Shown: in pieces, positions 1 to 64,000 of the stretch | How positions within the stretch are numbered: the first letter of the stretch is position 1 | Layout: the number at the start of each line of letters is the position of its first letter | Notes under the pieces: model-generated | The model's database searches: none | The model's input: the letters and a program-made list of their open reading frames with translations, nothing else | What the model was told of the DNA's origin: nothing | Translations under genes and position numbers: made by a program | NCBI RefSeq assembly: GCF_900163795.1 | Contig: NZ_FWFD01000015.1 | Coordinates: forward strand, 124,001 to 188,000 | Direction: 5' to 3' | DNA length: 64,000 nt | Origin: Vagococcus fluvialis bH819 | GTDB lineage: Bacteria > Bacillota > Bacilli > Lactobacillales > Vagococcaceae

Positions 1-2
1 TT

Positions 3-539
3 GTTAGTATTTTAGAAAAAGAAGGCGCAGAAGCAGTTGTTCCAGGTATTGTAGGTTTTATGAATTATTCATTATACAATGGTATTTGGAAGTATGAAAA
101 TTTAGGTTTTAGTAAAAAATCCAAATGGTTATCTGAATTTGCCATTAAAGTTATTGAATATTGTGAAGCCCCAATGAATCAAGCACTTAAAGATTCTGAT
201 AGATTTACTGGAATTACTTCGATTGAAAAATTAGCTGAAGATGCTGGGAAGATACTGTCTATTGGAAATCATACTGGAGAGGGTTGGTTTTTAACAGGTG
301 AAATGATTGATTTACTTAATAATGATGTCCCTAATATTGTTTGTTTACAACCCTTTGGCTGTTTACCTAATCATGTGGTTGGAAAAGGTGTCATGAAAGA
401 ATTAAGGCATCAATATCCAAAAGCTAATATTTCTGCCATTGATTACGATCCAGGGGTTTCAGTGGTCAATCAGTTAAATCGAATCAGGTTACTTTTAGCT
501 ACAGCTGAAAAAAACTTAGAAGAAACTGTACAAATTTAA
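3..539 (+). CDS. C-terminal part of a 2-hydroxyacyl-CoA dehydratase activase (BcrAD/BadFG-type), 5' end outside window
   Basis: The frame is open from the first bases of the window, so only the last 178 residues are seen and the internal ATG at position 60 is not the start. The part LSIGNHTGEGWF, the segment PFGCLPNHVVGKG and the ending with IDYDPG and NQLNRI resemble the C-terminal region of the very large CoA-substrate-specific activase/dehydratase-like proteins common in Lactobacillales. These proteins carry an ATPase activase module and an HgdB-like Fe-S module; neither is visible here. The physiological substrate in lactic acid bacteria is not settled. The family call is from memory of these motifs. 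Confidence 0.7.
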   Translation, partial: VSILEKEGAEAVVPGIVGFMNYSLYNGIWKYENLGFSKKSKWLSEFAIKVIEYCEAPMNQALKDSDRFTGITSIEKLAEDAGKILSIGNHTGEGWFLTGEMIDLLNNDVPNIVCLQPFGCLPNHVVGKGVMKELRHQYPKANISAIDYDPGVSVVNQLNRIRLLLATAEKNLEETVQI

Positions 540-568
540 AAATGTAACCTATCTGACACATAAACTAG

Positions 569-597
569 TTGTATCCTTTGTCTATACCAGTTATAAT
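569..597 (+). promoter_or_regulatory. Promoter of the GntR gene with a dre-like operator
   Basis: TTGTAT (569-574) and TATAAT (592-597) are 17 bases apart, a good vegetative promoter. Between them TTGTCTATACCA (578-589) is one base from the palindrome TGGTCTATACCA, the type of site bound by HutC-subfamily regulators such as NagR/YvoA. Its place between -35 and -10, directly upstream of a HutC-type gene, suggests autorepression. The operator is inference; the promoter is seen. Confidence 0.6.
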
Positions 598-623
598 ATG
601 TTAAAGAAATTAGAAGGATGTGC

Positions 624-1337
624 ATGATGATGGCGTCAAAAATGCCTGTGTATTTAAAAATTCATGATCAAATAAAAAAAGAGATTGAAGAGGGTAAATG
701 GCATGTAGGAGATCGTTTGCCATCTGAAAGAGAGCTATCTGAAACGTTCAATGTCAGTCGAATGACATTACGTCAAGCTGTTCAAACATTAGCTGATGAA
801 GGGATTTTAGAGCGTAAAATCGGCTCTGGTACTTATGTTGCTAGAAAAAAAGTTCAAGAGACGATGATTGGAACAACTAGTTTTTCTGATATTGTGGAAG
901 AGCAGGGTAGAGAACCGTCAAGTAAAACTATTTCTTATTTTGTGACTAAACCTAGTTCAAGTGAGATGGAAAAATTAAATTTAACTGAAAAAGATGATAT
1001 TTTAAAAATGGAACGTATTCGCTATGCGGATGATGTACCAATTTGTTTTGAAGTTGCCAGTATTCCTTATGAGATAGTTAAGAATTTTCATAAAGAAGAA
1101 ATTACATTATCTTTATATAAAGCTATTGCAAATGAAGGAACTAGAATCATTGGTAAATCTTCTCAAAAAATATCAGCAGTGATTGCTTCTGAAAAAATTG
1201 CTCATTTTATGGATATAAAAAGAGGAGAAGCAATTCTAAAAGTGAGTCAGATTTCTTACTTTGATGAAGGAACCCCCTTTGAATATGTTCGTAGTCAATA
1301 TGTAGGAGAACGATTTGAATTCTTTTTAGAAAAATAA
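624..1337 (+). CDS. GntR-family regulator, HutC subfamily (UTRA domain)
   Basis: The protein has an N-terminal winged helix-turn-helix (about residues 8-72; GDRLPSERELSETFNVSRMT is typical GntR) and a C-terminal UTRA ligand-binding domain (about 90-235). Such proteins sense sugar phosphates or amino-acid derivatives. Three in-frame ATGs follow the ribosome binding site GAAGGA (612-617); 624 or 627 has the best spacing, while the ATG at 618 touches the site. The gene stands alone, followed by a strong terminator, so its targets are probably elsewhere. NagR/YvoA-like is the best guess; the effector is unknown. Confidence 0.85.
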   Translation: MMMASKMPVYLKIHDQIKKEIEEGKWHVGDRLPSERELSETFNVSRMTLRQAVQTLADEGILERKIGSGTYVARKKVQETMIGTTSFSDIVEEQGREPSSKTISYFVTKPSSSEMEKLNLTEKDDILKMERIRYADDVPICFEVASIPYEIVKNFHKEEITLSLYKAIANEGTRIIGKSSQKISAVIASEKIAHFMDIKRGEAILKVSQISYFDEGTPFEYVRSQYVGERFEFFLEK

Positions 1338-1350
1338 GTTTAGTATTAAT

Positions 1351-1407
1351 AAATAGACCAAAAATCTTCAAAATGGTTGTTTCATTTTGAGGATTTTTGG
1401 TCTATTT
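1351..1407. terminator. Bidirectional terminator between gntR and yvyE
   Basis: An approximately 24-bp stem pairs AATAGACC... (from 1352) with ...GGTCTATT (to 1406), loop about 7 bases. It has A-rich flanks on one side and T-rich on the other, serving two convergent genes. Confidence 0.85.
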
Positions 1408-1421
1408 GGTAGCAATTATTT

Positions 1422-2060
1422 TTAATCAAGTGAAACTTCAACGTAATCAGTCTCTCCGAGAGTAATAATACATTGATTACTTAAAAGATTAATTAGTTTT
1501 TCTTGGCAGTTAGTGACTTCTTTTTCATCTGACATTATTAAAAGAGTAACTTTATCCGTAAATAAAGTGTCTTTTAACGTATAGTTAGGATTATTTTCTA
1601 AAAAATGTTCTACTTTACCATGAAGAGAATAATCAACCGTCACTGACAGTTCTTGTTGAAGCTTCCCTTCTACAAGCCCAATTTCATTAAGGGCTTCAGA
1701 AACTGAGTTACTGTAGGCTCTAATAAGACCACCAGCACCAAGTTCAGTTCCACCGAAATAACGTGTGACAACGGCTAAAACATTATGTAGTTCTTTAACT
1801 TTTAAAACTTCTAACATAGGAATGCCAGCCGTCCCACTCGGCTCTCCATCATCGCTTGATCGTTGGATGCTTTGGTTGTCACCTAAAACATAGGCGACAC
1901 AATTGTGGCTAGCTTTCCAGTGTTCTTTCTTTATTTGCCCGATAATTTCTTTGGCTTCATCTTCAGAAGAAATTCTTTTTAACTGACAAATAAAGCGTGA
2001 TTTTTTTATAATAATTTCAAATTGTCCATCTTGTTTTATGGTATAGTAATGTGATAGCAT
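1422..2060 (-). CDS. yvyE: YigZ/YvyE (IMPACT) family protein
   Basis: At 212 residues it has the usual length. The N-terminal UPF0029/IMPACT domain contains KASHNCVAYVLG, RSSDDGEPSGTAG and VVTRYFGGTELGAGGL, which are the family hallmarks. A C-terminal ferredoxin-like domain follows. The family is related to a eukaryotic inhibitor of GCN2 activation; the bacterial role is uncertain, possibly linked to translation. The start at 2060 was chosen because GGAGG lies seven bases upstream of it; a longer reading to 2084 has no ribosome binding site. It is monocistronic and convergent with the GntR gene. Confidence 0.9.
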   Translation of the reverse strand: MLSHYYTIKQDGQFEIIIKKSRFICQLKRISSEDEAKEIIGQIKKEHWKASHNCVAYVLGDNQSIQRSSDDGEPSGTAGIPMLEVLKVKELHNVLAVVTRYFGGTELGAGGLIRAYSNSVSEALNEIGLVEGKLQQELSVTVDYSLHGKVEHFLENNPNYTLKDTLFTDKVTLLIMSDEKEVTNCQEKLINLLSNQCIITLGETDYVEVSLD

Positions 2061-2118
2061 GGCTTGCCTCCGAGTTAATGTCATGTATATTGATATAAAT
2101 AAAAAAGAGGTGTAAATT

Positions 2119-2682
2119 TTGAAAAAAATAATATTTGTAATCTTTTCCGTTCTTAGTGTAATCTTTTTAGCTAGTTGTAGTCAAACATCAATAGATAAGG
2201 AAAAAGAGCAAGTAAAAGAAACAACAGCAGAAAATGCTTTAATGTATACGTTTAAACTAGATGATAATAGTTACCGCTTTAGATTATTGGATGGTTGGAT
2301 TAAGTTTCCTAGTGAAGACAAAAGGATTGCTTTTCTTGTTGCAAACAAAGAGACAAAATCTTATATGTCAGCAGGATTTGAAGAAAAAAAAGGAACCCTT
2401 GAAGAATATAAAGATTCTTTTGTACCCAAAGTAACTGATGCTTCTGGAAAGATTTTGGAGGAACCTAAAAAGAAGGATTTGAATGGTTTACCTGCCTATT
2501 ATTTGAGTTTCACAATGAAAGACAACAAAAAGCGTGATTTAACCTATAAAACGTATTTAGTTGAAACCTCAGATTATTTTATTAATTTAGGAGCATGGAC
2601 AAGCGATGAATCTCCTTCTGATAAAATACTTAGAGATTTAGATAAGATGTTATCAACATTTGAAGAAGTAAAAAAAGATTAA
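2119..2682 (+). CDS. Secreted lipoprotein, PsbP-like fold
   Basis: A 187-residue protein with a lipoprotein signal: lysines, a hydrophobic segment and the lipobox LASC with Cys at about residue 20. The rest looks like a small globular PsbP/DUF1795-type domain (about residues 40-185), with YRFRLLDGWIKFPSED near its start. The start is TTG at 2119, preceded by AAAGAGGTG at good spacing. It stands alone between divergent yvyE and a terminator. Its function is unknown; family members are anchored outside the membrane. Confidence 0.75.
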   Translation: MKKIIFVIFSVLSVIFLASCSQTSIDKEKEQVKETTAENALMYTFKLDDNSYRFRLLDGWIKFPSEDKRIAFLVANKETKSYMSAGFEEKKGTLEEYKDSFVPKVTDASGKILEEPKKKDLNGLPAYYLSFTMKDNKKRDLTYKTYLVETSDYFINLGAWTSDESPSDKILRDLDKMLSTFEEVKKD

Positions 2683-2692
2683 TTAACAATGA

Positions 2693-2737
2693 AACCTACA
2701 AGAGGCTGGATTAATTCGGCTCTTGTAGGTTTTTTTA
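2693..2737 (+). terminator. Terminator after the lipoprotein gene
   Basis: AACCTACAAGAG (2693-2704) pairs perfectly with CTCTTGTAGGTT (2720-2731) and is followed by a T run. It can also serve the convergent hydrolase gene, which ends at 2745. Confidence 0.9.
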
Positions 2738-2744
2738 GTGATTA

Positions 2745-3674
2745 TTAAGTTAAATGACTTGTTAACCAGTCATAAATATCATTCATAACATCTTCTTTTT
2801 CGACTTCATTTAAAATTTCATGTCGTAAATCATGATATAAACGCAAAGTCACATCAGAAAAATAATTATCAGTTAATTCGATGGCTACTTTTCGAGGTCC
2901 TTTTCCATAATTTCCAACAGGGTCTTTTTCACCACTAATTATTAAAATAGGTAGCGTTGTTTGAATTGTTTTAAACCAATTTTTTTGAGTGGCACCTTCA
3001 ACAAGAGAAAATAAAGTATAAAATCCATTATTAGTAAAAATAAAACCACATTTTTGATCTTCTTCATATTGTTTCACATTCGCTTCATTTTTAGACAACC
3101 AAGAGAAAGGTGAATTGGCTTGTTTAATTTTTTTGTTGAAGTTGCCAAATGAAAGGTGATTAAGAGCAGGATTCACTGCTTTAGGACTAATTGTATTTAA
3201 TCCTTTTAAAAGTTTTTTCATTAGTTTTATTTCTTCTTTTTTGCCACCAGTTCCCATCAGGATGGAACCTTCGACTTTATCAGAATACTTTTTAAGGTAA
3301 TTTCTAGTAATAAAAGAGCCCATACTATGTCCCATAATAAATAAAGGAACTTGGGGATATCTCTTTTTAATATAGTTTGTAATTTGATAGGTATCTTCTA
3401 CTAAAATATTGGCACTATCATCTTTAGCAAAAAAACCGTAAATTGGAGTTTCTAAATCTACCGATTCCCCATGTCCCAAGTGATCGTGACCAACAACCAA
3501 AATATTATTTTCATTTAAAAAATTAGCGAACTCATCATAGCGTTCAATATATTCTGCCATGCCGTGCACAATTTGGAGAATAGCTTTTGGTGTTTTACTT
3601 GCTTCTGGTTGCCAAATAACACCATTTAAGTCAGTCTTTTCATCCATTGATTCGATAACAAAGTATTTTTTCAT
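2745..3674 (-). CDS. Alpha/beta hydrolase, monoacylglycerol lipase/lysophospholipase-like
   Basis: A 309-residue serine hydrolase of the Hydrolase_4 (PldB/MGL) type. IVHGMAEYIERY near residue 36 is the oxyanion-hole HG motif, GHDHLGHGES follows, and GHSMGS (about residue 117) is the nucleophile elbow. GEKDPVG (about 250) and the His in DLRHEILNE (about 285) complete the triad. No signal peptide is seen, so it acts in the cytoplasm or at the inner membrane face. The ATG at 3674 lies seven bases from AAAGGA; the ATG at 3683 overlaps that site and was rejected. Confidence 0.85.
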   Translation of the reverse strand: MKKYFVIESMDEKTDLNGVIWQPEASKTPKAILQIVHGMAEYIERYDEFANFLNENNILVVGHDHLGHGESVDLETPIYGFFAKDDSANILVEDTYQITNYIKKRYPQVPLFIMGHSMGSFITRNYLKKYSDKVEGSILMGTGGKKEEIKLMKKLLKGLNTISPKAVNPALNHLSFGNFNKKIKQANSPFSWLSKNEANVKQYEEDQKCGFIFTNNGFYTLFSLVEGATQKNWFKTIQTTLPILIISGEKDPVGNYGKGPRKVAIELTDNYFSDVTLRLYHDLRHEILNEVEKEDVMNDIYDWLTSHLT

Positions 3675-3776
3675 GCTGCCCATCCTTTCATTTCAAGTTA
3701 CATACAACCCATTATAGTCTATTTATAAAAAATCAACTAGTATTCTACGTATTTTTTTAAAAAGAGGTGAGTTTGC

Positions 3777-5102
3777 ATGAGTTTGGAAAATTTTTTGATG
3801 GGTAGAAAATTATTGCTACAAGAAATTCCTAGTGAGTATCAAGTTGATTTGGAGGATGATAAGGTAAAAAAAGAAATGTCATTATCAGTAGTTGATCAAG
3901 TAATTAGTTGTCACAGATGTGGTTCGAAACATTCCAAGAAAAAATATCAAATAAAAAATAAATACGATACTTTTTATTATTGTCCAGAGTGCATTGGACT
4001 GGGGAGAATCGAAAGTAGAAATTTTCTTTATTCTATAGCTGAGAAAAAGAATAAACGAAGAAAAATAATGTTTTCATGGGAAGGACGACTAACTAAACAA
4101 CAAGAAGTTATTTCAAAAAAATTGGTTAAAGAATATAAAAAGGGAAATCATCATTTAGTTCATGCAGTAACTGGTGCGGGAAAAACAGAGATGTTGTTTT
4201 CGGTTATTAACTATGTGCTGAAAAAAGGAGGTAGAGTGGCTATAGCTTCTCCTAGAATAGATGTTTGTTTAGAACTACATCCCAGATTTCAAGCAGTTTT
4301 TCCAGAAGAGACTATTGCTTTATTATATGGTAAATCAAAAAATCCATATCTATATACAAGTCTGGTGGTTACGACTACCCATCAACTTCTAAGATTTTCG
4401 AAAGCATTTGATTTGATCGTAGTAGACGAAGTAGATGCTTTTCCTTACGCAGGTAATCCAATTCTAGAATACGGGACACAGAGTGCGTTAAAAAAAGAAG
4501 GACGATTAGTTTATTTGACAGCTACACCGAGCCAGCAATTATTCAACATGGTGGAAAAAAAAGAACTGAAATTAAGTCAGCTTTCTAAAAGATATCATGG
4601 TTATCAATTACCTGTTCCTGAATGTTGCTTCGATTTTTTCTTGGTTTCTAATTTTAGAAAAGGAAAAATTCCTTCGTGCTTGTTTGAAATATTAGAGGAA
4701 CAAGACAGACAATGCCTTATTTTTTTTCCGAATATCGAAAGGATGATTCAATGTTTTACTAAATTAACTTCATATTTTCCAGATAAAAAAATAGCTTATG
4801 TTTTCGCTGGTGAAGAAAAGCGAGAAGAGACAATCAAAAAAATGCGAAATAAGAATCTAGATTGGCTATTAACCACAACTATATTAGAAAGAGGTGTCAC
4901 GTTTCCAAATATTGATGTCATTGTATGTGAAGCGGATCATCGGGTATTTAATCAAGCAAGTCTCGTTCAGATTTCTGGGAGAGTCGGACGCAAAAAAGAA
5001 TATCCAACAGGTCATGTTTTTTTTCTACATAACGGAAGAACAAGAGAGTTGAATAAGGCAATAAAACAAATAAAAGAAATGAATCGGAAAGCAGGATTTT
5101 GA
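3777..5102 (+). CDS. comFA: ComFA, DNA-uptake helicase of natural competence
   Basis: A 441-residue superfamily 2 ATPase that powers internalisation of single-stranded DNA at the membrane. It has an N-terminal zinc motif (CHRC ... CPEC, about residues 45-72), Walker A AVTGAGKTE (about 130), the DEAD-box variant DEVD, motif III YLTATPS, and the C-terminal helicase motifs ERGVTFPNIDV and QISGRVGR. All motifs are intact. It directly abuts comFC (TGA then ATG), the usual operon. I could not find a convincing ComX (cin) box upstream. Confidence 0.95.
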   Translation: MSLENFLMGRKLLLQEIPSEYQVDLEDDKVKKEMSLSVVDQVISCHRCGSKHSKKKYQIKNKYDTFYYCPECIGLGRIESRNFLYSIAEKKNKRRKIMFSWEGRLTKQQEVISKKLVKEYKKGNHHLVHAVTGAGKTEMLFSVINYVLKKGGRVAIASPRIDVCLELHPRFQAVFPEETIALLYGKSKNPYLYTSLVVTTTHQLLRFSKAFDLIVVDEVDAFPYAGNPILEYGTQSALKKEGRLVYLTATPSQQLFNMVEKKELKLSQLSKRYHGYQLPVPECCFDFFLVSNFRKGKIPSCLFEILEEQDRQCLIFFPNIERMIQCFTKLTSYFPDKKIAYVFAGEEKREETIKKMRNKNLDWLLTTTILERGVTFPNIDVIVCEADHRVFNQASLVQISGRVGRKKEYPTGHVFFLHNGRTRELNKAIKQIKEMNRKAGF

Positions 5103-5807
5103 ATGATTTGTCGATTTTGTCAAAGAGAAATGATGAAGCAATTAACTTTAACTCAAATGTTAAGTTTAAAACCTATATTTTCTAATTATTGTTGTGAATC
5201 GTGCTATTTAGAAATAGAGAAAGTTGATTTTAGAAGTGGTAATTTTTGTCAGTATTGTCACGAAAAATTAGAGAACGGAAAGGAGGTGTGCCATGATTGT
5301 AAAATTTGGGAAAAAAATTATTCACCTTTTATGTTAGATCATCATTATTTATATGAACATAATGACAAGATGAGTGATTATTTCCGTGAATATAAATTTT
5401 TAGGAGATATTAGGATGGGCGATGCTTTTTCAGGAGATATCAATCGGAGCTTGAAATCATTTATTAACCATAATTTTATAGTGGTTCCAATTCCGGTGTC
5501 TAAAAAAAGATTAAAATCTAGAGGATTCAATCAGGTGGAAGAATTTTTGACACAAGCAGATATTCCCTATGAAAAATTATTAAGCAAAAAAAGAGAAGTA
5601 TCTAGTCAATCAGAAAAAACAAGGGAAGAACGCTTAAAAATGAAGCAACCTTTCTTTATTAGTAAAAAAAATAAAGAAAAGGTAAGAAATCAGTCTATCT
5701 TAATAGTGGATGATGTATATACTACAGGGCGAACAACGCTTTACGCTTATGAGAAGCTGATTGAATGTCATCCTTTAGAAATAAAGTCTTTTTCGATAAC
5801 AAGATAA
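5103..5807 (+). CDS. comFC: ComFC, phosphoribosyltransferase-like competence protein
   Basis: A 234-residue protein with two N-terminal zinc-finger-like pairs (CRFC, CCESC, CQYC, CHDC) and a C-terminal phosphoribosyltransferase fold with ILIVDDVYTTGRT (about residues 200-212). It is co-transcribed with comFA and required for transformation; it is thought to help the DNA-uptake machinery. The length is standard and no damage is visible, so the pair looks functional. Confidence 0.93.
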   Translation: MICRFCQREMMKQLTLTQMLSLKPIFSNYCCESCYLEIEKVDFRSGNFCQYCHEKLENGKEVCHDCKIWEKNYSPFMLDHHYLYEHNDKMSDYFREYKFLGDIRMGDAFSGDINRSLKSFINHNFIVVPIPVSKKRLKSRGFNQVEEFLTQADIPYEKLLSKKREVSSQSEKTREERLKMKQPFFISKKNKEKVRNQSILIVDDVYTTGRTTLYAYEKLIECHPLEIKSFSITR

Positions 5808-5836
5808 AATATAAAGCGTTTTTTTTTCAAACTTAA

Positions 5837-5865
5837 TTGTCATTTTAAGGTTAGTTAGTTATAAT
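5837..5865 (+). promoter_or_regulatory. Promoter of hpf
   Basis: TTGTCA (5837-5842) and TATAAT (5860-5865) are separated by 17 bases, close to the vegetative consensus, with a leader of about 75 bases before hpf. Confidence 0.75.
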
Positions 5866-5944
5866 AGAGATAAGAAGAAGAGATATTAAAGAGTGGTCCT
5901 TAAAATCTCATTCTTTGAGTTGATAGACGAAAGGGGCAATTAGT

Positions 5945-6499
5945 ATGTTTAGATATAATGTACGTGGAGAAAACATTGAGGTTACTCAAGCAATAAGAGA
6001 GTATGTTGAGAAAAAAATTGGTAAATTAGAAAAATATTTTACTAATGTTCCAGAATCAACAGCACACGTTAATTTAAAAGTTTATTCAGATAAGACTGCT
6101 AAAGTAGAAGTAACGATACCATTACCATACTTAGTTTTAAGAGCTGAAGAAACTTCTCCAGATTTATACGCTAGTATTGATTTAGTAGTTGATAAATTAG
6201 AAAGACAAATTAGAAAATACAAAACTAAAATAAACCGCAAGTCTAGAGAAACTGCCTTAGATACAGTAGCAGCTGCAGCGATTTTCGAATCAGAAGCAGT
6301 AGAAACTAACGACGAACCAGATTTAGAAATCGTTAGAACAAAACGTTTATCATTGAAACCGATGGATAGTGAAGAAGCTGTATTACAAATGAATATGTTA
6401 GGTCATAACTTCTTTATCTTTGAAGATTCAGAAACAAATGGCACAAGCATTGTTTATCGTCGTAAAGATGGAAAATATGGCTTAATTGAAACAAACTAA
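5945..6499 (+). CDS. hpf: Long-form ribosome hibernation promoting factor
   Basis: At 184 residues this is the long HPF of Firmicutes, which dimerises 70S ribosomes into inactive 100S particles. The N-terminal S30AE domain (about 1-100, starting [14 protein letters not shown]) binds the decoding region. A linker follows, then the C-terminal dimerisation domain (about 125-184, ending with [20 protein letters not shown]). In enterococci and relatives hpf is usually directly followed by secA; here more than 17 kb separates them. A strong terminator follows. Confidence 0.96.
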
Positions 6500-6510
6500 T
6501 TAATGAATAA

Positions 6511-6546
6511 ATAAAAACGTCAGGAATTTTAATTCTTGACGTTTTT
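6511..6546 (+). terminator. Terminator after hpf
   Basis: AAAACGTCAGGAATT pairs with AATTCTTGACGTTTT (one G-T wobble) and is followed by T residues. It isolates hpf from the island that follows. Confidence 0.88.
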
Positions 6547-6634
6547 TAGTAGTTTTTTATCTAACAAAATAGTGATAAAATATCGACAATATTTTATTAG
6601 TCGTTTTTGATATGATAGACATGGGGAGATAAAT

Positions 6635-7708
6635 ATGGAAGATATATTTACGATAAGTCCGTTATTCAATAATTTCGAGTTAGATCAATTGTTTATTAAC
6701 AATATAAATGATTGGTTATTAGAAGAAAAAATAAATGCAAAGTTAAGATTTTTTCCTTATGTGGATTATAATGATCCGTTACAAACGGCCTTAGCTTACT
6801 ATAAGCAACCGATTAAAACAGTAGTCACTGAAGGGTATTTTGGTTTTTCTTCAGAATCAAGATATGGTTATGCTGATTCAAACAAAATACTTATTATAGA
6901 TGTTGGCTCTATTTTGGGTAGTAAAATAGTACCACAGATTGCAAAGGCACCTTTAATGGCAAGTACTCATGAAATCGGCAGAGTTTTAAAGAAAAAAGTA
7001 CGCCCAGAAACAAAGAGAATAATTTTTACAAATGTTACCAATATAGCACCCGATCTTGGTTTGGGCTTTTTAGAGGAACTCGGAATTGAATTTTATGATA
7101 AAAATAATAAAAAGATAAAAGTCAGCAGTGGGAAAATTGGACAAATTAATAGTTTTTCATATGAGAAAATACCGAATAAGTGGCTTGGATATGAGTATTT
7201 AATACTTAATAATCATGATGATTCAACTTCTTTAATAGGCGAAAAAAGTATCTCATATGAAAATCAGGAGTTAACAGGTGCAAGTCCTGAAATTGCTAAA
7301 TTATTAGAGCGTGAAACCTTGAAAGCGGTTAATACTTTTGAGAAAATATTAAGAAAAAGAATAATGTATCAACCTGAATCAAGCGTTGGAAATGGCTTTG
7401 CATTTGGTTGCTTATCTTTTTTTAGAAATGTAGTAGTTCAAGATCAGCTGCAGGCGTTTATTGATTTAACAAATGTTGGAGAAAGTATTCAAAAAACTGA
7501 TTATTTTATTTTACCAGATTATTATTTTTCATTTAGAGAACTATTAAGTAAGCAAAATAAAGTATCTTTTATTTTATCTAGTGAAGGAACTAAAAAAGAT
7601 AATGATCATGAAATTGAAATCCCTATTGTTCCGATATGTATAGAAAACAAAGAGTGGTTACAAAGACAAATTCAATTTATGATAAAAATGTTTTATCTAA
7701 AAAAATAA
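6635..7708 (+). CDS. Divergent glycerate-kinase-like protein, catalytic motifs lost
   Basis: This 357-residue protein is not clearly recognisable, but its layout resembles glycerate kinases of the GarK/GlxK family: a strand then STHEIGRVLK, GLGFLEELGIEFYD, SSGKIGQINSF, TGASPEIAKLLERE and a late region ending TDYFILPD. The glycine-rich GIGGSATNDGG loop expected before GLGFLEELG reads FTNVTNIAPDLG, and the C-terminal GEGRxD motif is also missing. It is therefore unlikely to be an active kinase. The start has GGGGAG at good spacing. It precedes the cobalamin riboswitch and may be the first island gene. The family link is inference; function unknown. Confidence 0.45.
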   Translation: MEDIFTISPLFNNFELDQLFINNINDWLLEEKINAKLRFFPYVDYNDPLQTALAYYKQPIKTVVTEGYFGFSSESRYGYADSNKILIIDVGSILGSKIVPQIAKAPLMASTHEIGRVLKKKVRPETKRIIFTNVTNIAPDLGLGFLEELGIEFYDKNNKKIKVSSGKIGQINSFSYEKIPNKWLGYEYLILNNHDDSTSLIGEKSISYENQELTGASPEIAKLLERETLKAVNTFEKILRKRIMYQPESSVGNGFAFGCLSFFRNVVVQDQLQAFIDLTNVGESIQKTDYFILPDYYFSFRELLSKQNKVSFILSSEGTKKDNDHEIEIPIVPICIENKEWLQRQIQFMIKMFYLKK

Positions 7709-7718
7709 TAAGCTAGTC

Positions 7719-7747
7719 TTGTTAATAAATTAACATAATGATATAAT
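7719..7747 (+). promoter_or_regulatory. Promoter of the riboswitch/antisense RNA with overlapping Rex-like operator
   Basis: TTGTTA (7719-7724) and TATAAT (7742-7747) are exactly 17 bases apart, an excellent vegetative promoter; transcription should begin near 7754. The palindrome TTGTTAATAAATTAACAT (7719-7736) matches the clostridial-type Rex site TTGTTAA-N4-TTAACAA at 13 of 14 fixed positions. It covers the -35 box and most of the spacer, so a bound repressor would block the promoter. The palindrome is seen; Rex as the binder is inference. Confidence 0.65.
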
Positions 7748-7754
7748 TAATATT

Positions 7755-7935
7755 AAATTTGAATAAACAGAAGGAAATCAGTTTAAATCTGATGCTATAC
7801 CCGTAACTGTAATGTGGACGATATAAATAACCACGACATTTTTGTTGGAAGGATTTATAGAGAGTGAAGCAAAGCCAGGATACTTCTTATCATGATTTTT
7901 TCGGGAGTAAAAAAATCGATGTGCTAACTTTTTTA
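7755..7935 (+). ncRNA. Cobalamin (B12) riboswitch
   Basis: The conserved core is recognisable in order: GGAAATCAG (from about 7773), CCCGTAACTGTAA (7800-7812, against the consensus CCCGCAACTGTAA), and the B12 box AAAGCCAGGATACTT (7871-7885), followed by CGGGAG. It binds adenosyl- or methylcobalamin in nascent RNA. A strong terminator begins about ten bases downstream, so the likely effect is termination when B12 is present. The next gene, pocR, lies on the opposite strand, so the regulated product is an RNA running antisense to pocR. Boundaries are approximate. Confidence 0.9.
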
Positions 7936-7944
7936 TGGAAACAT

Positions 7945-7979
7945 AAAGAGCATTTCGCTTTTTTGAAATGCTCTTTTTA
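7945..7979 (+). terminator. Riboswitch-linked terminator
   Basis: AAAGAGCATTTC (7945-7956) pairs perfectly with GAAATGCTCTTT (7965-7976), loop GCTTTTTT, followed by T residues. It is the expression platform of the B12 riboswitch on the + strand and could also end pocR transcription on the - strand, where the T run is poorer. Confidence 0.9.
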
Positions 7980-8001
7980 TATTGTCTATAATAATTTAAA
8001 A

Positions 8002-8991
8002 TTATTGGCGTTTTGATTCCTTTTGGATAATTTGACGATACTCTCTAGGCGATATATTCGTTACTTTTTTAAAAAGTTTACTAAAATAGCTAGATTGAGA
8101 AAAGCCCAAACTATGAGCAATACTGTCAATTGACCAAGTCGAGTCTTGAAGTAAAATTTTAGAACGATTAATTTTTTTCTCATTGACATAATCAACAAAA
8201 TTTTTTCCAACTTCTTTTTTAAACAACTTACTGAAATAATAACCAGATAAATAGACATGATCTGCGACTTCATCTAGAGTAATAACTTCATTTAAATGTC
8301 TGTTAATGTAACTAAGTGCGTCAATAATTTCTTGTCGTTCAGAAACATTTTTTTCCAAATCGTTGGAAGTACTTTCCACATGGTTTAAAGATATTTTTTC
8401 TTCATTGATTGCCAACTTGTCTTTTTTAGAAAAAATATGGTTTGGAATATTAATAGGTTCCTTTATTGATAAATGGCTACTCATAATATCAGAAAGATAA
8501 TAATTAATGATAATAGTTAGTAATTGGCTTCCGGCCCTAATCTTTTCTGGAGTTGTAAAAGGCATATTATTATAAGCTTCTTTAAAAAAAGGATCGTCAT
8601 CCCATTTGGTTTTTTCATTTATAATGGGCTGAAATTCTGAAATGTTTTTAATCTTTGTTTGACCACAAAGAATGTAGCCAATTACTTGGTTATCAATTGT
8701 GACAGGATATGAGAAATCAACCAAACCAGCGTGACAAATGTAGGGCGTTGTCATATTATTTTTTAAGGAACTCCTACCACCGAACATGTCACAATTTTGG
8801 CATAGTTGCCTAGTGTCCTCATTATTTCTCATTAATTGACAAAAAGGTGAAAAACCATAACCGGCAGTTAATTCATTACCTTGGGTATCTACTAGAATGG
8901 TAGCTAAACCCGTTGCTTCGGTGAATTCACTAAGTATGGTATCTAAAATTTTTTGATGTGACTCGAGGTATTGAGAGTGATCGTCTATCAA
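8002..8991 (-). CDS. pocR: PocR, AraC-family activator of propanediol utilisation
   Basis: A 329-residue regulator with an N-terminal PocR sensory domain (about residues 10-175), which contains the cysteine cluster typical of the family (CQLM, CQNCD, CHAG). The C-terminal AraC double helix-turn-helix (about 218-325) includes ITLDEVADHVYLSGYYFSKL and SIDSIAHSLGFSQSSYFSKL. Related proteins activate pdu and cob genes in response to 1,2-propanediol. It starts with TTG at 8991 behind AAAGGAG. It is transcribed away from pduA, and its 3' end faces the B12 riboswitch, so it is probably under antisense control. Confidence 0.9.
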   Translation of the reverse strand: MIDDHSQYLESHQKILDTILSEFTEATGLATILVDTQGNELTAGYGFSPFCQLMRNNEDTRQLCQNCDMFGGRSSLKNNMTTPYICHAGLVDFSYPVTIDNQVIGYILCGQTKIKNISEFQPIINEKTKWDDDPFFKEAYNNMPFTTPEKIRAGSQLLTIIINYYLSDIMSSHLSIKEPINIPNHIFSKKDKLAINEEKISLNHVESTSNDLEKNVSERQEIIDALSYINRHLNEVITLDEVADHVYLSGYYFSKLFKKEVGKNFVDYVNEKKINRSKILLQDSTWSIDSIAHSLGFSQSSYFSKLFKKVTNISPREYRQIIQKESKRQ

Positions 8992-9017
8992 ATTATGTTC
9001 TCCTTTCCAAGAAATAT

Positions 9018-9047
9018 AATATGATTAATTTGCTCATTTATTAACAA
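9018..9047 (-). promoter_or_regulatory. Putative pocR promoter with Rex-like half site
   Basis: On the - strand TTGTTA (9047-9042) is followed at 18 bases by CATATT (9023-9018), a weak -10. The stretch 9047-9030 reads TTGTTAATAAATGAGCAA, sharing its first 12 bases with the antisense promoter at 7719 and matching the Rex pattern at 12 of 14 fixed positions. TATTAACA (9039-9046) also forms a perfect inverted repeat with TGTTAATA (9053-9060). The shared sequence suggests one regulator for both promoters; its identity is inference. Confidence 0.45.
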
Positions 9048-9165
9048 AATAATGTTAATACTTATTTATTATACCTCAATTTTTTTTATTGTGAAGTTAT
9101 TTAAACCAACCGTTTTGTTTTGAACGCTAAATTTAAGGACAACAAAATTCTGCAAATTAATAATA

Positions 9166-9183
9166 AAGTGAATATTATCACAA
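9166..9183 (+). promoter_or_regulatory. Palindromic operator candidate upstream of pduA (Rex- or CRP/FNR-like)
   Basis: AAGTGAATATTATCACAA is a near-palindrome (GTGA-N6-TCAC). It fits the Rex pattern TTGTGAA-N4-TTCACAA at 11 of 14 positions and also a CRP/FNR-type site. It lies about 35 bases upstream of the likely pduA -10 box. Confidence 0.4.
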
Positions 9184-9219
9184 AAAAGCTATGACAAAAA
9201 TGTCGTAGTTTTTTTTTTT
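9182..9219 (+). terminator. Hairpin with T run between pocR and pduA
   Basis: A 15-bp stem (9182-9196 with 9201-9215, containing GCTATGACA and TGTCGTAGT) has an AAAA loop and a run of eleven Ts. It has the form of an intrinsic terminator for + strand transcription. It could end the RNA antisense to pocR, or attenuate pdu transcription if the pdu promoter lies upstream. TATACT (9219-9224), overlapping the end of the T run, is a possible pduA -10 box without a good -35, as expected for an activator-dependent promoter. Confidence 0.7.
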
Positions 9220-9269
9220 ATACTCAGTTTGTAAGAAAAAACAAAATGAAATACTTAGGAGGATCTATC

Positions 9270-9566
9270 ATGCAACAAGAAGCATTAGGTTTAATAGAAA
9301 CAAAAGGATTGATTGCATCGATTAATGCAGCTGACGCAATGGTGAAGGCGGCAAACGTTAATCTTGTTGGACAAGAAAAAATCGGACAAGGTCTTATTAC
9401 AACGATGATACGTGGTGATGTTGGGGCAGTAAAAGCAGCAATTGATGCAGGCGTTGTCGCAGCTGAATCAATTGGAGAAGTTATTTCTAACTATGTTATT
9501 CCTCGTCCACACACCGATGTGGAAGCGATTTTACCTATGATTAATATAGAAAGTATTAGTGAATAG
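9270..9566 (+). CDS. pduA: PduA, BMC-domain hexameric shell protein
   Basis: A 98-residue single-BMC-domain protein forming shell hexamers with a central pore for propanediol. [17 protein letters not shown] and the [20 protein letters not shown] motif are typical, with [11 protein letters not shown]-like residues in the centre and the usual ending VIPRPH. An upstream in-frame ATG at 9246 has no ribosome binding site; TAGGAGG (9256-9262) fixes the start at 9270. First gene of the pdu operon; pduB begins three bases after its stop. It is very similar to PduJ further downstream. Confidence 0.96.
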
Positions 9567-9568
9567 TC

Positions 9569-10375
9569 ATGGCTGCTAATGAAGAAGAAATTTTAAATAG
9601 AGTAATGGAAAAATTAATGTCATCTTCAGATTCAATGAATGATGGGATTATGTCAAAGGATGATAAAAAGATGGATAAAAAGCAAAGCGCATTAACAGAA
9701 TTTGTCGGAACAGCTAATGTTGGTGACACTATCGGATTAGTAATTGCAAACGTTGATTCTCATCTAGCTAAAGTAATGAAGTTGAAAAAAGACTATCGTT
9801 CTATCGGAATTATCGGTGCTAGATCAGGTGCTGGTCCGCAAATTACAGCGGCAGATGAAGCCGTTAAATCAACTAATACTGAAATTATAAGTGTTGAATT
9901 ACCAAGAGATACAAAAGGTGGCGGTGGTCACGGCGTTTTAATTATCTTTGGTGGAGAAGATGTATCTGATGTTAGACGTGCTGTTGAAATAACGCTTAAA
10001 GATACAGAACGTACTTTTGGAGATGTTTATAACAATGAAGCAGGACATATTGAATTACAATATTCAGCACGTGCAAGTTATGCTCTTCAAGAAGCTTTTG
10101 GTGCAGAGTTAGGTAAAGCATACGGCTTAATTGCGGCAGCACCTGCTGCTATTGGTGTAGTGATGGCTGATACAGCAGTAAAAGCAGCTAATGTTGAAGT
10201 GATTTCATACGCTTCACCAAATAATGGACAAAAATACTCAAATGAAGTAACCATTCATATAAAAGGTGATTCAGGAGCTGTTAAACAAGCAGTTATTGCA
10301 GCAAGAGAAGTTGGAAAAGATTTACTACATACTTTAGGTAGTGAACCAGTAAATGATTTTCCATCATATATTTAA
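9569..10375 (+). CDS. pduB: PduB, tandem-BMC trimeric shell protein
   Basis: A 268-residue protein with two BMC domains in tandem (about 55-160 and 165-265) that forms trimers in the shell. The N-terminal helix EEEILNRVMEKLM looks like the segment that links the shell to the enzyme core. In Salmonella an internal start yields a shorter PduB'; here Met codons at residues 22, 28 and 35 could act likewise, but none has a clear ribosome binding site. It probably depends on translational coupling to pduA. Confidence 0.95.
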   Translation: MAANEEEILNRVMEKLMSSSDSMNDGIMSKDDKKMDKKQSALTEFVGTANVGDTIGLVIANVDSHLAKVMKLKKDYRSIGIIGARSGAGPQITAADEAVKSTNTEIISVELPRDTKGGGGHGVLIIFGGEDVSDVRRAVEITLKDTERTFGDVYNNEAGHIELQYSARASYALQEAFGAELGKAYGLIAAAPAAIGVVMADTAVKAANVEVISYASPNNGQKYSNEVTIHIKGDSGAVKQAVIAAREVGKDLLHTLGSEPVNDFPSYI

Positions 10376-10396
10376 TTGTTGGGAGGAAAAAAATAA

Positions 10397-12061
10397 ATGA
10401 GACGTTCAAAAAGATTTGAAGTACTTGAACAGCGTGAAGTTCATAAAGATGGATTCGTTAAAGAATGGATAGAAGAAGGCTTTATTGCAATGGAAAGTCC
10501 CAATGATCCTAAGCCAAGTATCATAATTGAAAATGATGTTATTACTGAATTAGATGGCAAAAAAAGAGCAGACTTTGACTTAATTGATTATTATATTGCA
10601 GATTATGGTATTGATAAAGATAATGCAGAAAAAGTGTTAGCGATGGATTCTGTTAAATTAGCAACAATGATGGTGGATCCTAATGTTGCTCGTGATGAAA
10701 TTATTAGTTTGACAACTTCAATGACACCCGCAAAAATCGTTGATGTTGTTAGCCAAATGAACATGGTAGAACTGATGATGGCTATGCAAAAAATGCATGC
10801 TAGAAGACGACCTGCTACACAATCTCATGTAACAAACTTACGTGATAACCCAGTACAAATCGCAGCAGATGCAGCAGAAGGTGCTTTCAGGGGATTTGCT
10901 GAACAAGAAACAACCGTTGCTGTTGGTAGATATGCGCCATTTAATGCGATAGCTATTTTAATTGGTTCTCAAGTTGGCCGGCCTGGTGTTTTAACCCAAT
11001 GTTCTGTTGAAGAATCAGCTGAGCTTGATTTAGGAATGCGTGGCTTCACATCATATGCTGAAACAATTTCAGTATATGGAACTGAACCAGTTTTTACAGA
11101 TGGGGATGATACTCCTTGGTCTAAAGGTTTCTTAGCATCTTGTTATGCTTCTCGTGGATTGAAAATGCGATTTACTTCTGGTTCTGGTTCTGAAGTTATG
11201 ATGGGCTATGCAGAAGGTAATTCTATGCTTTATTTAGAAGCAAGATGTATTTTTATTACTAAAGCAAGTGGTGTTCAAGGACTACAAAATGGTGCTGTTA
11301 GTTGTATTGGTATTCCTGGTTCTGTTCCTTCAGGTATTCGTGAAGTATTAGCAGAAAATTTAATCTGCTGTATGTTAGACCTAGAAGTAGCATCAGGAAA
11401 CGATCAAGCATTCTCTCATTCAGATATGAGACGCACAGAAAAATTAATGGGTCAATTTTTACCAGGAACAGATATTATATCATGTGGTTATTCTGCAGTA
11501 CCAAACTACGATAATATGTTTGCTGGTTCTAATACTGATATTGAAGATGTGGATGATTATTTAGTTTTCCAACGTGATTTAAAAGTTGATGGAGGACTTC
11601 GACCAGTTACAGAAGAAGAAACCATAAAAGTTAGAAATAAAGCTGCAAGAGCTATTCAAGTCATTTTTGATGAATTAGGTTTTCCAAAAATTACAGATGA
11701 AGAAGTAGAAGCTGCTACTTATGCACATGGGTCTAAAGATATGCCAGATCGTAATTTAGTAGAAGATATGAAAGCAGCACAAGAAGTATTAACTAGAGGA
11801 TTAACAGGTGTTGATTTAGTTAAAGCATTAGCTAATGGTGGTTTCAGAGATGTAGCAGATGATTTATTGAGCTTACTAAAACAACGTATTTCTGGTGACT
11901 TTTTACAAACGTCAGCTATTTTTGATGAAAAATTCAATGTTATTTCAGCAGTTAATGATTGTAATGATTACCAAGGACCAGGAACTGGTTATAGATTAGA
12001 AGGAGAAGAGTGGGAAAAGGTAAAAGATATTCCAATGGCGATTGACCCACGTTCTGTCTAG
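10397..12061 (+). CDS. pduC: Propanediol (glycerol) dehydratase, large subunit
   Basis: The 554-residue catalytic alpha subunit is full length. It forms the TIM barrel that holds substrate and potassium and, with adenosylcobalamin, converts 1,2-propanediol to propionaldehyde (or glycerol to 3-hydroxypropionaldehyde). It begins MRRSKRFEVLEQREVHKDG, typical of PduC/DhaB1, and contains FTSGSGSEVMMGYAEG and GIPGSVPSGIREV. It lies between pduB and pduD with a GGGAGG site. Diol and glycerol dehydratases cannot be told apart here by eye; the pdu gene order favours propanediol. Confidence 0.96.
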   Translation: MRRSKRFEVLEQREVHKDGFVKEWIEEGFIAMESPNDPKPSIIIENDVITELDGKKRADFDLIDYYIADYGIDKDNAEKVLAMDSVKLATMMVDPNVARDEIISLTTSMTPAKIVDVVSQMNMVELMMAMQKMHARRRPATQSHVTNLRDNPVQIAADAAEGAFRGFAEQETTVAVGRYAPFNAIAILIGSQVGRPGVLTQCSVEESAELDLGMRGFTSYAETISVYGTEPVFTDGDDTPWSKGFLASCYASRGLKMRFTSGSGSEVMMGYAEGNSMLYLEARCIFITKASGVQGLQNGAVSCIGIPGSVPSGIREVLAENLICCMLDLEVASGNDQAFSHSDMRRTEKLMGQFLPGTDIISCGYSAVPNYDNMFAGSNTDIEDVDDYLVFQRDLKVDGGLRPVTEEETIKVRNKAARAIQVIFDELGFPKITDEEVEAATYAHGSKDMPDRNLVEDMKAAQEVLTRGLTGVDLVKALANGGFRDVADDLLSLLKQRISGDFLQTSAIFDEKFNVISAVNDCNDYQGPGTGYRLEGEEWEKVKDIPMAIDPRSV

Positions 12062-12085
12062 TAAGAAATCGAGAGGATGAAAAAA

Positions 12086-12796
12086 ATGTCAGAAACAGCA
12101 GTTAATGAAAAATTGTTAAGAGCAATTATTCGTGATGTATTAAAAGAAATGCCACTTGATGATAAACCAGTGACGTTTCAAGAAACAGCAGATACTAGTA
12201 CTAAGGCTAATGATACAAGTGAGCGTGTTGTAACAGCGTTAAAACAGGTAGATTGGTTTAAATCTGCGGGCGTTGCAAAAGCAGGTTCGTCTCAAGACGA
12301 GGTAGTTGTTGCAGTAGCACCAGGATTTGCTGAAGCGATGACAGAGAACTTACTAGGCACATCTCATAAAGAAATTATTCGTCAAGTTGTTGCGGGAATT
12401 GAAGAAGAAGGATTAAGAGCAAGAGTTGTTAAAGTATTCAGAACTGCTGATGTTTCGTTTATTGGAGCAGAAGCTGATAAGTTATCAGGTTCAGGCGTTG
12501 CGATTGGTATTCAATCAAAAGGGACAACGATTATTCATCAGAAAGATTTAGAGCCTTTATCTAATCTTGAGTTATTTCCTCAAGCACCAACTATTTCTTT
12601 AGATACGTATCGTGCAATTGGCAAGAATGCTGCGAAATATGCTAAGGGAGAATCACCTGATCCGGTACCAACAGTAAGCGATCAAATGTCACGTGTTGCT
12701 TATCAAGCAAAATCAGCCATGATGCATATTAAAGAAACAAAATATGTGATTATTGGTAAACCTGCAGAAGAAATTCAAGTAGATTTCTCTAAATAA
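12086..12796 (+). CDS. pduD: Propanediol dehydratase, medium subunit
   Basis: The 236-residue beta subunit of the B12-dependent diol dehydratase helps bind the cobalamin. It begins with an amphipathic helix ([20 protein letters not shown]), the kind of N-terminal extension that directs the dehydratase into the microcompartment in Salmonella. Then come a low-complexity linker and the Rossmann-like domain (about 55-230). The start at 12086 lies nine bases from GAGG; an upstream ATG at 12077 touches that site and was rejected. Confidence 0.94.
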
Positions 12797-12811
12797 TAGG
12801 GAGGGAAAAAA

Positions 12812-13324
12812 ATGACAGAGATGGATAATTTAATAAAAAAAATCAAAGAACAAATGGAACTATCAGAACAAGATCAGAGTAGTGTAGCAACATATTCACC
12901 AACTGAAAAAACAATGGACCGTAATGATTATCCCTTATATGAAAAACATCCAGACTTAGTTAGGGCACCAAGTGGTAAAAAATTAGCTGATATTACATTA
13001 GAAAGTGTCTTAGCTAATGAAGTCAATACGCAAGATTTACGTGTGACAAAGGAAACATTGAAGTATCAGGGTGAGATTGCAGCTAATTCAGGAAGAGCTG
13101 CCATTCAACAAAATTTTGCTAGAGCAGCAGAATTAACAGTTATTCCAGATGATCGATTATTAGAAATGTACGGTTCTTTAAGACCATATCGATCATCAAA
13201 ACAAGAACTACTTGATTTAGCAAGTGAATTGGAAAATAAGTATCAAGCAACAATCACTGCCAATTTCTTTAGAGAAGCAGCTAATTATTACGAGAAACGA
13301 AAAAAATTAAAAGGTGATAATTAG
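12812..13324 (+). CDS. pduE: Propanediol dehydratase, small subunit
   Basis: The 170-residue gamma subunit completes the alpha2-beta2-gamma2 dehydratase. The C-terminal two-thirds contain the typical block around LADITLESVLANEV, LRVTKETLKYQGEIAANSGR and DRLLEMYGSLRP. The N-terminus EMDNLIKKIKEQM is another amphipathic helix like those on PduD, PduL, PduM and PduP. It has a GGGAGGG site and lies tightly between pduD and pduG. Confidence 0.95.
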   Translation: MTEMDNLIKKIKEQMELSEQDQSSVATYSPTEKTMDRNDYPLYEKHPDLVRAPSGKKLADITLESVLANEVNTQDLRVTKETLKYQGEIAANSGRAAIQQNFARAAELTVIPDDRLLEMYGSLRPYRSSKQELLDLASELENKYQATITANFFREAANYYEKRKKLKGDN

Positions 13325-13338
13325 ATTAGGAGGCAATC

Positions 13339-15183
13339 ATGAAAAAAGTCATTGGTGTTGATATAGGAAACTCCTCTACAGAAGTGACATTAGCAACTGT
13401 CACATCCAATGGTAGTGTCGATTTTCTTGCTTCTTCTTTATCAGAAACAACAGGTATTAAAGGAACACGTCATAATGTCATAGGTATTAAAAATGCTATT
13501 AACTTAATGTTGCAAAAAACGGATTTAAGAACAACTGATATTGATTTAATTCGTATTAATGAAGCTACGCCTGTTATTGGAGATGTGGCCATGGAAACAA
13601 TTACAGAAACGATTATAACCGAGTCAACGATGATAGGTCATGATCCTAAGACACCAGGTGGTGAGGGGATTGGCATAGGTTACACTGTTTTGTTACCTGA
13701 GCTTTACGAAAAACAGGATAAGACAAAATCTTATATTGTAGTTATACCAAAAGAGATTGATTTTGATGACGCGGCTCAGTTAATTAATTTATATGCTGAG
13801 TTTGGTTTTAAAATATGTGCGGCAATTTTACAACGAGACGACGGCGTCTTAATTAATAATAGATTGAAGCAAGTGATTCCAATCGTTGATGAAGTGGCAT
13901 TTATTGATAAAGTACCACTTAATATGTTAGCAGCTGTTGAAGTTGCTAGAAAAGGTCAAGTGATTTCAGAATTAGCTAATCCTTATGGGGTAGCAACTGT
14001 CTTTGATTTAAGCCCAGAAGAAACTAAAAATATTGTTCCTGTTTCACGTGCCTTGATTGGTAATCGATCAGCAGTAGTGATTAAAACACCAGAAGGAGAT
14101 GTAAAAGCAAGAACAATTCCAGCAGGTCATTTAATTATCAAAGGTGATAATCATACCGAAAAAGTTGGAATATCTGATGGTGCCGAAAAAATAATGAAAA
14201 CAGTCTCTGATTTCAACTACATAGACAATGTAACAGGTGAGCCTGGAACAAATATTGGTGGTATGTTGGAACGAGTACGTCAAACGATGGCAGAATTAAC
14301 AGATAAAGAATTAAAAAATATTTTTATTCAAGATTTATTAGCAATTAATACTTTTGTTCCTTTGGATGTTAAAGGTGGAATAGCAGGAGAATTTTCTTTA
14401 GAACAAGCGGTTGGGATTGCTTCAATGGTGAAGTCAGATCATTTACAAATGTCCCTAATTGCTGAAGAAGTTGAAAAAGAAATTGGCATTCCAGTTGAAA
14501 TAGGTGGTTCAGAAGCAAGTGCAGCAATTTTAGGTGCACTTACAACAGCTGGAACGAATAAACCATTAGCGATATTAGATTTAGGAGCCGGTTCAACAGA
14601 TGCTTCTATTATTGATAAATCAGGGAAAACGACGGCCATTCATTTAGCAGGTGCTGGAGATATGGTTACTATGATTGTTGACTCTGAACTTGGTTTGGAT
14701 GATCGTTACTTAGCAGAATCGATTAAGAAATATCCTTTAGCAAAAGTAGAAAGCTTGTTTTATATCAGGCATGAAGATGGAACAGTGGAGTTCTTTGATA
14801 AAGCCTTACCAGCTAATATTTTTGCGAAAGTTGTTGTTATTACTCCAGACGGATTTGTCCCAATTCCAGGAGATTTGAGTATTGAGAAAGTTAAAATCGT
14901 TCGTCAAACAGCTAAAGAGAGGGTTTTCGTTACGAATGCGTTACGAGCTCTGGCTCATGTTAGTCCAACAGGAAATATTCGTGATATTCCTTTTGTTGTT
15001 ATTGTCGGTGGATCTGCTTTAGATTTTGAAGTTCCACAATTAGTAACAGAAGCGTTGTCCCATTATTCACTCGTTGCTGGAAGAGGAAATATTCGCAAAA
15101 CTGAAGGACCTAGAAATGCGGTTGCTACGGGATTAATTTTAGCTTATTCAGATGAATTGAAGGGAGAATGTCATGGTGAGTAG
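13339..15183 (+). CDS. pduG: Diol dehydratase reactivase, large subunit
   Basis: The 614-residue large subunit of the chaperone-like factor swaps damaged cobalamin out of inactivated dehydratase using ATP. The ASKHA-type phosphate-binding loop GVDIGNSSTEVTLA is at residues 5-18, and a second nucleotide-binding motif, DLGAGSTDASI, is near 415. The length matches DdrA/PduG. It overlaps pduH by 11 bases, consistent with translational coupling of the two subunits. Confidence 0.96.
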   Translation: MKKVIGVDIGNSSTEVTLATVTSNGSVDFLASSLSETTGIKGTRHNVIGIKNAINLMLQKTDLRTTDIDLIRINEATPVIGDVAMETITETIITESTMIGHDPKTPGGEGIGIGYTVLLPELYEKQDKTKSYIVVIPKEIDFDDAAQLINLYAEFGFKICAAILQRDDGVLINNRLKQVIPIVDEVAFIDKVPLNMLAAVEVARKGQVISELANPYGVATVFDLSPEETKNIVPVSRALIGNRSAVVIKTPEGDVKARTIPAGHLIIKGDNHTEKVGISDGAEKIMKTVSDFNYIDNVTGEPGTNIGGMLERVRQTMAELTDKELKNIFIQDLLAINTFVPLDVKGGIAGEFSLEQAVGIASMVKSDHLQMSLIAEEVEKEIGIPVEIGGSEASAAILGALTTAGTNKPLAILDLGAGSTDASIIDKSGKTTAIHLAGAGDMVTMIVDSELGLDDRYLAESIKKYPLAKVESLFYIRHEDGTVEFFDKALPANIFAKVVVITPDGFVPIPGDLSIEKVKIVRQTAKERVFVTNALRALAHVSPTGNIRDIPFVVIVGGSALDFEVPQLVTEALSHYSLVAGRGNIRKTEGPRNAVATGLILAYSDELKGECHGE

Positions 15184-15502
15184 ACCAACGATTTATATCA
15201 CAAAAATGACACCATCAATTGATATTAAATATTTGCTATACGGTATGGAAGAAGAAGGAATACCTAGTGAAATAAGGGGAACAACTCAAAAAGAATTAAT
15301 TAAAGCTGCCTACGAACAGGCTTTGAAGTCTCCTTTAGCAGTAGGTATTGCAATAGATGAAAAACAAGCGGTGCTTCATTATAAAAATCTACCAGAAGAA
15401 GAACCTTTGTTTATGGTAGAAAACAAACGAGAGACAATGATGACTCTTGGAAAAAATGCAGCTCGTTTAGTAAAAGGGATTCCTTTTAAACTAGATGTTT
15501 AG
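15173..15502 (+). CDS. pduH: Diol dehydratase reactivase, small subunit
   Basis: The 109-residue small subunit (DdrB-like) resembles the dehydratase beta subunit and displaces it during reactivation. The pattern LLYGMEEEGIPSEI near residue 22 and LGKNAARLVKGIPF at the C-terminus are typical. It starts inside the end of pduG with AAGGGAG upstream. Confidence 0.93.
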   Translation: MVSRPTIYITKMTPSIDIKYLLYGMEEEGIPSEIRGTTQKELIKAAYEQALKSPLAVGIAIDEKQAVLHYKNLPEEEPLFMVENKRETMMTLGKNAARLVKGIPFKLDV

Positions 15503-15513
15503 GACGTGAAAAA

Positions 15514-16029
15514 ATGAATCAAGCATTAGGACTGATTGAAGTAGTTGGATTTGGTTGTGCCGTGAATGTTTCAGATGTGATGGTAAAAACTGCTAATGTT
15601 ACTATTGTTGGCATTGAACGAGCGAAAGGTTCTGGCTGGCTAACGGTTAAAGTTTTAGGTGATGTTGGGGCAGTGAACGCGGCTGTTGAATCTGGTGAAG
15701 TAGTTGCTAAAAAAGATCAAACATTTATTGCTTCAAAAGTTATTCCTCGTTTAGGCGAAGGTTTGGATATCTGGCTAAAAAAAGGAATAGATGCTAGCAC
15801 AGAAAAAAATTTAGCACCCAAAATAGCCATAGAAACACCAACTATTGAAGTGGTTGAATCAGAGCTCATAAGTAAAGATAGTGAAATATCTCTTGAACTT
15901 ACAGAGTCTGAAAATACAGATAGTTATACTTGTAACTTATGTAAAGATACAATGTGTACTCGAAAAAAAGGTGAACCAAGAAAAGAATGTTCACACTATG
16001 AAGAATTAAAAGATAAAGAAGAAAAATAA
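15514..16029 (+). CDS. pduK: PduK-like shell protein with C-terminal cysteine cluster
   Basis: A 171-residue protein: an N-terminal BMC domain (about 1-90, [14 protein letters not shown] then [12 protein letters not shown]), a linker, and a C-terminal tail with four cysteines (CNLCKDTMC followed by ECSHYEE). This cysteine set is like the Fe-S-binding extension of PduK. The role is a minor shell component, possibly a site for an iron-sulphur cluster. It sits between pduH and pduJ, as in Salmonella and Listeria. Confidence 0.85.
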
Positions 16030-16057
16030 AACTAATAATATATCGGAGGAATTTATC

Positions 16058-16333
16058 ATGAATAACGCATTAGGAATGATTGAAACAAAAGGGTTAGTAG
16101 GAGCAATTGAAGCAGCAGACGCTATGGTTAAAGCAGCCAATGTAACATTAGTAGGGACAGAAAAAATTGGATCAGGGCTTGTAACAGTTATGGTACGTGG
16201 TGATGTAGGAGCTGTGAAAGCAGCAGTTGACGCAGGAACTAGTGCCGCTGAATCTGTCGGAGAAGTATTTGCTTCTTATGTTATTCCCCGTCCTCATACA
16301 GATGTTGAAGGAATTTTACCAGAAAAAAAATAG
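16058..16333 (+). CDS. pduJ: PduJ, BMC-domain hexameric shell protein
   Basis: A 91-residue single-BMC protein very similar to PduA ([49 protein letters not shown]). It forms major shell hexamers. The ribosome binding site TCGGAGG is strong. PduA and PduJ look like duplicated paralogues; the assignment as J rests on its position between pduK and pduL. Confidence 0.95.
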
Positions 16334-16355
16334 TCAAAGAAAGTCAGGATAGAAA

Positions 16356-16979
16356 ATGAATGAAGTAGAGTTAAGAGCATTAATAAAAAAAATAATTGAA
16401 GAAGAGATGCAACCTAAGATACCAGTAGGTGTTTCTAATCATCATATTCATTTGACTCAATCTGATTTTGAAACATTATTTCCGGGCCAAGAAATGACCG
16501 TAAAGGTTCCTTTAAAACAGCCAGGAGAATTTGCTTCTAATCAAACAGTGACCATTGTTGGTTCTAAAGGAGAAATTAGTAATGTTCGTATTTTAGGACC
16601 ATGTAGGAAACAATCTCAAGTTGAGTTATCTAAAACGGAAGCTAGACAAATTGGGGTTAATGTTCCAATTAGAATGTCAGGTGATTTAAATGGTACGCCA
16701 GCAGTTACTGTGAAAACCAAAGACGCTCAAGTGGAAATTCAGGGAGCGATTGCAGCTAAGCGTCATATTCACATGAGCAATATTGACGCTCAAATGTTAG
16801 GTGTATCGAAAGGTCAAATCGTAAAAGTTTCAGTAGAATCAGAAGGTAGAAGAACAATATTTGATGATGTTGTCGTTCGTCCAGATCCTAAATTTGTTTT
16901 AGAAATGCATATTGATACAGATGAAGCTAATGCTGCAAATGTAGGTAAAGGAACAGTTGCGACATTAGTGAAAGAGTAG
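16356..16979 (+). CDS. pduL: PduL, phosphate propanoyltransferase
   Basis: A 207-residue phosphotransacylase that converts propionyl-CoA and phosphate to propionyl phosphate and recycles CoA inside the microcompartment. It contains the hallmark VGVSNHHIHL (about residues 23-32) and the second His-rich segment AAKRHIHMS (about 130-138), which bind the zinc ions. The N-terminal helix VELRALIKKIIEEEM is an encapsulation-type peptide. It feeds PduW. Confidence 0.95.
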   Translation: MNEVELRALIKKIIEEEMQPKIPVGVSNHHIHLTQSDFETLFPGQEMTVKVPLKQPGEFASNQTVTIVGSKGEISNVRILGPCRKQSQVELSKTEARQIGVNVPIRMSGDLNGTPAVTVKTKDAQVEIQGAIAAKRHIHMSNIDAQMLGVSKGQIVKVSVESEGRRTIFDDVVVRPDPKFVLEMHIDTDEANAANVGKGTVATLVKE

Positions 16980-16991
16980 AATAAAGATAAT

Positions 16992-17091
16992 AATCACCAT
17001 AAACTAAAATAAAATGTGATAGTCTCAGAGGTCGTTGTTTACGCATGTTTTATTATATTTAGTCACATATTTTGATTAGTATATGGTGATA
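16992..17091 (+). other. Large imperfect RNA hairpin in the pduL-pduM gap
   Basis: The 150-base gap, the widest in the operon, holds nested complementary arms: ATCACCATA (16993-17001) with TATGGTGAT (17082-17090), and inside it ACTAA...ATGTGA (17003-17019) with TCACAT...TTAGT (17063-17080). The loop is about 43 bases. No T run follows, so it is not a simple terminator. It could be a processing or stability element. I see no known riboswitch core in it. Confidence 0.5.
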
Positions 17092-17129
17092 TTTTGATAA
17101 TTTTAGTAAATAAAATTAGGAGATAAGGT

Positions 17130-17642
17130 ATGGATGAGGATAACTTAATCAAGTTGATTAAAGAAAAACTGATAGCAAGAGAAAATACTAAAGATAGTGT
17201 TGTCTATCAGCATTATGGTCAGATTGAAACACCTCCTAATACCTCATTATTTAAAAAGTGCCGAACACTTGAAATTAGCCATGTCTCCATTCAGCTGATG
17301 AATGAGTTGTATAGATTTGAAAAAACTCCTTGGACAGATTGGATTTTTACAGGCTTATCTTATCAAACATTATTTTATTTTGAAATCAATTATTTTATTT
17401 TGCCGTTTATCCCTTGGCAAATGTTGATCGAATGGCCAGTTGAATTTATGATTTCAAATCAAAAAATTTGTAGTTTTCAAGAAAGAACACTGACCCGATC
17501 AATGATTGCTAAATTGCCAGATGATGTCATTTTAGTGAAAATGAAGCAACAAAAATTAACTGAAGAAGCGACAGAGTTTATTCGAAATAAAAAAATTAAA
17601 GTGATAGAAAGGTCAAATCAATCATGTATATGGGAAGAGTAG
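17130..17642 (+). CDS. pduM: PduM-like microcompartment assembly protein
   Basis: A 170-residue protein in the pduM position between pduL and pduN. PduM is needed for well-formed microcompartments in Salmonella, though its mechanism is unknown. Visible features are an N-terminal amphipathic helix (EDNLIKLIKEKLI), a central hydrophobic and aromatic region (about 75-115) and no catalytic motif. AGGAGA precedes the start. Its 3' end overlaps pduN by 19 bases. The call rests mostly on position and size. Confidence 0.7.
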   Translation: MDEDNLIKLIKEKLIARENTKDSVVYQHYGQIETPPNTSLFKKCRTLEISHVSIQLMNELYRFEKTPWTDWIFTGLSYQTLFYFEINYFILPFIPWQMLIEWPVEFMISNQKICSFQERTLTRSMIAKLPDDVILVKMKQQKLTEEATEFIRNKKIKVIERSNQSCIWEE

Positions 17643-17896
17643 TTGGCTCTATTGAAGCTAGCCAAAAGGATCAATCGTTAACCGGAAAAAAATTAATGAT
17701 TGTTCAACAAGTTAATAGTGATAAAGAAGCTATTAGGTACGAAGAAGTTGCTGCAGATACAGTCGGTGCGGGCGTTGGTGAGTACGTACTTTTAGTAAAA
17801 GGGGCAGGAGCCAGAAAATCAAATAAAGAGGCGTATCAGATAAAAGATGTTGTGGATTGTGCCATTGTAGGTATCATTGATCGGTTTAACAAGTAA
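17624..17896 (+). CDS. pduN: PduN, pentameric vertex protein (EutN/CcmL family)
   Basis: A 90-residue protein of the EutN/CcmL family whose pentamers cap the vertices of the shell. It begins MYMGRVVGSIEAS and contains GAGVGEYVLLVKGAGAR, the usual family block. The start lies within the end of pduM, suggesting coupled translation. Confidence 0.93.
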   Translation: MYMGRVVGSIEASQKDQSLTGKKLMIVQQVNSDKEAIRYEEVAADTVGAGVGEYVLLVKGAGARKSNKEAYQIKDVVDCAIVGIIDRFNK

Positions 17897-17915
17897 AGAT
17901 AGGTTGTGTTAAAAA

Positions 17916-18500
17916 ATGTCCATTTATACTAAAACAGGAGACAAAGGAACAACAAGTCTTTTTGATGGTCAACGAGTTAAAAAATATTCAACACGAGTGG
18001 ATACTTACGGAACTTTTGATGAGTGTAATACATGCATTAGTATTGCTGAGAAGTTCTGTCAAAAACAAGAAAATAAAGAATTTTTAATTCATTTACAATA
18101 TAAAATTTTTCAACTTTCTGGTGAAATTGCCACAATGAATCAACAAAAATTTCAAAATAAAAGTGAGCAAATTTCAGCTATCGATATTCAAGAACTAGAA
18201 GAAAAAATTGATGAGTATACTGAAAAATTACCTAAAATTACGACGTTTATTTTACCAGGAACAAGCTTAGCTGGTGCTCATTTACATCAGAGTCGTGCTG
18301 TTTGTAGGAGAGGTGAGAGAATGCTTGTCTTACTTTCCGAAGAAGAAGAAATCCGTTCTGAAGTATTACAATTTGTTAATCGTCTCTCGGATTGTTTGTA
18401 CATTATAGCTCGAGATGAAGATCATATTGAAAGAAAAGAAGAACAAGTCAAAGAAATTATTCGTCGTTATTATGAGAAAGAGTGTGAGTCTGTTGAATGA
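17916..18500 (+). CDS. pduO: Cob(I)alamin adenosyltransferase, PduO type (N-terminal domain protein)
   Basis: A 194-residue protein that makes adenosylcobalamin from ATP and cob(I)alamin. The start SIYTKTGDKGTTSLFDG is the family signature; VDTYGTFDECNT and LHQSRAVCRRGER give the ATP- and cobalamin-binding residues. In Salmonella PduO this domain is fused to a DUF336 domain; here a stop at 18498 separates the two, and the next gene overlaps. It supplies cofactor for PduCDE. Confidence 0.95.
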   Translation: MSIYTKTGDKGTTSLFDGQRVKKYSTRVDTYGTFDECNTCISIAEKFCQKQENKEFLIHLQYKIFQLSGEIATMNQQKFQNKSEQISAIDIQELEEKIDEYTEKLPKITTFILPGTSLAGAHLHQSRAVCRRGERMLVLLSEEEEIRSEVLQFVNRLSDCLYIIARDEDHIERKEEQVKEIIRRYYEKECESVE

Positions 18501-18972
18501 TATAGATAAACTTGTTGAAAAAGCGTTAATAAATATTCAAGCAGAAGCGTTATTTAGTAAACTTAATTTGCAAAAAACAATTGATGCAGCAGAGCGTAAG
18601 GCACAAGAAATAGCTGTTCCAGTAACTATTTGTATTAGCGATATTTCAGGGAACCCTAGAATGCTTTACCGTATGGAAGAAGCTAAGCTAGTTAGTTTAA
18701 CTTTAGCACCTAAGAAAGCATTATCTGCTTTACTTATGCAATCAGAAACGAAAGATTTAAATAAAGAAACACAACCAAATGGAGAGCTCTATCAAATAGA
18801 AACGATGATGGATGGAAAACTGGTAACATTTGCTGGTGGCATTCCCATTTTTTATCAAGAAAAAATAATCGGTGCTATTGGAGTTAGTGGTGGTAAAGTT
18901 TCAGAAGATCAAGCAATTTGCGAGACAGCAGTTACAACATTTTTAGAAGGAGAGTCATTATGTCAACTTTAG
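18472..18972 (+). CDS. GlcG/HbpS (DUF336) domain protein, detached PduO C-terminal domain
   Basis: A protein of up to 166 residues with a GlcG/HbpS-like domain: KTIDAAERKAQEIAVPVTIC, LAPKKALSALL, and FAGGIPIFYQEKIIGAIGVSGG. In Salmonella PduO the equivalent domain binds haem. The start is uncertain: ATG 18472, GTG 18484 or TTG 18493 are in frame and none has a strong ribosome binding site, so coupling to the upstream stop is likely. Its end overlaps pduP by 13 bases. Confidence 0.85.
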   Translation: MRKSVSLLNDIDKLVEKALINIQAEALFSKLNLQKTIDAAERKAQEIAVPVTICISDISGNPRMLYRMEEAKLVSLTLAPKKALSALLMQSETKDLNKETQPNGELYQIETMMDGKLVTFAGGIPIFYQEKIIGAIGVSGGKVSEDQAICETAVTTFLEGESLCQL

Positions 18973-20369
18973 AAGAACAAATCAGAAAAATATTAGCTGA
19001 AGAATTAAACAATGATACAACTAGCGTTACTGAGGTAACTGATAATAATAAAGGTGTTTTTAAAACTGTCAATGAAGCAGTTTTAGCAGCGAAAGCAGCA
19101 CAAGAAAATTTTGTGGATTGTTCGATGGAAACACGTGATAAAGTAATTGAAAGTTTAAAGACAGGTTTTGCACCTTTATTAGATCATATTGCTTCAGAAA
19201 TCTTGATCGAAACAGGTATGGGAACTAAAGAAGCTAAAATCAAAAAATTAGAAAATGCATTGTTTAATACTCCTGGGACAGAAGATCTAACATCAGAAAT
19301 TCAAACAGGAGATGGCGGCTTAATCATGTATGAATACGCTCCTTTTGGGGTTATTGGAGCAGTAACACCAAGTACGAATCCAGTTGAAACAGTTATTGCG
19401 AATGCCATCATGATGTTGGCTGGTGGAAACACAGTGTACTTTAGTGTTCATCCAGGAGCAAAAAACATTTCACGTTGGGCAGTTGAAAAATGTAATGAGT
19501 TTATTGAAGCGTCTGTGGGATTAAAAAACTTAGTGGTTACAATTGAAAAACCATCAATTGAAGCTGCTCAAGAGATGATGATTCATCCAGATATTGCAGC
19601 CTTAGTTGTAACTGGTGGACCTGGTGTGGTTCATCAAGCCATGATAAGTGGTAAAAAAGCAATTGGAGCAGGCGCTGGTAATCCACCCGCAATGGTCGAT
19701 AAAACAGCGAATGTAGCATTAGCTGCAAAAAATATTGTTGATTCAGCAGCGTTTGACAACAATATCCTTTGTACTGCTGAAAAGGAAGTTATTGCAGAAC
19801 AACCAATTAAAGATGAATTAATTCGTTTAATGGAAAAAGAAGGAGCATTTTTAGTCACTAGTTCAAAAGATATTGAGACATTGACAGCTATGACTCTTAC
19901 AGAAAAAGGAACGCCAAGTCGCGACTTTATTGGTAAGGATGCTAAATTTATTCTTGATAGTGCTAAAATTTCTTATTCTGGCGAACCTAAATTAATAATA
20001 TTAGAAACACCTAAAGACCATGCGTTAGTGGTTAAAGAAATGTTAATGCCGATTGTACCAGTTGTTTGTGCCAGTGATTTTGATGACATGTTAGCAACGG
20101 CTTTGGAAGTTGAAGGAAATAATCATCATACGGCTTCTATTCATTCAGGAAATCTAGTAAATATTAATAAAGCAGCTCATCGTATGAATACATCAATTTT
20201 TGTTGTAAACGGTCCAACTTATTCAGGAACAGGTGTTGGCTTCACAGGAGCATCAGCCTTAACAATTTCTACACCAACTGGAGAAGGAACAACAACGGCT
20301 AAGACATTTACACGTCGTCGTCGCTTAAATTCACCAGAAGGCTTTTCTATGAGAGTTTGGAGGGACTAA
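18960..20369 (+). CDS. pduP: PduP, CoA-acylating propionaldehyde dehydrogenase
   Basis: A 469-residue enzyme that oxidises propionaldehyde with NAD and CoA to propionyl-CoA inside the shell. STLEEQIRKILAEEL at the N-terminus is an encapsulation peptide. VTPSTNPVETV and the catalytic Cys in NNILCTAEKEV (about residue 280) identify the class. The start at 18960 follows AGAAGGAGA; an earlier in-frame ATG at 18918 lies inside the previous gene without a site. It is coupled through NADH to PduQ. Confidence 0.96.
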   Translation: MSTLEEQIRKILAEELNNDTTSVTEVTDNNKGVFKTVNEAVLAAKAAQENFVDCSMETRDKVIESLKTGFAPLLDHIASEILIETGMGTKEAKIKKLENALFNTPGTEDLTSEIQTGDGGLIMYEYAPFGVIGAVTPSTNPVETVIANAIMMLAGGNTVYFSVHPGAKNISRWAVEKCNEFIEASVGLKNLVVTIEKPSIEAAQEMMIHPDIAALVVTGGPGVVHQAMISGKKAIGAGAGNPPAMVDKTANVALAAKNIVDSAAFDNNILCTAEKEVIAEQPIKDELIRLMEKEGAFLVTSSKDIETLTAMTLTEKGTPSRDFIGKDAKFILDSAKISYSGEPKLIILETPKDHALVVKEMLMPIVPVVCASDFDDMLATALEVEGNNHHTASIHSGNLVNINKAAHRMNTSIFVVNGPTYSGTGVGFTGASALTISTPTGEGTTTAKTFTRRRRLNSPEGFSMRVWRD

Positions 20370-20370
20370 A

Positions 20371-21489
20371 ATGAATCAATTTATCATACCAACAAAAATT
20401 TATTCAGGTGTCGATAGTTTAGATATCTTACAGCAACTTACGAATCAACGAATATTAATGGTGTGTGATTCATTTTTACCAGATACTGATAGTTTGAAAC
20501 GAATCCAACAAAAAATTTCTAATAGTAATGCTGTTGAAATTTTTTCTGATGTAAAACCAGATCCACCGTTAGATAATATTATGTCAGGTGTTCAAAGTTA
20601 TCAGGCTTTTAGACCGACTGTTATGATTGGGATTGGCGGTGGTTCAGCCATAGATACGGCGAAAGCTATTCGCTATTTTGCTGAAAAACTGACCGATGAA
20701 TTAATTAAAAGTTTTATTGCGATACCTACGACTAGCGGAACGGGTTCGGAAGTGACGAATACAGCGGTAGTCTCTGATACCAAAAATGGTGTCAAGTTTC
20801 CTATTATTATGGATCATTTAACACCGGATATCGCATTATTAGATCCCGCTCTAGTGGTTAGTGCGCCTAAAAGTGTGACTGCGTATTCAGGATTAGATGT
20901 CTTAACACATGCGTTAGAAGCACTAGTTGCTAAAAATAGTGATTTGTTTACAGATGCATTAGCAGAAAAAGCAATTGAAGTTATTTCTAATGATTTAACA
21001 TCAGCTTATGCTAACGGAAATGATATTGAGATAAGACAAAAAATTCATGAGGCTTCTTGTGAGGCAGGATTAGCATTCAATATGGCAGGTTTAGGAATTT
21101 GCCATTCATTAGCACATCAGTTAGGCGCTAAATTTCATGTTCCCCATGGTTTAGCGAATGCGATGCTGTTACCTTACATCATTGCTTTTAATGGTAAAGA
21201 TCCTCAAGTTGCTGAGAAGTATGCTTTAGCAATTAAAAAATCAGGCATTGGTTCTGCAAGTTTGAGTAATCAAATGCAAATTAAAAGAATGGAAAAACAC
21301 ATTTTTAAAATGATGAAAGAGATGAATTGTCCTAAAACACTAGTTGAATTTGGTATTTCAGAAAAAGAAATCTTAACTAATCTAGATTGGATAGTTGCTC
21401 ATGCAAAAGAGGATGGAACATTTCCTGGAAATCCTATTGTTCCTTCTGATAATGAATTAAAAGAACTGGTAAAAAAAATAATCAAATAA
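20371..21489 (+). CDS. pduQ: PduQ, iron-dependent 1-propanol dehydrogenase
   Basis: A 372-residue group III (iron-containing) alcohol dehydrogenase that reduces propionaldehyde to propanol and regenerates NAD for PduP. GIGGGSAIDTAKAI (about residues 88-101) binds the nucleotide. The metal ligands lie in the region GICHSLAHQLGAKFHVPHG (about 246-264). It starts one base after the pduP stop. Confidence 0.93.
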   Translation: MNQFIIPTKIYSGVDSLDILQQLTNQRILMVCDSFLPDTDSLKRIQQKISNSNAVEIFSDVKPDPPLDNIMSGVQSYQAFRPTVMIGIGGGSAIDTAKAIRYFAEKLTDELIKSFIAIPTTSGTGSEVTNTAVVSDTKNGVKFPIIMDHLTPDIALLDPALVVSAPKSVTAYSGLDVLTHALEALVAKNSDLFTDALAEKAIEVISNDLTSAYANGNDIEIRQKIHEASCEAGLAFNMAGLGICHSLAHQLGAKFHVPHGLANAMLLPYIIAFNGKDPQVAEKYALAIKKSGIGSASLSNQMQIKRMEKHIFKMMKEMNCPKTLVEFGISEKEILTNLDWIVAHAKEDGTFPGNPIVPSDNELKELVKKIIK

Positions 21490-21508
21490 AATAATAAGGA
21501 GTTTATAC

Positions 21509-22216
21509 ATGCAAGAATATATTGCTGAATTTATTGGTACGATGGTTTTAATTGTTTTAGGTATTGGTTTAGGGGCGAGTGTTAATTTAAAAAACGCCTA
21601 TGCTAAGGGAGCAAATTGGTTATATATCTGTTTTGGTTGGGGATTAGCCGTTGCATTTGGTGTGTATGTATCTGGATTTATGGGATCAGAAGCACATTTA
21701 AATCCAGCAATAACTATTGCTTTTTCGGCTTTTGGACTATTTGCAAAAGAAAAAGTATTTGGCTATATTATAGCTCAGTTTTTGGGGGCTTTTGTTGGAG
21801 CAGTCATAGTTGCTATCCACTTTTATCCACATTTTAAGGAATCAAAAACAGAAGAAGAAGGAAATCATGTAGGTATTTTTGGTTCAGGCCCTGCTATTCC
21901 TAATAAGTTATTCAATTTTTTAAGTGAAATGATTGCGACATTTTTCTTTGTATTTATTCTACTTAATTTAGGTAATTTTACTGAAGGGTTAAAACCGTTA
22001 ATTGTTGGTTTGGTCATTACGTCTGTTGGTTTAGCTTTAGGGTCAACAACAGGATATGCTTTAAATCCATGTCGTGATTTCAGTCCAAGGTTAGTTTATG
22101 CGATTTTACCAATTCCAAATAAAAGTGATGCAAAAATGTCATATGCTTGGGTCCCAATATTGGGTCCAATAGTAGGAGCATTTCTAGCGACTTTACTTTT
22201 CACAATAGTAGTTTAA
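21509..22216 (+). CDS. pduF: PduF-like propanediol/glycerol diffusion facilitator
   Basis: A 235-residue membrane channel of the aquaglyceroporin (MIP) family, with about six membrane segments, that lets propanediol or glycerol into the cell. The first selectivity motif is intact (HLNPAITI, NPA at 65-67). The second reads ALNPCRDFSPR, so the canonical NPA is NPC (186-188), with the following selectivity Arg kept. It lies between pduQ and pduW, as in Listeria. Confidence 0.9.
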   Translation: MQEYIAEFIGTMVLIVLGIGLGASVNLKNAYAKGANWLYICFGWGLAVAFGVYVSGFMGSEAHLNPAITIAFSAFGLFAKEKVFGYIIAQFLGAFVGAVIVAIHFYPHFKESKTEEEGNHVGIFGSGPAIPNKLFNFLSEMIATFFFVFILLNLGNFTEGLKPLIVGLVITSVGLALGSTTGYALNPCRDFSPRLVYAILPIPNKSDAKMSYAWVPILGPIVGAFLATLLFTIVV

Positions 22217-22237
22217 TTAACAGAAAGGAAGAATAAT

Positions 22238-23416
22238 ATGACAAAAATAATGGCAATTAATTCAGGTAGTTCTTCATTAAAGTTTAAGTTATTCGAAATG
22301 CCTGAAGAGCTTGTTTTAGTTGAAGGTTCATTTGAAAGAATAGGCTTCAAAAATGCTAATTTTTCTTATAAACATCAAGGAGTCAAAGAATCAATTGAGC
22401 TGGAAATTTTAAATCATGAACAAGCTGTTAATACTTTATTAAAAATATTAATAGATGAAAAAATGATTGCATCTTTTAGTGACATAGAAGGAGTTGGTCA
22501 CCGTATTTCACATGGTGGCACATATTATTCAGATGCTACTTTGATTGATGAAATTGTAGAAGAGAGAATCGCTGAATTAGGCATGTTATCTCCCCTTCAC
22601 AACCCAGTAAATTTAGTGGGGATTAGATCGTTTAAAAAAGTTTTACCAGGAACTAAACAAGTAGCAATATTTGACACATCTTACCATCATACTATTCCTA
22701 AAAAGAATTACATGTACGCTTTACCGTATGAATATTTTGAAAAATACGGTATACGACGCTATGGTTTCCATGGACCGAGCCATCAATATGTCGCAGAAGA
22801 ATCTGCGAAGCTAAATCCAAAGGGAAGTAAAACGATTACTTGTCATATTGGGAGTGGAGCAAGTGTTTCAGCCATATTAAATGGTCAGTCTATAAACTCA
22901 TCTATGGGATTTACTCCTCTAGCTGGTTTAGTGATGGGAACAAGAACAGGTGATTTAGATCCACAAATTCTTCCCTTTATCCAAGAACAGGAAAATTTAA
23001 CGCCTCAAGAAATGAAAGATATTATGAATAAAAAATCTGGGTTATTAGGTCTTTCTGGTATTTCAAGTGATTATAGAGATGTCGAGCAAGCAGCCGATGA
23101 GGGAAATGAAAAAGCACAGCTTGCCTTAGATGTATTTGCTCATCAAGTTGTTCACTACATTGGTGCGTATGCTGCAGATTTAAACGGATTAGACACACTT
23201 GTTTTCACAGCTGGTGTTGGAGAACATTCATCTCGCGTAAGAACTAATATTACGAATTATTTAACTTATTTAGGTGTAAAAGTAGATGAAGAAAAAAATA
23301 AAAATGATGAATTGTTTATTGAATCAGAAGAGAGTCGTGTAAAAGTATTGGTAATCCCAACTGATGAAGAAGTAATTATTGCAAGAGATGTCATGAGAAT
23401 TGGTCATCTAAAATAA
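22238..23416 (+). CDS. pduW: Propionate/acetate kinase, PduW/AckA family
   Basis: A 392-residue kinase that makes ATP from propionyl phosphate or acetyl phosphate. It begins with MAINSGSSSLKFKLFEM and has FHGPSHQYV, TCHIGSGASVSA and VMGTRTGDLDPQ, all AckA signatures, with no damage. It is the last gene of the operon and is followed by a strong terminator, completing the ATP-yielding branch (PduP, PduL, PduW). Confidence 0.95.
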   Translation: MTKIMAINSGSSSLKFKLFEMPEELVLVEGSFERIGFKNANFSYKHQGVKESIELEILNHEQAVNTLLKILIDEKMIASFSDIEGVGHRISHGGTYYSDATLIDEIVEERIAELGMLSPLHNPVNLVGIRSFKKVLPGTKQVAIFDTSYHHTIPKKNYMYALPYEYFEKYGIRRYGFHGPSHQYVAEESAKLNPKGSKTITCHIGSGASVSAILNGQSINSSMGFTPLAGLVMGTRTGDLDPQILPFIQEQENLTPQEMKDIMNKKSGLLGLSGISSDYRDVEQAADEGNEKAQLALDVFAHQVVHYIGAYAADLNGLDTLVFTAGVGEHSSRVRTNITNYLTYLGVKVDEEKNKNDELFIESEESRVKVLVIPTDEEVIIARDVMRIGHLK

Positions 23417-23458
23417 CAAGTGAATTAGTAAATAGACAGTATTTGTTTTATGAAAATG

Positions 23459-23495
23459 ACTGAAACAGGATGATTTTGTTCTGTTTCAGTTTTTT
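23459..23495 (+). terminator. Terminator of the pdu operon
   Basis: ACTGAAACAG (23459-23468) pairs perfectly with CTGTTTCAGT (23481-23490) and is followed by six Ts. The remaining 200 bases before secA are very AT-rich and hold the secA promoter region; no small gene is seen there. Confidence 0.9.
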
Positions 23496-23705
23496 ATTTT
23501 AAACTATTTATTTTTTTAAAATCAGTTTTTATCTAAAAATATTAGAATATTTATTTACTTTACGTAAAATAGATGTATAAATTACTATTTATTTGTAATA
23601 AAGAGTTTTAATTTTGTATAACTAATGCTAAAATGTTTAAGATGAACTCATTTTATTATAAATAAATATTGTCAAATGAATATGAACGAGAGGTAGATTT
23701 AATTC

Positions 23706-26234
23706 ATGGCTAATTTTTTGAAACAGTTAATAGAAAATGATAAAAAAGATTTAAAACGTTTAGGACACCTAGCAGATAAAGTAGAGGTTCTAAAAGATGA
23801 AATGGAACAATTAAGTGACGAAGCATTGCAAGCTAAAACTGAAGAGTTTAAAGCACGTTACCAAAAAGGTGAAACGTTAGATGATTTAATGTTTGAAGCG
23901 TTTGCGGTAGTTAGAGAAGCAGCAAAACGAGTGTTAGGCTTATTCCCATATAAAGTTCAAATTATTGGGGGAATGGTTTTACACGAAGGTAGTATCCCAG
24001 AAATGAAAACAGGTGAAGGTAAAACACTAACGGCAACAATGCCAGTTTATTTAAACGCCTTATCTGGTGAAGGTGTTCACGTTGTTACTGTTAATGAGTA
24101 CTTAGCAACACGTGATGCAAGTGAAATGGGTGAGCTATATAATTTCTTAGGATTAACGGTTGGACTTAATATCAACTCAAAATCATCTGAAGAAAAACGT
24201 TTAGCTTATGCATGTGACATTACTTACTCAACGAATAATGAGTTAGGCTTTGATTATTTAAGAGATAACATGGTTGTGTACCGTGAACAAATGGTACAAC
24301 GTCCATTGAATTTTGCGGTTGTGGATGAGGTCGATTCAATTTTAATTGATGAGGCAAGAACACCATTGATTATTTCAGGACAAGCTGAAAAATCAACAGC
24401 ATTATACAATAGAACGGATAATTTTATTAAGTCATTAGTGAATGAAGACGACTATAAAATCGATATTCAATCAAAAACAATTGCTTTAACAGAACAAGGT
24501 ATTTCAAAAGCAGAAACACATTTTGATGTAGAAAATTTATATGATATTGAGAACACATCATTGACGCATTACTTAGATCAATCACTAAGAGCAAACTACA
24601 TTATGCTTTTAGATATCGATTATGTAGTGACAGAAGGAAAAGTAATGATCGTTGATCAATTTACTGGTCGTATCATGGATGGTCGTCGTTATTCGGATGG
24701 TCTTCATCAAGCAATTGAAGCCAAAGAAGGCGTAGAAATTGAAGATGAAACTAAAACAATGGCAAATATTACCTTCCAAAACTATTTCCGTATGTATAAA
24801 AAATTATCTGGAATGACAGGTACTGCTAAAACAGAAGAAGAAGAGTTTAGAGAAATCTACAATATGGAAGTTATCCAAATTCCAACAAATAGAGAGATTG
24901 TTCGTGATGATAAAGCTGATCTTTTATACCCAACATTAACAAGTAAATTTAATGCAGTGGTGCAAGATATTAAAGCGCGTCATGAAAATGGACAACCTGT
25001 TCTTGTGGGGACTGTAGCAGTTGAAACATCTGAATTATTATCAGATTTATTAAACAAAGCAAATGTTCCACATGAAGTGTTGAATGCTAAAAACCATTTT
25101 AAAGAAGCTGAAATAATCATGAATGCTGGTCAAAAAGGTTCAGTAACAATTGCAACTAACATGGCTGGTCGTGGTACGGATATCCGTTTAGGTTTAGGCG
25201 TAATTGAAGCAGGTGGATTAGCTGTTATTGGTACAGAACGTCATGAATCAAGACGTATTGATAACCAATTACGTGGTCGTTCAGGTCGTCAAGGAGACCC
25301 AGGTGTGACACAATTCTATCTTTCTTTAGAAGATGATTTGATGAAACGTTTTGGTTCTGAGCGAATTAAAACATTCTTAGAGCGTATGAACTTAGAAGAA
25401 GAAGATGCTGTTATTCAAAGTAAAATGTTTACGAAACAAGTTGAATCAGCTCAAAAACGTGTGGAAGGTAATAACTACGATACACGTAAAAATGTTTTAC
25501 AATATGATGATGTTATGCGCGAACAACGTGAAGTTATTTATCGTCAACGTAATCAAGTGATCACATCAGATGAAGATTTAAAACCTGTATTAATGGGAAT
25601 GATTGAAAGAACAATTGGACGCTATGTTGATAGTCACACACAAGGTGAAAAAACTAATTGGAATTTACAAGGGCTAGTTGACTTTGTGGGTTCAACGATT
25701 ACTCATGAGGATGCTATTTCATTAACTGATTTTGATGGGAAAACGCCTGCAGAAATGAAAACTTTCATTCTAAGTAAAGCAACAGCTCTTTATGAAGAAA
25801 AAGAAGAAATTTTAGATAGCTCTGAACAATTGCTAGAATTCCAAAAAGTTGTTATTTTACGTGTTGTTGATACTAAATGGACAGATCATATTGATGCAAT
25901 GGATCAATTAAGAGAGTCAATTGGTTTACGTGCATATGGTCAAAATAATCCGTTAGTTGATTACCAAACAGAAGGTTATCAAATGTTCTTAGATATGGTT
26001 GGTTCAATTGAATTTGAAGCAACAAGATTATTTATGAAAGCAGAAATTCGTCAAAATGTTCAAAGAGAACAAGTCGCTCAAGGTGAAGCGGTTAAACCAA
26101 CTGATGAACAAGGGACTGTCTCTTCTGATACTAAGAAAGCACCAGTTAAAGTAGATGATAAAGTTGGAAGAAATGATCCATGTCCTTGTGGCAGTGGTAA
26201 AAAATATAAAAACTGTCACGGTAAGCCAGTTTAA
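23706..26234 (+). CDS. secA: SecA, preprotein translocase ATPase
   Basis: The 842-residue motor of the Sec export channel is complete: [11 protein letters not shown] (Walker A, about residues 101-111), the DEVD box in the first nucleotide-binding domain, the preprotein cross-linking domain, [21 protein letters not shown], and the C-terminal zinc motif [19 protein letters not shown]. It probably has its own promoter in the AT-rich gap upstream. In relatives it follows hpf directly. Confidence 0.98.
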
Positions 26235-26235
26235 A

Positions 26236-26278
26236 AAGCTATGCGACTTAGTTAATCTGAGTCGCTTTGCTTATTTTT
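26236..26278 (+). terminator. Terminator-like hairpin between secA and prfB
   Basis: GCGACT (26243-26248) pairs with AGTCGC (26260-26265), extended by outer AAGC/GCTT pairs, and is followed by ATTTTTTA. It may only partly stop transcription, since prfB starts soon after and no clear promoter is seen between. Confidence 0.65.
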
Positions 26279-26294
26279 TAGGGGAGGATTTTTT

Positions 26295-27402
26295 ATGGAA
26301 TTAAGTGAAATAAAAAATGAATTAGATAATTTATCTAGTAAAATTAGTAACTTTAGGGGGTCTCTTTGACCTAGAAGACCTAGAAGAACAAATAGCAGAA
26401 ATTGAATCAATCATGTCAGAACCAAGCTTTTGGGATAACTCTGAGAAAGCACAAATTGTCATTGATAAATCGAATCAATTGAAAGCTCAGTACGAAACGT
26501 TTAATGAGTTAGAAAGTACATTAGAAGAATTAATATTAATGTATGAGATGATTTTAGAAGAGGAAGATCCAGACATTTTTTCTGAATTAATTAATAATGT
26601 GAAAGAATTAAAACAAGAAGTGGAAAAATACGAGTTAGCACAACTTCTTAGTGAAGAATATGATCATAATAATGCGATTATCGAACTCCATCCAGGAGCG
26701 GGAGGAACAGAGTCTCAAGACTGGGGAAGCATGCTTCTAAGAATGTATACACGATGGGCTGATAGTAAAGGGTATCAAATAGAAACGTTAGACTATCAAT
26801 CAGGGGATGAAGCAGGTATTAAAAGCGTTACGCTCTTAGTCAAAGGATTCAATGCTTATGGCTATTTGAAGTCTGAAAAGGGCGTTCATAGGCTAGTTAG
26901 AATATCACCATTTGATTCAAATAGTCGCAGACATACTTCTTTTTGTTCTGTAGATGTAATGCCAGAATTAACAGATGATGTGACTGTAGACATCAAATCA
27001 GACGACTTAAAGGTGGATACATTCAGAGCTAGTGGAGCCGGTGGTCAGCATATTAATAAAACTGATTCAGCCATCAGAATTACGCATTTACCGACTGGTG
27101 TTGTTGTCTCTTCTCAAGCACAACGTTCGCAAATTAAAAATAGAGAACAAGCGATGGGAATGCTTAAAGCAAAACTCTATCAAATAGAAGAAGAAAAAAA
27201 AGAGCAAGAGGCCGCAGCTATTCGCGGAGAACAAAAAGAGATTGGTTGGGGGTCGCAAATTAGATCCTATGTGTTTCACCCTTACTCAATGATTAAAGAT
27301 CATCGAACAAATTTTGAGATTGGCAATACACAAAGTGTTATGGATGGCGATCTTGATAATTTTATTGACGCTTATTTAAGGTGGAAAATGTCAGATAGTT
27401 AA
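26295..27402 (+). CDS. prfB: Peptide chain release factor 2, with programmed +1 frameshift
   Basis: Translation starts at ATG 26295 (GGGGAGG upstream) and reads 24 codons to CTT TGA C at 26364-26370. There an in-frame UGA is bypassed by a +1 shift, aided by the internal AGGGGG at 26355-26360. Reading resumes at GAC 26368 and gives about 368 residues. RF2 recognises UGA/UAA, so the shift is its classic autoregulation. The GGQ motif is in [11 protein letters not shown]. An ORF caller starting at the ATG at 26413 would miss about 39 residues. Confidence 0.96.
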
Positions 27403-27451
27403 GAATATGACTATGATTATATTTTTGAAATAGAATTGTAATGAAATGAAA

Positions 27452-27480
27452 TTAACATCTGGTAAAAGTCATGTTATACT
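27452..27480 (+). promoter_or_regulatory. Promoter of ftsEX
   Basis: TTAACA (27452-27457) and TATACT (27475-27480) are 17 bases apart, with a leader of about 50 bases before ftsE. Confidence 0.65.
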
Positions 27481-27537
27481 AACTTGAACGCGTTAATAAA
27501 AGCAGTCACTTTATTAAATAAATTGGGGAGAATGCTA

Positions 27538-28224
27538 ATGATTGAAATGAAGAAAGTAACAAAAAAATATTCGAACGGAACAACTGCAGTTAGGAACTTA
27601 TCCGTTAACATAAACCAAGGAGAATTTGTTTATGTAGTAGGACCTAGTGGGGCAGGAAAATCAACTTTTATTAAATTGATGTACCGTGAAGAAAAAGCGA
27701 CTAAGGGAAATTTAACAGTCTGCGGCTATGATTTGTTAAATATTAAAAACAGAAACATTCCTTATTTACGTCGTGAAATCGGGATTGTCTTCCAAGATTA
27801 TAAGTTGTTAACACAAAAAACAGTTTATGAAAACGTTGCTTACGCGATGCAAGTAATTGGTAAAAAACCACGTGAAGTAAAAAAACGTGTCATGGAAGTG
27901 TTAGATTTAGTAGGATTAAAGCATAAAGTTCGTGTCTTTCCAAATGAATTATCAGGTGGGGAGCAGCAACGTGTTGCGATTGCTCGTGCCATTGTTAATA
28001 CCCCAAAAGTATTGATTGCTGATGAACCAACAGGAAACTTAGATCCAGAAAACTCTTGGGAAATTATGGATTTACTAGATCGTATTAATCAACAAGGTAC
28101 AACTGTAGTTATGGCAACACATAATAGTATGATTGTAAATGAAATTCGTCACCGCGTCCTAGCGATTGAAAATGGTCGAATCACAAGAGATCAAGATGAG
28201 GGGGATTACGGATACGATGATTAG
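27538..28224 (+). CDS. ftsE: FtsE, cell-division ABC ATPase
   Basis: The 228-residue ATPase of the FtsEX complex couples ATP hydrolysis to peptidoglycan hydrolase activation outside the membrane. Walker A is GPSGAGKST, the signature LSGGEQQRVAIARAI and Walker B VLIADEPTGNLD. The start at 27538 follows GGGGAG; the longer reading frame from 27484 has no site. It overlaps ftsX by eight bases. Confidence 0.96.
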   Translation: MIEMKKVTKKYSNGTTAVRNLSVNINQGEFVYVVGPSGAGKSTFIKLMYREEKATKGNLTVCGYDLLNIKNRNIPYLRREIGIVFQDYKLLTQKTVYENVAYAMQVIGKKPREVKKRVMEVLDLVGLKHKVRVFPNELSGGEQQRVAIARAIVNTPKVLIADEPTGNLDPENSWEIMDLLDRINQQGTTVVMATHNSMIVNEIRHRVLAIENGRITRDQDEGDYGYDD

Positions 28225-29104
28225 AAATTTTTTCAGACATATAGGTAGTGCATTAAAGAACTTAAAACGTAATGGATGGATGACATTAGCATCTGCTAGT
28301 GCCGTAGCTGTTACCTTAACATTAGTAGGAATATTTTTAGGAGTTATCCTAAATGTGACCAAAATTGCCGAGGATATTAATAAAAACGTAGATGTTTCAG
28401 TTTTTGTTGAGATCGGAACGTCCAAAGAAGAAACAGATAAATTAGGAGAAGAGCTAAAAAAAATTCCTGATGTAGAAAAAGTTGTCTTTTCTAGCAAGCA
28501 AAATGAATATAAAAAATTAACTGATAAATTAGGTGACACTTGGAAGTTGTTTGATGGTGATGATAATCCATTGTATGATGTGTTTATTTTAACTGCTAAA
28601 AATTCAGAGGCAATAAAAGAGATTCAGAAATCAGCTTCTAAAGCACCAAATGTTCATAAGGCTGATTATGGTGGTCAAAATTCAGATAAAATTTTCTCAA
28701 TTGCCAAAAATGTTAAAGTTTGGGGAACGATAGCAGCGGTGTTCTTAGTTGCTGTAGCCATTTTCCTAATTTCAAACACTATTAGGATTACAATTATTTC
28801 GAGAAAACGTGAAATTCAAATTATGCGTCTTGTAGGTGCTAAAAATGGTTTCATTCGTTGGCCTTTCTTCTTAGAAGGCGCATTTATAGGTGTTCTAGGA
28901 TCAATCATCCCAATCTTACTTATTTCGTTTGGTTATGCACAAGTCTACTTTATATTTACTAAAAGTATGATGGCATCGGCTGCTTATGAACTCGTTTCAC
29001 CAGCAACTTTAGTCCTTCAATTAAATCTTTTGCTTCTTGTAATAGGCGTAGTTATTGGTTCAGTTGGATCAGTTCTATCAATGAGAAGATTCTTAAAAAT
29101 ATAA
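28217..29104 (+). CDS. ftsX: FtsX, cell-division transmembrane protein
   Basis: A 295-residue FtsX with a first membrane segment (about residues 22-45), a large extracellular loop (about 50-165), three further segments, and a C-terminal end MRRFLKI. The start MIRNFFRHIGSALKNLKRNG at 28217 is the family start; earlier ATGs in frame lie inside ftsE. In streptococci FtsX recruits the coiled-coil hydrolase PcsB; a PcsB-like coiled-coil M23 protein lies 8 kb downstream here. Confidence 0.95.
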   Translation: MIRNFFRHIGSALKNLKRNGWMTLASASAVAVTLTLVGIFLGVILNVTKIAEDINKNVDVSVFVEIGTSKEETDKLGEELKKIPDVEKVVFSSKQNEYKKLTDKLGDTWKLFDGDDNPLYDVFILTAKNSEAIKEIQKSASKAPNVHKADYGGQNSDKIFSIAKNVKVWGTIAAVFLVAVAIFLISNTIRITIISRKREIQIMRLVGAKNGFIRWPFFLEGAFIGVLGSIIPILLISFGYAQVYFIFTKSMMASAAYELVSPATLVLQLNLLLLVIGVVIGSVGSVLSMRRFLKI

Positions 29105-29110
29105 TATGTT

Positions 29111-29147
29111 TAGTAGTTGACATTAAACTGTCAACTACTATTTTTTT
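29111..29147 (+). terminator. Terminator after ftsX
   Basis: TAGTAGTTGACA (29111-29122) pairs perfectly with TGTCAACTACTA (29129-29140), followed by seven Ts. Confidence 0.93.
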
Positions 29148-29192
29148 GTCTTTTTGATTTATCTATAACATTCAAATATAAAAATTCTTAAT

Positions 29193-29214
29193 TGTAAAAA
29201 GAATGTAAAAAGAC
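29193..29214 (+). promoter_or_regulatory. Tandem 11-bp repeats upstream of pstS, candidate PhoP box
   Basis: TGTAAAAAGAA (29193-29203) is followed directly by TGTAAAAAGAC (29204-29214). Read on the other strand this is TTTACA-N5-TTTACA, the form of PhoP half-sites in Firmicutes. It lies about 60 bases upstream of a possible -10 box TATATT (29273-29278) that lacks a good -35, as expected for an activated promoter. Confidence 0.5.
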
Positions 29215-29309
29215 TTGCAATTTTCTCTCTCAAATTATATGTTTAGTTTGAGTTATTTTTTAAATAGAAAAGTATATTAATTAGTGTAATTTTAGTAGGA
29301 GGTTAACCC

Positions 29310-30164
29310 GTGAAAAAAATGTACAAAGGAGCCGTTTTAATTGCTCTGACATTAGTGATGGTTAGTTGTGGCAAAGTAGATAATGGTGAGTCGATAAATG
29401 CAGTAGGATCATCAGCTATGCAACCCTTAGTAGAAGCTGCTAGTGAACAGTATAGCAGTACTAATCTTGGTAAGTTTATTAACGTCCAAGGTGGTGGTAG
29501 TGGTACTGGTTTGAGCCAAGTTCAATCTGGAGCGGTCGAAATTGGTAATTCTGATTTATTTGCAGAAGAGAAAAAGGGGATAGAAAGTGACCAGTTAGTT
29601 GATCATCAAGTCGCCGTAGTAGGATTAACACCGATTGTAAATAAAAATGTGGGTGTTAAAGATATCAAGAAAGAGGATTTGAAAAAAATATTTACTGGAA
29701 AAATAACTAACTGGAAAGAAGTTGGAGGAAAAGATCAAAAAATTGTTCTCCTTAACAGAGCTTCTGGAAGTGGGAGTCGTCATACATTTGAACAGTGGGT
29801 CTTAGATGGAGAGGAATCGAAAAATTCTCAAGAACAAGAATCAACGGGAATGGTAAGACAGATTGTAAGTACAACACCCGGTGCAATTAGTTATGTAGCA
29901 TTTTCTTATGTGACAGAGGACGTTCAGACGTTGACAATTGATGGTGTGAAACCTACTGAAGAAAATGTCATGAAGAATGACTGGTTTGTTTGGTCTTATG
30001 AGCATATGTACACAAAAGGTGAAGCAAAAGGATTAACAAAAGATTTTTTAGATTATATGTTATCTGATACTGTTCAAAATGAAATTGTTCCTCAGTTAGG
30101 ATATATTCCTGTTTCTAAAATGGCAGTTACTAGAGATGTTGAAGGAAATATTAAGTCGAATTAA
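29310..30164 (+). CDS. pstS: PstS, phosphate-binding lipoprotein
   Basis: A 284-residue substrate-binding protein of the high-affinity phosphate transporter. It has a lipoprotein signal ending in the lipobox VSC at about residue 20 and is anchored outside the membrane. VGSSAMQPLVEA and ASGSGSRHTFEQW hold phosphate-binding residues. GTG at 29310 follows TAGGAGG. First gene of pstS-C-A-B-B-phoU. Confidence 0.95.
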   Translation: MKKMYKGAVLIALTLVMVSCGKVDNGESINAVGSSAMQPLVEAASEQYSSTNLGKFINVQGGGSGTGLSQVQSGAVEIGNSDLFAEEKKGIESDQLVDHQVAVVGLTPIVNKNVGVKDIKKEDLKKIFTGKITNWKEVGGKDQKIVLLNRASGSGSRHTFEQWVLDGEESKNSQEQESTGMVRQIVSTTPGAISYVAFSYVTEDVQTLTIDGVKPTEENVMKNDWFVWSYEHMYTKGEAKGLTKDFLDYMLSDTVQNEIVPQLGYIPVSKMAVTRDVEGNIKSN

Positions 30165-30190
30165 ATAAAGACTTTTTAATAGGAGGAATT

Positions 30191-31114
30191 GTGTTGGAAG
30201 ATATTCAAAGTAAACTTTTAAAAAAATCTCCAAAAAGACGATTAGAGCAATTTGGAAAAACAATTAGTTTTTTAGCTATTTCACTTATTGTAGCGGTTGT
30301 TATTGCCATTTTCTATTTTGTAGCAAGTAAGGGATTAGCAACATTTTTTGTTGATAAAGTTAATTTATCTGATTTTTTATTTGGGACAGAGTGGAATCCA
30401 AGTTCTGTTGGTGAAGATGGACAGCCATTAGTTGGTGCGATGCCAATGATTTTAGGTTCTTTCATCGTAACTTTTTTATCTGCATTAATTGCAACACCGT
30501 TTGCGATTGGGGCTGCGGTCTTTATGACAGAGATCTCGCCCAAACTGGGAACAAAAATTTTACAACCGGTTATCGAGTTACTTGTGGGAATTCCATCAGT
30601 AGTTTACGGATTCATTGGTTTATCAGTAATTGTTCCGGCTGTTAGAAGTGTCTTTGGTGGCTCTGGTTTTGGTATTTTAGCCGGAACGTTTGTTTTATTT
30701 GTTATGATTTTACCAACGGTAACGTCAATGACAGTTGACGCGTTAAAAGCAGTTCCCAGACATTATAGAGAAGCGTCTTTGGCGCTAGGTGCAACGAGAT
30801 GGCAAACAATTTATAAAGTTGTTCTAAGATCAGCAGTGCCAGGTATTTTAACAGCGGTTGTATTCGGTATGGCAAGAGCGTTTGGTGAAGCTTTAGCGAT
30901 TCAAATGGTGATTGGTAATGCTGCACTACTACCACACAATTTAATTACACCAGCTTCGACTTTAACAAGTGTGTTAACGATGGGAATTGGTAATACGATT
31001 ATGGGAACATTACAAAATAATGTCTTGTGGTCATTAGCGTTACTATTATTATTAATGTCATTATTCTTCAATATTATTACACGAATGATTGGTAAGAAAG
31101 GAGCAATGAAATAA
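30191..31114 (+). CDS. pstC: PstC, phosphate transporter permease
   Basis: A 307-residue membrane protein with about six segments and the permease EAA loop (REASLALGATRWQTIYKVVL). AGGAGG (30181-30186) fits either GTG 30191 or TTG 30194; the latter has better spacing, so the protein may be one residue shorter. Its stop overlaps the pstA start by one base. It pairs with PstA to form the channel. Confidence 0.95.
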   Translation: MLEDIQSKLLKKSPKRRLEQFGKTISFLAISLIVAVVIAIFYFVASKGLATFFVDKVNLSDFLFGTEWNPSSVGEDGQPLVGAMPMILGSFIVTFLSALIATPFAIGAAVFMTEISPKLGTKILQPVIELLVGIPSVVYGFIGLSVIVPAVRSVFGGSGFGILAGTFVLFVMILPTVTSMTVDALKAVPRHYREASLALGATRWQTIYKVVLRSAVPGILTAVVFGMARAFGEALAIQMVIGNAALLPHNLITPASTLTSVLTMGIGNTIMGTLQNNVLWSLALLLLLMSLFFNIITRMIGKKGAMK

Positions 31115-31998
31115 TGAATGCAAAAAAAGCAGATAAGATAGCTACTGGCGTTCTTTACGGCATTGCCATAGTCATTACAGCGATTCTTGCTAGTTTATTA
31201 TTATATATTTTAGGTCGTGGATTACCTCATATTAGTTGGGATTTCTTAACGAAGCCTTCTAAAAGTTTCCAAGCAGGTGGAGGAATTGGTATTCAACTAT
31301 TCAACTCATTCTACTTACTTGTCATTACAATGTTAATTAGTATTCCTATTTCTTTAGGTGCAGGTATTTATTTATCAGAATATGCCAAAGATAATATGCT
31401 AACTAATATTATTAGAACATCGATTGAAGTGTTAAGCTCACTTCCTTCTGTTGTCGTTGGTTTGTTTGGTTTCTTAATCTTTGTTATTCAAGCAGGATTA
31501 GGCTTCTCGATTATTTCAGGAGCATTAGCCTTAACTTTCTTTAATTTACCTCTTTTAACAAGAAACGTAGAAGAATCATTAAAAGCCGTACATTATACAC
31601 AAAGAGAAGCTGGACTTGCCTTAGGATTATCTAGATGGGAAACCGTGATTCGTGTCATCATTCCAGAAGCATTACCAGGAATTCTAACAGGGATTATCTT
31701 AGGTTCTGGTCGTATCTTTGGTGAAGCGGCTGCTTTAATTTATACAGCTGGACAAAGTGCACCAGCTCTAGACTTTACCAATTGGAACCCAATGAGTATA
31801 ACAAGCCCGTTAAACATATTCAGACAAGCCGAAACATTGGCTGTTCATATTTGGAAAGTTAACAGCGAAGGAAATATGCCTGATGGTGCTCAAGTTTCAG
31901 CTGGTTCCTCAGCGGTATTAATATTAGCCGTGCTACTCTTTAATTTCTTAGCTCGTTTTATTGGTAAGAGACTGCACAAGAAGATTACTTCAGCATAG
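31114..31998 (+). CDS. pstA: PstA, phosphate transporter permease
   Basis: The 294-residue second permease subunit has the EAA loop QREAGLALGLSRWETVIRVI and about six membrane segments. It is co-translated with pstC (overlap of one base) and followed by two ATPase genes. Confidence 0.95.
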   Translation: MNAKKADKIATGVLYGIAIVITAILASLLLYILGRGLPHISWDFLTKPSKSFQAGGGIGIQLFNSFYLLVITMLISIPISLGAGIYLSEYAKDNMLTNIIRTSIEVLSSLPSVVVGLFGFLIFVIQAGLGFSIISGALALTFFNLPLLTRNVEESLKAVHYTQREAGLALGLSRWETVIRVIIPEALPGILTGIILGSGRIFGEAAALIYTAGQSAPALDFTNWNPMSITSPLNIFRQAETLAVHIWKVNSEGNMPDGAQVSAGSSAVLILAVLLFNFLARFIGKRLHKKITSA

Positions 31999-32012
31999 AT
32001 AGGGGATTTATA

Positions 32013-32822
32013 ATGAAAGAATATAATCTAGATGAAACAAATATTATTCAATTGAATGAAAAGGATAGAAAAATAGCATTGGCAACCGATGATCTTCATG
32101 TATGGTATGGAGACAATGAAGCGATTAAAGGTGTTAGTCTTCAATTCGAAGAAAATAAGATTACGTCATTGATTGGTCCATCTGGCTGCGGAAAATCGAC
32201 TTACTTACGTTCTTTAAATCGTATGAATGATGAAATAGATGGAACGAAAATTACTGGGAAAATTATGTATGAAAATACAGATGTTAATTCTAAAATTGTT
32301 GATGTGTATGAAATGCGTAAACATATCGGAATGGTTTTTCAAAGACCTAATCCATTTAGTAAATCAATCTATGGAAATATAACGTTTGCTTTAAAGCAAC
32401 ATGGTGTTAAAGATAAGAAACAACTAGACGAAATTGTTGAGACAAGCTTAAAACAAGCGGCATTATGGGATCAAGTAAAAGATGATTTGAATAAAAGCGC
32501 CTTAGCGCTGTCAGGTGGTCAACAACAACGTTTATGTATTGCTCGGGCAATCGCTATGAAACCAGATGTGTTATTATTAGATGAGCCAGCAAGTGCGTTA
32601 GATCCGATTTCAACAAGCAAGGTAGAAGAAACATTAATAAATCTAAAAGAAGATTATACGATTATTATTGTGACTCATAATATGCAACAAGCCTCTAGAA
32701 TTAGTGACTATACTGCCTTTTTCTATTTGGGACAAGTGATGGAATATGATAAAACAAGAAAAATATTTACACGACCAAAAATTCAAGCAACAGATGATTA
32801 TGTATCTGGACATTTCGGATAA
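32013..32822 (+). CDS. pstB1: PstB, phosphate transporter ATPase (first copy)
   Basis: A 269-residue ATPase with Walker [10 protein letters not shown], signature [16 protein letters not shown] and Walker B VLLLDEPASALDP. An N-terminal extension of about 20 residues distinguishes it from the second copy directly downstream. Two adjacent pstB genes are common in Lactobacillales; whether they form mixed or alternative transporters is not known from sequence. Confidence 0.95.
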   Translation: MKEYNLDETNIIQLNEKDRKIALATDDLHVWYGDNEAIKGVSLQFEENKITSLIGPSGCGKSTYLRSLNRMNDEIDGTKITGKIMYENTDVNSKIVDVYEMRKHIGMVFQRPNPFSKSIYGNITFALKQHGVKDKKQLDEIVETSLKQAALWDQVKDDLNKSALALSGGQQQRLCIARAIAMKPDVLLLDEPASALDPISTSKVEETLINLKEDYTIIIVTHNMQQASRISDYTAFFYLGQVMEYDKTRKIFTRPKIQATDDYVSGHFG

Positions 32823-32834
32823 GGAGGAAGTTAC

Positions 32835-33587
32835 GTGGCTATTATAGAATCAAATGATTTGCATTTATATTATGGTAAGAATGAAGCGTTAAAAGGAATT
32901 ACAATGGCATTTGATGAAGGCGGGATTACTGCTTTAATCGGACCATCTGGCTGTGGTAAATCAACGTATCTAAGAACATTGAATCGAATGAATGATTTAA
33001 TTCCTTCTGTGACAATTACAGGGAATGTTTCGTATAAAGGAAAAGATATCTATAGTCCTAAAACAGATACAGTTATGTTACGTAAACAAATTGGTATGGT
33101 GTTCCAACAGCCGAATCCGTTTCCGTTTTCTATTTATGAAAATGTTATTTATGGATTAAGGCTATCTGGCAATCATTCTAAAGAAGAATTAGACCGTGTT
33201 GTTGAGGAAAGTCTAAAGGCTGCTGCTGTATGGGATGATGTAAAAGATAAATTAAATAAAAGTGCCTTGTCATTATCAGGTGGGCAGCAGCAACGCGTTT
33301 GTATTGCCCGTGTTTTAGCAGTAAAACCAGACGTGATTCTTTTAGATGAGCCAACAAGTGCGCTTGACCCAGTATCAAGTGGTAAAATAGAGAATATGTT
33401 ATTAGAATTAAAAGAGCAGTATACAATGATTATGGTGACACATAATATGCAACAAGCGTCACGTATTTCAGACAAAACAGCTTTTTTCTTAAATGGCGAT
33501 TTGATTGAATACGATAAAACAAAAAAAATATTCATTAATCCAAAAGAACAAAAAACTGAAGATTATATCACAGGGAAATTTGGCTAA
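32835..33587 (+). CDS. pstB2: PstB, phosphate transporter ATPase (second copy)
   Basis: A 250-residue ATPase closely related to the previous gene ([38 protein letters not shown]). It starts with GTG behind AAGGAGG. All ATPase motifs are intact in both copies. Confidence 0.95.
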
Positions 33588-33607
33588 AAAATAAAGGGGA
33601 TGAAGTT

Positions 33608-34288
33608 ATGCTGAGAAGTCAGTTTGAAGAGGATTTACAAAATTTACATAATAAATTTGAGGCTATGGGACAAGATGTTAATGAATCAATTAGCAAATCG
33701 GTCAAAGCGTTTATTGATCATGATAAAAGCTTAGCAAAAGAAGTTATCAAATCAGATGAAAATATTAATTTACAAGAACAAAATTTAGAAAAAAAATGTT
33801 TTGAAATGATTGCTTTGCAGCAGCCTGTTACAGTGGATTTAAGAAATATTGTAACTATTATGAAAGCAAGTTCTGATTTAGAAAGAATGGGTGACCACGC
33901 AGTTTCAATCGCTAAATCAACAATTCGTGTTAAAGGTAATAAACGTGTGCTAGAAATTGAAAATGAAATTTCTGATATGGCTAAACATGTTATGGTAATG
34001 GTGAGTGAAGTGCTTGTTGCTTATGTTAAAACAGATAGCAAAAAAGCAATTGAAATTGCGATTAGTGATAAAGTAACTAATAATTACTTTAAATCAATTT
34101 ATCGTCATTCAATTAGAGCGATGCAAGAAAACCCAGAAACAGTTATTGTTGGGGCTGATTACCTGCAAGTTGCTGGCTACTTAGAGCGACTAGGTGACTA
34201 TGTAACGAATATTTGTGAATGGATTGTCTACTTAACGACTGGAAAAATAGAAGAATTAAATCTAGAAGATTATGAAGATAATATATAA
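33608..34288 (+). CDS. phoU: PhoU, phosphate uptake regulator
   Basis: A 226-residue all-helical protein with two PhoU repeats (about 15-105 and 120-205), including SSDLERMGDHAVSIAK and LERLGDYVTNICEW, which carry the E-x3-D metal-binding motifs. It modulates Pst activity and phosphate signalling. The sensor pair PhoPR is not in this window. Confidence 0.95.
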   Translation: MLRSQFEEDLQNLHNKFEAMGQDVNESISKSVKAFIDHDKSLAKEVIKSDENINLQEQNLEKKCFEMIALQQPVTVDLRNIVTIMKASSDLERMGDHAVSIAKSTIRVKGNKRVLEIENEISDMAKHVMVMVSEVLVAYVKTDSKKAIEIAISDKVTNNYFKSIYRHSIRAMQENPETVIVGADYLQVAGYLERLGDYVTNICEWIVYLTTGKIEELNLEDYEDNI

Positions 34289-34290
34289 AT

Positions 34291-34336
34291 AAAAAAAGCT
34301 GACATCTCAAATTATGTTGAGACGTCAGTTTTTTTT
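34291..34336. terminator. Bidirectional terminator between phoU and the yibE/F pair
   Basis: CTGACATCTCAA pairs with TTGAGACGTCAG (one internal mismatch), with A run before and T run after. The stop codon of the converging gene (34312) lies in its loop. Confidence 0.85.
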
Positions 34337-35073
34337 ATCCGGTAAATCATTAAGTAGGAAGTAATCGGAATTGTTAGAGTGATAGCAATTCCGCTAATCA
34401 ACAATGTAACCCATTGACTCACAAGGATTTTTGTATTGATGAAGTGCGCAAATGAATAATTTAAGTCACTAACCCAAATGAACAGGGCTATTTGACCTCC
34501 AATCAAAGCAAAAATGATTGTATTCATAGTGGAACTAAGGATATCTTTTCCAATAATCATTCCTGAATTAAATAAATTGTCTTTAGTTAACTCATTGTTG
34601 GATTGATGTAGTTCTCCGATTGCTGCCGAAACTGAAATGGCAATGTCATTGATTGCACCGACAGCACTCATAATCATGACTGATATGCTAAGAGATAGAA
34701 AAGAGATGCCGATATTCAATGAATACATGTCCATTTCCATTAATTCTTCTGTAGGTAAACCTTGTAATTGCATAAAGTTGACACAAATATAAATTAAAAA
34801 TACCATAAAAATAAGAATGATGGCGCTACTAAAAAAAGCGACAATTGTTTTAGTTGTTAACCCATTAATAAAGAATAAGTTCATAGAGGTGATAATTAAA
34901 CTGGTAATTATAGTTAGTATAACAGGTGAAAATCCCCAATTTATAAGAATAAGCATGATAAACATAAAAAGGAGGTTTAAACCTAAAGCAGTAAGAGCAA
35001 GCCACCCTTTGGATCCTCCAATTTTCCACATTAGAATAGCTAAAAAACAAAGCAACAAAAAATTAACGCTCAT
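34312..35073 (-). CDS. YibE/F-like multi-pass membrane protein (second of pair)
   Basis: A 253-residue integral membrane protein with about seven hydrophobic segments, ending YRIKKTD. Segments such as SVMIMSAVGAINDIAISVSA and GMIIGKDILSSTMNT match the YibE/YibF family and closely parallel its neighbour. The function of the family is unknown. Its start overlaps the upstream stop as ATGA. Confidence 0.8.
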   Translation of the reverse strand: MSVNFLLLCFLAILMWKIGGSKGWLALTALGLNLLFMFIMLILINWGFSPVILTIITSLIITSMNLFFINGLTTKTIVAFFSSAIILIFMVFLIYICVNFMQLQGLPTEELMEMDMYSLNIGISFLSLSISVMIMSAVGAINDIAISVSAAIGELHQSNNELTKDNLFNSGMIIGKDILSSTMNTIIFALIGGQIALFIWVSDLNYSFAHFINTKILVSQWVTLLISGIAITLTIPITSYLMIYRIKKTDVST

Positions 35074-36173
35074 AATAAGTTTCCTTTCTTGAGAAAAAAG
35101 CTAGTAGTCCAAATAGAAACTGGAATAGCCAATATAATACCGATACTACCAATAAGAGCACGAGCCAGCTCTAGAGAAAGAGTAATCGAGAAAGTATAAG
35201 ATAAAGACATTTCATTTCTTAGAAAAATAAGAATAAGAGGAATTGAACCGCTTAAATAAGAAAAAAACATAATATTGATCATCGGCCCCATAATATCCTC
35301 ACCTATTTTTTTACCAAATGTATGAAGTTCTTTAAGTGTTAGTTCTTTTTTTATTTGAACTAATTCCATTAAAGAAGAAATAATAGTCATAGAGACATCC
35401 ATCACAGCGCCTACAGACCCAATTAATAAGCTACTTAAAAATAATAAATGAGGAGGACGTGTGACGAGTTCCATTTCCTCATAATGAAGTCCTTGATGGG
35501 ATAAGCACGCTATGGTGATATATCCAATAGAAAAAGTTAGTAAACTCCCTGTTAAAGTTGAAAAAATGGCTATTTTCGTTTTTGTATTCCAACCATTAGT
35601 GATGAGAAAAGTAAGCGTTACAAGCAAAGGAATTGCTATCAAAAAAAATAAAAAGAGTAAATTACTATTACTGTGTCTATAAATTAAGAAAAGAAAAATT
35701 AGAATGCTAGCATTTAGTAAAAAACTAATTAGTATTTTTAAACCATGAAATCCATTAAAAAGAATCAATAAGCTAATTAAAAACGCACTTAATATAATTA
35801 AGTAACTGTCTCTTTTTAATTCTTCAATATTAGCTGAAAGAGAATGATTATTTTTTGACAGATGTAAAAAAACAATCTCCTTTTTATGAAAAACATGATT
35901 TTTTATTTGAGAATTACTATAATTATTAAGAATTTCTAGATGTTTACCTTTATCTTTGGAATTTAGTAATTCCACGGTTAGTAATTGCTCGGTAAGATTA
36001 TCCGTATTGCCATGTTCGTCAACTTGTTTACTTGTAGATATTACTTCCTCAGAAACTATTTTTCCAATAGGTTGTTGATAATTATCAAATTGAAAAGAAA
36101 AATAAACTAATAAAATTGTAATAAGTAGAACGATTAATAATAAATATTTTTTATTACGGTTTAAATTAAACAC
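35070..36173 (-). CDS. YibE/F-like membrane protein with extracytoplasmic N-terminal domain
   Basis: A 367-residue protein: one N-terminal membrane segment (about 10-28), an outside domain (about 30-120), then about seven more segments. GSVGAVMDVSMTIISSLMEL and KKIGEDIMGPMINIMFF are the paired family motifs. GTG start behind AGGGG. It forms a two-gene operon with the next gene; the pair probably works as one complex. Role unknown. Confidence 0.8.
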   Translation of the reverse strand: MFNLNRNKKYLLLIVLLITILLVYFSFQFDNYQQPIGKIVSEEVISTSKQVDEHGNTDNLTEQLLTVELLNSKDKGKHLEILNNYSNSQIKNHVFHKKEIVFLHLSKNNHSLSANIEELKRDSYLIILSAFLISLLILFNGFHGLKILISFLLNASILIFLFLIYRHSNSNLLFLFFLIAIPLLVTLTFLITNGWNTKTKIAIFSTLTGSLLTFSIGYITIACLSHQGLHYEEMELVTRPPHLLFLSSLLIGSVGAVMDVSMTIISSLMELVQIKKELTLKELHTFGKKIGEDIMGPMINIMFFSYLSGSIPLILIFLRNEMSLSYTFSITLSLELARALIGSIGIILAIPVSIWTTSFFLKKGNLL

Positions 36174-36289
36174 AAATGTCGCCCCTAAAATAAAATTTTA
36201 AATAAGTTAAAGTTTAACATTTTTTTGTGTACAGGTGTATAGAGTAAACCATTAATTATGAATAACTTTTGAATTAAATCGTCATAAAT

Positions 36290-36306
36290 TGTAACCTAGT
36301 TGTAAT
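36290..36306 (+). promoter_or_regulatory. WalR (YycF/VicR)-type operator upstream of the M23 hydrolase
   Basis: TGTAAC-CTAGT-TGTAAT is an exact match to the WalR consensus TGTWAH-N5-TGTWAH. It lies directly upstream of the promoter of a peptidoglycan hydrolase, the typical target class of WalRK. Confidence 0.75.
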
Positions 36307-36334
36307 TTAATTATATGTTCACTTGTGGTATAGT
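36306..36334 (+). promoter_or_regulatory. Promoter of the M23 hydrolase gene
   Basis: TTTAAT (36306-36311), 17-base spacer, and TATAGT (36329-36334) with an upstream TGG extended -10. The weak -35 sits next to the WalR-type site, which suggests activation. Confidence 0.6.
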
Positions 36335-36372
36335 TTATTAAGCGATTAAAAAAAGCCGAGGTAAATAAAACT

Positions 36373-37638
36373 ATGAAAATAAGTAAATCAATTATATTAA
36401 GTGTTGCAGCTGTTTCTATCATGGGATTAACATGCCCAAGCATTGTTCAAGCTGAAAGTATAGATAATAAGATTGCAAATGAAGAACAAAATATTAAAAA
36501 ATTAAATGATAAGAAAGCAGCTACAGAAAGTAGTTTAGCTGATTTAGAAGCAAAAATAACAAATTTAACGAATGAAAAAGATGAATTATTAAGTGAAAAA
36601 TCAAAACTAGAAAAAGAAGTTAATACATTAGCAAATGAAATTAAAGAGTTAGAACAAAAAATAGAAAAAAGAAATAAAAAAATTGAAGAACAAGCAAGAT
36701 CTACACAAATTAACCAAGAAAAACAAGATATTGTTAATGTTTTATTAGATTCTGATTCTTTATCAGATGCAATTGGAAGAACAGTTGCTTATACTAAGTT
36801 AGTTTCTGCTAACAATGATATTATGGAAGTCCAAAAAGAAGATCAGGCTAGTCTAGAAAAGAAAAAAACTGATATTGAAACAAAAGTGGCAGAAATCACT
36901 GAAAAAGCAGAAATTTTAAAAGGAAAACAGGCTGAATTAGAAAGTTCACAAGCTGAACAAGTAAAATTAGCTAGTGAAATTTTAAAAAATTTAGATGATT
37001 CAAAAAACAAAAAATCTGAATTTGTTGCTCAAAAAGAAGAAGCTAAACGTATCGCAGAAGAGCAGGCTCGTCGAGAAAAAGAAGTAGCAGAAAAAGAAGC
37101 TGCAGCTAAAAAAGCAGTTCAAGCAGCACAAAAAGCGGCAGAAGAAAAACTAGAATCAGAACAACCAATATCATTGGCTAAACCATCAGGTGAAAAAGGC
37201 TCAACAGATAATAGCCAATCAACACCTGGAACTAATTATGCTAGTGGTTTCCAGCGTCCATTAAACTCATTTACTATTACTAGTGGCTTTGGTGGAAGAC
37301 AAGATCCAACAGGTGCTTCAGGTGATTTCCATGAAGGTATTGACATGGCAGCACCAGGTGGAACACCAATTATGGCATCAAGAGCTGGTAAAGTAGTTGA
37401 GTCTAGTTATCAAGGAAGTGCAGGAAATCACGTGATTATCCAACATGATAATGGTTATTATACTTACTATATGCACATGAATGCACCAGGCGCATCTGTT
37501 GGTAAAGATGTTTCAGCTGGAGAAATCATTGGGGCAGTAGGAACAACAGGTAATTCAACCGGAAATCATTTGCATTTTGGAATTGCAACAGGCATTTGGT
37601 CTGGGTTCATGGATCCAAGCCCATTTATCGGTTTATAG
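36373..37638 (+). CDS. Secreted coiled-coil M23 peptidoglycan hydrolase (PcsB/CwlO-like architecture)
   Basis: A 421-residue secreted protein. Signal peptide about 1-27 (ending VQAES); coiled coil about 30-265 rich in E, K, A and Q; short linker; M23 (LytM) endopeptidase about 290-421 with FHEGIDMA, HVIIQHDNGYYTYYMHM and HLHFGIA carrying the zinc ligands. Long N-terminal coiled coils of this type bind FtsEX in PcsB and CwlO. It is monocistronic behind a WalR-type box. It likely cleaves peptide cross-links for growth or division. Confidence 0.88.
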   Translation: MKISKSIILSVAAVSIMGLTCPSIVQAESIDNKIANEEQNIKKLNDKKAATESSLADLEAKITNLTNEKDELLSEKSKLEKEVNTLANEIKELEQKIEKRNKKIEEQARSTQINQEKQDIVNVLLDSDSLSDAIGRTVAYTKLVSANNDIMEVQKEDQASLEKKKTDIETKVAEITEKAEILKGKQAELESSQAEQVKLASEILKNLDDSKNKKSEFVAQKEEAKRIAEEQARREKEVAEKEAAAKKAVQAAQKAAEEKLESEQPISLAKPSGEKGSTDNSQSTPGTNYASGFQRPLNSFTITSGFGGRQDPTGASGDFHEGIDMAAPGGTPIMASRAGKVVESSYQGSAGNHVIIQHDNGYYTYYMHMNAPGASVGKDVSAGEIIGAVGTTGNSTGNHLHFGIATGIWSGFMDPSPFIGL

Positions 37639-37657
37639 AATAAACAATTTAAAGTTT

Positions 37658-37692
37658 AAAGAGATTGAGTCAGTACTCAGTCTCTTTTTTAT
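37658..37692 (+). terminator. Terminator after the M23 hydrolase gene
   Basis: AAAGAGATTGAGT (37658-37670) pairs with ACTCAGTCTCTTT (37675-37687) and is followed by Ts. Confidence 0.88.
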
Positions 37693-37736
37693 TTTTTAGG
37701 TTCTTGAGATAGACTAATAAATCCAACTCAAGTCCT

Positions 37737-37765
37737 ATGACAAAATGAAAAATAAGAGGCATAAT
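37737..37765 (+). promoter_or_regulatory. Promoter of liaXYZ
   Basis: ATGACA (37737-37742) and CATAAT (37760-37765) are 17 bases apart. Directly upstream, AGACT (from 37711) and AAGTCC (37730-37735) could be parts of a LiaR site, since this operon is controlled by LiaFSR in enterococci, but I cannot match a consensus with certainty. Confidence 0.5.
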
Positions 37766-37806
37766 AGCAATATAAGAAATATAAACCAACAAGGAGGCTA
37801 TCAAAG

Positions 37807-39417
37807 ATGCAAGAAAGAGATAGAATTTTAGAATTAGTAAAAAAAGGTGTATTGTCTACTGAGGAAGCTTTGGTTTTATTGGAAAATATCGCTACGGAAA
37901 AAGATGAAAAATTAGTTAATAAAGAAGCGTCACAAGTAAAAAATAATACAAGAGTTCAAATTAATCCAGAAAAAACTGAGGGTGGCAAACAGGAACGCCA
38001 ATCGGTAGAAGACTTGATTAATCAAACGAGTGAAACGGATACAGCAGATTTCTTTGAGAAGTTAGAAGAGAATGAACGCAAAGATAAGGAAAATTTAGAG
38101 AAAATTTTAGCTGAGTTAACAGAAGGTATTAATGAAGTTTCAGCAAATATCGATGAGATTTCTGTTGAAATTGAAGGCTTAGATCAAGATATTAAAGAAA
38201 AAGAAGAAGCGATTACCGTTTTAAATACAATGGAAGATTTAGATGGTTTAACGGATAATAAAAAAGCGGAACGTGAGCAATTAGAAAACGACTTAGCATA
38301 TTTAAAAACAACAAAAGTTGAGTTAGTTGAAGAGAAAGAAACACTTAGAGAAGAATTAAAAGACTTCAAAAAAGAACAAAAAGAAACGACTAAAGAAGAA
38401 TGGAAAAGTAAGTTTGATATTCCAGAAGATTGGAAAGAGCAAGCCAACGATACCTTTAGTACAGTCGGAGAAAAAGTAGGAGAAGCGAGTACCCAATTTG
38501 GAAGCTTCTTAAAGAAAACGATTGATGCAGTAACAAGTTCAGTAAATGACAACGTGGATTGGAAAGATATCAATATTAAAGTTCCAGGAGTTGCTAGTCA
38601 GTCTTTAACCCATGAATTTATGTATCCTGATAATGAAGCGACTCTAATTGATGTTAAAGTGGCAAATGGAAAAGTTAATTTTAAAACTTGGGATCAAAAA
38701 GATGTTAAAATTGTTGCTGACATTAAATTTTATGGTAAGACTAACTCAGAAAGTTTATTCCAAGCCTTCTTAGAGCGTAGTGAAATCGAAGTCAATGATG
38801 AAAAAATTTCTTTCCAAGTTCCTAATAAACGGATGAAAGTAGATTTAGACTTTTACTTACCAAAACGTAACTATGATCATATGTCAGTGAAGATGTTAAA
38901 TGGTGATATTAAATTAAATCATTTAGATTTAGGTGATATCTATCTAAAATCAACTAATGGTGAAATGAAAATCAAAAATGTATCAGCAAGTATGCTTGAA
39001 GTTGAAGGTGTAAATGGTGAAATCGAAGTAGTGGATAGTCAAATTATTGATTTTCTAGGTGAAACTGTTAATGGAAATGTAAAAACGCAAGCAGATATCA
39101 GAAGTATCAGTGTTTCATTAATTAATGGTGAGATAAGATTAACAACACCAATCGGTTCAGAGCCCAAAAAAATTGAAGCCAGTGCAGTGAATGGAACAAT
39201 AAAATTAGCTATTCCAGAAACTGTGGGAGTAGACGGGGCATGTAAGACGAATTTTGGAAGTATTAAAAATCGTATGTCTGAAGTTGAAATTGTTCGCGAG
39301 AAAAAAGATCGAACGAATCAATCTTTAGAATTTAGAAGATTAAATGATGAAAATCTTGTATTTGTTAAGTTGAGTACAACAACAGGAAGTATTCTCTTAA
39401 AAGATACAGATATCTAA
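37807..39417 (+). CDS. liaX: LiaX-like envelope-stress protein (DUF4097)
   Basis: A 536-residue protein, close to the size I remember for E. faecalis LiaX. An N-terminal SHOCT-like helix (RDRILELVKKGVLSTEEALV) is followed by a long charged coiled coil (about 85-200) and a C-terminal DUF4097 beta-repeat domain (about 265-536). In E. faecalis LiaX senses antimicrobial peptides and daptomycin and controls membrane remodelling. First gene of a three-gene operon whose partners match LiaY and LiaZ. No signal peptide is visible. Confidence 0.85.
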   Translation: MQERDRILELVKKGVLSTEEALVLLENIATEKDEKLVNKEASQVKNNTRVQINPEKTEGGKQERQSVEDLINQTSETDTADFFEKLEENERKDKENLEKILAELTEGINEVSANIDEISVEIEGLDQDIKEKEEAITVLNTMEDLDGLTDNKKAEREQLENDLAYLKTTKVELVEEKETLREELKDFKKEQKETTKEEWKSKFDIPEDWKEQANDTFSTVGEKVGEASTQFGSFLKKTIDAVTSSVNDNVDWKDINIKVPGVASQSLTHEFMYPDNEATLIDVKVANGKVNFKTWDQKDVKIVADIKFYGKTNSESLFQAFLERSEIEVNDEKISFQVPNKRMKVDLDFYLPKRNYDHMSVKMLNGDIKLNHLDLGDIYLKSTNGEMKIKNVSASMLEVEGVNGEIEVVDSQIIDFLGETVNGNVKTQADIRSISVSLINGEIRLTTPIGSEPKKIEASAVNGTIKLAIPETVGVDGACKTNFGSIKNRMSEVEIVREKKDRTNQSLEFRRLNDENLVFVKLSTTTGSILLKDTDI

Positions 39418-39434
39418 AATATGGAGTGAGAAAA

Positions 39435-39740
39435 ATGAAAAGAAAATTAACTAAATCTAGATCAAATGTCGTTATTTCAGGCTCTTTAGCAGGAATTGCA
39501 GAATTTCTTGGAGTTGATGCAACGGTAGTACGTGTTATATATGTTGTTTTATCAATGTTTGCCTTAGGATCACCGATCATTTTATATATTGCTTTAATGA
39601 TATTAATGCCCTCTGGAGACAAAGGAACAAATGAACCTTATAATCCTTCTTATCGAAATAACCAGAGCACTCCTTATCATTCTGATAAACCTAGAAAAGA
39701 AGCGCAGAAAGTGGATAATGATGATTGGAGCGACTTTTAA
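39435..39740 (+). CDS. liaY: LiaY-like PspC-domain membrane protein
   Basis: A 101-residue protein with a PspC domain (about 1-60; KSRSNVVISGSLAGIAEFLG and one long membrane segment) and a hydrophilic tail. PspC proteins sense or transmit membrane stress. The start at 39435 follows GGAGTGAG; a GTG at 39426 lies inside that site. Its stop overlaps the next start by one base. Confidence 0.88.
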   Translation: MKRKLTKSRSNVVISGSLAGIAEFLGVDATVVRVIYVVLSMFALGSPIILYIALMILMPSGDKGTNEPYNPSYRNNQSTPYHSDKPRKEAQKVDNDDWSDF

Positions 39741-40096
39741 TGTCGTATTTACAAAGATTAGTCGTTAATACTCTTGCATTTATCTCACTTTCAGTATTAT
39801 TCCCAACTAAATTTTATGTAGGAAGCCTTCTAATCGCTGTTATAGCGAGTGTTGTCTTATCAGGACTAAATATGTTCGTTCGCCCTATCTTACATATTTT
39901 GTCATTACCAATTACATTGATTACTTTTGGTCTGTTTAGTTTCATTATCAATGCTTTAATGCTTAAACTTACCTCAATGGTTCTTGGTGGTCAGAATTTT
40001 GCTTTTTCAAGTTTTGGTTCAGCAGTTTTAATAGCGGTGATTATGTCTATTATTAATTCGATAGTAGCAGATCATTTTTCAAGTAAATATAATTAG
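39740..40096 (+). CDS. liaZ: LiaZ-like small membrane protein (YvlD/phage holin family 4)
   Basis: A 118-residue, four-segment membrane protein of the YvlD family. LNMFVRPILHILSLPITLIT is the family hallmark. The ATG at 39740 overlaps the liaY stop and follows TTGGAG inside liaY. DUF4097-PspC-YvlD is also the order of the Bacillus yvlBCD genes, supporting a common stress module. Confidence 0.88.
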   Translation: MSYLQRLVVNTLAFISLSVLFPTKFYVGSLLIAVIASVVLSGLNMFVRPILHILSLPITLITFGLFSFIINALMLKLTSMVLGGQNFAFSSFGSAVLIAVIMSIINSIVADHFSSKYN

Positions 40097-40098
40097 AT

Positions 40099-40160
40099 AA
40101 TAAGTTTCATATTGAGTCTATTCATTTAGAGATAGGATTTAATATGGGACTTATTTTTTT
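40099..40160 (+). terminator. Terminator after liaZ
   Basis: AATAAGTTTCATATT (40099-40113) pairs with AATATGGGACTTATT (40141-40155) through G-T wobbles, with an inner hairpin and a T run. Confidence 0.75.
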
Positions 40161-40267
40161 ATTTTACTCTTTTTTCTCAAAGTAAGCGGATAATCTAGAA
40201 ACTCGTTTGATAAAGTGATAAGATATAACAGTTAAGGTTTAATCTTAAAGTAAAGGAAGTGAATATA

Positions 40268-41200
40268 ATGGTACAAATGAAAGATATCGTCAATCAATTA
40301 CAACTGGATGTTTATTCTGGAGAAGAATATTTAGACAGATCAGTAGAATCAAGTGAAATCTCCCGCCCAGGATTGGAATTGACAGGTTATTTTAATTATT
40401 ATCCAGCTGATCGTATTCAAATGCTAGGAAAAAAAGAAATAACTTTTACAGAAAAAATGACTGCAATCGAAAAAGATATTATATTTAAAAAATTAAGCGC
40501 AAGAACAGTTCCTTGTTTTGTAGTAGCTAGAGGGTTAAAAGTACCTGAGGAATTAGTTGAAATCACACAGAAAAAGGGAATACCTATCATTAGTTCTAAT
40601 ATCTCAACGTCTAGGTTATCAGGTATTATTTCTAATTTTCTTGAAAGCCAATTGGCAGAACGGGTTTCTATTCACGGTGTATTAGTTGAAGTATATGGCT
40701 TAGGTGTCTTAATTCAAGGAAGTAGCGGCATTGGTAAGAGTGAAACAGGTCTTGAATTAATTAAAAAGGGCCATAGATTAATTGCTGATGATCGTGTAGA
40801 TATTTATCGACAAGATGAGAGATCAGTTGTCGGTGAGGCTCCGAAGATCTTAGAACATTTAATGGAAATTAGAGGAGTTGGAATTATTGATATTATGAAC
40901 TTATTTGGTGCAAGCTCAGTTCGTAATAAAACCCAAATCCAATTAGTTGTTAACCTTCAAGATTGGAAGACTGATAACACATATGATCGTCTAGGAAGTG
41001 GAACAGATAGTATTTCATTAGCTAATGTCCCAGTTCCAAGAATTACTATTCCAGTATCGACAGGTCGAAATGTAGCGACTATCATTGAAGTGGCAGCGAT
41101 GAACTTTAGAGCTAAAACAATGGGCTACGATGCAACGAAGAAGTTTGAAGATAATTTAGCGCAATTAATAGAAGAAAATTCTTCTGGAAATGGAGAATAA
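40268..41200 (+). CDS. hprK: HPr kinase/phosphorylase
   Basis: A 310-residue bifunctional enzyme that phosphorylates HPr on Ser46, the signal for CcpA-mediated carbon catabolite repression. Walker A GSSGIGKSETGLEL (about 153-166) and the following DDRVDI are typical; the HprK signature is near EIRGVGIIDIMNLFG. The ATG at 40268 lies nine bases from AAAGGAAG; a GTG at 40259 falls inside that site. First gene of hprK-lgt-gpsA-galU. Confidence 0.96.
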   Translation: MVQMKDIVNQLQLDVYSGEEYLDRSVESSEISRPGLELTGYFNYYPADRIQMLGKKEITFTEKMTAIEKDIIFKKLSARTVPCFVVARGLKVPEELVEITQKKGIPIISSNISTSRLSGIISNFLESQLAERVSIHGVLVEVYGLGVLIQGSSGIGKSETGLELIKKGHRLIADDRVDIYRQDERSVVGEAPKILEHLMEIRGVGIIDIMNLFGASSVRNKTQIQLVVNLQDWKTDNTYDRLGSGTDSISLANVPVPRITIPVSTGRNVATIIEVAAMNFRAKTMGYDATKKFEDNLAQLIEENSSGNGE

Positions 41201-41203
41201 TAA

Positions 41204-42031
41204 ATGAATTTTTTAACAGTCAACCCGACAGCTTTTAAAATTTTTGGCATTGAGATTCAGTGGTATGCCATTATTATTGTATCAGCAATAGTCTTAGTCT
41301 CGTGGTTAGCATCAAAAGAAGCGGAGAGAGTAGGGTTAAGAGAAGATGATGTGGTTGATTTAATGCTTTGGGCATTACCGATTTCTATCATAGGAGCAAG
41401 ACTCTATTATGTCATTTTCGAATGGGAATACTATGTTCAAAATCCAAGTGAAATTTTAGCGATTAGAAATGGCGGATTAGCAATTTATGGTGGTTTAATT
41501 GCAGGTGGTTTCGTTATTTACATATTTACTCGACATCGCTTTATATCAACTTGGAAATTTTTAGATATAGCAGCACCAAGTGTTATCTTAGCTCAAGGAA
41601 TTGGTCGTTGGGGTAACTTCATGAACCATGAAGCTTTTGGTGGCGTTGTAAGTTTGAATTTTTTAGAGTCACTACACTTACCTAAATTCATTATTAACAA
41701 TATGTTGATAGATGGCAAATATCGTCAACCAACTTTTCTATATGAAAGTGTTTGGAATATTTTAGGTTTTATTGTCCTGATTATTTTAAGAAAAAAACCT
41801 AACTTTTTAAAAGAAGGAGAGGTTGCTCTGATTTATGTTATCTGGTACTCTCTAGGTCGTTTTTTCATTGAGGGTATGAGAACAGATAGTTTGATGATTG
41901 GTGAAGTCATTCGAGTGTCTCAAATTCTTTCAGCAGGTTTATTTATAGTAGCAATTGGACTAATGATTTACAGAAGAAAAAATAAAGAACTACTCTTTTA
42001 TGATCGTACAAAAGGAAAAAAGAAAGGTTAA
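41204..42031 (+). CDS. lgt: Prolipoprotein diacylglyceryl transferase
   Basis: A 275-residue membrane enzyme that transfers diacylglycerol from phosphatidylglycerol to the lipobox cysteine of lipoproteins such as PstS here. GRWGNFMNHEAFGG carries essential residues; several membrane segments are visible. It starts three bases after hprK. Confidence 0.96.
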   Translation: MNFLTVNPTAFKIFGIEIQWYAIIIVSAIVLVSWLASKEAERVGLREDDVVDLMLWALPISIIGARLYYVIFEWEYYVQNPSEILAIRNGGLAIYGGLIAGGFVIYIFTRHRFISTWKFLDIAAPSVILAQGIGRWGNFMNHEAFGGVVSLNFLESLHLPKFIINNMLIDGKYRQPTFLYESVWNILGFIVLIILRKKPNFLKEGEVALIYVIWYSLGRFFIEGMRTDSLMIGEVIRVSQILSAGLFIVAIGLMIYRRKNKELLFYDRTKGKKKG

Positions 42032-42049
42032 GTTGAACCTTTCTTTTTT
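42019..42049 (+). terminator. Hairpin terminator overlapping the lgt stop
   Basis: AAAGAAAGGTT (42019-42029) pairs perfectly with AACCTTTCTTT (42036-42046), followed by Ts. It separates hprK-lgt from gpsA-galU. Confidence 0.85.
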
Positions 42050-42124
42050 TTGCTTATCATTAGATAGTTTGTATGATAAACTGAGTAAAGTAAATAAGAA
42101 ATTATTTTAAAGGAGTATTATAGA

Positions 42125-43135
42125 ATGAAACAAAAAGTAGCTGTGCTAGGAGCAGGTTCATGGGGAACAGCCCTTGCGATGGTTCTAGTTGAAAATGGTC
42201 ATGAAGTCACTATTTGGGGCCATCATCCAGAACAAATTACTGAAATAAATGAAAACCATACCAATAAACGTTATTTATCAGATGTGCAGTTACCTGTAGA
42301 GTTAAAAGCAACATCAGATTTAGAAGTGTGTGTTAAAGATGCCGATGCTGTTTTATTTGTTGTACCTACTAAAGCAATTCGCGATGTTGCGCAGAAATTT
42401 GTGGAAGCCTGTCACAATCAACCTATTATTATTCATGCGAGTAAAGGGTTAGAACAAGAGACACACAAACGTATTTCTGAAATTTTAATCGAAGAAATAC
42501 CAGAAAATAAAAGAAAAGATGTCGTTGTTTTATCTGGACCAAGTCATGCGGAAGAAGTCGCAGTTAAAGATGTAACCACGATTACTGCAGCAGCTAAAAA
42601 CCTAGAAAATGCTGAGTATGTCCAAAAATTATTCTCAAATGAATATTTCCGTATCTATACAAATCAAGATGTTATTGGTGTGGAATTAGGAGCAGCCTTG
42701 AAAAATATAATCGCTCTAGGTTCTGGTGCATTACATGGTTTAGGTTATGGTGATAATGCCCGAGCAGCAATCATGACAAGAGGATTGGCTGAAATTAGCC
42801 GTCTAGGTGTAGCGATGGGAGCTGATCCATTAACGTTTATCGGCTTAAGTGGTGTAGGTGATTTGGCTGTAACGTGTACAAGTATTCACTCGAGAAACTG
42901 GCGTGCAGGAGATTTACTAGGCAAAGGGCAAAGTTTAGATAATGTACTTGATAATATGGGAATGATTGTTGAAGGTGTATCAACTACCAAAGCAGCCTAT
43001 GAATTATCAAGAGATTTAAACATAGATATGCCAATCACAGAAACGATTTATAAAGTAATCTATGAAAATGAAGAAGTTAATAAAGTAGTGAAAGAAATCA
43101 TGCTACGTGAACATAAATCAGAACAAGAATTTTAA
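42125..43135 (+). CDS. gpsA: Glycerol-3-phosphate dehydrogenase [NAD(P)+]
   Basis: A 336-residue enzyme reducing dihydroxyacetone phosphate to glycerol 3-phosphate for phospholipid synthesis. [15 protein letters not shown] at residues 6-20 is the dinucleotide site; [15 protein letters not shown] contains the catalytic Lys. Co-transcribed with galU. Confidence 0.97.
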
Positions 43136-43151
43136 ACTAGGAGCGTAAAAC

Positions 43152-44057
43152 ATGCAAAAAGTAAGAAAAGCGATTATACCGGCAGCAGGATTAGGAACGA
43201 GATTTTTACCAGCGACAAAAGCTATGGCAAAAGAGATGTTACCAATTGTTGATAAACCGACTATTCAATTTATTGTGGAGGAAGCACGAGCAGCAGGTAT
43301 TGAAGACATACTAATTGTTACCGGAAAAGCAAAGCGTCCAATTGAGGATCATTTTGATTCTAATTTGGAACTAGAGATGAACTTAAAAGAAAAAGGAAAA
43401 ACTGATTTATTACAATTAGTGACAGAAACGACTGGTTTAAACTTACACTTTATCCGTCAATCGCATCCATTAGGCTTAGGTCATGCGGTACTTCAGGCGA
43501 AATCATTTGTTGGAAATGAGCCTTTTGTCGTAATGTTAGGTGATGATTTAATGGAAGATAAGGTGCCTTTGACAAGACAATTAATGGATAATTATGAGAG
43601 TACTCATGCGTCTACGATTGCTGTTATGGATGTTCCACAAGAAGATGTTTCTAAATATGGTATTATTAATCCAGGTCAAGAAGTTGAAAAAAATCTTTTC
43701 AACGTGATTAACTTTGTTGAAAAACCTAAAACAGAAGATGCGCCAAGTAATATGGCGATTATTGGTCGCTACTTGTTAACACCAGAAATCTTCAATATCT
43801 TAGAGAATCAACATCCAGGTGCTGGAAATGAAATTCAATTAACAGATGCCATAGATACATTAAACAAAACGCAACGTGTCTTTGCTCATAAATTTACGGG
43901 GACTCGATATGATGTGGGAGATAAATTCGGTTTCATGAAGACAAGTATTGAATATGGCTTGAAACACCCACAAATTAAAGATGATTTAAGACAACTTATT
44001 TTAGATATTAGTGATGACTTACGTAAAGATGATAAAAAGAAGAAAGAGAAGGAATAA
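43152..44057 (+). CDS. galU: UTP-glucose-1-phosphate uridylyltransferase
   Basis: A 301-residue nucleotidyltransferase making UDP-glucose for glycolipids, capsule or teichoic acid modification. [20 protein letters not shown] is the nucleotide-binding start, VEKPK and the [10 protein letters not shown] block are typical. The terminator overlaps its stop. Confidence 0.96.
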
Positions 44058-44073
44058 TATTCCTTCTTTTTTC
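44048..44073 (+). terminator. Terminator of galU
   Basis: GAAGGAATA pairs with TATTCCTTC around the stop codon, followed by six Ts. Confidence 0.82.
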
Positions 44074-44088
44074 ATTGAAGATAAAGGT

Positions 44089-44133
44089 AGGTTAAAAGTT
44101 GTTATGCTTTCAGAAACTGTAGACTTTTAACCT
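44089..44133 (+). repeat. 11-bp perfect inverted repeat upstream of the nucleoid protein gene
   Basis: AGGTTAAAAGT (44089-44099) and ACTTTTAACCT (44123-44133) are separated by 23 bases and lie just before the 44158 start. It could be a leader hairpin or an operator; no T run follows. Confidence 0.5.
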
Positions 44134-44157
44134 CTGAGGAAAGATAAAGGTGTCTAA

Positions 44158-45150
44158 ATGGAAATAAAAAACGCAATCTTACATATTATTGATCGAGAGG
44201 CTGGCAGTTTAATTTGTTCTCAAACAGAATTAGATTTAAAAGAATATGCTGTAAAGCAATACCTAGATTCTGTATTAAAACGATTAGAAAAAGCTGAATA
44301 TAAAACGGGAATTTTGAATCAGAATTCTGTGTTTTATAAATTGATAATAAATGATGAATTAGATTTTGTTGATAAATCAGCAGAAATAGCTCAAATGGTT
44401 TTTGATAGCTTAGCTATTAGTGAGGACGCACCAAGTGGAGACCTGTTGGTTGTTGAGTTGGAAGAGTTGAATGGTTTGCCAAAATTTGGCTTAATCAAGT
44501 TTAACTACAAACCTAGCTTTACTCATCATGTGACATATATTGAAGATAAAATGCAAAATAATATTATTTTAAATAAAACTATTTTTCCATCAACTACGCA
44601 GCGAATTGATGAGTGTTGTTTGATTAATTTAAAAACATTTGATTTAGAAATGGTTGAAAAGAAATACAGCTTTGAAGGACAAAATAGACTATTCTTTTCG
44701 GAACGTTTTTTACAAGTTGATCCTAAGCCTACTGTGACAGAAAATCTAAAAATTATAAAAAAAGCCGTCAAGGAAGTTGCTAATAAATACAATGAAGAAG
44801 AGTATGTCAGTATGAGTCAAACACAACAAGCTATCTTTGAAAGTATTGAAGAAAATGGCGTGATTAGCAAAGAAAAAATCGCAGAAGCCGTTTTTGATAC
44901 CAACGAATCTGCGAAAAAAGAATATTATGACATGATTGAACAAACAAAATTTTCAGAGGAGATACCAAGCAATATCCCTAAATATGAAAAAAAATATAGT
45001 AAACAAAAATTTAAATTAACCAATGGTATTGAACTTAGTATTCCAGCAGATGTTTATAAAGATAAAGATCTAGTTGAATTTATTAATAATCCTGATGGAA
45101 CAATATCTGTAATGATTAAAAATGTGGAAGAGATTGTCAGTAAATTCTAA
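44158..45150 (+). CDS. 37-kDa nucleoid-associated protein family (NdpA/YejK-like)
   Basis: A 330-residue cytoplasmic protein resembling the NA37/YejK family: MEIKNAILHIIDREAG at the start, then SGDLLVVELEE, FGLIKFNYKPSFTHHV and a C-terminal region with FSEEIPSN. Family members associate with the nucleoid; the exact role is unclear in Gram-positives and the gene is not universal. Its stop overlaps the end of the converging hydrolase pseudogene. Confidence 0.78.
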   Translation: MEIKNAILHIIDREAGSLICSQTELDLKEYAVKQYLDSVLKRLEKAEYKTGILNQNSVFYKLIINDELDFVDKSAEIAQMVFDSLAISEDAPSGDLLVVELEELNGLPKFGLIKFNYKPSFTHHVTYIEDKMQNNIILNKTIFPSTTQRIDECCLINLKTFDLEMVEKKYSFEGQNRLFFSERFLQVDPKPTVTENLKIIKKAVKEVANKYNEEEYVSMSQTQQAIFESIEENGVISKEKIAEAVFDTNESAKKEYYDMIEQTKFSEEIPSNIPKYEKKYSKQKFKLTNGIELSIPADVYKDKDLVEFINNPDGTISVMIKNVEEIVSKF

Positions 45151-45908
45151 GCTGTAAAATAATGGTCGAAAAATAAACCTGTCTTTTTCATAATATCAAT
45201 CGTTAGAATGTGAGGCTCGCCCTCACCGGTTTCAAATGACATAAGCTTTCCATAATCGGTCTTTTGATTTTCTGAAAAAAACTGATGTGTAACATCATAA
45301 GGAAGTTTTTCATCAAGCGTTCCATGCTAAAAATAAAGAGGCCGACCAGCTATTTTTTCAGGCATTTGGTTAAGATCGTATTTTTTAGTCCAAGAGAGTA
45401 AATCAATCAGGTTAACAGGGTAACTGCCTTCTTGTTCATTGATATAACTGGCTGTTCGATTGATAAATGCTTCATAGTTTGGTGAACCCATTAAAATTGA
45501 GGCAACTTTTATTTCTGGGTAATGAGTTAAGAGGGCAGCAGTGGTCATTCCACCCATAGAAAAACCAGCAACCCCAATTTTTTCATCTTTGATTAATTCT
45601 CTCTTTTGATAGAACTCAGTAATCAAAGGAAATTCACTAATATTGTACTGTAGAGTTGACCAAAAAGTAAAAGAAGGAATCATAGAGCGTACTTCAATCT
45701 TTCTTTCTCCATGATACATACTATCAGGTAAGATAACACGAATATTATGTTGTGCAATTTTTTTTCCAGCTGTCAAAGCTAGTTCTTTTTTTGTTTGCCA
45801 ACCATGATAATAAATGACCAATGGTAGGTTATCATTTAGTAATTGAGTGGGTACAACCTCTAAAATAGGGATATGTTGAATTGTTCTTTTTCTAATAGTT
45901 AATGTCAA
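45147..45908 (-). pseudogene. Alpha/beta hydrolase interrupted by a nonsense codon
   Basis: The frame reads as one hydrolase of the prolyl-oligopeptidase-like (YitV-type) family from about 45908 (TTG; a GTG at 45917 is also in frame) to the stop at 45147-45149, with a single in-frame TAG at 45327-45329. YYHGW is the oxyanion-hole motif and GFSMGG holds the Ser nucleophile. After the TAG the frame stays open for 59 codons, including HGTLDEKLPYD and EPHILT, where the catalytic Asp and His belong. Relatives have a Trp before HGT, so TGG to TAG is the likely change. The truncated product lacks both residues and is presumably inactive. Confidence 0.85.
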
Positions 45909-46023
45909 TATAATCACTTCCTCATACTTATTTTAAGGAAGTGCGCACAATAAGTAAAATAAAATGGCCTTCTAATAAAAAATAAATCTCGTAGTCTAGA
46001 TAGCAATTTATCGTTTTTTCCAT

Positions 46024-46029
46024 TATAAT
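46024..46029 (+). promoter_or_regulatory. Probable -10 box of the dnaX operon
   Basis: TATAAT is well placed about 35 bases before dnaX, but no good -35 is seen at 16-18 bases. The 100 bases upstream contain no recognisable SRP RNA. Confidence 0.4.
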
Positions 46030-46063
46030 GGATGATGAGTTTTTAATTGAGAGGAGAATGAAA

Positions 46064-47755
46064 GTGGCATACCAAGCTTTGTATCGTGAATGGCGTTCTC
46101 AGACTTTTGATGACATGGTCGGACAAAAAATGATAACACAAACACTGAAAAATGCAATCGTTCAAGAAAAAGTGTCACATGCCTATCTCTTTACAGGTCC
46201 AAGAGGTACCGGTAAAACAAGCGCAGCAAAAGTGTTTGCTAAAGCAATTAACTGTAAACATTCAGTTAATGGTGAGCCTTGTAATCAATGCGAAGACTGT
46301 ATTGGTATCACAGAAGGTCGTGTCAACGACGTTATTGAAATAGATGCGGCAAGTAATAACGGGGTTGAAGAAATACGTGAAATACGTGATAAAGTTAAAT
46401 ACGCACCAACTCAAGTAACGTATAAAGTGTATATCATTGATGAAGTCCATATGCTCTCAACAGGAGCGTTTAATGCTTTACTAAAAACGCTAGAAGAACC
46501 ACCAAAACATGTTGTGTTCATTTTGGCTACAACTGAACCGCATAAAATTCCAGCAACTATTATTTCAAGAACGCAACGATTTGATTTTAAACGAATTGGG
46601 ATAGAAGATATAGAAGAACATTTAGTCAGAATTTTAGAGTCTAAAAATTATTCTTATGAAGAAGCAGCACTTAAAATTATTTCAAGATCTGCTGAGGGTG
46701 GTATGCGTGATGCCTTGAGTATCTTAGATCAAGCGATATCTTTTAGTGGAGATAAACTAACAGTGATAGACGCTCTTGAGGTAACAGGGAGCTTAACAAA
46801 TGAGATAATGGATACTTACTTAGAGCATTGTATTTCTAATGAAACTGAAAAAGCTTTATCAGTATTGAATCAGTTATTAACAGAAGGCAAAGAAAGTAAT
46901 CGAATTGTAGAAAATCTACTATTATATTGTCGTGATTTACTAGTTTACCAGAAAGCTCCAGCAGTTTTGGAGGCGCAAGTAGGGTTAATTACCGATAGTT
47001 TTAAAAAACTCAGTGAGTTGATAAAAACGGAAGAATTATACCGATTGATTAATGAATTAAATGAGACTCAAAAAGAAATTCGTTACAGTCATCAACCAAC
47101 TGTTTATTTAGAAGTTTTGACAATTAAACTATCAACAACAAAAAAAACTGTCCAATCTCAAGAAAAAATTGAGTTACCTGAAATCCAGAATTTATTAGAA
47201 AAAATGATGGAATTAGAAAAAGAACTCCACCAGTTAAAAACGAATGGTGTTGTGCAAAACTCGAATAATCAATCAGTTAGTAATAGTCAGAGTACTAAAA
47301 AGCCAAAAGCTTCAACATATAGGATACCAACGGAACAAGTTTATCAAGTATTGCAAAAGGCAACAAAACCACAACTTGTTTCTGTTAAAGGAGCTTGGGA
47401 TGAGTTATTACAGTTTTTATCGGTGACACAAAGAGCAATGATAAAGGCTAGTGAACCAGTAGCAGCAAGTGATGAGAGTTTGATTATTGCTTTTGATTAT
47501 GAGATACTTTGTCAAAAAGCTAGTCAGGATGAAGAATTACTTTTTGCGATTAAAAAAGGTTTAGAGAGATTAATTAGATATTCACCTAATTTAATTAGTG
47601 TACCAAGAGATCAATGGTCAGAGTTAAGACAATCATTTATTTCTCAAATGGATGAGAGTGAATCAGGTGAAGTTAAAAAAGTCGAAGAAAAAGACCCGGT
47701 AATTGAAGAAGCTAAGGAATTATTCGGTTCTTTGGTAAATATAATAGAAGATTAA
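46064..47755 (+). CDS. dnaX: DNA polymerase III subunit tau/gamma
   Basis: A 563-residue clamp-loader ATPase: YREWRSQTFDDMVGQ start, Walker A GPRGTGKTSAAK (about 45-56), four-Cys zinc module (CKHSVNGEPCNQCEDC), IDEVHMLS Walker B, and SRTQRFDFKRI sensor region. GTG 46064 has the best spacing from GAGGAG (46051-46056) and gives the family start VAYQALYREW. The C-terminal third is low-complexity and polar. No canonical gamma-producing frameshift site was found. First gene of dnaX-ybaB. Confidence 0.96.
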   Translation: MAYQALYREWRSQTFDDMVGQKMITQTLKNAIVQEKVSHAYLFTGPRGTGKTSAAKVFAKAINCKHSVNGEPCNQCEDCIGITEGRVNDVIEIDAASNNGVEEIREIRDKVKYAPTQVTYKVYIIDEVHMLSTGAFNALLKTLEEPPKHVVFILATTEPHKIPATIISRTQRFDFKRIGIEDIEEHLVRILESKNYSYEEAALKIISRSAEGGMRDALSILDQAISFSGDKLTVIDALEVTGSLTNEIMDTYLEHCISNETEKALSVLNQLLTEGKESNRIVENLLLYCRDLLVYQKAPAVLEAQVGLITDSFKKLSELIKTEELYRLINELNETQKEIRYSHQPTVYLEVLTIKLSTTKKTVQSQEKIELPEIQNLLEKMMELEKELHQLKTNGVVQNSNNQSVSNSQSTKKPKASTYRIPTEQVYQVLQKATKPQLVSVKGAWDELLQFLSVTQRAMIKASEPVAASDESLIIAFDYEILCQKASQDEELLFAIKKGLERLIRYSPNLISVPRDQWSELRQSFISQMDESESGEVKKVEEKDPVIEEAKELFGSLVNIIED

Positions 47756-47775
47756 AAGAAATAGGAGAGATTATT

Positions 47776-48090
47776 ATGATGCGTGGAATGGGAAATATGC
47801 AAGGTATGATGAAACAAATGCAAAAAATGCAAAAAGAAATGACTGAAACAAAAGGACAATTAGATCAAATGCAATTTACTGGCGAGGCTGGTAATGGTTT
47901 AGTAACAATTACAATGACTGGTGAGAAAAAAGTAGTGGATGTTAAAATTAACCCTGACGTCCTAGATCCAGAAGATGCGGACATGGCACAAGATTTAGTT
48001 TTAGCTGCAACAAATAATTGTTTAGAAAAAATTGAAGTTGAATCAGATAAAATGATGGGTCAATATACTAAAAATATTCCTGGATTTTAA
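47776..48090 (+). CDS. ybaB: YbaB/EbfC nucleoid-associated protein
   Basis: A 104-residue DNA-binding protein with a Met-rich N-terminus ([20 protein letters not shown]) and the conserved block [20 protein letters not shown]. It sits in its usual place between dnaX and recR and follows TAGGAGAG. Confidence 0.96.
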
Positions 48091-48120
48091 TAGTAGTATA
48101 TATATATTTGGTAAAATATG

Positions 48121-48149
48121 AAGAGGCTGACTTTGAGTCAGCCTCTTTT
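48121..48149 (+). terminator. Terminator between ybaB and recR
   Basis: AAGAGGCTGACT (48121-48132) pairs perfectly with AGTCAGCCTCTT (48136-48147); a short T run follows, so read-through to recR is likely partial. Confidence 0.75.
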
Positions 48150-48170
48150 GGCAGAAAGAAGGAAGTTAGT

Positions 48171-48767
48171 ATGTACTATCCAGCACCTATTGCTAAATTA
48201 ATAGAGAGTTATATGAAATTACCAGGAATTGGGGCAAAAACAGCAACTAGACTTGCCTTTTATACAATTAATATGAGAGAAGAAGACGTGACTGAATTTG
48301 CTAAATCTCTTATAAGTGTCAAAAGAGATCTAAACTATTGTTCAATTTGTGGAAATATTACAGATGAAGCAACTTGTGATATTTGTCGAGATACTAATAG
48401 AGATAAAAGTATTATTCTGGTTGTTGAAGAGACAAAAGATGTTATGTCTATGGAAAAAATGCGTGAATACAAAGGGTTATATCACGTTCTTAACGGTGTC
48501 TTGTCTCCAATGGATGGAACAGGCCCTGATGACTTGAATATTGCCTCATTAATCAAAAGACTCCATAGCGATGAAATAAAGGAAGTTATTATCGCTACTA
48601 ATGCGACAACTGATGGAGAAGCAACAGCAATGTATTTATCTAGATTAATTAAACCAGCTGGTATAAAAGTAACCCGTTTAGCCCATGGGTTATCTGTTGG
48701 TAGTGATATTGAGTATGCTGATGAAATCACGTTATTAAAAGCAGTGGAAGGTCGAACTGAATTGTAG
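48171..48767 (+). CDS. recR: RecR recombination mediator
   Basis: A 198-residue protein acting with RecF/RecO to load RecA at gaps. Helix-hairpin-helix [15 protein letters not shown], zinc finger [16 protein letters not shown], and Toprim domain (VVEETKD onward). The ATG at 48171 follows AAGGAAG; an open frame from 48108 runs through the terminator and was rejected. Confidence 0.96.
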
Positions 48768-48787
48768 ACAAAAAGGAGCAGGAAAAA

Positions 48788-49432
48788 ATGCAAGGAATTT
48801 TTATTACATTAGAAGGCCCTGACGGTGCTGGTAAAACAACTGTTATAAAACAATTAAGTGATCAACTTATGAAAGATATTAATATAGAAGTTATAACAAC
48901 AAGAGAGCCTGGTGGCATCCCAATTGCAGAAGAAATTCGTCAGGTTATTTTAGATCCTAAAAATAGTGAGATGGACGAAAGAACAGAAGCGCTCCTCTAT
49001 GCAGCAGCAAGAAGGCAACACCTAGTTCAAAAAGTCTTACCTTCACTTGAATTAGGGAAAATGGTCCTATGTGATCGTTTTATTGATAGTTCTATTGCCT
49101 ATCAAGGGGTTGGTAGAGACATTGGCAAATCAGAAGTCCAAGTAATTAATGATTTTGCTATAGAAGGACATTATCCAGATTTAACGATTTATTTAGATGT
49201 CCCATCTGAGATTGGGTTGGAAAGAATTAATCAAGGAAGAAAACAATCAGAACTGGATAGACTGGATAATGAATCATTAGATTTTCATAAAAAAGTAAGA
49301 AGGGCTTACCTTGATCTAGTCAAAGAACATTCAGAGAGAATTGTTTTAATTGATACAGAAGATAATATAGAAAAAGTAGTCAAAAATTGTTATGATTTAA
49401 TCAAGGATAAATATCCTTCTATTTTTAAATAA
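48788..49432 (+). CDS. tmk: Thymidylate kinase
   Basis: A 214-residue kinase phosphorylating dTMP. FITLEGPDGAGKTTVIKQL is the P-loop, TREPGG and DRFIDSSIAYQG complete the active site. Strong AAAAGGAG site. Confidence 0.97.
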   Translation: MQGIFITLEGPDGAGKTTVIKQLSDQLMKDINIEVITTREPGGIPIAEEIRQVILDPKNSEMDERTEALLYAAARRQHLVQKVLPSLELGKMVLCDRFIDSSIAYQGVGRDIGKSEVQVINDFAIEGHYPDLTIYLDVPSEIGLERINQGRKQSELDRLDNESLDFHKKVRRAYLDLVKEHSERIVLIDTEDNIEKVVKNCYDLIKDKYPSIFK

Positions 49433-49451
49433 GTGAAAGGTGGTAATCGCT

Positions 49452-49781
49452 ATGAAGTTATTATTAGCAATTGTTCAAGATAAAGACAGTAACCGACTAT
49501 CTACTGAGTTTAATCAAGCGAATGTTCGTGCGACTAAATTATCTACAACGGGAGGTTTTTTAAGAGCAGGGAATACAACTTTTATTATCGGGATAGAAGA
49601 TGAGCGAGTTGGAGAGGTTTTAGAAATCATTAAAGAAACTTGTCAAACAAGGGAACAATACGTTACATCTCCAGTCACTTTTGATATGTCGATGGATGCT
49701 CATTCTAGTTACCCAATTGAAATTCAAGTTGGTGGTGCTACAGTATTTGAATTACCAGTTGATGGGTTTCATCAATTTTAA
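49452..49781 (+). CDS. darA: DarA/YaaQ, PII-like cyclic-di-AMP receptor
   Basis: A 109-residue PII-like protein that binds c-di-AMP. MKLLLAIVQDKD, LSTTGGFLRAGNTTFIIG and PVDGFHQF are family signatures. The ATG at 49452 follows AAAGGTGG at good spacing; the open frame from 49440 starts inside that site. Its stop overlaps holB by one base. Confidence 0.94.
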   Translation: MKLLLAIVQDKDSNRLSTEFNQANVRATKLSTTGGFLRAGNTTFIIGIEDERVGEVLEIIKETCQTREQYVTSPVTFDMSMDAHSSYPIEIQVGGATVFELPVDGFHQF

Positions 49782-50725
49782 TGGAAAAATTACTTAAAGA
49801 TAGAGTAAAAGAGGAACAACCTAGACTGACAAGTTTGTTTGAAAAAGTGTTGGTTAAAAATAAATTAACACATGCCTATTTAATGGAGGCTCAAGAAATA
49901 GATTCAGTTTATGAATTTTCACTTTGGCTCGCTCAGTCAATTTTTTGTGAGCAAAAAGAAAACGGGACTCCTTGTGGTAGTTGTAGTACTTGCCAACGGG
50001 TAGAGAGTTTAGATTTTCCAGATGTCACAATAATCGAACCACAAGGACAGACGATAAAAGTTGATCAAATCAGAGACATTAAACAAACATTTATTAGAAG
50101 TGGAATGGAATCAAGAAAAAAAGCGTTGATTATTAAGTGTGCGGAAAAAATGACTGTCAGTGCAGCCAATAGTCTTTTGAAATTCATAGAAGAGCCGGAT
50201 GGGACGATGCATATTTTCTTTCTAACTAATAATAGTAATAAAATATTACCGACTATTCAATCAAGATGTCAGCAAGTATACTTACACCCTATTGCAAAAT
50301 CAGCACTTGTTTTAGAATTAATGGAAGAGAGTTCGTTGCCTAAAAAACAGATTGAATTAATTGTTGAACTTTCTGAATCGAAAAAAAAGGCAGTTGAATT
50401 ATCAAGTGATGAGTGGTTTAATAGTGCTAGAGAAACTGTGTCTAAATGGTTTCAATATTTAGATAAAAAAAATGCATTAGCTTTTATATATGTTCAACAA
50501 CATTTAGTAAGATTAGCAAAAGATAAAGAACAGCAATTTTTAATTTTAGATATTCTGTTAAATATTTATCGACTAGAATTAAAAGAACTAATTGTTTCGG
50601 ATTCAATCGCACAAGAACAATATAATAGCACCATTGAAAAGATAATACATGCAAGAAAAAAATTAGAGGCAAATGTTAGTTTTCAAAACGTATGTGAACA
50701 ATTTGTATGGCAAGTGCTGTATTAA
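49781..50725 (+). CDS. holB: DNA polymerase III subunit delta prime
   Basis: A 314-residue clamp-loader subunit with AAA+ fold, zinc module (CEQKENGTPCGSCSTCQR) and SRCQQVYLHP sensor. It lacks a working P-loop, as usual for delta prime. In the tmk-darA-holB-ricT-yabA order typical of Firmicutes. Confidence 0.95.
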   Translation: MEKLLKDRVKEEQPRLTSLFEKVLVKNKLTHAYLMEAQEIDSVYEFSLWLAQSIFCEQKENGTPCGSCSTCQRVESLDFPDVTIIEPQGQTIKVDQIRDIKQTFIRSGMESRKKALIIKCAEKMTVSAANSLLKFIEEPDGTMHIFFLTNNSNKILPTIQSRCQQVYLHPIAKSALVLELMEESSLPKKQIELIVELSESKKKAVELSSDEWFNSARETVSKWFQYLDKKNALAFIYVQQHLVRLAKDKEQQFLILDILLNIYRLELKELIVSDSIAQEQYNSTIEKIIHARKKLEANVSFQNVCEQFVWQVLY

Positions 50726-50742
50726 AATAGGAGGAACACACA

Positions 50743-51570
50743 ATGATAGAGGTAGTCGGTGTTCGGTTTAAACCTACTGGAAGAATTTATTTCTATTCTA
50801 AAAATGAAACCTTAGATTTAGAGTACAATCAACCAGTAATAGTAGAATCTCAAAAAGCAAAAGAGCTAGCTTATGTAGCTATTCCAAATAAAGAAATGAA
50901 AAAAGAAGATTTACCTGAAGAATTAAAACCAATTATTCAAGTGGCTACAAGTAAACAATTAGTAAAACAACAGAAAAATGACCAAGATGCAAAGGATGCT
51001 TTTACAATTGCTAAGTCAAAAATATTAGAACATCAATTAGAAATGAAATTAGTGGATGTTGAATATACTTTCGATCGAAGTAAGATGGTCTTTAGTTTTA
51101 CAGCTGATGGCAGAATCGATTTTAGAAATCTAGTAAAAGATTTAGCGTCTATTTTTAAAACTAGAATTGAATTAAGGCAGATTGGTGTTAGAGATGAAGC
51201 GAAACTTTTGGGTGGTATTGGTCCATGCGGCCGACCGTTATGCTGTAGTACTTTTTTAGGTGATTTTGCAGCGGTATCTATTAAGATGGCCAAAGAGCAA
51301 AATTTATCATTAAATCCAACTAAAATCTCAGGCGTATGTGGCCGTTTAATGTGTTGCTTGAACTATGAAAATTCAGAGTATGAGCGCTTACGTGAAAAAA
51401 TGCCTGATTTTGGCGAAATCATAGAGACACCTGATGGTAAAGGAAAAGTGATTGGTTTAAATATTTTATCAGAGGTAATCAAAGTTAAATTATTTCAAAA
51501 AGAAACACCAATGGAGTATGATTTAGATGAATTACTTGAGTTGGAATTAGCTGAAATAAAGGAAGATTAA
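50743..51570 (+). CDS. ricT: RicT (YaaT), PSP1-domain protein
   Basis: A 275-residue PSP1-domain protein. The cysteine-rich stretch GPCGRPLCCS and GVCGRLMCCLNYE are the hallmark Fe-S ligands. In Bacillus it forms a complex with RicA and RicF affecting RNase Y-dependent mRNA maturation. Strong TAGGAGG site. Confidence 0.95.
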   Translation: MIEVVGVRFKPTGRIYFYSKNETLDLEYNQPVIVESQKAKELAYVAIPNKEMKKEDLPEELKPIIQVATSKQLVKQQKNDQDAKDAFTIAKSKILEHQLEMKLVDVEYTFDRSKMVFSFTADGRIDFRNLVKDLASIFKTRIELRQIGVRDEAKLLGGIGPCGRPLCCSTFLGDFAAVSIKMAKEQNLSLNPTKISGVCGRLMCCLNYENSEYERLREKMPDFGEIIETPDGKGKVIGLNILSEVIKVKLFQKETPMEYDLDELLELELAEIKED

Positions 51571-51571
51571 C

Positions 51572-51904
51572 ATGGAAAAAACAAAATTATACGATGAATT
51601 AGTAGAGGTTGAAAAAAACTTACAAGCCATGTTAAATCAAGTGAGTGAAATGAAGAATGTGGTGGATAATGTTCTTGAAAAAAACTTAAACTTGGAATTA
51701 GAAAACCAACATTTAAGAGATCGCTTAGAAAAACTTGAGCGAGAGTTTTTTTCAGATGATAGCAAGCAAGAGTTGTCTAAATCTCGTTTAAATTTAGAAA
51801 AACTGTACGAACAAGGTTTTCATGTGTGCAAAGATTTTTATGGCTCAAGGAGAGAAAATCACGAAGAGTGTGTGTTCTGTTCCCATATGATCTATGGTAA
51901 ATAA
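51572..51904 (+). CDS. yabA: YabA, replication initiation control protein
   Basis: A 110-residue protein with an N-terminal coiled coil (about 5-60) and C-terminal zinc tetrahedron (HVCKDFYG ... CVFCSH). It bridges DnaA and DnaN to limit re-initiation. It starts one base after ricT. Confidence 0.94.
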   Translation: MEKTKLYDELVEVEKNLQAMLNQVSEMKNVVDNVLEKNLNLELENQHLRDRLEKLEREFFSDDSKQELSKSRLNLEKLYEQGFHVCKDFYGSRRENHEECVFCSHMIYGK

Positions 51905-51957
51905 GTCTAATAATTTATTTAATTATGAATAAAAGGTATGAAAAAAGAGACTTCTAC

Positions 51958-52014
51958 AACAAGTCACTTAACACTAAAATTAGAAAAATAATTTTTAGTG
52001 TTGGGTGACTTGTT
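51958..52014 (+). terminator. Long hairpin between yabA and rsmI
   Basis: An imperfect stem of about 24 bp, AACAAGTCAC and AACACTAAAATT pairing with AATTTTTAGTGTT and GTGACTTGTT, ends in TTTC. It probably terminates the upstream operon, though the T run is short. Confidence 0.6.
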
Positions 52015-52063
52015 TCTTGGAATTGGAGACTGTTAACATAAGCCTTTCAAAGGAGTAAAAGAG

Positions 52064-52933
52064 ATGCAACAACAAAAAAGTTTTAAAAATATGAACCAAG
52101 GTAAATTATATTTGGTACCAACACCTATTGGTAATTTGGAAGATATGACATTTAGATCAGTTAAAATTTTAAAAGAAGTTAATTTGATTGCTAGTGAAGA
52201 TACTAGAAACACAAAAAAATTATTAAATCACTTTGAAATTGAAACAAGACAACTCAGTTTGCATGAGCATAATGTAAAAGAGAGAGTTCCGGAATTGATA
52301 GAGTTATTACTAGGTGGTACTAATATTGCACAAGTAAGTGATGCTGGAATGCCATCGATTAGTGATCCGGGTCATGAATTAGTATTAAACGCAATAAAAG
52401 AAGAAGTTGATGTAATTGCACTCCCAGGAGCTTCAGCAGGAATTACCGCCCTAATTGCATCAGGAATAGCCCCCCAACCTTTTTTGTTTTATGGTTTTTT
52501 ACCTAGAAAAAACAATGAACAAAAAGTAGCTATGGATCAATTAAAAGACAATCAAGCATCATTAATTTTTTATGAAAGTCCTCACCGAATTGTTAAAACA
52601 TTAATTAATATGTCGATTGTATTTGGTGAAGAACGTCAAGTGGTATTATGTAGAGAATTAACAAAACTATTTGAAGAGTATACAAGAGGAACAATTAAAG
52701 AGTTAATCGAATTTTTTAATGAGAAAACAATTAAAGGTGAATGTTGTTTGATTGTTGAAGGATATGATGGAGTTTCAGAAATATCAGAGTCAGAACAAGA
52801 GCTTTCAATAAAGGAGCATGTTGAATGGTTAATGGAAAATCAACATTTGAAAAATAAAGAAGCGATTAAAGAAGTTGCTAAAAAAAGAGGCTTAAAAAAA
52901 CAAGATGTGTATAAAGAATATCATACAAAATAA
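52064..52933 (+). CDS. rsmI: RsmI, 16S rRNA 2'-O-methyltransferase (C1402)
   Basis: A 289-residue tetrapyrrole-methylase-fold enzyme. LYLVPTPIGNLEDMTFR, SEDTRNTKKLL, VSDAGMPSISDPG and LPGASAGITALIASG are all typical. AAAGGAG at good spacing. It methylates C1402 in the decoding centre. Confidence 0.96.
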   Translation: MQQQKSFKNMNQGKLYLVPTPIGNLEDMTFRSVKILKEVNLIASEDTRNTKKLLNHFEIETRQLSLHEHNVKERVPELIELLLGGTNIAQVSDAGMPSISDPGHELVLNAIKEEVDVIALPGASAGITALIASGIAPQPFLFYGFLPRKNNEQKVAMDQLKDNQASLIFYESPHRIVKTLINMSIVFGEERQVVLCRELTKLFEEYTRGTIKELIEFFNEKTIKGECCLIVEGYDGVSEISESEQELSIKEHVEWLMENQHLKNKEAIKEVAKKRGLKKQDVYKEYHTK

Positions 52934-52964
52934 ATTTAGGAAACCTGCGAAGTTTAAAAAAAAG

Positions 52965-52992
52965 TTGCATATTAATAAGGTTATGATATAAT
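52965..52992 (+). promoter_or_regulatory. Promoter of the coiled-coil gene
   Basis: TTGCAT (52965-52970) and TATAAT (52987-52992) with 16 bases between. The leader to the GTG at 53123 is about 125 bases, AT-rich with a run of ten Ts near 53026. Confidence 0.65.
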
Positions 52993-53122
52993 TTTCTTGT
53001 ATAAGTATCATTAGAATAGGTGGAAAGTTTTTTTTTTGATTTAAACTATTTTTCTTATTTCTAAAGTATTTAAGTCTGTGAAAATTTTTGATATATAAGT
53101 TTTACTACAAGGTGGGGTTTGA

Positions 53123-54787
53123 GTGTTTAATAATTGGTTAAAACGTCGGGACGATGAGCCTAAAGACGAGACAGAAGAAAATAATTTTAATGAAGAGACA
53201 ATGTTGACATCAACAGCCAGTACTAGTGAGGTTGTTACTTCTGATAAATTAGATTATGACAGTGGTGATGATGATTATTATTACTATTATTATTACGAAG
53301 GTGACAATAAAGGAAAACCTTCAATTCCTAATTTAGATAAGAGCATCAAGGAAGAAGAAGTTTTAGATTATTATAATGTTGATGACGAATCTTATGTAAG
53401 TCCATTTTCATCAGACGCTAATGAAGGTCAGGAAGAAGTTAAGGTTGAAAAAAATTCGCCAGATTATTCTTATGAAGAAGAGTATGTTGAGGTGTCTAGT
53501 AGTGAATTTAAGACTGCAACAAGTCAATTAGATATTTCAGAAATTGAAAATGCACAATTAAGAGAGAAAATTGATCAGTTATTATTAGAAAATGATAACT
53601 TACAAAGCCAAGCAGATCGTTTGGCTAGGGTTGAAGAGAATAATAATCGATTATCAGCTCAAATTGATGAGTATGGTAATTTATTGGAAGAAAATAATCA
53701 ATTGAAAATTCAATTACTCGATTTAGATAAGTTTAAAGCTGATAGTGAATCAATGATTCAAAAAATTGATACATTAAATGCTGATGTCTTAGATAAAGAT
53801 AAAAAAATTACTGACTTAAACAGTGAGCTTTTAGAAAAAACTAATGAAACAAGTGATTCTCAAGAATTAACAGGTAAATTAGAAAAAGCAACTGAATTAT
53901 TGGAAAGCAAAGAAAATGAATTAAACCAAGCAACTGAAACGATAAATCTGTTAACTCAAAAAGTAAACGATAGCAATCAATCTCTAGAATTAAAAGAGCA
54001 ACTAATCAAAGAAAATGAGCAAACAGTTATGAGATTAAGAACTGATAATGAAAACTTCATAAAAGAGATTGAAGTTTTACAAAAATCGGTTTCAAACTAT
54101 GAAGAACAAGACCAATCAATGGATCAAGACACTTTAGAAAAAGAAGAACTACAAAGACGCTTAACTGATCTTGAAGAAAAATTATCTCATGCTAAAGAAT
54201 TAGAGAAAAAATTAATCAACAAATATGAAGAAGAGTTAGAAAAAAATCAAAAAATTGAATTAGAGATGAAGAAAAAGGAACAGGAGTTAACTGACATGAA
54301 TGAAAAATTAAGCCAAACAGAACAACTAGAGAAAGAACTTGAGGAATTAAAAAATAACCAACGAGTTATTAACGATTTACAGCAAGAGCTATCTAGCATG
54401 CGTCACCAACAAGAAGAGGTAACAACTAGCTTAACAGAATTACGTTCTGCTAAATCTCCTGAAGTAACAGATTTACAACTTGAATTAGCGCAAGTTAAAG
54501 AAGAGCTACGTTTGGCAAACTTAAGAGCAGATCAAGGGAATACAATGAGCCAATCAGATATTGCAAGTGTTATGTTAGAAGCACAAGCAAAAGCTCGCCA
54601 AATTGTTGATGTTGCTAATTACGAAGCAAAACGTCGTGTAGCAGATTCTGAAACAGAATTAAGTGCAATTAGCCAAGAAGCAAGAAATTATTATAGAAAA
54701 CTAGAAAAACTAAGAGTTGATTCTGAAATCATATTCTCAGATTTGTTAAGAAAATTAGAAACTATGGGAGAAATTGATCGTTTCTAA
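53123..54787 (+). CDS. Large acidic coiled-coil protein with a seven-tyrosine run and DivIVA-like C-terminus
   Basis: A 554-residue protein with no signal peptide or membrane segment. The N-terminal 140 residues are disordered, acidic and Tyr/Ser-rich, with seven tyrosines in a row (52-58) after DDD. Residues about 140-480 form an almost continuous coiled coil. The C-terminal 80 residues (ASVMLEAQAKARQIVDVANY, then EARNYYRKLEKLR) resemble the A-type helix of DivIVA/GpsB-like cell-division scaffolds. GTG start behind a G-rich site. Probably an operon with the next gene, a secreted glucosaminidase. Function unknown; a cytoskeletal or division role is inference. Confidence 0.7.
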   Translation: MFNNWLKRRDDEPKDETEENNFNEETMLTSTASTSEVVTSDKLDYDSGDDDYYYYYYYEGDNKGKPSIPNLDKSIKEEEVLDYYNVDDESYVSPFSSDANEGQEEVKVEKNSPDYSYEEEYVEVSSSEFKTATSQLDISEIENAQLREKIDQLLLENDNLQSQADRLARVEENNNRLSAQIDEYGNLLEENNQLKIQLLDLDKFKADSESMIQKIDTLNADVLDKDKKITDLNSELLEKTNETSDSQELTGKLEKATELLESKENELNQATETINLLTQKVNDSNQSLELKEQLIKENEQTVMRLRTDNENFIKEIEVLQKSVSNYEEQDQSMDQDTLEKEELQRRLTDLEEKLSHAKELEKKLINKYEEELEKNQKIELEMKKKEQELTDMNEKLSQTEQLEKELEELKNNQRVINDLQQELSSMRHQQEEVTTSLTELRSAKSPEVTDLQLELAQVKEELRLANLRADQGNTMSQSDIASVMLEAQAKARQIVDVANYEAKRRVADSETELSAISQEARNYYRKLEKLRVDSEIIFSDLLRKLETMGEIDRF

Positions 54788-54814
54788 ACACTGTGAAAGC
54801 GAGGTAGAAAATCG

Positions 54815-56464
54815 ATGGAAGTAAATAAAAAAACACATCGTAAAATTGGCGTATTTGTTGGGGTTAGTACTGTTTTAGTATCGGTTTGTGGACCGGTGTT
54901 AGAAACTGTTGTTTATGCTGAAGAAGCAAACACCACTTCTAACAAAGTACTGTCAACTCTACCTAAAGCTGATTCAGCAATAAATTTTTCGAGTGAATTC
55001 TCCAGTACAATTAATGGAGATGATCCTGTTTCGACATCAGAATCATCAACTCCTAGTGAGACTAATGTAACAACTGAAGACACGTCAAAAGATTCTAGTA
55101 ATAATTCATCGTCTAGTACTGATAAAAATACAACATCTAGTAGCCAAAATACTGGTTCTTCGTCATCAAGTATTACAGGACCATCTAGTAGTTCAGGTGG
55201 AAATATTTCAGGTAGTTCGTCTAATAACAATGGTGGAAGTACCTCCAAAGATTCAACAGGTGAGGATTCAAAGGATTCTTCAAAGGATGATCTATTAGGA
55301 AAAGTTATCTCTAAAACAGATGATAAAACACCGATTAAATATAATAGAAATCAGTCAACTCAAGAGTTTATTGAGGAAATTGGAGAAGATGCTAGAGCGA
55401 TTGGACAAAAAAATGATTTATATGCTTCAGTTATGATTGCACAAGCTATTTTAGAAAGTGGATCTGGAAATAGTGGGTTATCTCGAGAACCAAATTATAA
55501 TTTATTTGGTATTAAAGGTTCTTATGAAGGTAAATCAGTTGAAATGCCAACTTTAGAAGATAATGGTAAAGGTAGCATGTATACTATTTCTGCTAAATTC
55601 AGAAAGTATCCGAGCTACAAAGAGTCTTTAGAAGATTACGCAACACTGATGACAGGTGGAACATTAGGTCGTTCTACGTTCTATCAAGGTGCTTGGAAGT
55701 CAAACACTAAATCGTATGAAGAAGCAACAAAATATTTAACAGGCCGCTATGCAACGGATACACGCTATAACGATAAGTTAAACGGGTTGATTGAAACGTA
55801 TAATTTGGCTCAATATGATAACAAAAAAGCTGTTGAAACAAAATTAAAGAAATCCAAAGAAACCGAAGCCTTCATTAAAGAAATTTCAACAGATACAAAA
55901 GAAATTGCTGAAAAAAATGATATGTACGCTTCTGTTTTAATTGCTGATGCCATTATAAAAAGTACATCTGGAAATAATATCTTAGCAGAAAATAAAAATA
56001 TTTATCAAACAGAAGGTAAATATAAAGATAAAAGCATTGAAGTTGATACAATAGTAAAAGATAAAAAAGAGACAAAGCTGGAAAAAGTAACTTACAAGGA
56101 ATATCCTTCGTATAAAGAATCAATAGAAGACCATGTCAAATTACTTAAAGAAGATAAAGCTGTTTATCCAGAAATGACAACCAAGAAAAAAGATAACTAT
56201 AAAAAGGTTACTGCCTACATGACAGCTCAAACCAAAGAAGATAGAAGTTATCATAAAAAATTGAACTCATTAATTGCTACATATGATTTGACTAAATTGG
56301 ATAAAAAAGTTGAACCTAAAAAAGAAATAAAAAAAGATGACAAAGAAGATAATAAGAAGAAAAATGAATCAATCGATATATTAAATCAATTGGGTCGTAA
56401 TATGACAATCAAATTATCTGAAAGTTTAGAAAAGCCATCTAAATATGATGTAACAAGTAAATAA
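54815..56464 (+). CDS. Secreted GH73 glucosaminidase with a second, degenerate GH73 repeat
   Basis: A 549-residue exported protein: signal peptide about 1-36, a Ser/Thr/Asn-rich linker about 60-160, an intact GH73 N-acetylglucosaminidase domain (about 180-335; AILESGSGNSGLS with catalytic Glu214, then NYNLFGIKG and RKYPSYKESLEDYA), and a second repeat (about 345-495) of the same fold. In the repeat Lys382 replaces the catalytic Glu (AIIKSTSGNNILA) and the FGIKG motif is lost. No LysM or anchor is seen; the tail is Lys-rich. The first domain should cleave glycan strands. Confidence 0.88.
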   Translation: MEVNKKTHRKIGVFVGVSTVLVSVCGPVLETVVYAEEANTTSNKVLSTLPKADSAINFSSEFSSTINGDDPVSTSESSTPSETNVTTEDTSKDSSNNSSSSTDKNTTSSSQNTGSSSSSITGPSSSSGGNISGSSSNNNGGSTSKDSTGEDSKDSSKDDLLGKVISKTDDKTPIKYNRNQSTQEFIEEIGEDARAIGQKNDLYASVMIAQAILESGSGNSGLSREPNYNLFGIKGSYEGKSVEMPTLEDNGKGSMYTISAKFRKYPSYKESLEDYATLMTGGTLGRSTFYQGAWKSNTKSYEEATKYLTGRYATDTRYNDKLNGLIETYNLAQYDNKKAVETKLKKSKETEAFIKEISTDTKEIAEKNDMYASVLIADAIIKSTSGNNILAENKNIYQTEGKYKDKSIEVDTIVKDKKETKLEKVTYKEYPSYKESIEDHVKLLKEDKAVYPEMTTKKKDNYKKVTAYMTAQTKEDRSYHKKLNSLIATYDLTKLDKKVEPKKEIKKDDKEDNKKKNESIDILNQLGRNMTIKLSESLEKPSKYDVTSK

Positions 56465-56486
56465 AAGGCATTTTGCCTTTTTTTTT
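56463..56486 (+). terminator. Terminator after the glucosaminidase gene
   Basis: AAAAGGC, loop ATTTT, GCCTTTT, then a long T run; it overlaps the stop codon. Confidence 0.88.
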
Positions 56487-56506
56487 GAATAAATATTTTA
56501 TAAATA

Positions 56507-56571
56507 ACTTATATAAGATTATGATATGGATAATCGTTCCTACTCAGTACCGTAAATACTGAACTATAAGT
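56507..56571 (+). ncRNA. Purine (guanine/xanthine-class) riboswitch aptamer
   Basis: P1 pairs ACTTATA (56507-56513) with TATAAGT (56565-56571). P2 GATTAT/ATAATC carries the loop GATATGG, and P3 TCAGTA/TACTGA carries the loop CCGTAAA; these two loops are the canonical kissing pair. The base that pairs with ligand in AACTAT is C, so guanine, hypoxanthine or xanthine is expected rather than adenine. J2/3 reads GTTCCTAC instead of the usual GTTTCTAC. Confidence 0.9.
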
Positions 56572-56587
56572 AAAAATGGGTTAATTG

Positions 56588-57212
<625 letters not shown>

Positions 57213-57220
57213 ACCAACAC

Positions 57221-57253
57221 GGGGCTGACCTAAAATGTCAGTCTCATTTTTTT
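57221..57253 (+). terminator. Terminator after xpt
   Basis: GGGGCTGAC (57221-57229) pairs with GTCAGTCTC (57237-57245) through G-T wobbles, followed by seven Ts. Confidence 0.8.
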
Positions 57254-57257
57254 ATAG

Positions 57258-57359
57258 TCAAGAGATAAAAAAGACTAACCCCACGATAACTCTACCAAAA
57301 GTGAGCCATCCAAAAGAGTGACTGTATGCTTTTTTCTTCAGTTTATTGGAACAAACCAA
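57258..57359 (-). CDS. Possible 33-residue membrane peptide in the xpt-purK gap
   Basis: A short open frame on the - strand starts with TTG at 57359 and ends with TGA at 57260-57258. It encodes a basic start (KLKKK) followed by a strongly hydrophobic stretch (FGWLTFGRVIVGLVFFIS). The composition looks like a one-pass membrane peptide rather than random sequence. A possible AGGATGG lies about 12 bases upstream. No promoter was recognised. It may be a real small gene or a remnant. Confidence 0.3.
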   Translation of the reverse strand: MVCSNKLKKKAYSHSFGWLTFGRVIVGLVFFIS

Positions 57360-57487
57360 CTTTTAATCCATCCTGTTCTTATTTATACTAAAAGAAGCTG
57401 AATAAAGAGGTTTTTATCTTTACAGTTATTCTCTAGATTGATACTATTGATATATCATATTTATAGTGGAGAAAGTAGTGAAGGAAG

Positions 57488-58624
57488 TTGTCGGAAATAA
57501 TTTTACCAGGAAGTACAATAGGAATTATTGGAGGAGGACATATCAGTCGTATGCTTGTTATGTCAGCAAAAAAATATGGATACAAAGTAGGGATTCTCGA
57601 TCCGTTAGAAGAAAGTCCAGCATCGCAAGTTGCAGATTGGCATATTGTTGCTAATTACAATGAAGAAAATGCTTTATTAGAGTTAGCAAAAAAAAGTGAT
57701 ATATTGACATTTGAGACTGAAAATATTGATACCAGGGCATTAGATTTTTTAGAAAAATATGTTAAGATACCTCAAGGGACATTAGGGTTGTCAGTTACGC
57801 AAGATCGACTATTGGAGAGAGAATTTTTAGATAATCATTCAATTAATATCGCACCATATGAAACCGCAGTCGTCATTTCGGATATTAAAGATGCGGCTAA
57901 TAGTGTGGGATATCCTTGTATAGTAAAAAGCACAAGAAGGTACGGGGAAGAAGAATACATTGTAAAAATTAATAATGCCTCAGAAGTTGATTTGGCAGTA
58001 CCCTTAATTCAACAAGGAGTCTGTATGGTAGAGGCTTTTGTTGAGTTAAAGAAAGAATTATTCATGACAATTGCAGTAAATTCAGATGGGGAGTACACTC
58101 TATTTCCAATCGTTGAATCATATCATTATTCTGATGGACTATTAAAAAAAGTGAAAGCACCAATTGAAATTGACGGATTGGATCAGCAATTAGTGAATCA
58201 AATCGAACTTATTTCAAAAGTGATTGCTTCAGAATTAAATATTTGTGGTATTGTAGGTATTGAATTTTTCATAACAAAAGATAATAATTTATATGTAAAT
58301 GAAATATCAACAAGACCTCATGAATCCAGTACCTATACGATCGATGCCTGTGATTTTTCTGAATATGATGCTCATATAAGAGGGATTTGTAATTGGGCAC
58401 TTCCTAAAATCAAACAATTTATGCCAGCTGTTACAATAAATATTACAAAAGAAAATTATGCGTTGGTTAATAATCTATTAACACAAAAACGAAAATGGCA
58501 TTATCATTTTTATCAGTACCCGAAAAATTCTGATAGGTTCAAATTAGGGCATATAACAGTCTTATCAGACAATCTAGAAGAGACTATTCAAGAAATAAAA
58601 CATGTTGGCTTGATTGACAATTAG
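57488..58624 (+). CDS. Divergent PurK-like ATP-grasp protein
   Basis: At 378 residues it aligns along its length with N5-carboxyaminoimidazole ribonucleotide synthetase (PurK): GIIGGGHISRMLVMSAKKYG at the start, TFETENIDTRALDFL, PQGTLGL, and GIEFFITKDNNLYVNEISTR with the Mg-binding Glu and Asn. But the ATP-loop motif GGYDGKGQ reads RRYGEEEY (about 150-157), and the RPHNSGH motif reads RPHESST (276-282). No purE is adjacent. TTG start behind GAAGGAAG. It may have a different substrate; it heads a cluster with GntR, an AKR and an ABC transporter. Confidence 0.7.
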   Translation: MSEIILPGSTIGIIGGGHISRMLVMSAKKYGYKVGILDPLEESPASQVADWHIVANYNEENALLELAKKSDILTFETENIDTRALDFLEKYVKIPQGTLGLSVTQDRLLEREFLDNHSINIAPYETAVVISDIKDAANSVGYPCIVKSTRRYGEEEYIVKINNASEVDLAVPLIQQGVCMVEAFVELKKELFMTIAVNSDGEYTLFPIVESYHYSDGLLKKVKAPIEIDGLDQQLVNQIELISKVIASELNICGIVGIEFFITKDNNLYVNEISTRPHESSTYTIDACDFSEYDAHIRGICNWALPKIKQFMPAVTINITKENYALVNNLLTQKRKWHYHFYQYPKNSDRFKLGHITVLSDNLEETIQEIKHVGLIDN

Positions 58625-58649
58625 TTTAAGGAAATAGGATGGAACGACC

Positions 58650-59285
58650 GTGAAGAAAAGTAGAATGCAACTTTTGGCTTATAATTATATAAAAGACAAT
58701 ATCGAAAAAGATAAATGGGAAAATGAAGTTCGACTTGTCGAGCAAGATATATCTAATGAATTACAAATTAGTCGTACACCAATTAGAGAAGCAATTAATA
58801 GCTTGATTCTGGAAGGTTACCTTGAAAAAGAAGTTAATCGAGGTGTGACTGTAAAAAAACAAATTATTTCTGTAGAAGAATTTGTGGAAAGAACGCAATT
58901 ATTGGAGTTATTATTATCGAATTATTTGTTTCAATTACAAGTTAAACGATTGAAATTTGATACATCTAAAATTAAAATATATTTAATAAATTTAGAGGAT
59001 GAAAAAGATTTTTCAAAAAAGAAATTATATTTAGGTGAAATTTTATTAGCTTTTTTAGGAAAGCTAGAAAATAAAGTAGTGAAACAGATTATTATTAAAA
59101 ATTTTCAGCAGTTACATTATATTGTTTTTCCAAATGAAACACCTAATTTTTTGAATCAAGAAATTAATGACTGCATGATAAAACTATGTGATAATATTGA
59201 AAAAAATGAATATGAGTTGGCAAGAAAAACAATCCGTGTTTTTTTTAACCGATTAAACTTAGAATTAATAGATCAACAAATTTAA
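58650..59285 (+). CDS. GntR-family regulator, FadR-like
   Basis: A 211-residue regulator with an N-terminal winged helix (about 5-70; DISNELQISRTPIREAINSL) and an all-helical C-terminal domain (about 80-205) of FadR/FCD type, divergent and short of clear metal ligands. GTG start behind TAGGATGGA. It lies between the PurK-like gene and the aldo/keto reductase with short gaps, so it probably controls its own cluster. Confidence 0.8.
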   Translation: MKKSRMQLLAYNYIKDNIEKDKWENEVRLVEQDISNELQISRTPIREAINSLILEGYLEKEVNRGVTVKKQIISVEEFVERTQLLELLLSNYLFQLQVKRLKFDTSKIKIYLINLEDEKDFSKKKLYLGEILLAFLGKLENKVVKQIIIKNFQQLHYIVFPNETPNFLNQEINDCMIKLCDNIEKNEYELARKTIRVFFNRLNLELIDQQI

Positions 59286-59298
59286 TGGAGGTTTTGAG

Positions 59299-60216
59299 AT
59301 GAAACAAATAAATTTAGGTAATACTAGTCTATTAGTACCGCAAGTAGCTTTAGGGTGTATGCGTATGAGTGATATGTCAATAAAAGATGCAGCAAAAGTA
59401 ATTGAAACAAGCTTGGAGAATGATATTAATTTTTTTGATCATGCCGATATTTACGGTAGTGGGCAAGCTGAAATGTTATTTGGGCAAACAATTAAAGAAA
59501 TGAAATTAGACAGAGAAAAAATAACAATTCAATCAAAATGTGGTATCCGTGACGGTTTCTATGATTTTTCTAAAGAACATATTTTGAAAAGTGTAGATGG
59601 CATTTTAGAACGGTTAGATATTGATTATTTGGATGTTTTAGCCCTTCATAGACCAGATACGTTGATGGAACCAGAAGAAATTGCTGAGGCTTTTGATCTC
59701 TTATTAAGCTCAGGTAAAGTTAGAAATTTTGGTGTTAGTAATCATAGACCAATGCAAATACAACTAATCGAAACGTATTTGAACCAAAAATTAGTAGTAA
59801 ACCAATTACAATTTGGTTTAAAACATGCTGGAATGATCGCACAAGGTATGAATCAAAATATGGAAAACGAAGCTGGAATTGACCGTGATGATAGCGTATT
59901 AGAATATTCTCGTTTAAATAATATGACCATTCAAGCTTGGTCGCCGTATCAATATGGTTATTTTGATGGGGTATTCTTAGGAAATGAGCAATTTAGCGAG
60001 TTAAATAGCGTAATCAATGAAATGGCTAAAAAATATAATGTGACAGATACAGGTATCGCTACAGCATGGATTAATCGCCATCCAGCTAAGATTCAAACGA
60101 TTATCGGAACAATGAATCCAAAAAGAATTTCAGAGGTTGCTAAGGCAAGTGAAATCAGTTTAACAAGAGAAGACTGGTATACTTTGTATAAGGCAAGTGG
60201 GTACCAATTACTATAA
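59299..60216 (+). CDS. Aldo/keto reductase, YdhF-like
   Basis: A 305-residue NADPH-dependent oxidoreductase of the AKR superfamily. The catalytic tetrad is present: Asp and Tyr in FDHADIYGSGQAE, Lys in QSKCGIRDG, and His in LALHRPDTLMEP. The substrate is unknown. It is the third gene of the cluster and follows GGAGG. Confidence 0.9.
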   Translation: MKQINLGNTSLLVPQVALGCMRMSDMSIKDAAKVIETSLENDINFFDHADIYGSGQAEMLFGQTIKEMKLDREKITIQSKCGIRDGFYDFSKEHILKSVDGILERLDIDYLDVLALHRPDTLMEPEEIAEAFDLLLSSGKVRNFGVSNHRPMQIQLIETYLNQKLVVNQLQFGLKHAGMIAQGMNQNMENEAGIDRDDSVLEYSRLNNMTIQAWSPYQYGYFDGVFLGNEQFSELNSVINEMAKKYNVTDTGIATAWINRHPAKIQTIIGTMNPKRISEVAKASEISLTREDWYTLYKASGYQLL

Positions 60217-60240
60217 TTATTATTAGAAAAGAGGTTAATA

Positions 60241-61107
60241 ATGGAGATAAGAATTGATCATGTTAAAAAAAAATATGGTGTATTAGAAGTACTTAATATT
60301 GATGAAATGATTTTTGAAAGTGGTAAAGCTTACGGTGTAATTGGTCCAAATGGTGCGGGAAAGACAACTTTATTTAAAAGTATTACCAATATTATCGGTG
60401 ATTATGAAGGAAATATCTATTTTGATGATGTGATAGTTAAGCAAAATAATAGTATCTTGAGTAATGTTGGGATTGTATTAGATGGTATTTCAGTATACAA
60501 AGACCGCACAGGTTGGTTTAATATTGAATATTTTTCAGGTTTAAGAGGGAATTTTGATCCTAAAAAGGCTGAAAAATTAGCAATGGAATTAGAAATCGCT
60601 GAATTTTTACATAGTAAAGTTAAAACTTATTCTTATGGAATGGTAAAAAAATTAATTCTATTAATTGCACTACTTCATGATCCGAAAGTACTAATTTTAG
60701 ATGAGCCATTTAGAGGACTTGATGCAGAAACTGTGACATGGTTTAAATTCTATTTGAAACAAATGACAAGAAAAGGGATGACTTTAATAATATCTAGTCA
60801 TGTAAAAAACGACATTGAGTCGCTGTGTCAAGAAGTCTATGTGATTAAAAAAGGACAGATAGTGAAAAAAATTGATTTAGTAGGAATGTCTGAGAAAATG
60901 TTGAGGGATATTTCAACTACTAATCAGGAAGCCTTTATAGTTATTCTTGAGAAATATAATTACTATTATCAAGTTCGAGAAAATGGTATTATTCGTTTGA
61001 ACATCCAAGATGATAGATGGTCTGATATTAAAAAAACTCTCATAGATCAGGAAATAGAGATTATAGAACTTTCAAAAGTAAATATATTAGAAGGAAACTT
61101 AAATTAA
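60241..61107 (+). CDS. ABC transporter ATPase
   Basis: A 288-residue ATPase with Walker A GPNGAGKTT, Walker B VLILDEPFRGLDAE and the switch SSHV. The signature reads YSYGMVKKL instead of LSGGQ, a variant seen in exporter-type (ABC-2, YtrB-like) ATPases. It pairs with the next gene. The substrate is unknown; location after a GntR gene resembles Ytr-type peptide or antibiotic-response transporters, by inference only. Confidence 0.88.
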   Translation: MEIRIDHVKKKYGVLEVLNIDEMIFESGKAYGVIGPNGAGKTTLFKSITNIIGDYEGNIYFDDVIVKQNNSILSNVGIVLDGISVYKDRTGWFNIEYFSGLRGNFDPKKAEKLAMELEIAEFLHSKVKTYSYGMVKKLILLIALLHDPKVLILDEPFRGLDAETVTWFKFYLKQMTRKGMTLIISSHVKNDIESLCQEVYVIKKGQIVKKIDLVGMSEKMLRDISTTNQEAFIVILEKYNYYYQVRENGIIRLNIQDDRWSDIKKTLIDQEIEIIELSKVNILEGNLN

Positions 61108-61119
61108 AGGAGGAAGACG

Positions 61120-61872
61120 ATGACAGCTAATTTAATTTTTAAAATGGAATTATTTAAATACATGAGAGATAAAAAATATTTAATCGTGACCGGTATTCTT
61201 GCAATTTTAAACATTTGTTCAACCATTTATTTAGTTTATTTAATTGATCATGCATCAAAACTTTATGAGAGTGATAGTCGTTTTTTAGGAATATTTATGC
61301 TATTTCTAACTCTTTCTATATTTGCTAATCTTGCTTTTATGTTTTTATACCCCTTTCATTTAATGTCTATGGATTATAAAAATGATGTGATGGCAATGTT
61401 AGTCGCATCTGGAGTTAATAGAAATCGGCTTTTTTTCTCAAAAATTGGAGCAACTTTACTATGGTCATTATGTGTAACTTTTGTATTAGTCTTTATTCCG
61501 GGATTTATCGTACTATTTAAAGCCTCACAAACAACGGGAATGTACAATCTTTTGGAAGATATACTAAGAACATTTAATTTAAATCAGTCAAGTATACTAG
61601 GATTATCCTTTACATTTGTTAATTCATATATTAATACACTAATCGTGATTTCAACAGCAACTATTTTGATGAAAGGTAGAAATTTAACTATTCTAGTGTA
61701 TTTTGCGATTAACATGCTCCAATCTATTTTGTTAAGTGTGTTATCACTTATACCGATTTCAATGAATTTTAGTGATTTAGGTCTTTCTATTATGAATAAT
61801 CTATTGATGATCTTAATATCAATTGGGATGACCTTCTTCTCACTATCAGTAATGAAAAGACAAAATCTTTAA
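61120..61872 (+). CDS. ABC transporter membrane protein (ABC-2-like)
   Basis: A 250-residue integral membrane protein with about six hydrophobic segments (near 20-42, 60-85, 105-130, 155-180, 190-215 and 225-245). It has no recognisable motif beyond this. RBS AAAGGAGG. It is translated directly after its ATPase and closes the cluster. Confidence 0.8.
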   Translation: MTANLIFKMELFKYMRDKKYLIVTGILAILNICSTIYLVYLIDHASKLYESDSRFLGIFMLFLTLSIFANLAFMFLYPFHLMSMDYKNDVMAMLVASGVNRNRLFFSKIGATLLWSLCVTFVLVFIPGFIVLFKASQTTGMYNLLEDILRTFNLNQSSILGLSFTFVNSYINTLIVISTATILMKGRNLTILVYFAINMLQSILLSVLSLIPISMNFSDLGLSIMNNLLMILISIGMTFFSLSVMKRQNL

Positions 61873-61894
61873 AAACCGAACATTAACATAGAAG

Positions 61895-61932
61895 AAAGCA
61901 AGAATATTTTGTATATGTCTTGCTTTTTTTTT
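61895..61932 (+). terminator. Terminator after the ABC permease
   Basis: AAAGCAAGA (61895-61903) pairs with TCTTGCTTT (61918-61926), followed by a long T run. Confidence 0.88.
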
Positions 61933-62039
61933 GCATTTAAGGTAGATTGTCATAGGATGCAAAATATAAAGTACGAAAGTTATGATACTATTCGTTTTTT
62001 GCTCTCAATAGATTTGTATTATTTTTAGGAGGAAGTTAA

Positions 62040-63017
62040 ATGAAAATTTTTGATTATGAAGATATTCAATTAGTACCGAATAAATGTATCGTGGAAAGTC
62101 GTTCAGAATGTGAGACAACCGTTACACTAGGTAATAGAGAGTTTAAAATGCCAGTAGTTCCTGCGAATATGCAAACGATTATTGATGAGAGTATTGCAGA
62201 ATTTTTAGCATCAAGAGACTATTTTTACATTATGCATCGTTTTGATGAAGATGGACGAATTCCATTTATCAAAAATATGCAAAGTAAAGGATTGTTCGCT
62301 TCTATCAGTGTTGGGGTGAAACCGAATGAATATGAATTTGTGAGACAATTAGCTGCAGAAAAAATTATTCCTGAATATGTAACAATTGATATTGCTCATG
62401 GACATTCGGATGCCGTTATTAATATGATTAAACACTTAAAAGAATATATTCCTGAAAGTTTTGTTATTGCAGGAAACGTGGGAACGCCAGAAGCGGTTAG
62501 AGAATTAGAAAATGCTGGGGCAGATGCGACAAAAGTTGGGATTGGTCCTGGTAAAGTATGTATTACTAAAATCAAAACTGGTTTTGGTACGGGCGGCTGG
62601 CAATTATCAGCTTTAAGACGTTGTAGTAAGGCCGCACGTAAACCTTTAATTGCTGATGGAGGAATTAGAACTCACGGAGATATAGCTAAGTCAATTCGTT
62701 TTGGAGCTACAATGGTGATGATTGGTTCGTTATTTGCAGGCCATGAAGAATCTCCAGGTCAAACAATTGAAGAAGACGGAAAATTATTTAAAGAGTACTT
62801 TGGTAGTGCTTCTGAATATCAAAAAGGTGAACATAAAAATGTTGAAGGAAAAAAAATTCTAATCGAACACCGTGGCAGTTTAGAAGAGACACTTAATGAG
62901 ATGCAACAAGATTTACAATCATCAATTTCGTATGCAGGTGGTAAAGATATTGGTGCTATCCGTAAGGTAGATTATGTAGTAGTAAAAAATTCAATCTTCA
63001 ATGGTGATAAATTTTAG
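62040..63017 (+). CDS. guaC: GMP reductase
   Basis: A 325-residue IMPDH/GMPR-family TIM barrel reducing GMP to IMP with NADPH. It starts [20 protein letters not shown]; the catalytic Cys is in [21 protein letters not shown]-like region and flap follow. No CBS domains, which separates it from IMP dehydrogenase. No purine riboswitch core was seen upstream. With xpt it represents purine salvage and interconversion in this section. Confidence 0.95.
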
Positions 63018-63057
63018 GCTGTTTCAGAAGTGATCAGTTTCAAGAAATAAAAACAAA

Positions 63058-63096
63058 AAGAACTGTTTCTACTGTTGATAGAAACGGTTCTTTTTT
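63058..63096. terminator. Bidirectional terminator between guaC and the HAD phosphatase
   Basis: AAGAACTGTTTCTA (63058-63071) pairs with TAGAAACGGTTCTT (63079-63092), then Ts. Confidence 0.88.
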
Positions 63097-63121
63097 AGGT
63101 GTATAGTTATAATAACTTAAT

Positions 63122-63931
63122 TTAGAGTACCCATTCTTCGATAGCATATGAAACGCCATCTTCGTCATTGGTTTTAGTTGTTTTATTGGCAATTTCTTTA
63201 ACAGATGATACGGCATTACCCATAGCAACACCAGTTCCAGCAAATTCAATCATTGATAAATCATTTTCATTGTCCCCAATCGCCATAACTTCATGTGGTT
63301 CAATTTTTAATAATTCAGATAGCTCTTTAACAGCTTCGCCTTTTGTGGCATTTTTATTTAAAATTTCATAGAAGAAAGGTGCACTTTTGACCATCGCAAA
63401 TCTTTCTTTTAATTCAGTAGGTACTTTGGTGATAGCTTCATCTAATAACTCTTCGTGATCAATCATCATTGTTTTAATAATGTTCATGTCAGAAGTCATT
63501 TCTGAAACTTCACGATAAGTAACTGGCATGCCAGTTAAGAAAGATTCATGAACAGTATATTCACTAATATCTTTGTTAGCCGTGTACATTCTTTCATAAT
63601 CCTGAACATGAAAATGAACGCCCAATTTTCTAGAAAGTAATTCAAATTCTAAATAGTCTTCAAATGCCACAGGATGTTTAATTAAAACGTCTTCCGTTCC
63701 AGCATTTTGGATCATAGCACCATTATAAGTAATAACAAAGCCATGTTCGTTATCAAGACCAAGTTCTTTAACAAGTGGCAAAACACCCATAGTTGGACGA
63801 CCGGTTGCAAGAACGATATTTACGCCAGCCTTTGTTGCTTTGTTAATGGTATTTTTAACAGCCGTAGTTAGTTTACGATCTGAATTTAATAGTGTGCCAT
63901 CAATATCGATGGTAACAAGTTTAATTCCCAA
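63122..63931 (-). CDS. Cof-type HAD-IIB phosphatase (YidA-like)
   Basis: A 269-residue phosphatase: VTIDIDGTLLNSD (nucleophile Asp, residues 6-18), VLATGRPTMG, and GDNENDLSMIEFAG near the C-terminus, with the large type IIB cap domain between. Typical substrates are sugar phosphates. TTG start at 63931 behind AAGGAG. Confidence 0.92.
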   Translation of the reverse strand: MGIKLVTIDIDGTLLNSDRKLTTAVKNTINKATKAGVNIVLATGRPTMGVLPLVKELGLDNEHGFVITYNGAMIQNAGTEDVLIKHPVAFEDYLEFELLSRKLGVHFHVQDYERMYTANKDISEYTVHESFLTGMPVTYREVSEMTSDMNIIKTMMIDHEELLDEAITKVPTELKERFAMVKSAPFFYEILNKNATKGEAVKELSELLKIEPHEVMAIGDNENDLSMIEFAGTGVAMGNAVSSVKEIANKTTKTNDEDGVSYAIEEWVL

Positions 63932-64000
63932 GAATAAAACACTCCTTCAAGTTAGTTTTCTTTTATTGCTCCGTTATGAATCATTTGGTTGAATAAAAGG

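Follow-up and report, generated by a model that had tools for sequence, protein, structure and literature searches.

A probable antisense cobalamin riboswitch opposite pocR in Vagococcus fluvialis bH819

A 64,000-nucleotide stretch of the Vagococcus fluvialis bH819 genome (RefSeq assembly GCF_900163795.1, contig NZ_FWFD01000015.1, positions 124,001 to 188,000; hereafter the window) carries a cobalamin riboswitch that is convergent, tail-to-tail, with the activator gene pocR and is very probably an antisense riboswitch of the AspocR type (Table 1). The aptamer, the terminator, the orientation, the lack of a sense gene, the conservation of the arrangement and the co-variation over nine loci support this reading directly, and from it we infer that the RNA senses B12, in which direction it responds, which transcripts are made and that pocR is repressed. 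Transcription would start near 7754 and, with B12 bound, would stop at 7945-7978 to give a short RNA, predicted to be about 225 nt long when it ends at 7978. Without B12, read-through would produce an RNA antisense to the whole pocR ORF, its leader and its promoter, with an end probably at 9182-9219. This RNA would lower PocR by base-pairing and/or transcription interference, and the pdu genes would consequently stay off unless the diol dehydratase cofactor is available.

Table 1. Features of the riboswitch-pocR-pduA region (window coordinates)
Feature	Position	Strand	Remarks
Glycerate-kinase-family gene	6635-7708	+	Just upstream of the riboswitch; Pfam match over, NCBIfam match below cut-off
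Riboswitch promoter	7719-7747	+	TTGTTA-17-TATAAT, TG ahead of the -10; 10/12 consensus matches
Cobalamin riboswitch (RF00174 match)	7725-7905	+	Full model length
Predicted RNA start	~7754	+	From the promoter position
Predicted long antisense RNA	7754-9219	+	~1,466 nt, AspocR-like, on read-through
P13-like hairpin	7894-7917	+	Read from sequence and alignment; appears in folds
Predicted antiterminator strand	7916-7926	+	Partly complementary to the terminator 5' arm
Intrinsic terminator	7945-7976, T-run to 7978	+	13 pairs, loop of 6
pocR	8002-8991	-	329 aa, TTG start; AraC-family activator, Pfam PocR sensory domain and AraC HTH
pocR promoter	9068-9095	-	TTCACA-16-TATAAT, 11/12; within the region that the antisense RNA would cross
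Hairpin with T-run before pduA	9182-9219	+	-15.3 kcal/mol, z = -6.3
pduA-like BMC shell gene	9270-9566	+	First gene of the pdu operon; ORF from 9246, position 9270 follows AGGAGG

The cobalamin riboswitch and its conservation opposite pocR

A preliminary description of this DNA had proposed a cobalamin riboswitch together with a covariance search as its check, and that search confirmed the element, which reached 56.0 bits with Rfam RF00174 (gathering score 31.5; E = 3.2e-11). The 5' end of the match overlaps the -10 element of the promoter, and the transcribed part of the aptamer begins near 7754.

A close pocR (E ≤ 1e-60) was found in 19 of 395 genomes of the order. In Rfam scans of all 19 loci, 18 showed a riboswitch that lies directly beyond the pocR 3' end and is encoded on the other strand; locus L059 (genome G356) has a close pocR without a riboswitch at the gathering score. 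Ten of the 18 loci also match Rfam rliH and are termed Listeria here by that sign, and Loigolactobacillus jiayinensis (L038) is an additional carrier. The nine non-Listeria loci are those of the window, L007, L008, L009, L010, L038, L046, L047 and L048, with L036 (the same record as L047) and L037 (the same as L010) each counted once. A class-level search found pocR at E 1e-50 in one of 398 genomes, the window's own, which says little about its spread because the other carriers of the order cannot have been in the class sample.

A background was obtained from 13 genomes and is valid for those only: the window's genome, 11 chosen for a close pocR (three of them Listeria) and G024, chosen for lysR. 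Among 46 RF00174 hits in these genomes, the next gene lies in sense orientation for 30, whereas pocR lies opposite 11 and lysR opposite four; the remaining hit (L088), sub-threshold at 24.6 bits, is opposite an adenosyltransferase-like gene. At L089, an 82-aa ORF overlapping the match was set aside. In a tree of 45 rows, from which two hits under 100 bases were left out, the nine non-Listeria pocR riboswitches formed one group (support 95/92). A shared origin of the Listeria copies and the others is neither supported nor rejected, as a single group of all 12 pocR riboswitches, Listeria included, gave an AU p of 0.403. A PocR tree of 22 rows requires two changes of the antisense label.

Transcription signals and switching strands

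The promoter, which had been described as near-perfect and as belonging to the riboswitch itself, was recovered as a predicted 10/12 pair, and a 10/12 pair stands at the same place in both same-genus relatives with an orthologous pocR locus. Promoter-like sites are frequent in this AT-rich stretch (24 between 7000 and 10000, against a mean of 15.3 and a standard deviation of 3.8 in shuffles), so the conservation weighs more than the consensus match itself. The promoter of L010 matches at 11 of 12 positions (TTGACT-17-TATAAT). Upstream of the aptamer, even the best pairs were poor in L009, L038, L046, L047 and L048, five of the nine non-Listeria loci (7-9/12), and in the three Listeria loci scanned (6-8/12). 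Transcription in those five loci could come from the upstream glycerate-kinase-like gene, a co-oriented gene that the preliminary description had left out.

The list of open reading frames agrees with the earlier statement that the only gene ahead of the riboswitch, up to pduA, is pocR on the opposite strand: no forward-strand ORF of at least 80 aa lies between the riboswitch and the pduA frame. A small protein encoded on the antisense RNA was considered and rejected, as the seven forward-strand ORFs listed for 7754-9222 (28-50 aa) have no Shine-Dalgarno sequence that is clear by eye. Between the aptamer and the next forward gene, pduA, there are about 1.36 kb and a terminator-like hairpin, and the arrangement thus differs from that of a canonical sense B12 riboswitch.

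That hairpin, which was absent from the preliminary description, is probably the 3' end of the long antisense RNA, a transcript predicted from the promoter, the terminators and the conservation of the hairpin. A hairpin with a T-run precedes pduA in eight of the nine non-Listeria loci, L038 being the exception. The Listeria rliH match stops some 85 nt short of pduA (L051: 2600 and 2685), and its end coincides with a hairpin and T-run seen by eye, which the perfect-stem scan did not report. Since the hairpin of the window is strongly conserved and abuts a TATACT box, it may also be an operator. The genome contains one exact match to the hairpin motif and two others with three mismatches, and a reversed control pattern gave one match; with only one exact match, a multi-site PocR operator was rejected, and the hairpin is possibly a single operator.

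The terminator at the end of the riboswitch (-14.9 kcal/mol, z = -5.6) had been recognized before as a perfect stem of 12 pairs; the terminator stands, with 13 pairs. The pocR end, formerly placed 22 bases past it, was counted at 25 bases from the stem and 23 after the T-run. In all nine non-Listeria loci a terminator is located at or just before the pocR 3' end, and in L009, L010, L046, L047 and L048 its palindrome spans the pocR stop codon, so that its 3' arm is coding. These five palindromes could equally end the pocR mRNA, and the hairpin may serve both strands.

Upstream of the terminator, CGGG (7902-7905) in the loop of the P13-like hairpin can pair with CCCG (7800-7803) of the L5 loop. 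The same pairing is possible by eye in all nine non-Listeria loci, and the alignment of these divergent loci retains the aptamer core and the P13 loop motif. In each of them the stretch after the P13 loop is able to pair with the terminator 5' arm. The mean energy of this antiterminator pairing is -12.5 kcal/mol with a locus's own arm versus -8.7 kcal/mol with the arms of other loci. Own-arm pairing was equalled in 0.026% of 100,000 permutations, a figure that overstates independence because the nine loci are related; for the six divergent loci, 2 of 720 permutations were as good. Some swapped pairs beat the cognate ones (the L046 and L048 antiterminators with the L047 arm), in the three same-genus loci other combinations in the matrix outdo the cognate one, and the antiterminator of the window (-8.8 kcal/mol) pairs better with five of eight foreign arms than with its own. 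Shuffled sequences paired as strongly as the observed ones 0 times per 1000 in L009 and L010, once in L038, 5 times in L046, 7 in L047, 9 in L048, 20 in the window, 29 in L008 and 85 in L007. Taken together, the nine loci support co-variation of the switching strands, but the signal is weak when the window or its genus is viewed alone.

By default the stretch in the window folds into P13 plus the terminator, and when it was folded without the terminator 3' arm, P13 and the antiterminator pairing coexisted. In the proposed switch, the contact between L5 and L13 would hold P13 and disfavour the antiterminator, which would otherwise take the 5' arm of the terminator; P13 and the antiterminator would then exclude each other in the window.

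Chromosomal site, known systems and alternative readings

The pdu genes of the window form an island between two genes that we take to be hpf (5945-6499) and secA (23706), the inserted stretch being 6500-23700. Most pdu gene names are likewise our own assignments from the sequences, and Pfam matches in the region are to BMC, the diol dehydratase large subunit and the reactivase. Among 29 genomes of the family, the glycerate-kinase-like gene stands beside hpf in three (G000, the window's own, G007 and G004). The gap between hpf and secA is 172-275 bases in 14, a partial secA match follows 1.1-1.3 kb on in four, and in eight secA is not reached within a short locus. Two of the 14 with close hpf and secA, G025 and G021, carry pocR and the riboswitch elsewhere. 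The riboswitch-pocR pair is thus kept at another site, which agrees with the earlier proposal that the circuit moves with the pdu module and suggests that it keeps with the module in the non-Listeria group.

AspocR is established in Listeria, according to passages of three papers (PMC8079631, PMC7154746, PMC7677406), and one of these passages gives lengths of 230 nt for the terminated form and 1,400 nt for the full one, with RliH as an anticipated processed piece of AspocR (PMC8079631). The element of the window, known from sequence alone, fits this model in anatomy and conservation, as the preliminary description had held. As in the portrayal of Listeria monocytogenes AspocR/Rli39-RliH (Mellin et al. 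2013), a cobalamin riboswitch is convergent with pocR, pduA lies just beyond pocR, and PocR activates pdu; the predicted RNA sizes of about 225 and 1,466 nt are also similar to 230 and 1,400 nt. Unlike in Listeria, the upstream gene is glycerate-kinase-like rather than phosphatase-like (by eye), and the hairpin before pduA abuts the TATACT box. PocR is 40-45% identical, and the aptamer scores 56 bits compared with 107-122 bits in Listeria.

The arrangement at pocR is already in print for this bacterial group. One main-text sentence of a 2023 survey reports that pocR has an antisense cobalamin riboswitch in other Listerias and in Vagococcus carniphilus (PMC9943018); the Vagococcus carniphilus case shares ligand class, target and bacterial group with the element of the window, and that main text presents it without an expression platform or a comparative analysis. 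A literature search for cobalamin riboswitches in Vagococcus yielded this survey and nothing else. Antisense transcription that begins 3' of its target and responds to a metabolite is also described for Clostridium acetobutylicum, where a SAM riboswitch is antisense to ubiG-mccBA (PMC9943018, PMC7154746). As described there, that system differs from the window in its ligand and in targeting an enzyme operon, with no regulator gene.

Other readings of the element were weighed against the same loci. The riboswitch might be a 3' extension of the glycerate-kinase-like transcript, with no promoter of its own, in which case the antisense RNA would be the long 3' UTR of this transcript and would still act on pocR but be expressed with the kinase-like gene. 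This gene accompanies the riboswitch-pocR-pduA unit in all nine non-Listeria loci (in L038 a pduU-like gene stands between it and the riboswitch), its stop codon is overlapped by the Rfam match in L009 and L046-L048, and five loci have no good promoter. However, a conserved putative promoter follows the gene in the window and in the two same-genus relatives, and L010 has its 11/12 pair; this reading is unlikely. Less probable again is a decayed or displaced sense riboswitch, whose hairpin would act as a convergent terminator with no role toward pocR. The near-symmetric hairpin, the pocR stop in or near its loop in five relatives and the weak antiterminator of the window would fit such decay, but the aptamer core and P13 loop motif are kept over nine divergent loci, the switching strands co-vary over the set, and the element remains opposite pocR when the module occupies another site.

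The position of pduA as the next gene on the same strand would also allow the pdu operon to have the element as a very long leader in sense orientation, with read-through into pduA. This is highly improbable, given the hairpin and T-run ahead of pduA in eight of the nine loci and the inverted logic by which a B12-dependent pathway would be on when B12 is absent. B12 riboswitches of eut loci are known to work by sequestration: in EutX/Rli55 the riboswitch belongs to a non-coding RNA that captures the response regulator EutV, and the regulator of a B12-dependent pathway is gated in this way, with no antisense action. The RNA proposed for the window would similarly be a B12-riboswitch RNA controlling a pathway regulator, with antisense action instead of sequestration. 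The window's genome has a eut locus (L063 9911-10059, G000:C10) with an AdoCbl riboswitch (RF01482, 108.2 bits) between genes that are presumably eutT-like and eutG-like, followed by presumably eutV/eutW-like genes, an arrangement that we take to resemble that of EutX/Rli55. Nevertheless, a trans-acting sequestering RNA is the least expected of these readings for the pocR locus, where the local regulator is an AraC-type PocR with Pfam matches to the PocR sensory domain and AraC-type HTH only and no ANTAR domain, and where the RNA would lie fully opposite pocR. As an AspocR-type antisense riboswitch, the element and its relatives add divergent examples of this mode of action outside Listeria. 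The pdu genes keep the circuit in more than one chromosomal location, and the circuit's putative switching strands are named and open to mutation.

A second convergent riboswitch and other riboswitches

A second cobalamin riboswitch of the window's genome (G000:C3:317779-317908, forward strand, 47.9 bits) sits after the ornithine-degradation genes orr, ord, ortB, oraE and Or-4 (NCBIfam, all above cut-off). It is convergent with a LysR-family gene, and a terminator stands before lysR (L004 1501-2648; L060 14780-15927; G000:C3:317779-318926). This lysR occurs in nine of the 395 genomes of the order and is accompanied by the riboswitch in four (G000, G007, G004 and G024). Past the 5' end of lysR, G000, G007 and G004 carry ECF transporter genes, and G024 has an adenosyltransferase-like gene there. 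Elsewhere in G024, a riboswitch-like hit of the same group (L146, 25.5 bits, below cut-off) is directly followed by ECF T and A relatives. The palindrome between lysR and ecfT has no T-run in G007 and therefore fits a LysR site better than a terminator. The best solved relative of the ECF S component is 6fnp_A (E = 2.4e-7), which is tied to a paper on a vitamin B12 ECF transporter, as its record indicates (PMC5997447). In Pfam the S component belongs to riboflavin-type and general S-component families, and its nearest NCBIfam match, to folate, is below cut-off.

We tentatively suggest, at a little under an even chance, that this is a second antisense B12 riboswitch, directed against the LysR regulator of the B12-dependent ornithine 4,5-aminomutase pathway, with read-through into a B12 ECF transporter. 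A single transcript would then both provide a B12 importer and shut off the activator of a pathway that consumes B12, and would represent a riboswitch-driven excludon. Together with the AspocR-type RNA (propanediol) and the EutX-like RNA (ethanolamine), it would bring to three the B12-dependent catabolic pathways gated through their regulators. This suggests that one genome can hold more than one antisense B12 riboswitch on a pathway regulator; what looked like a Listeria curiosity would then be a broader link between catabolic operons and their cofactor. The window's genome has CbiC and may therefore make B12 itself. No mention of an antisense riboswitch against lysR was found in the literature searched or in the main text of the 2023 survey, its supplementary tables aside (PMC9943018).

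Further riboswitches were noted in passing. Genome G004 has a second pdu-like cluster (L062 7223-9360) with a cobalamin riboswitch ahead of pduU/pduV-like genes, and the transcript of this cluster could extend antisense into a second pocR-like gene. The same genome carries tandem cobalamin riboswitches before a long protein with a signal-like N-terminus (G004:C1:1676337-1676744; L092, L100). In the window, a purine riboswitch at 56489-56586 on the forward strand (66.6 bits) stands in an ordinary sense arrangement before a phosphoribosyltransferase-like gene, as judged by eye.
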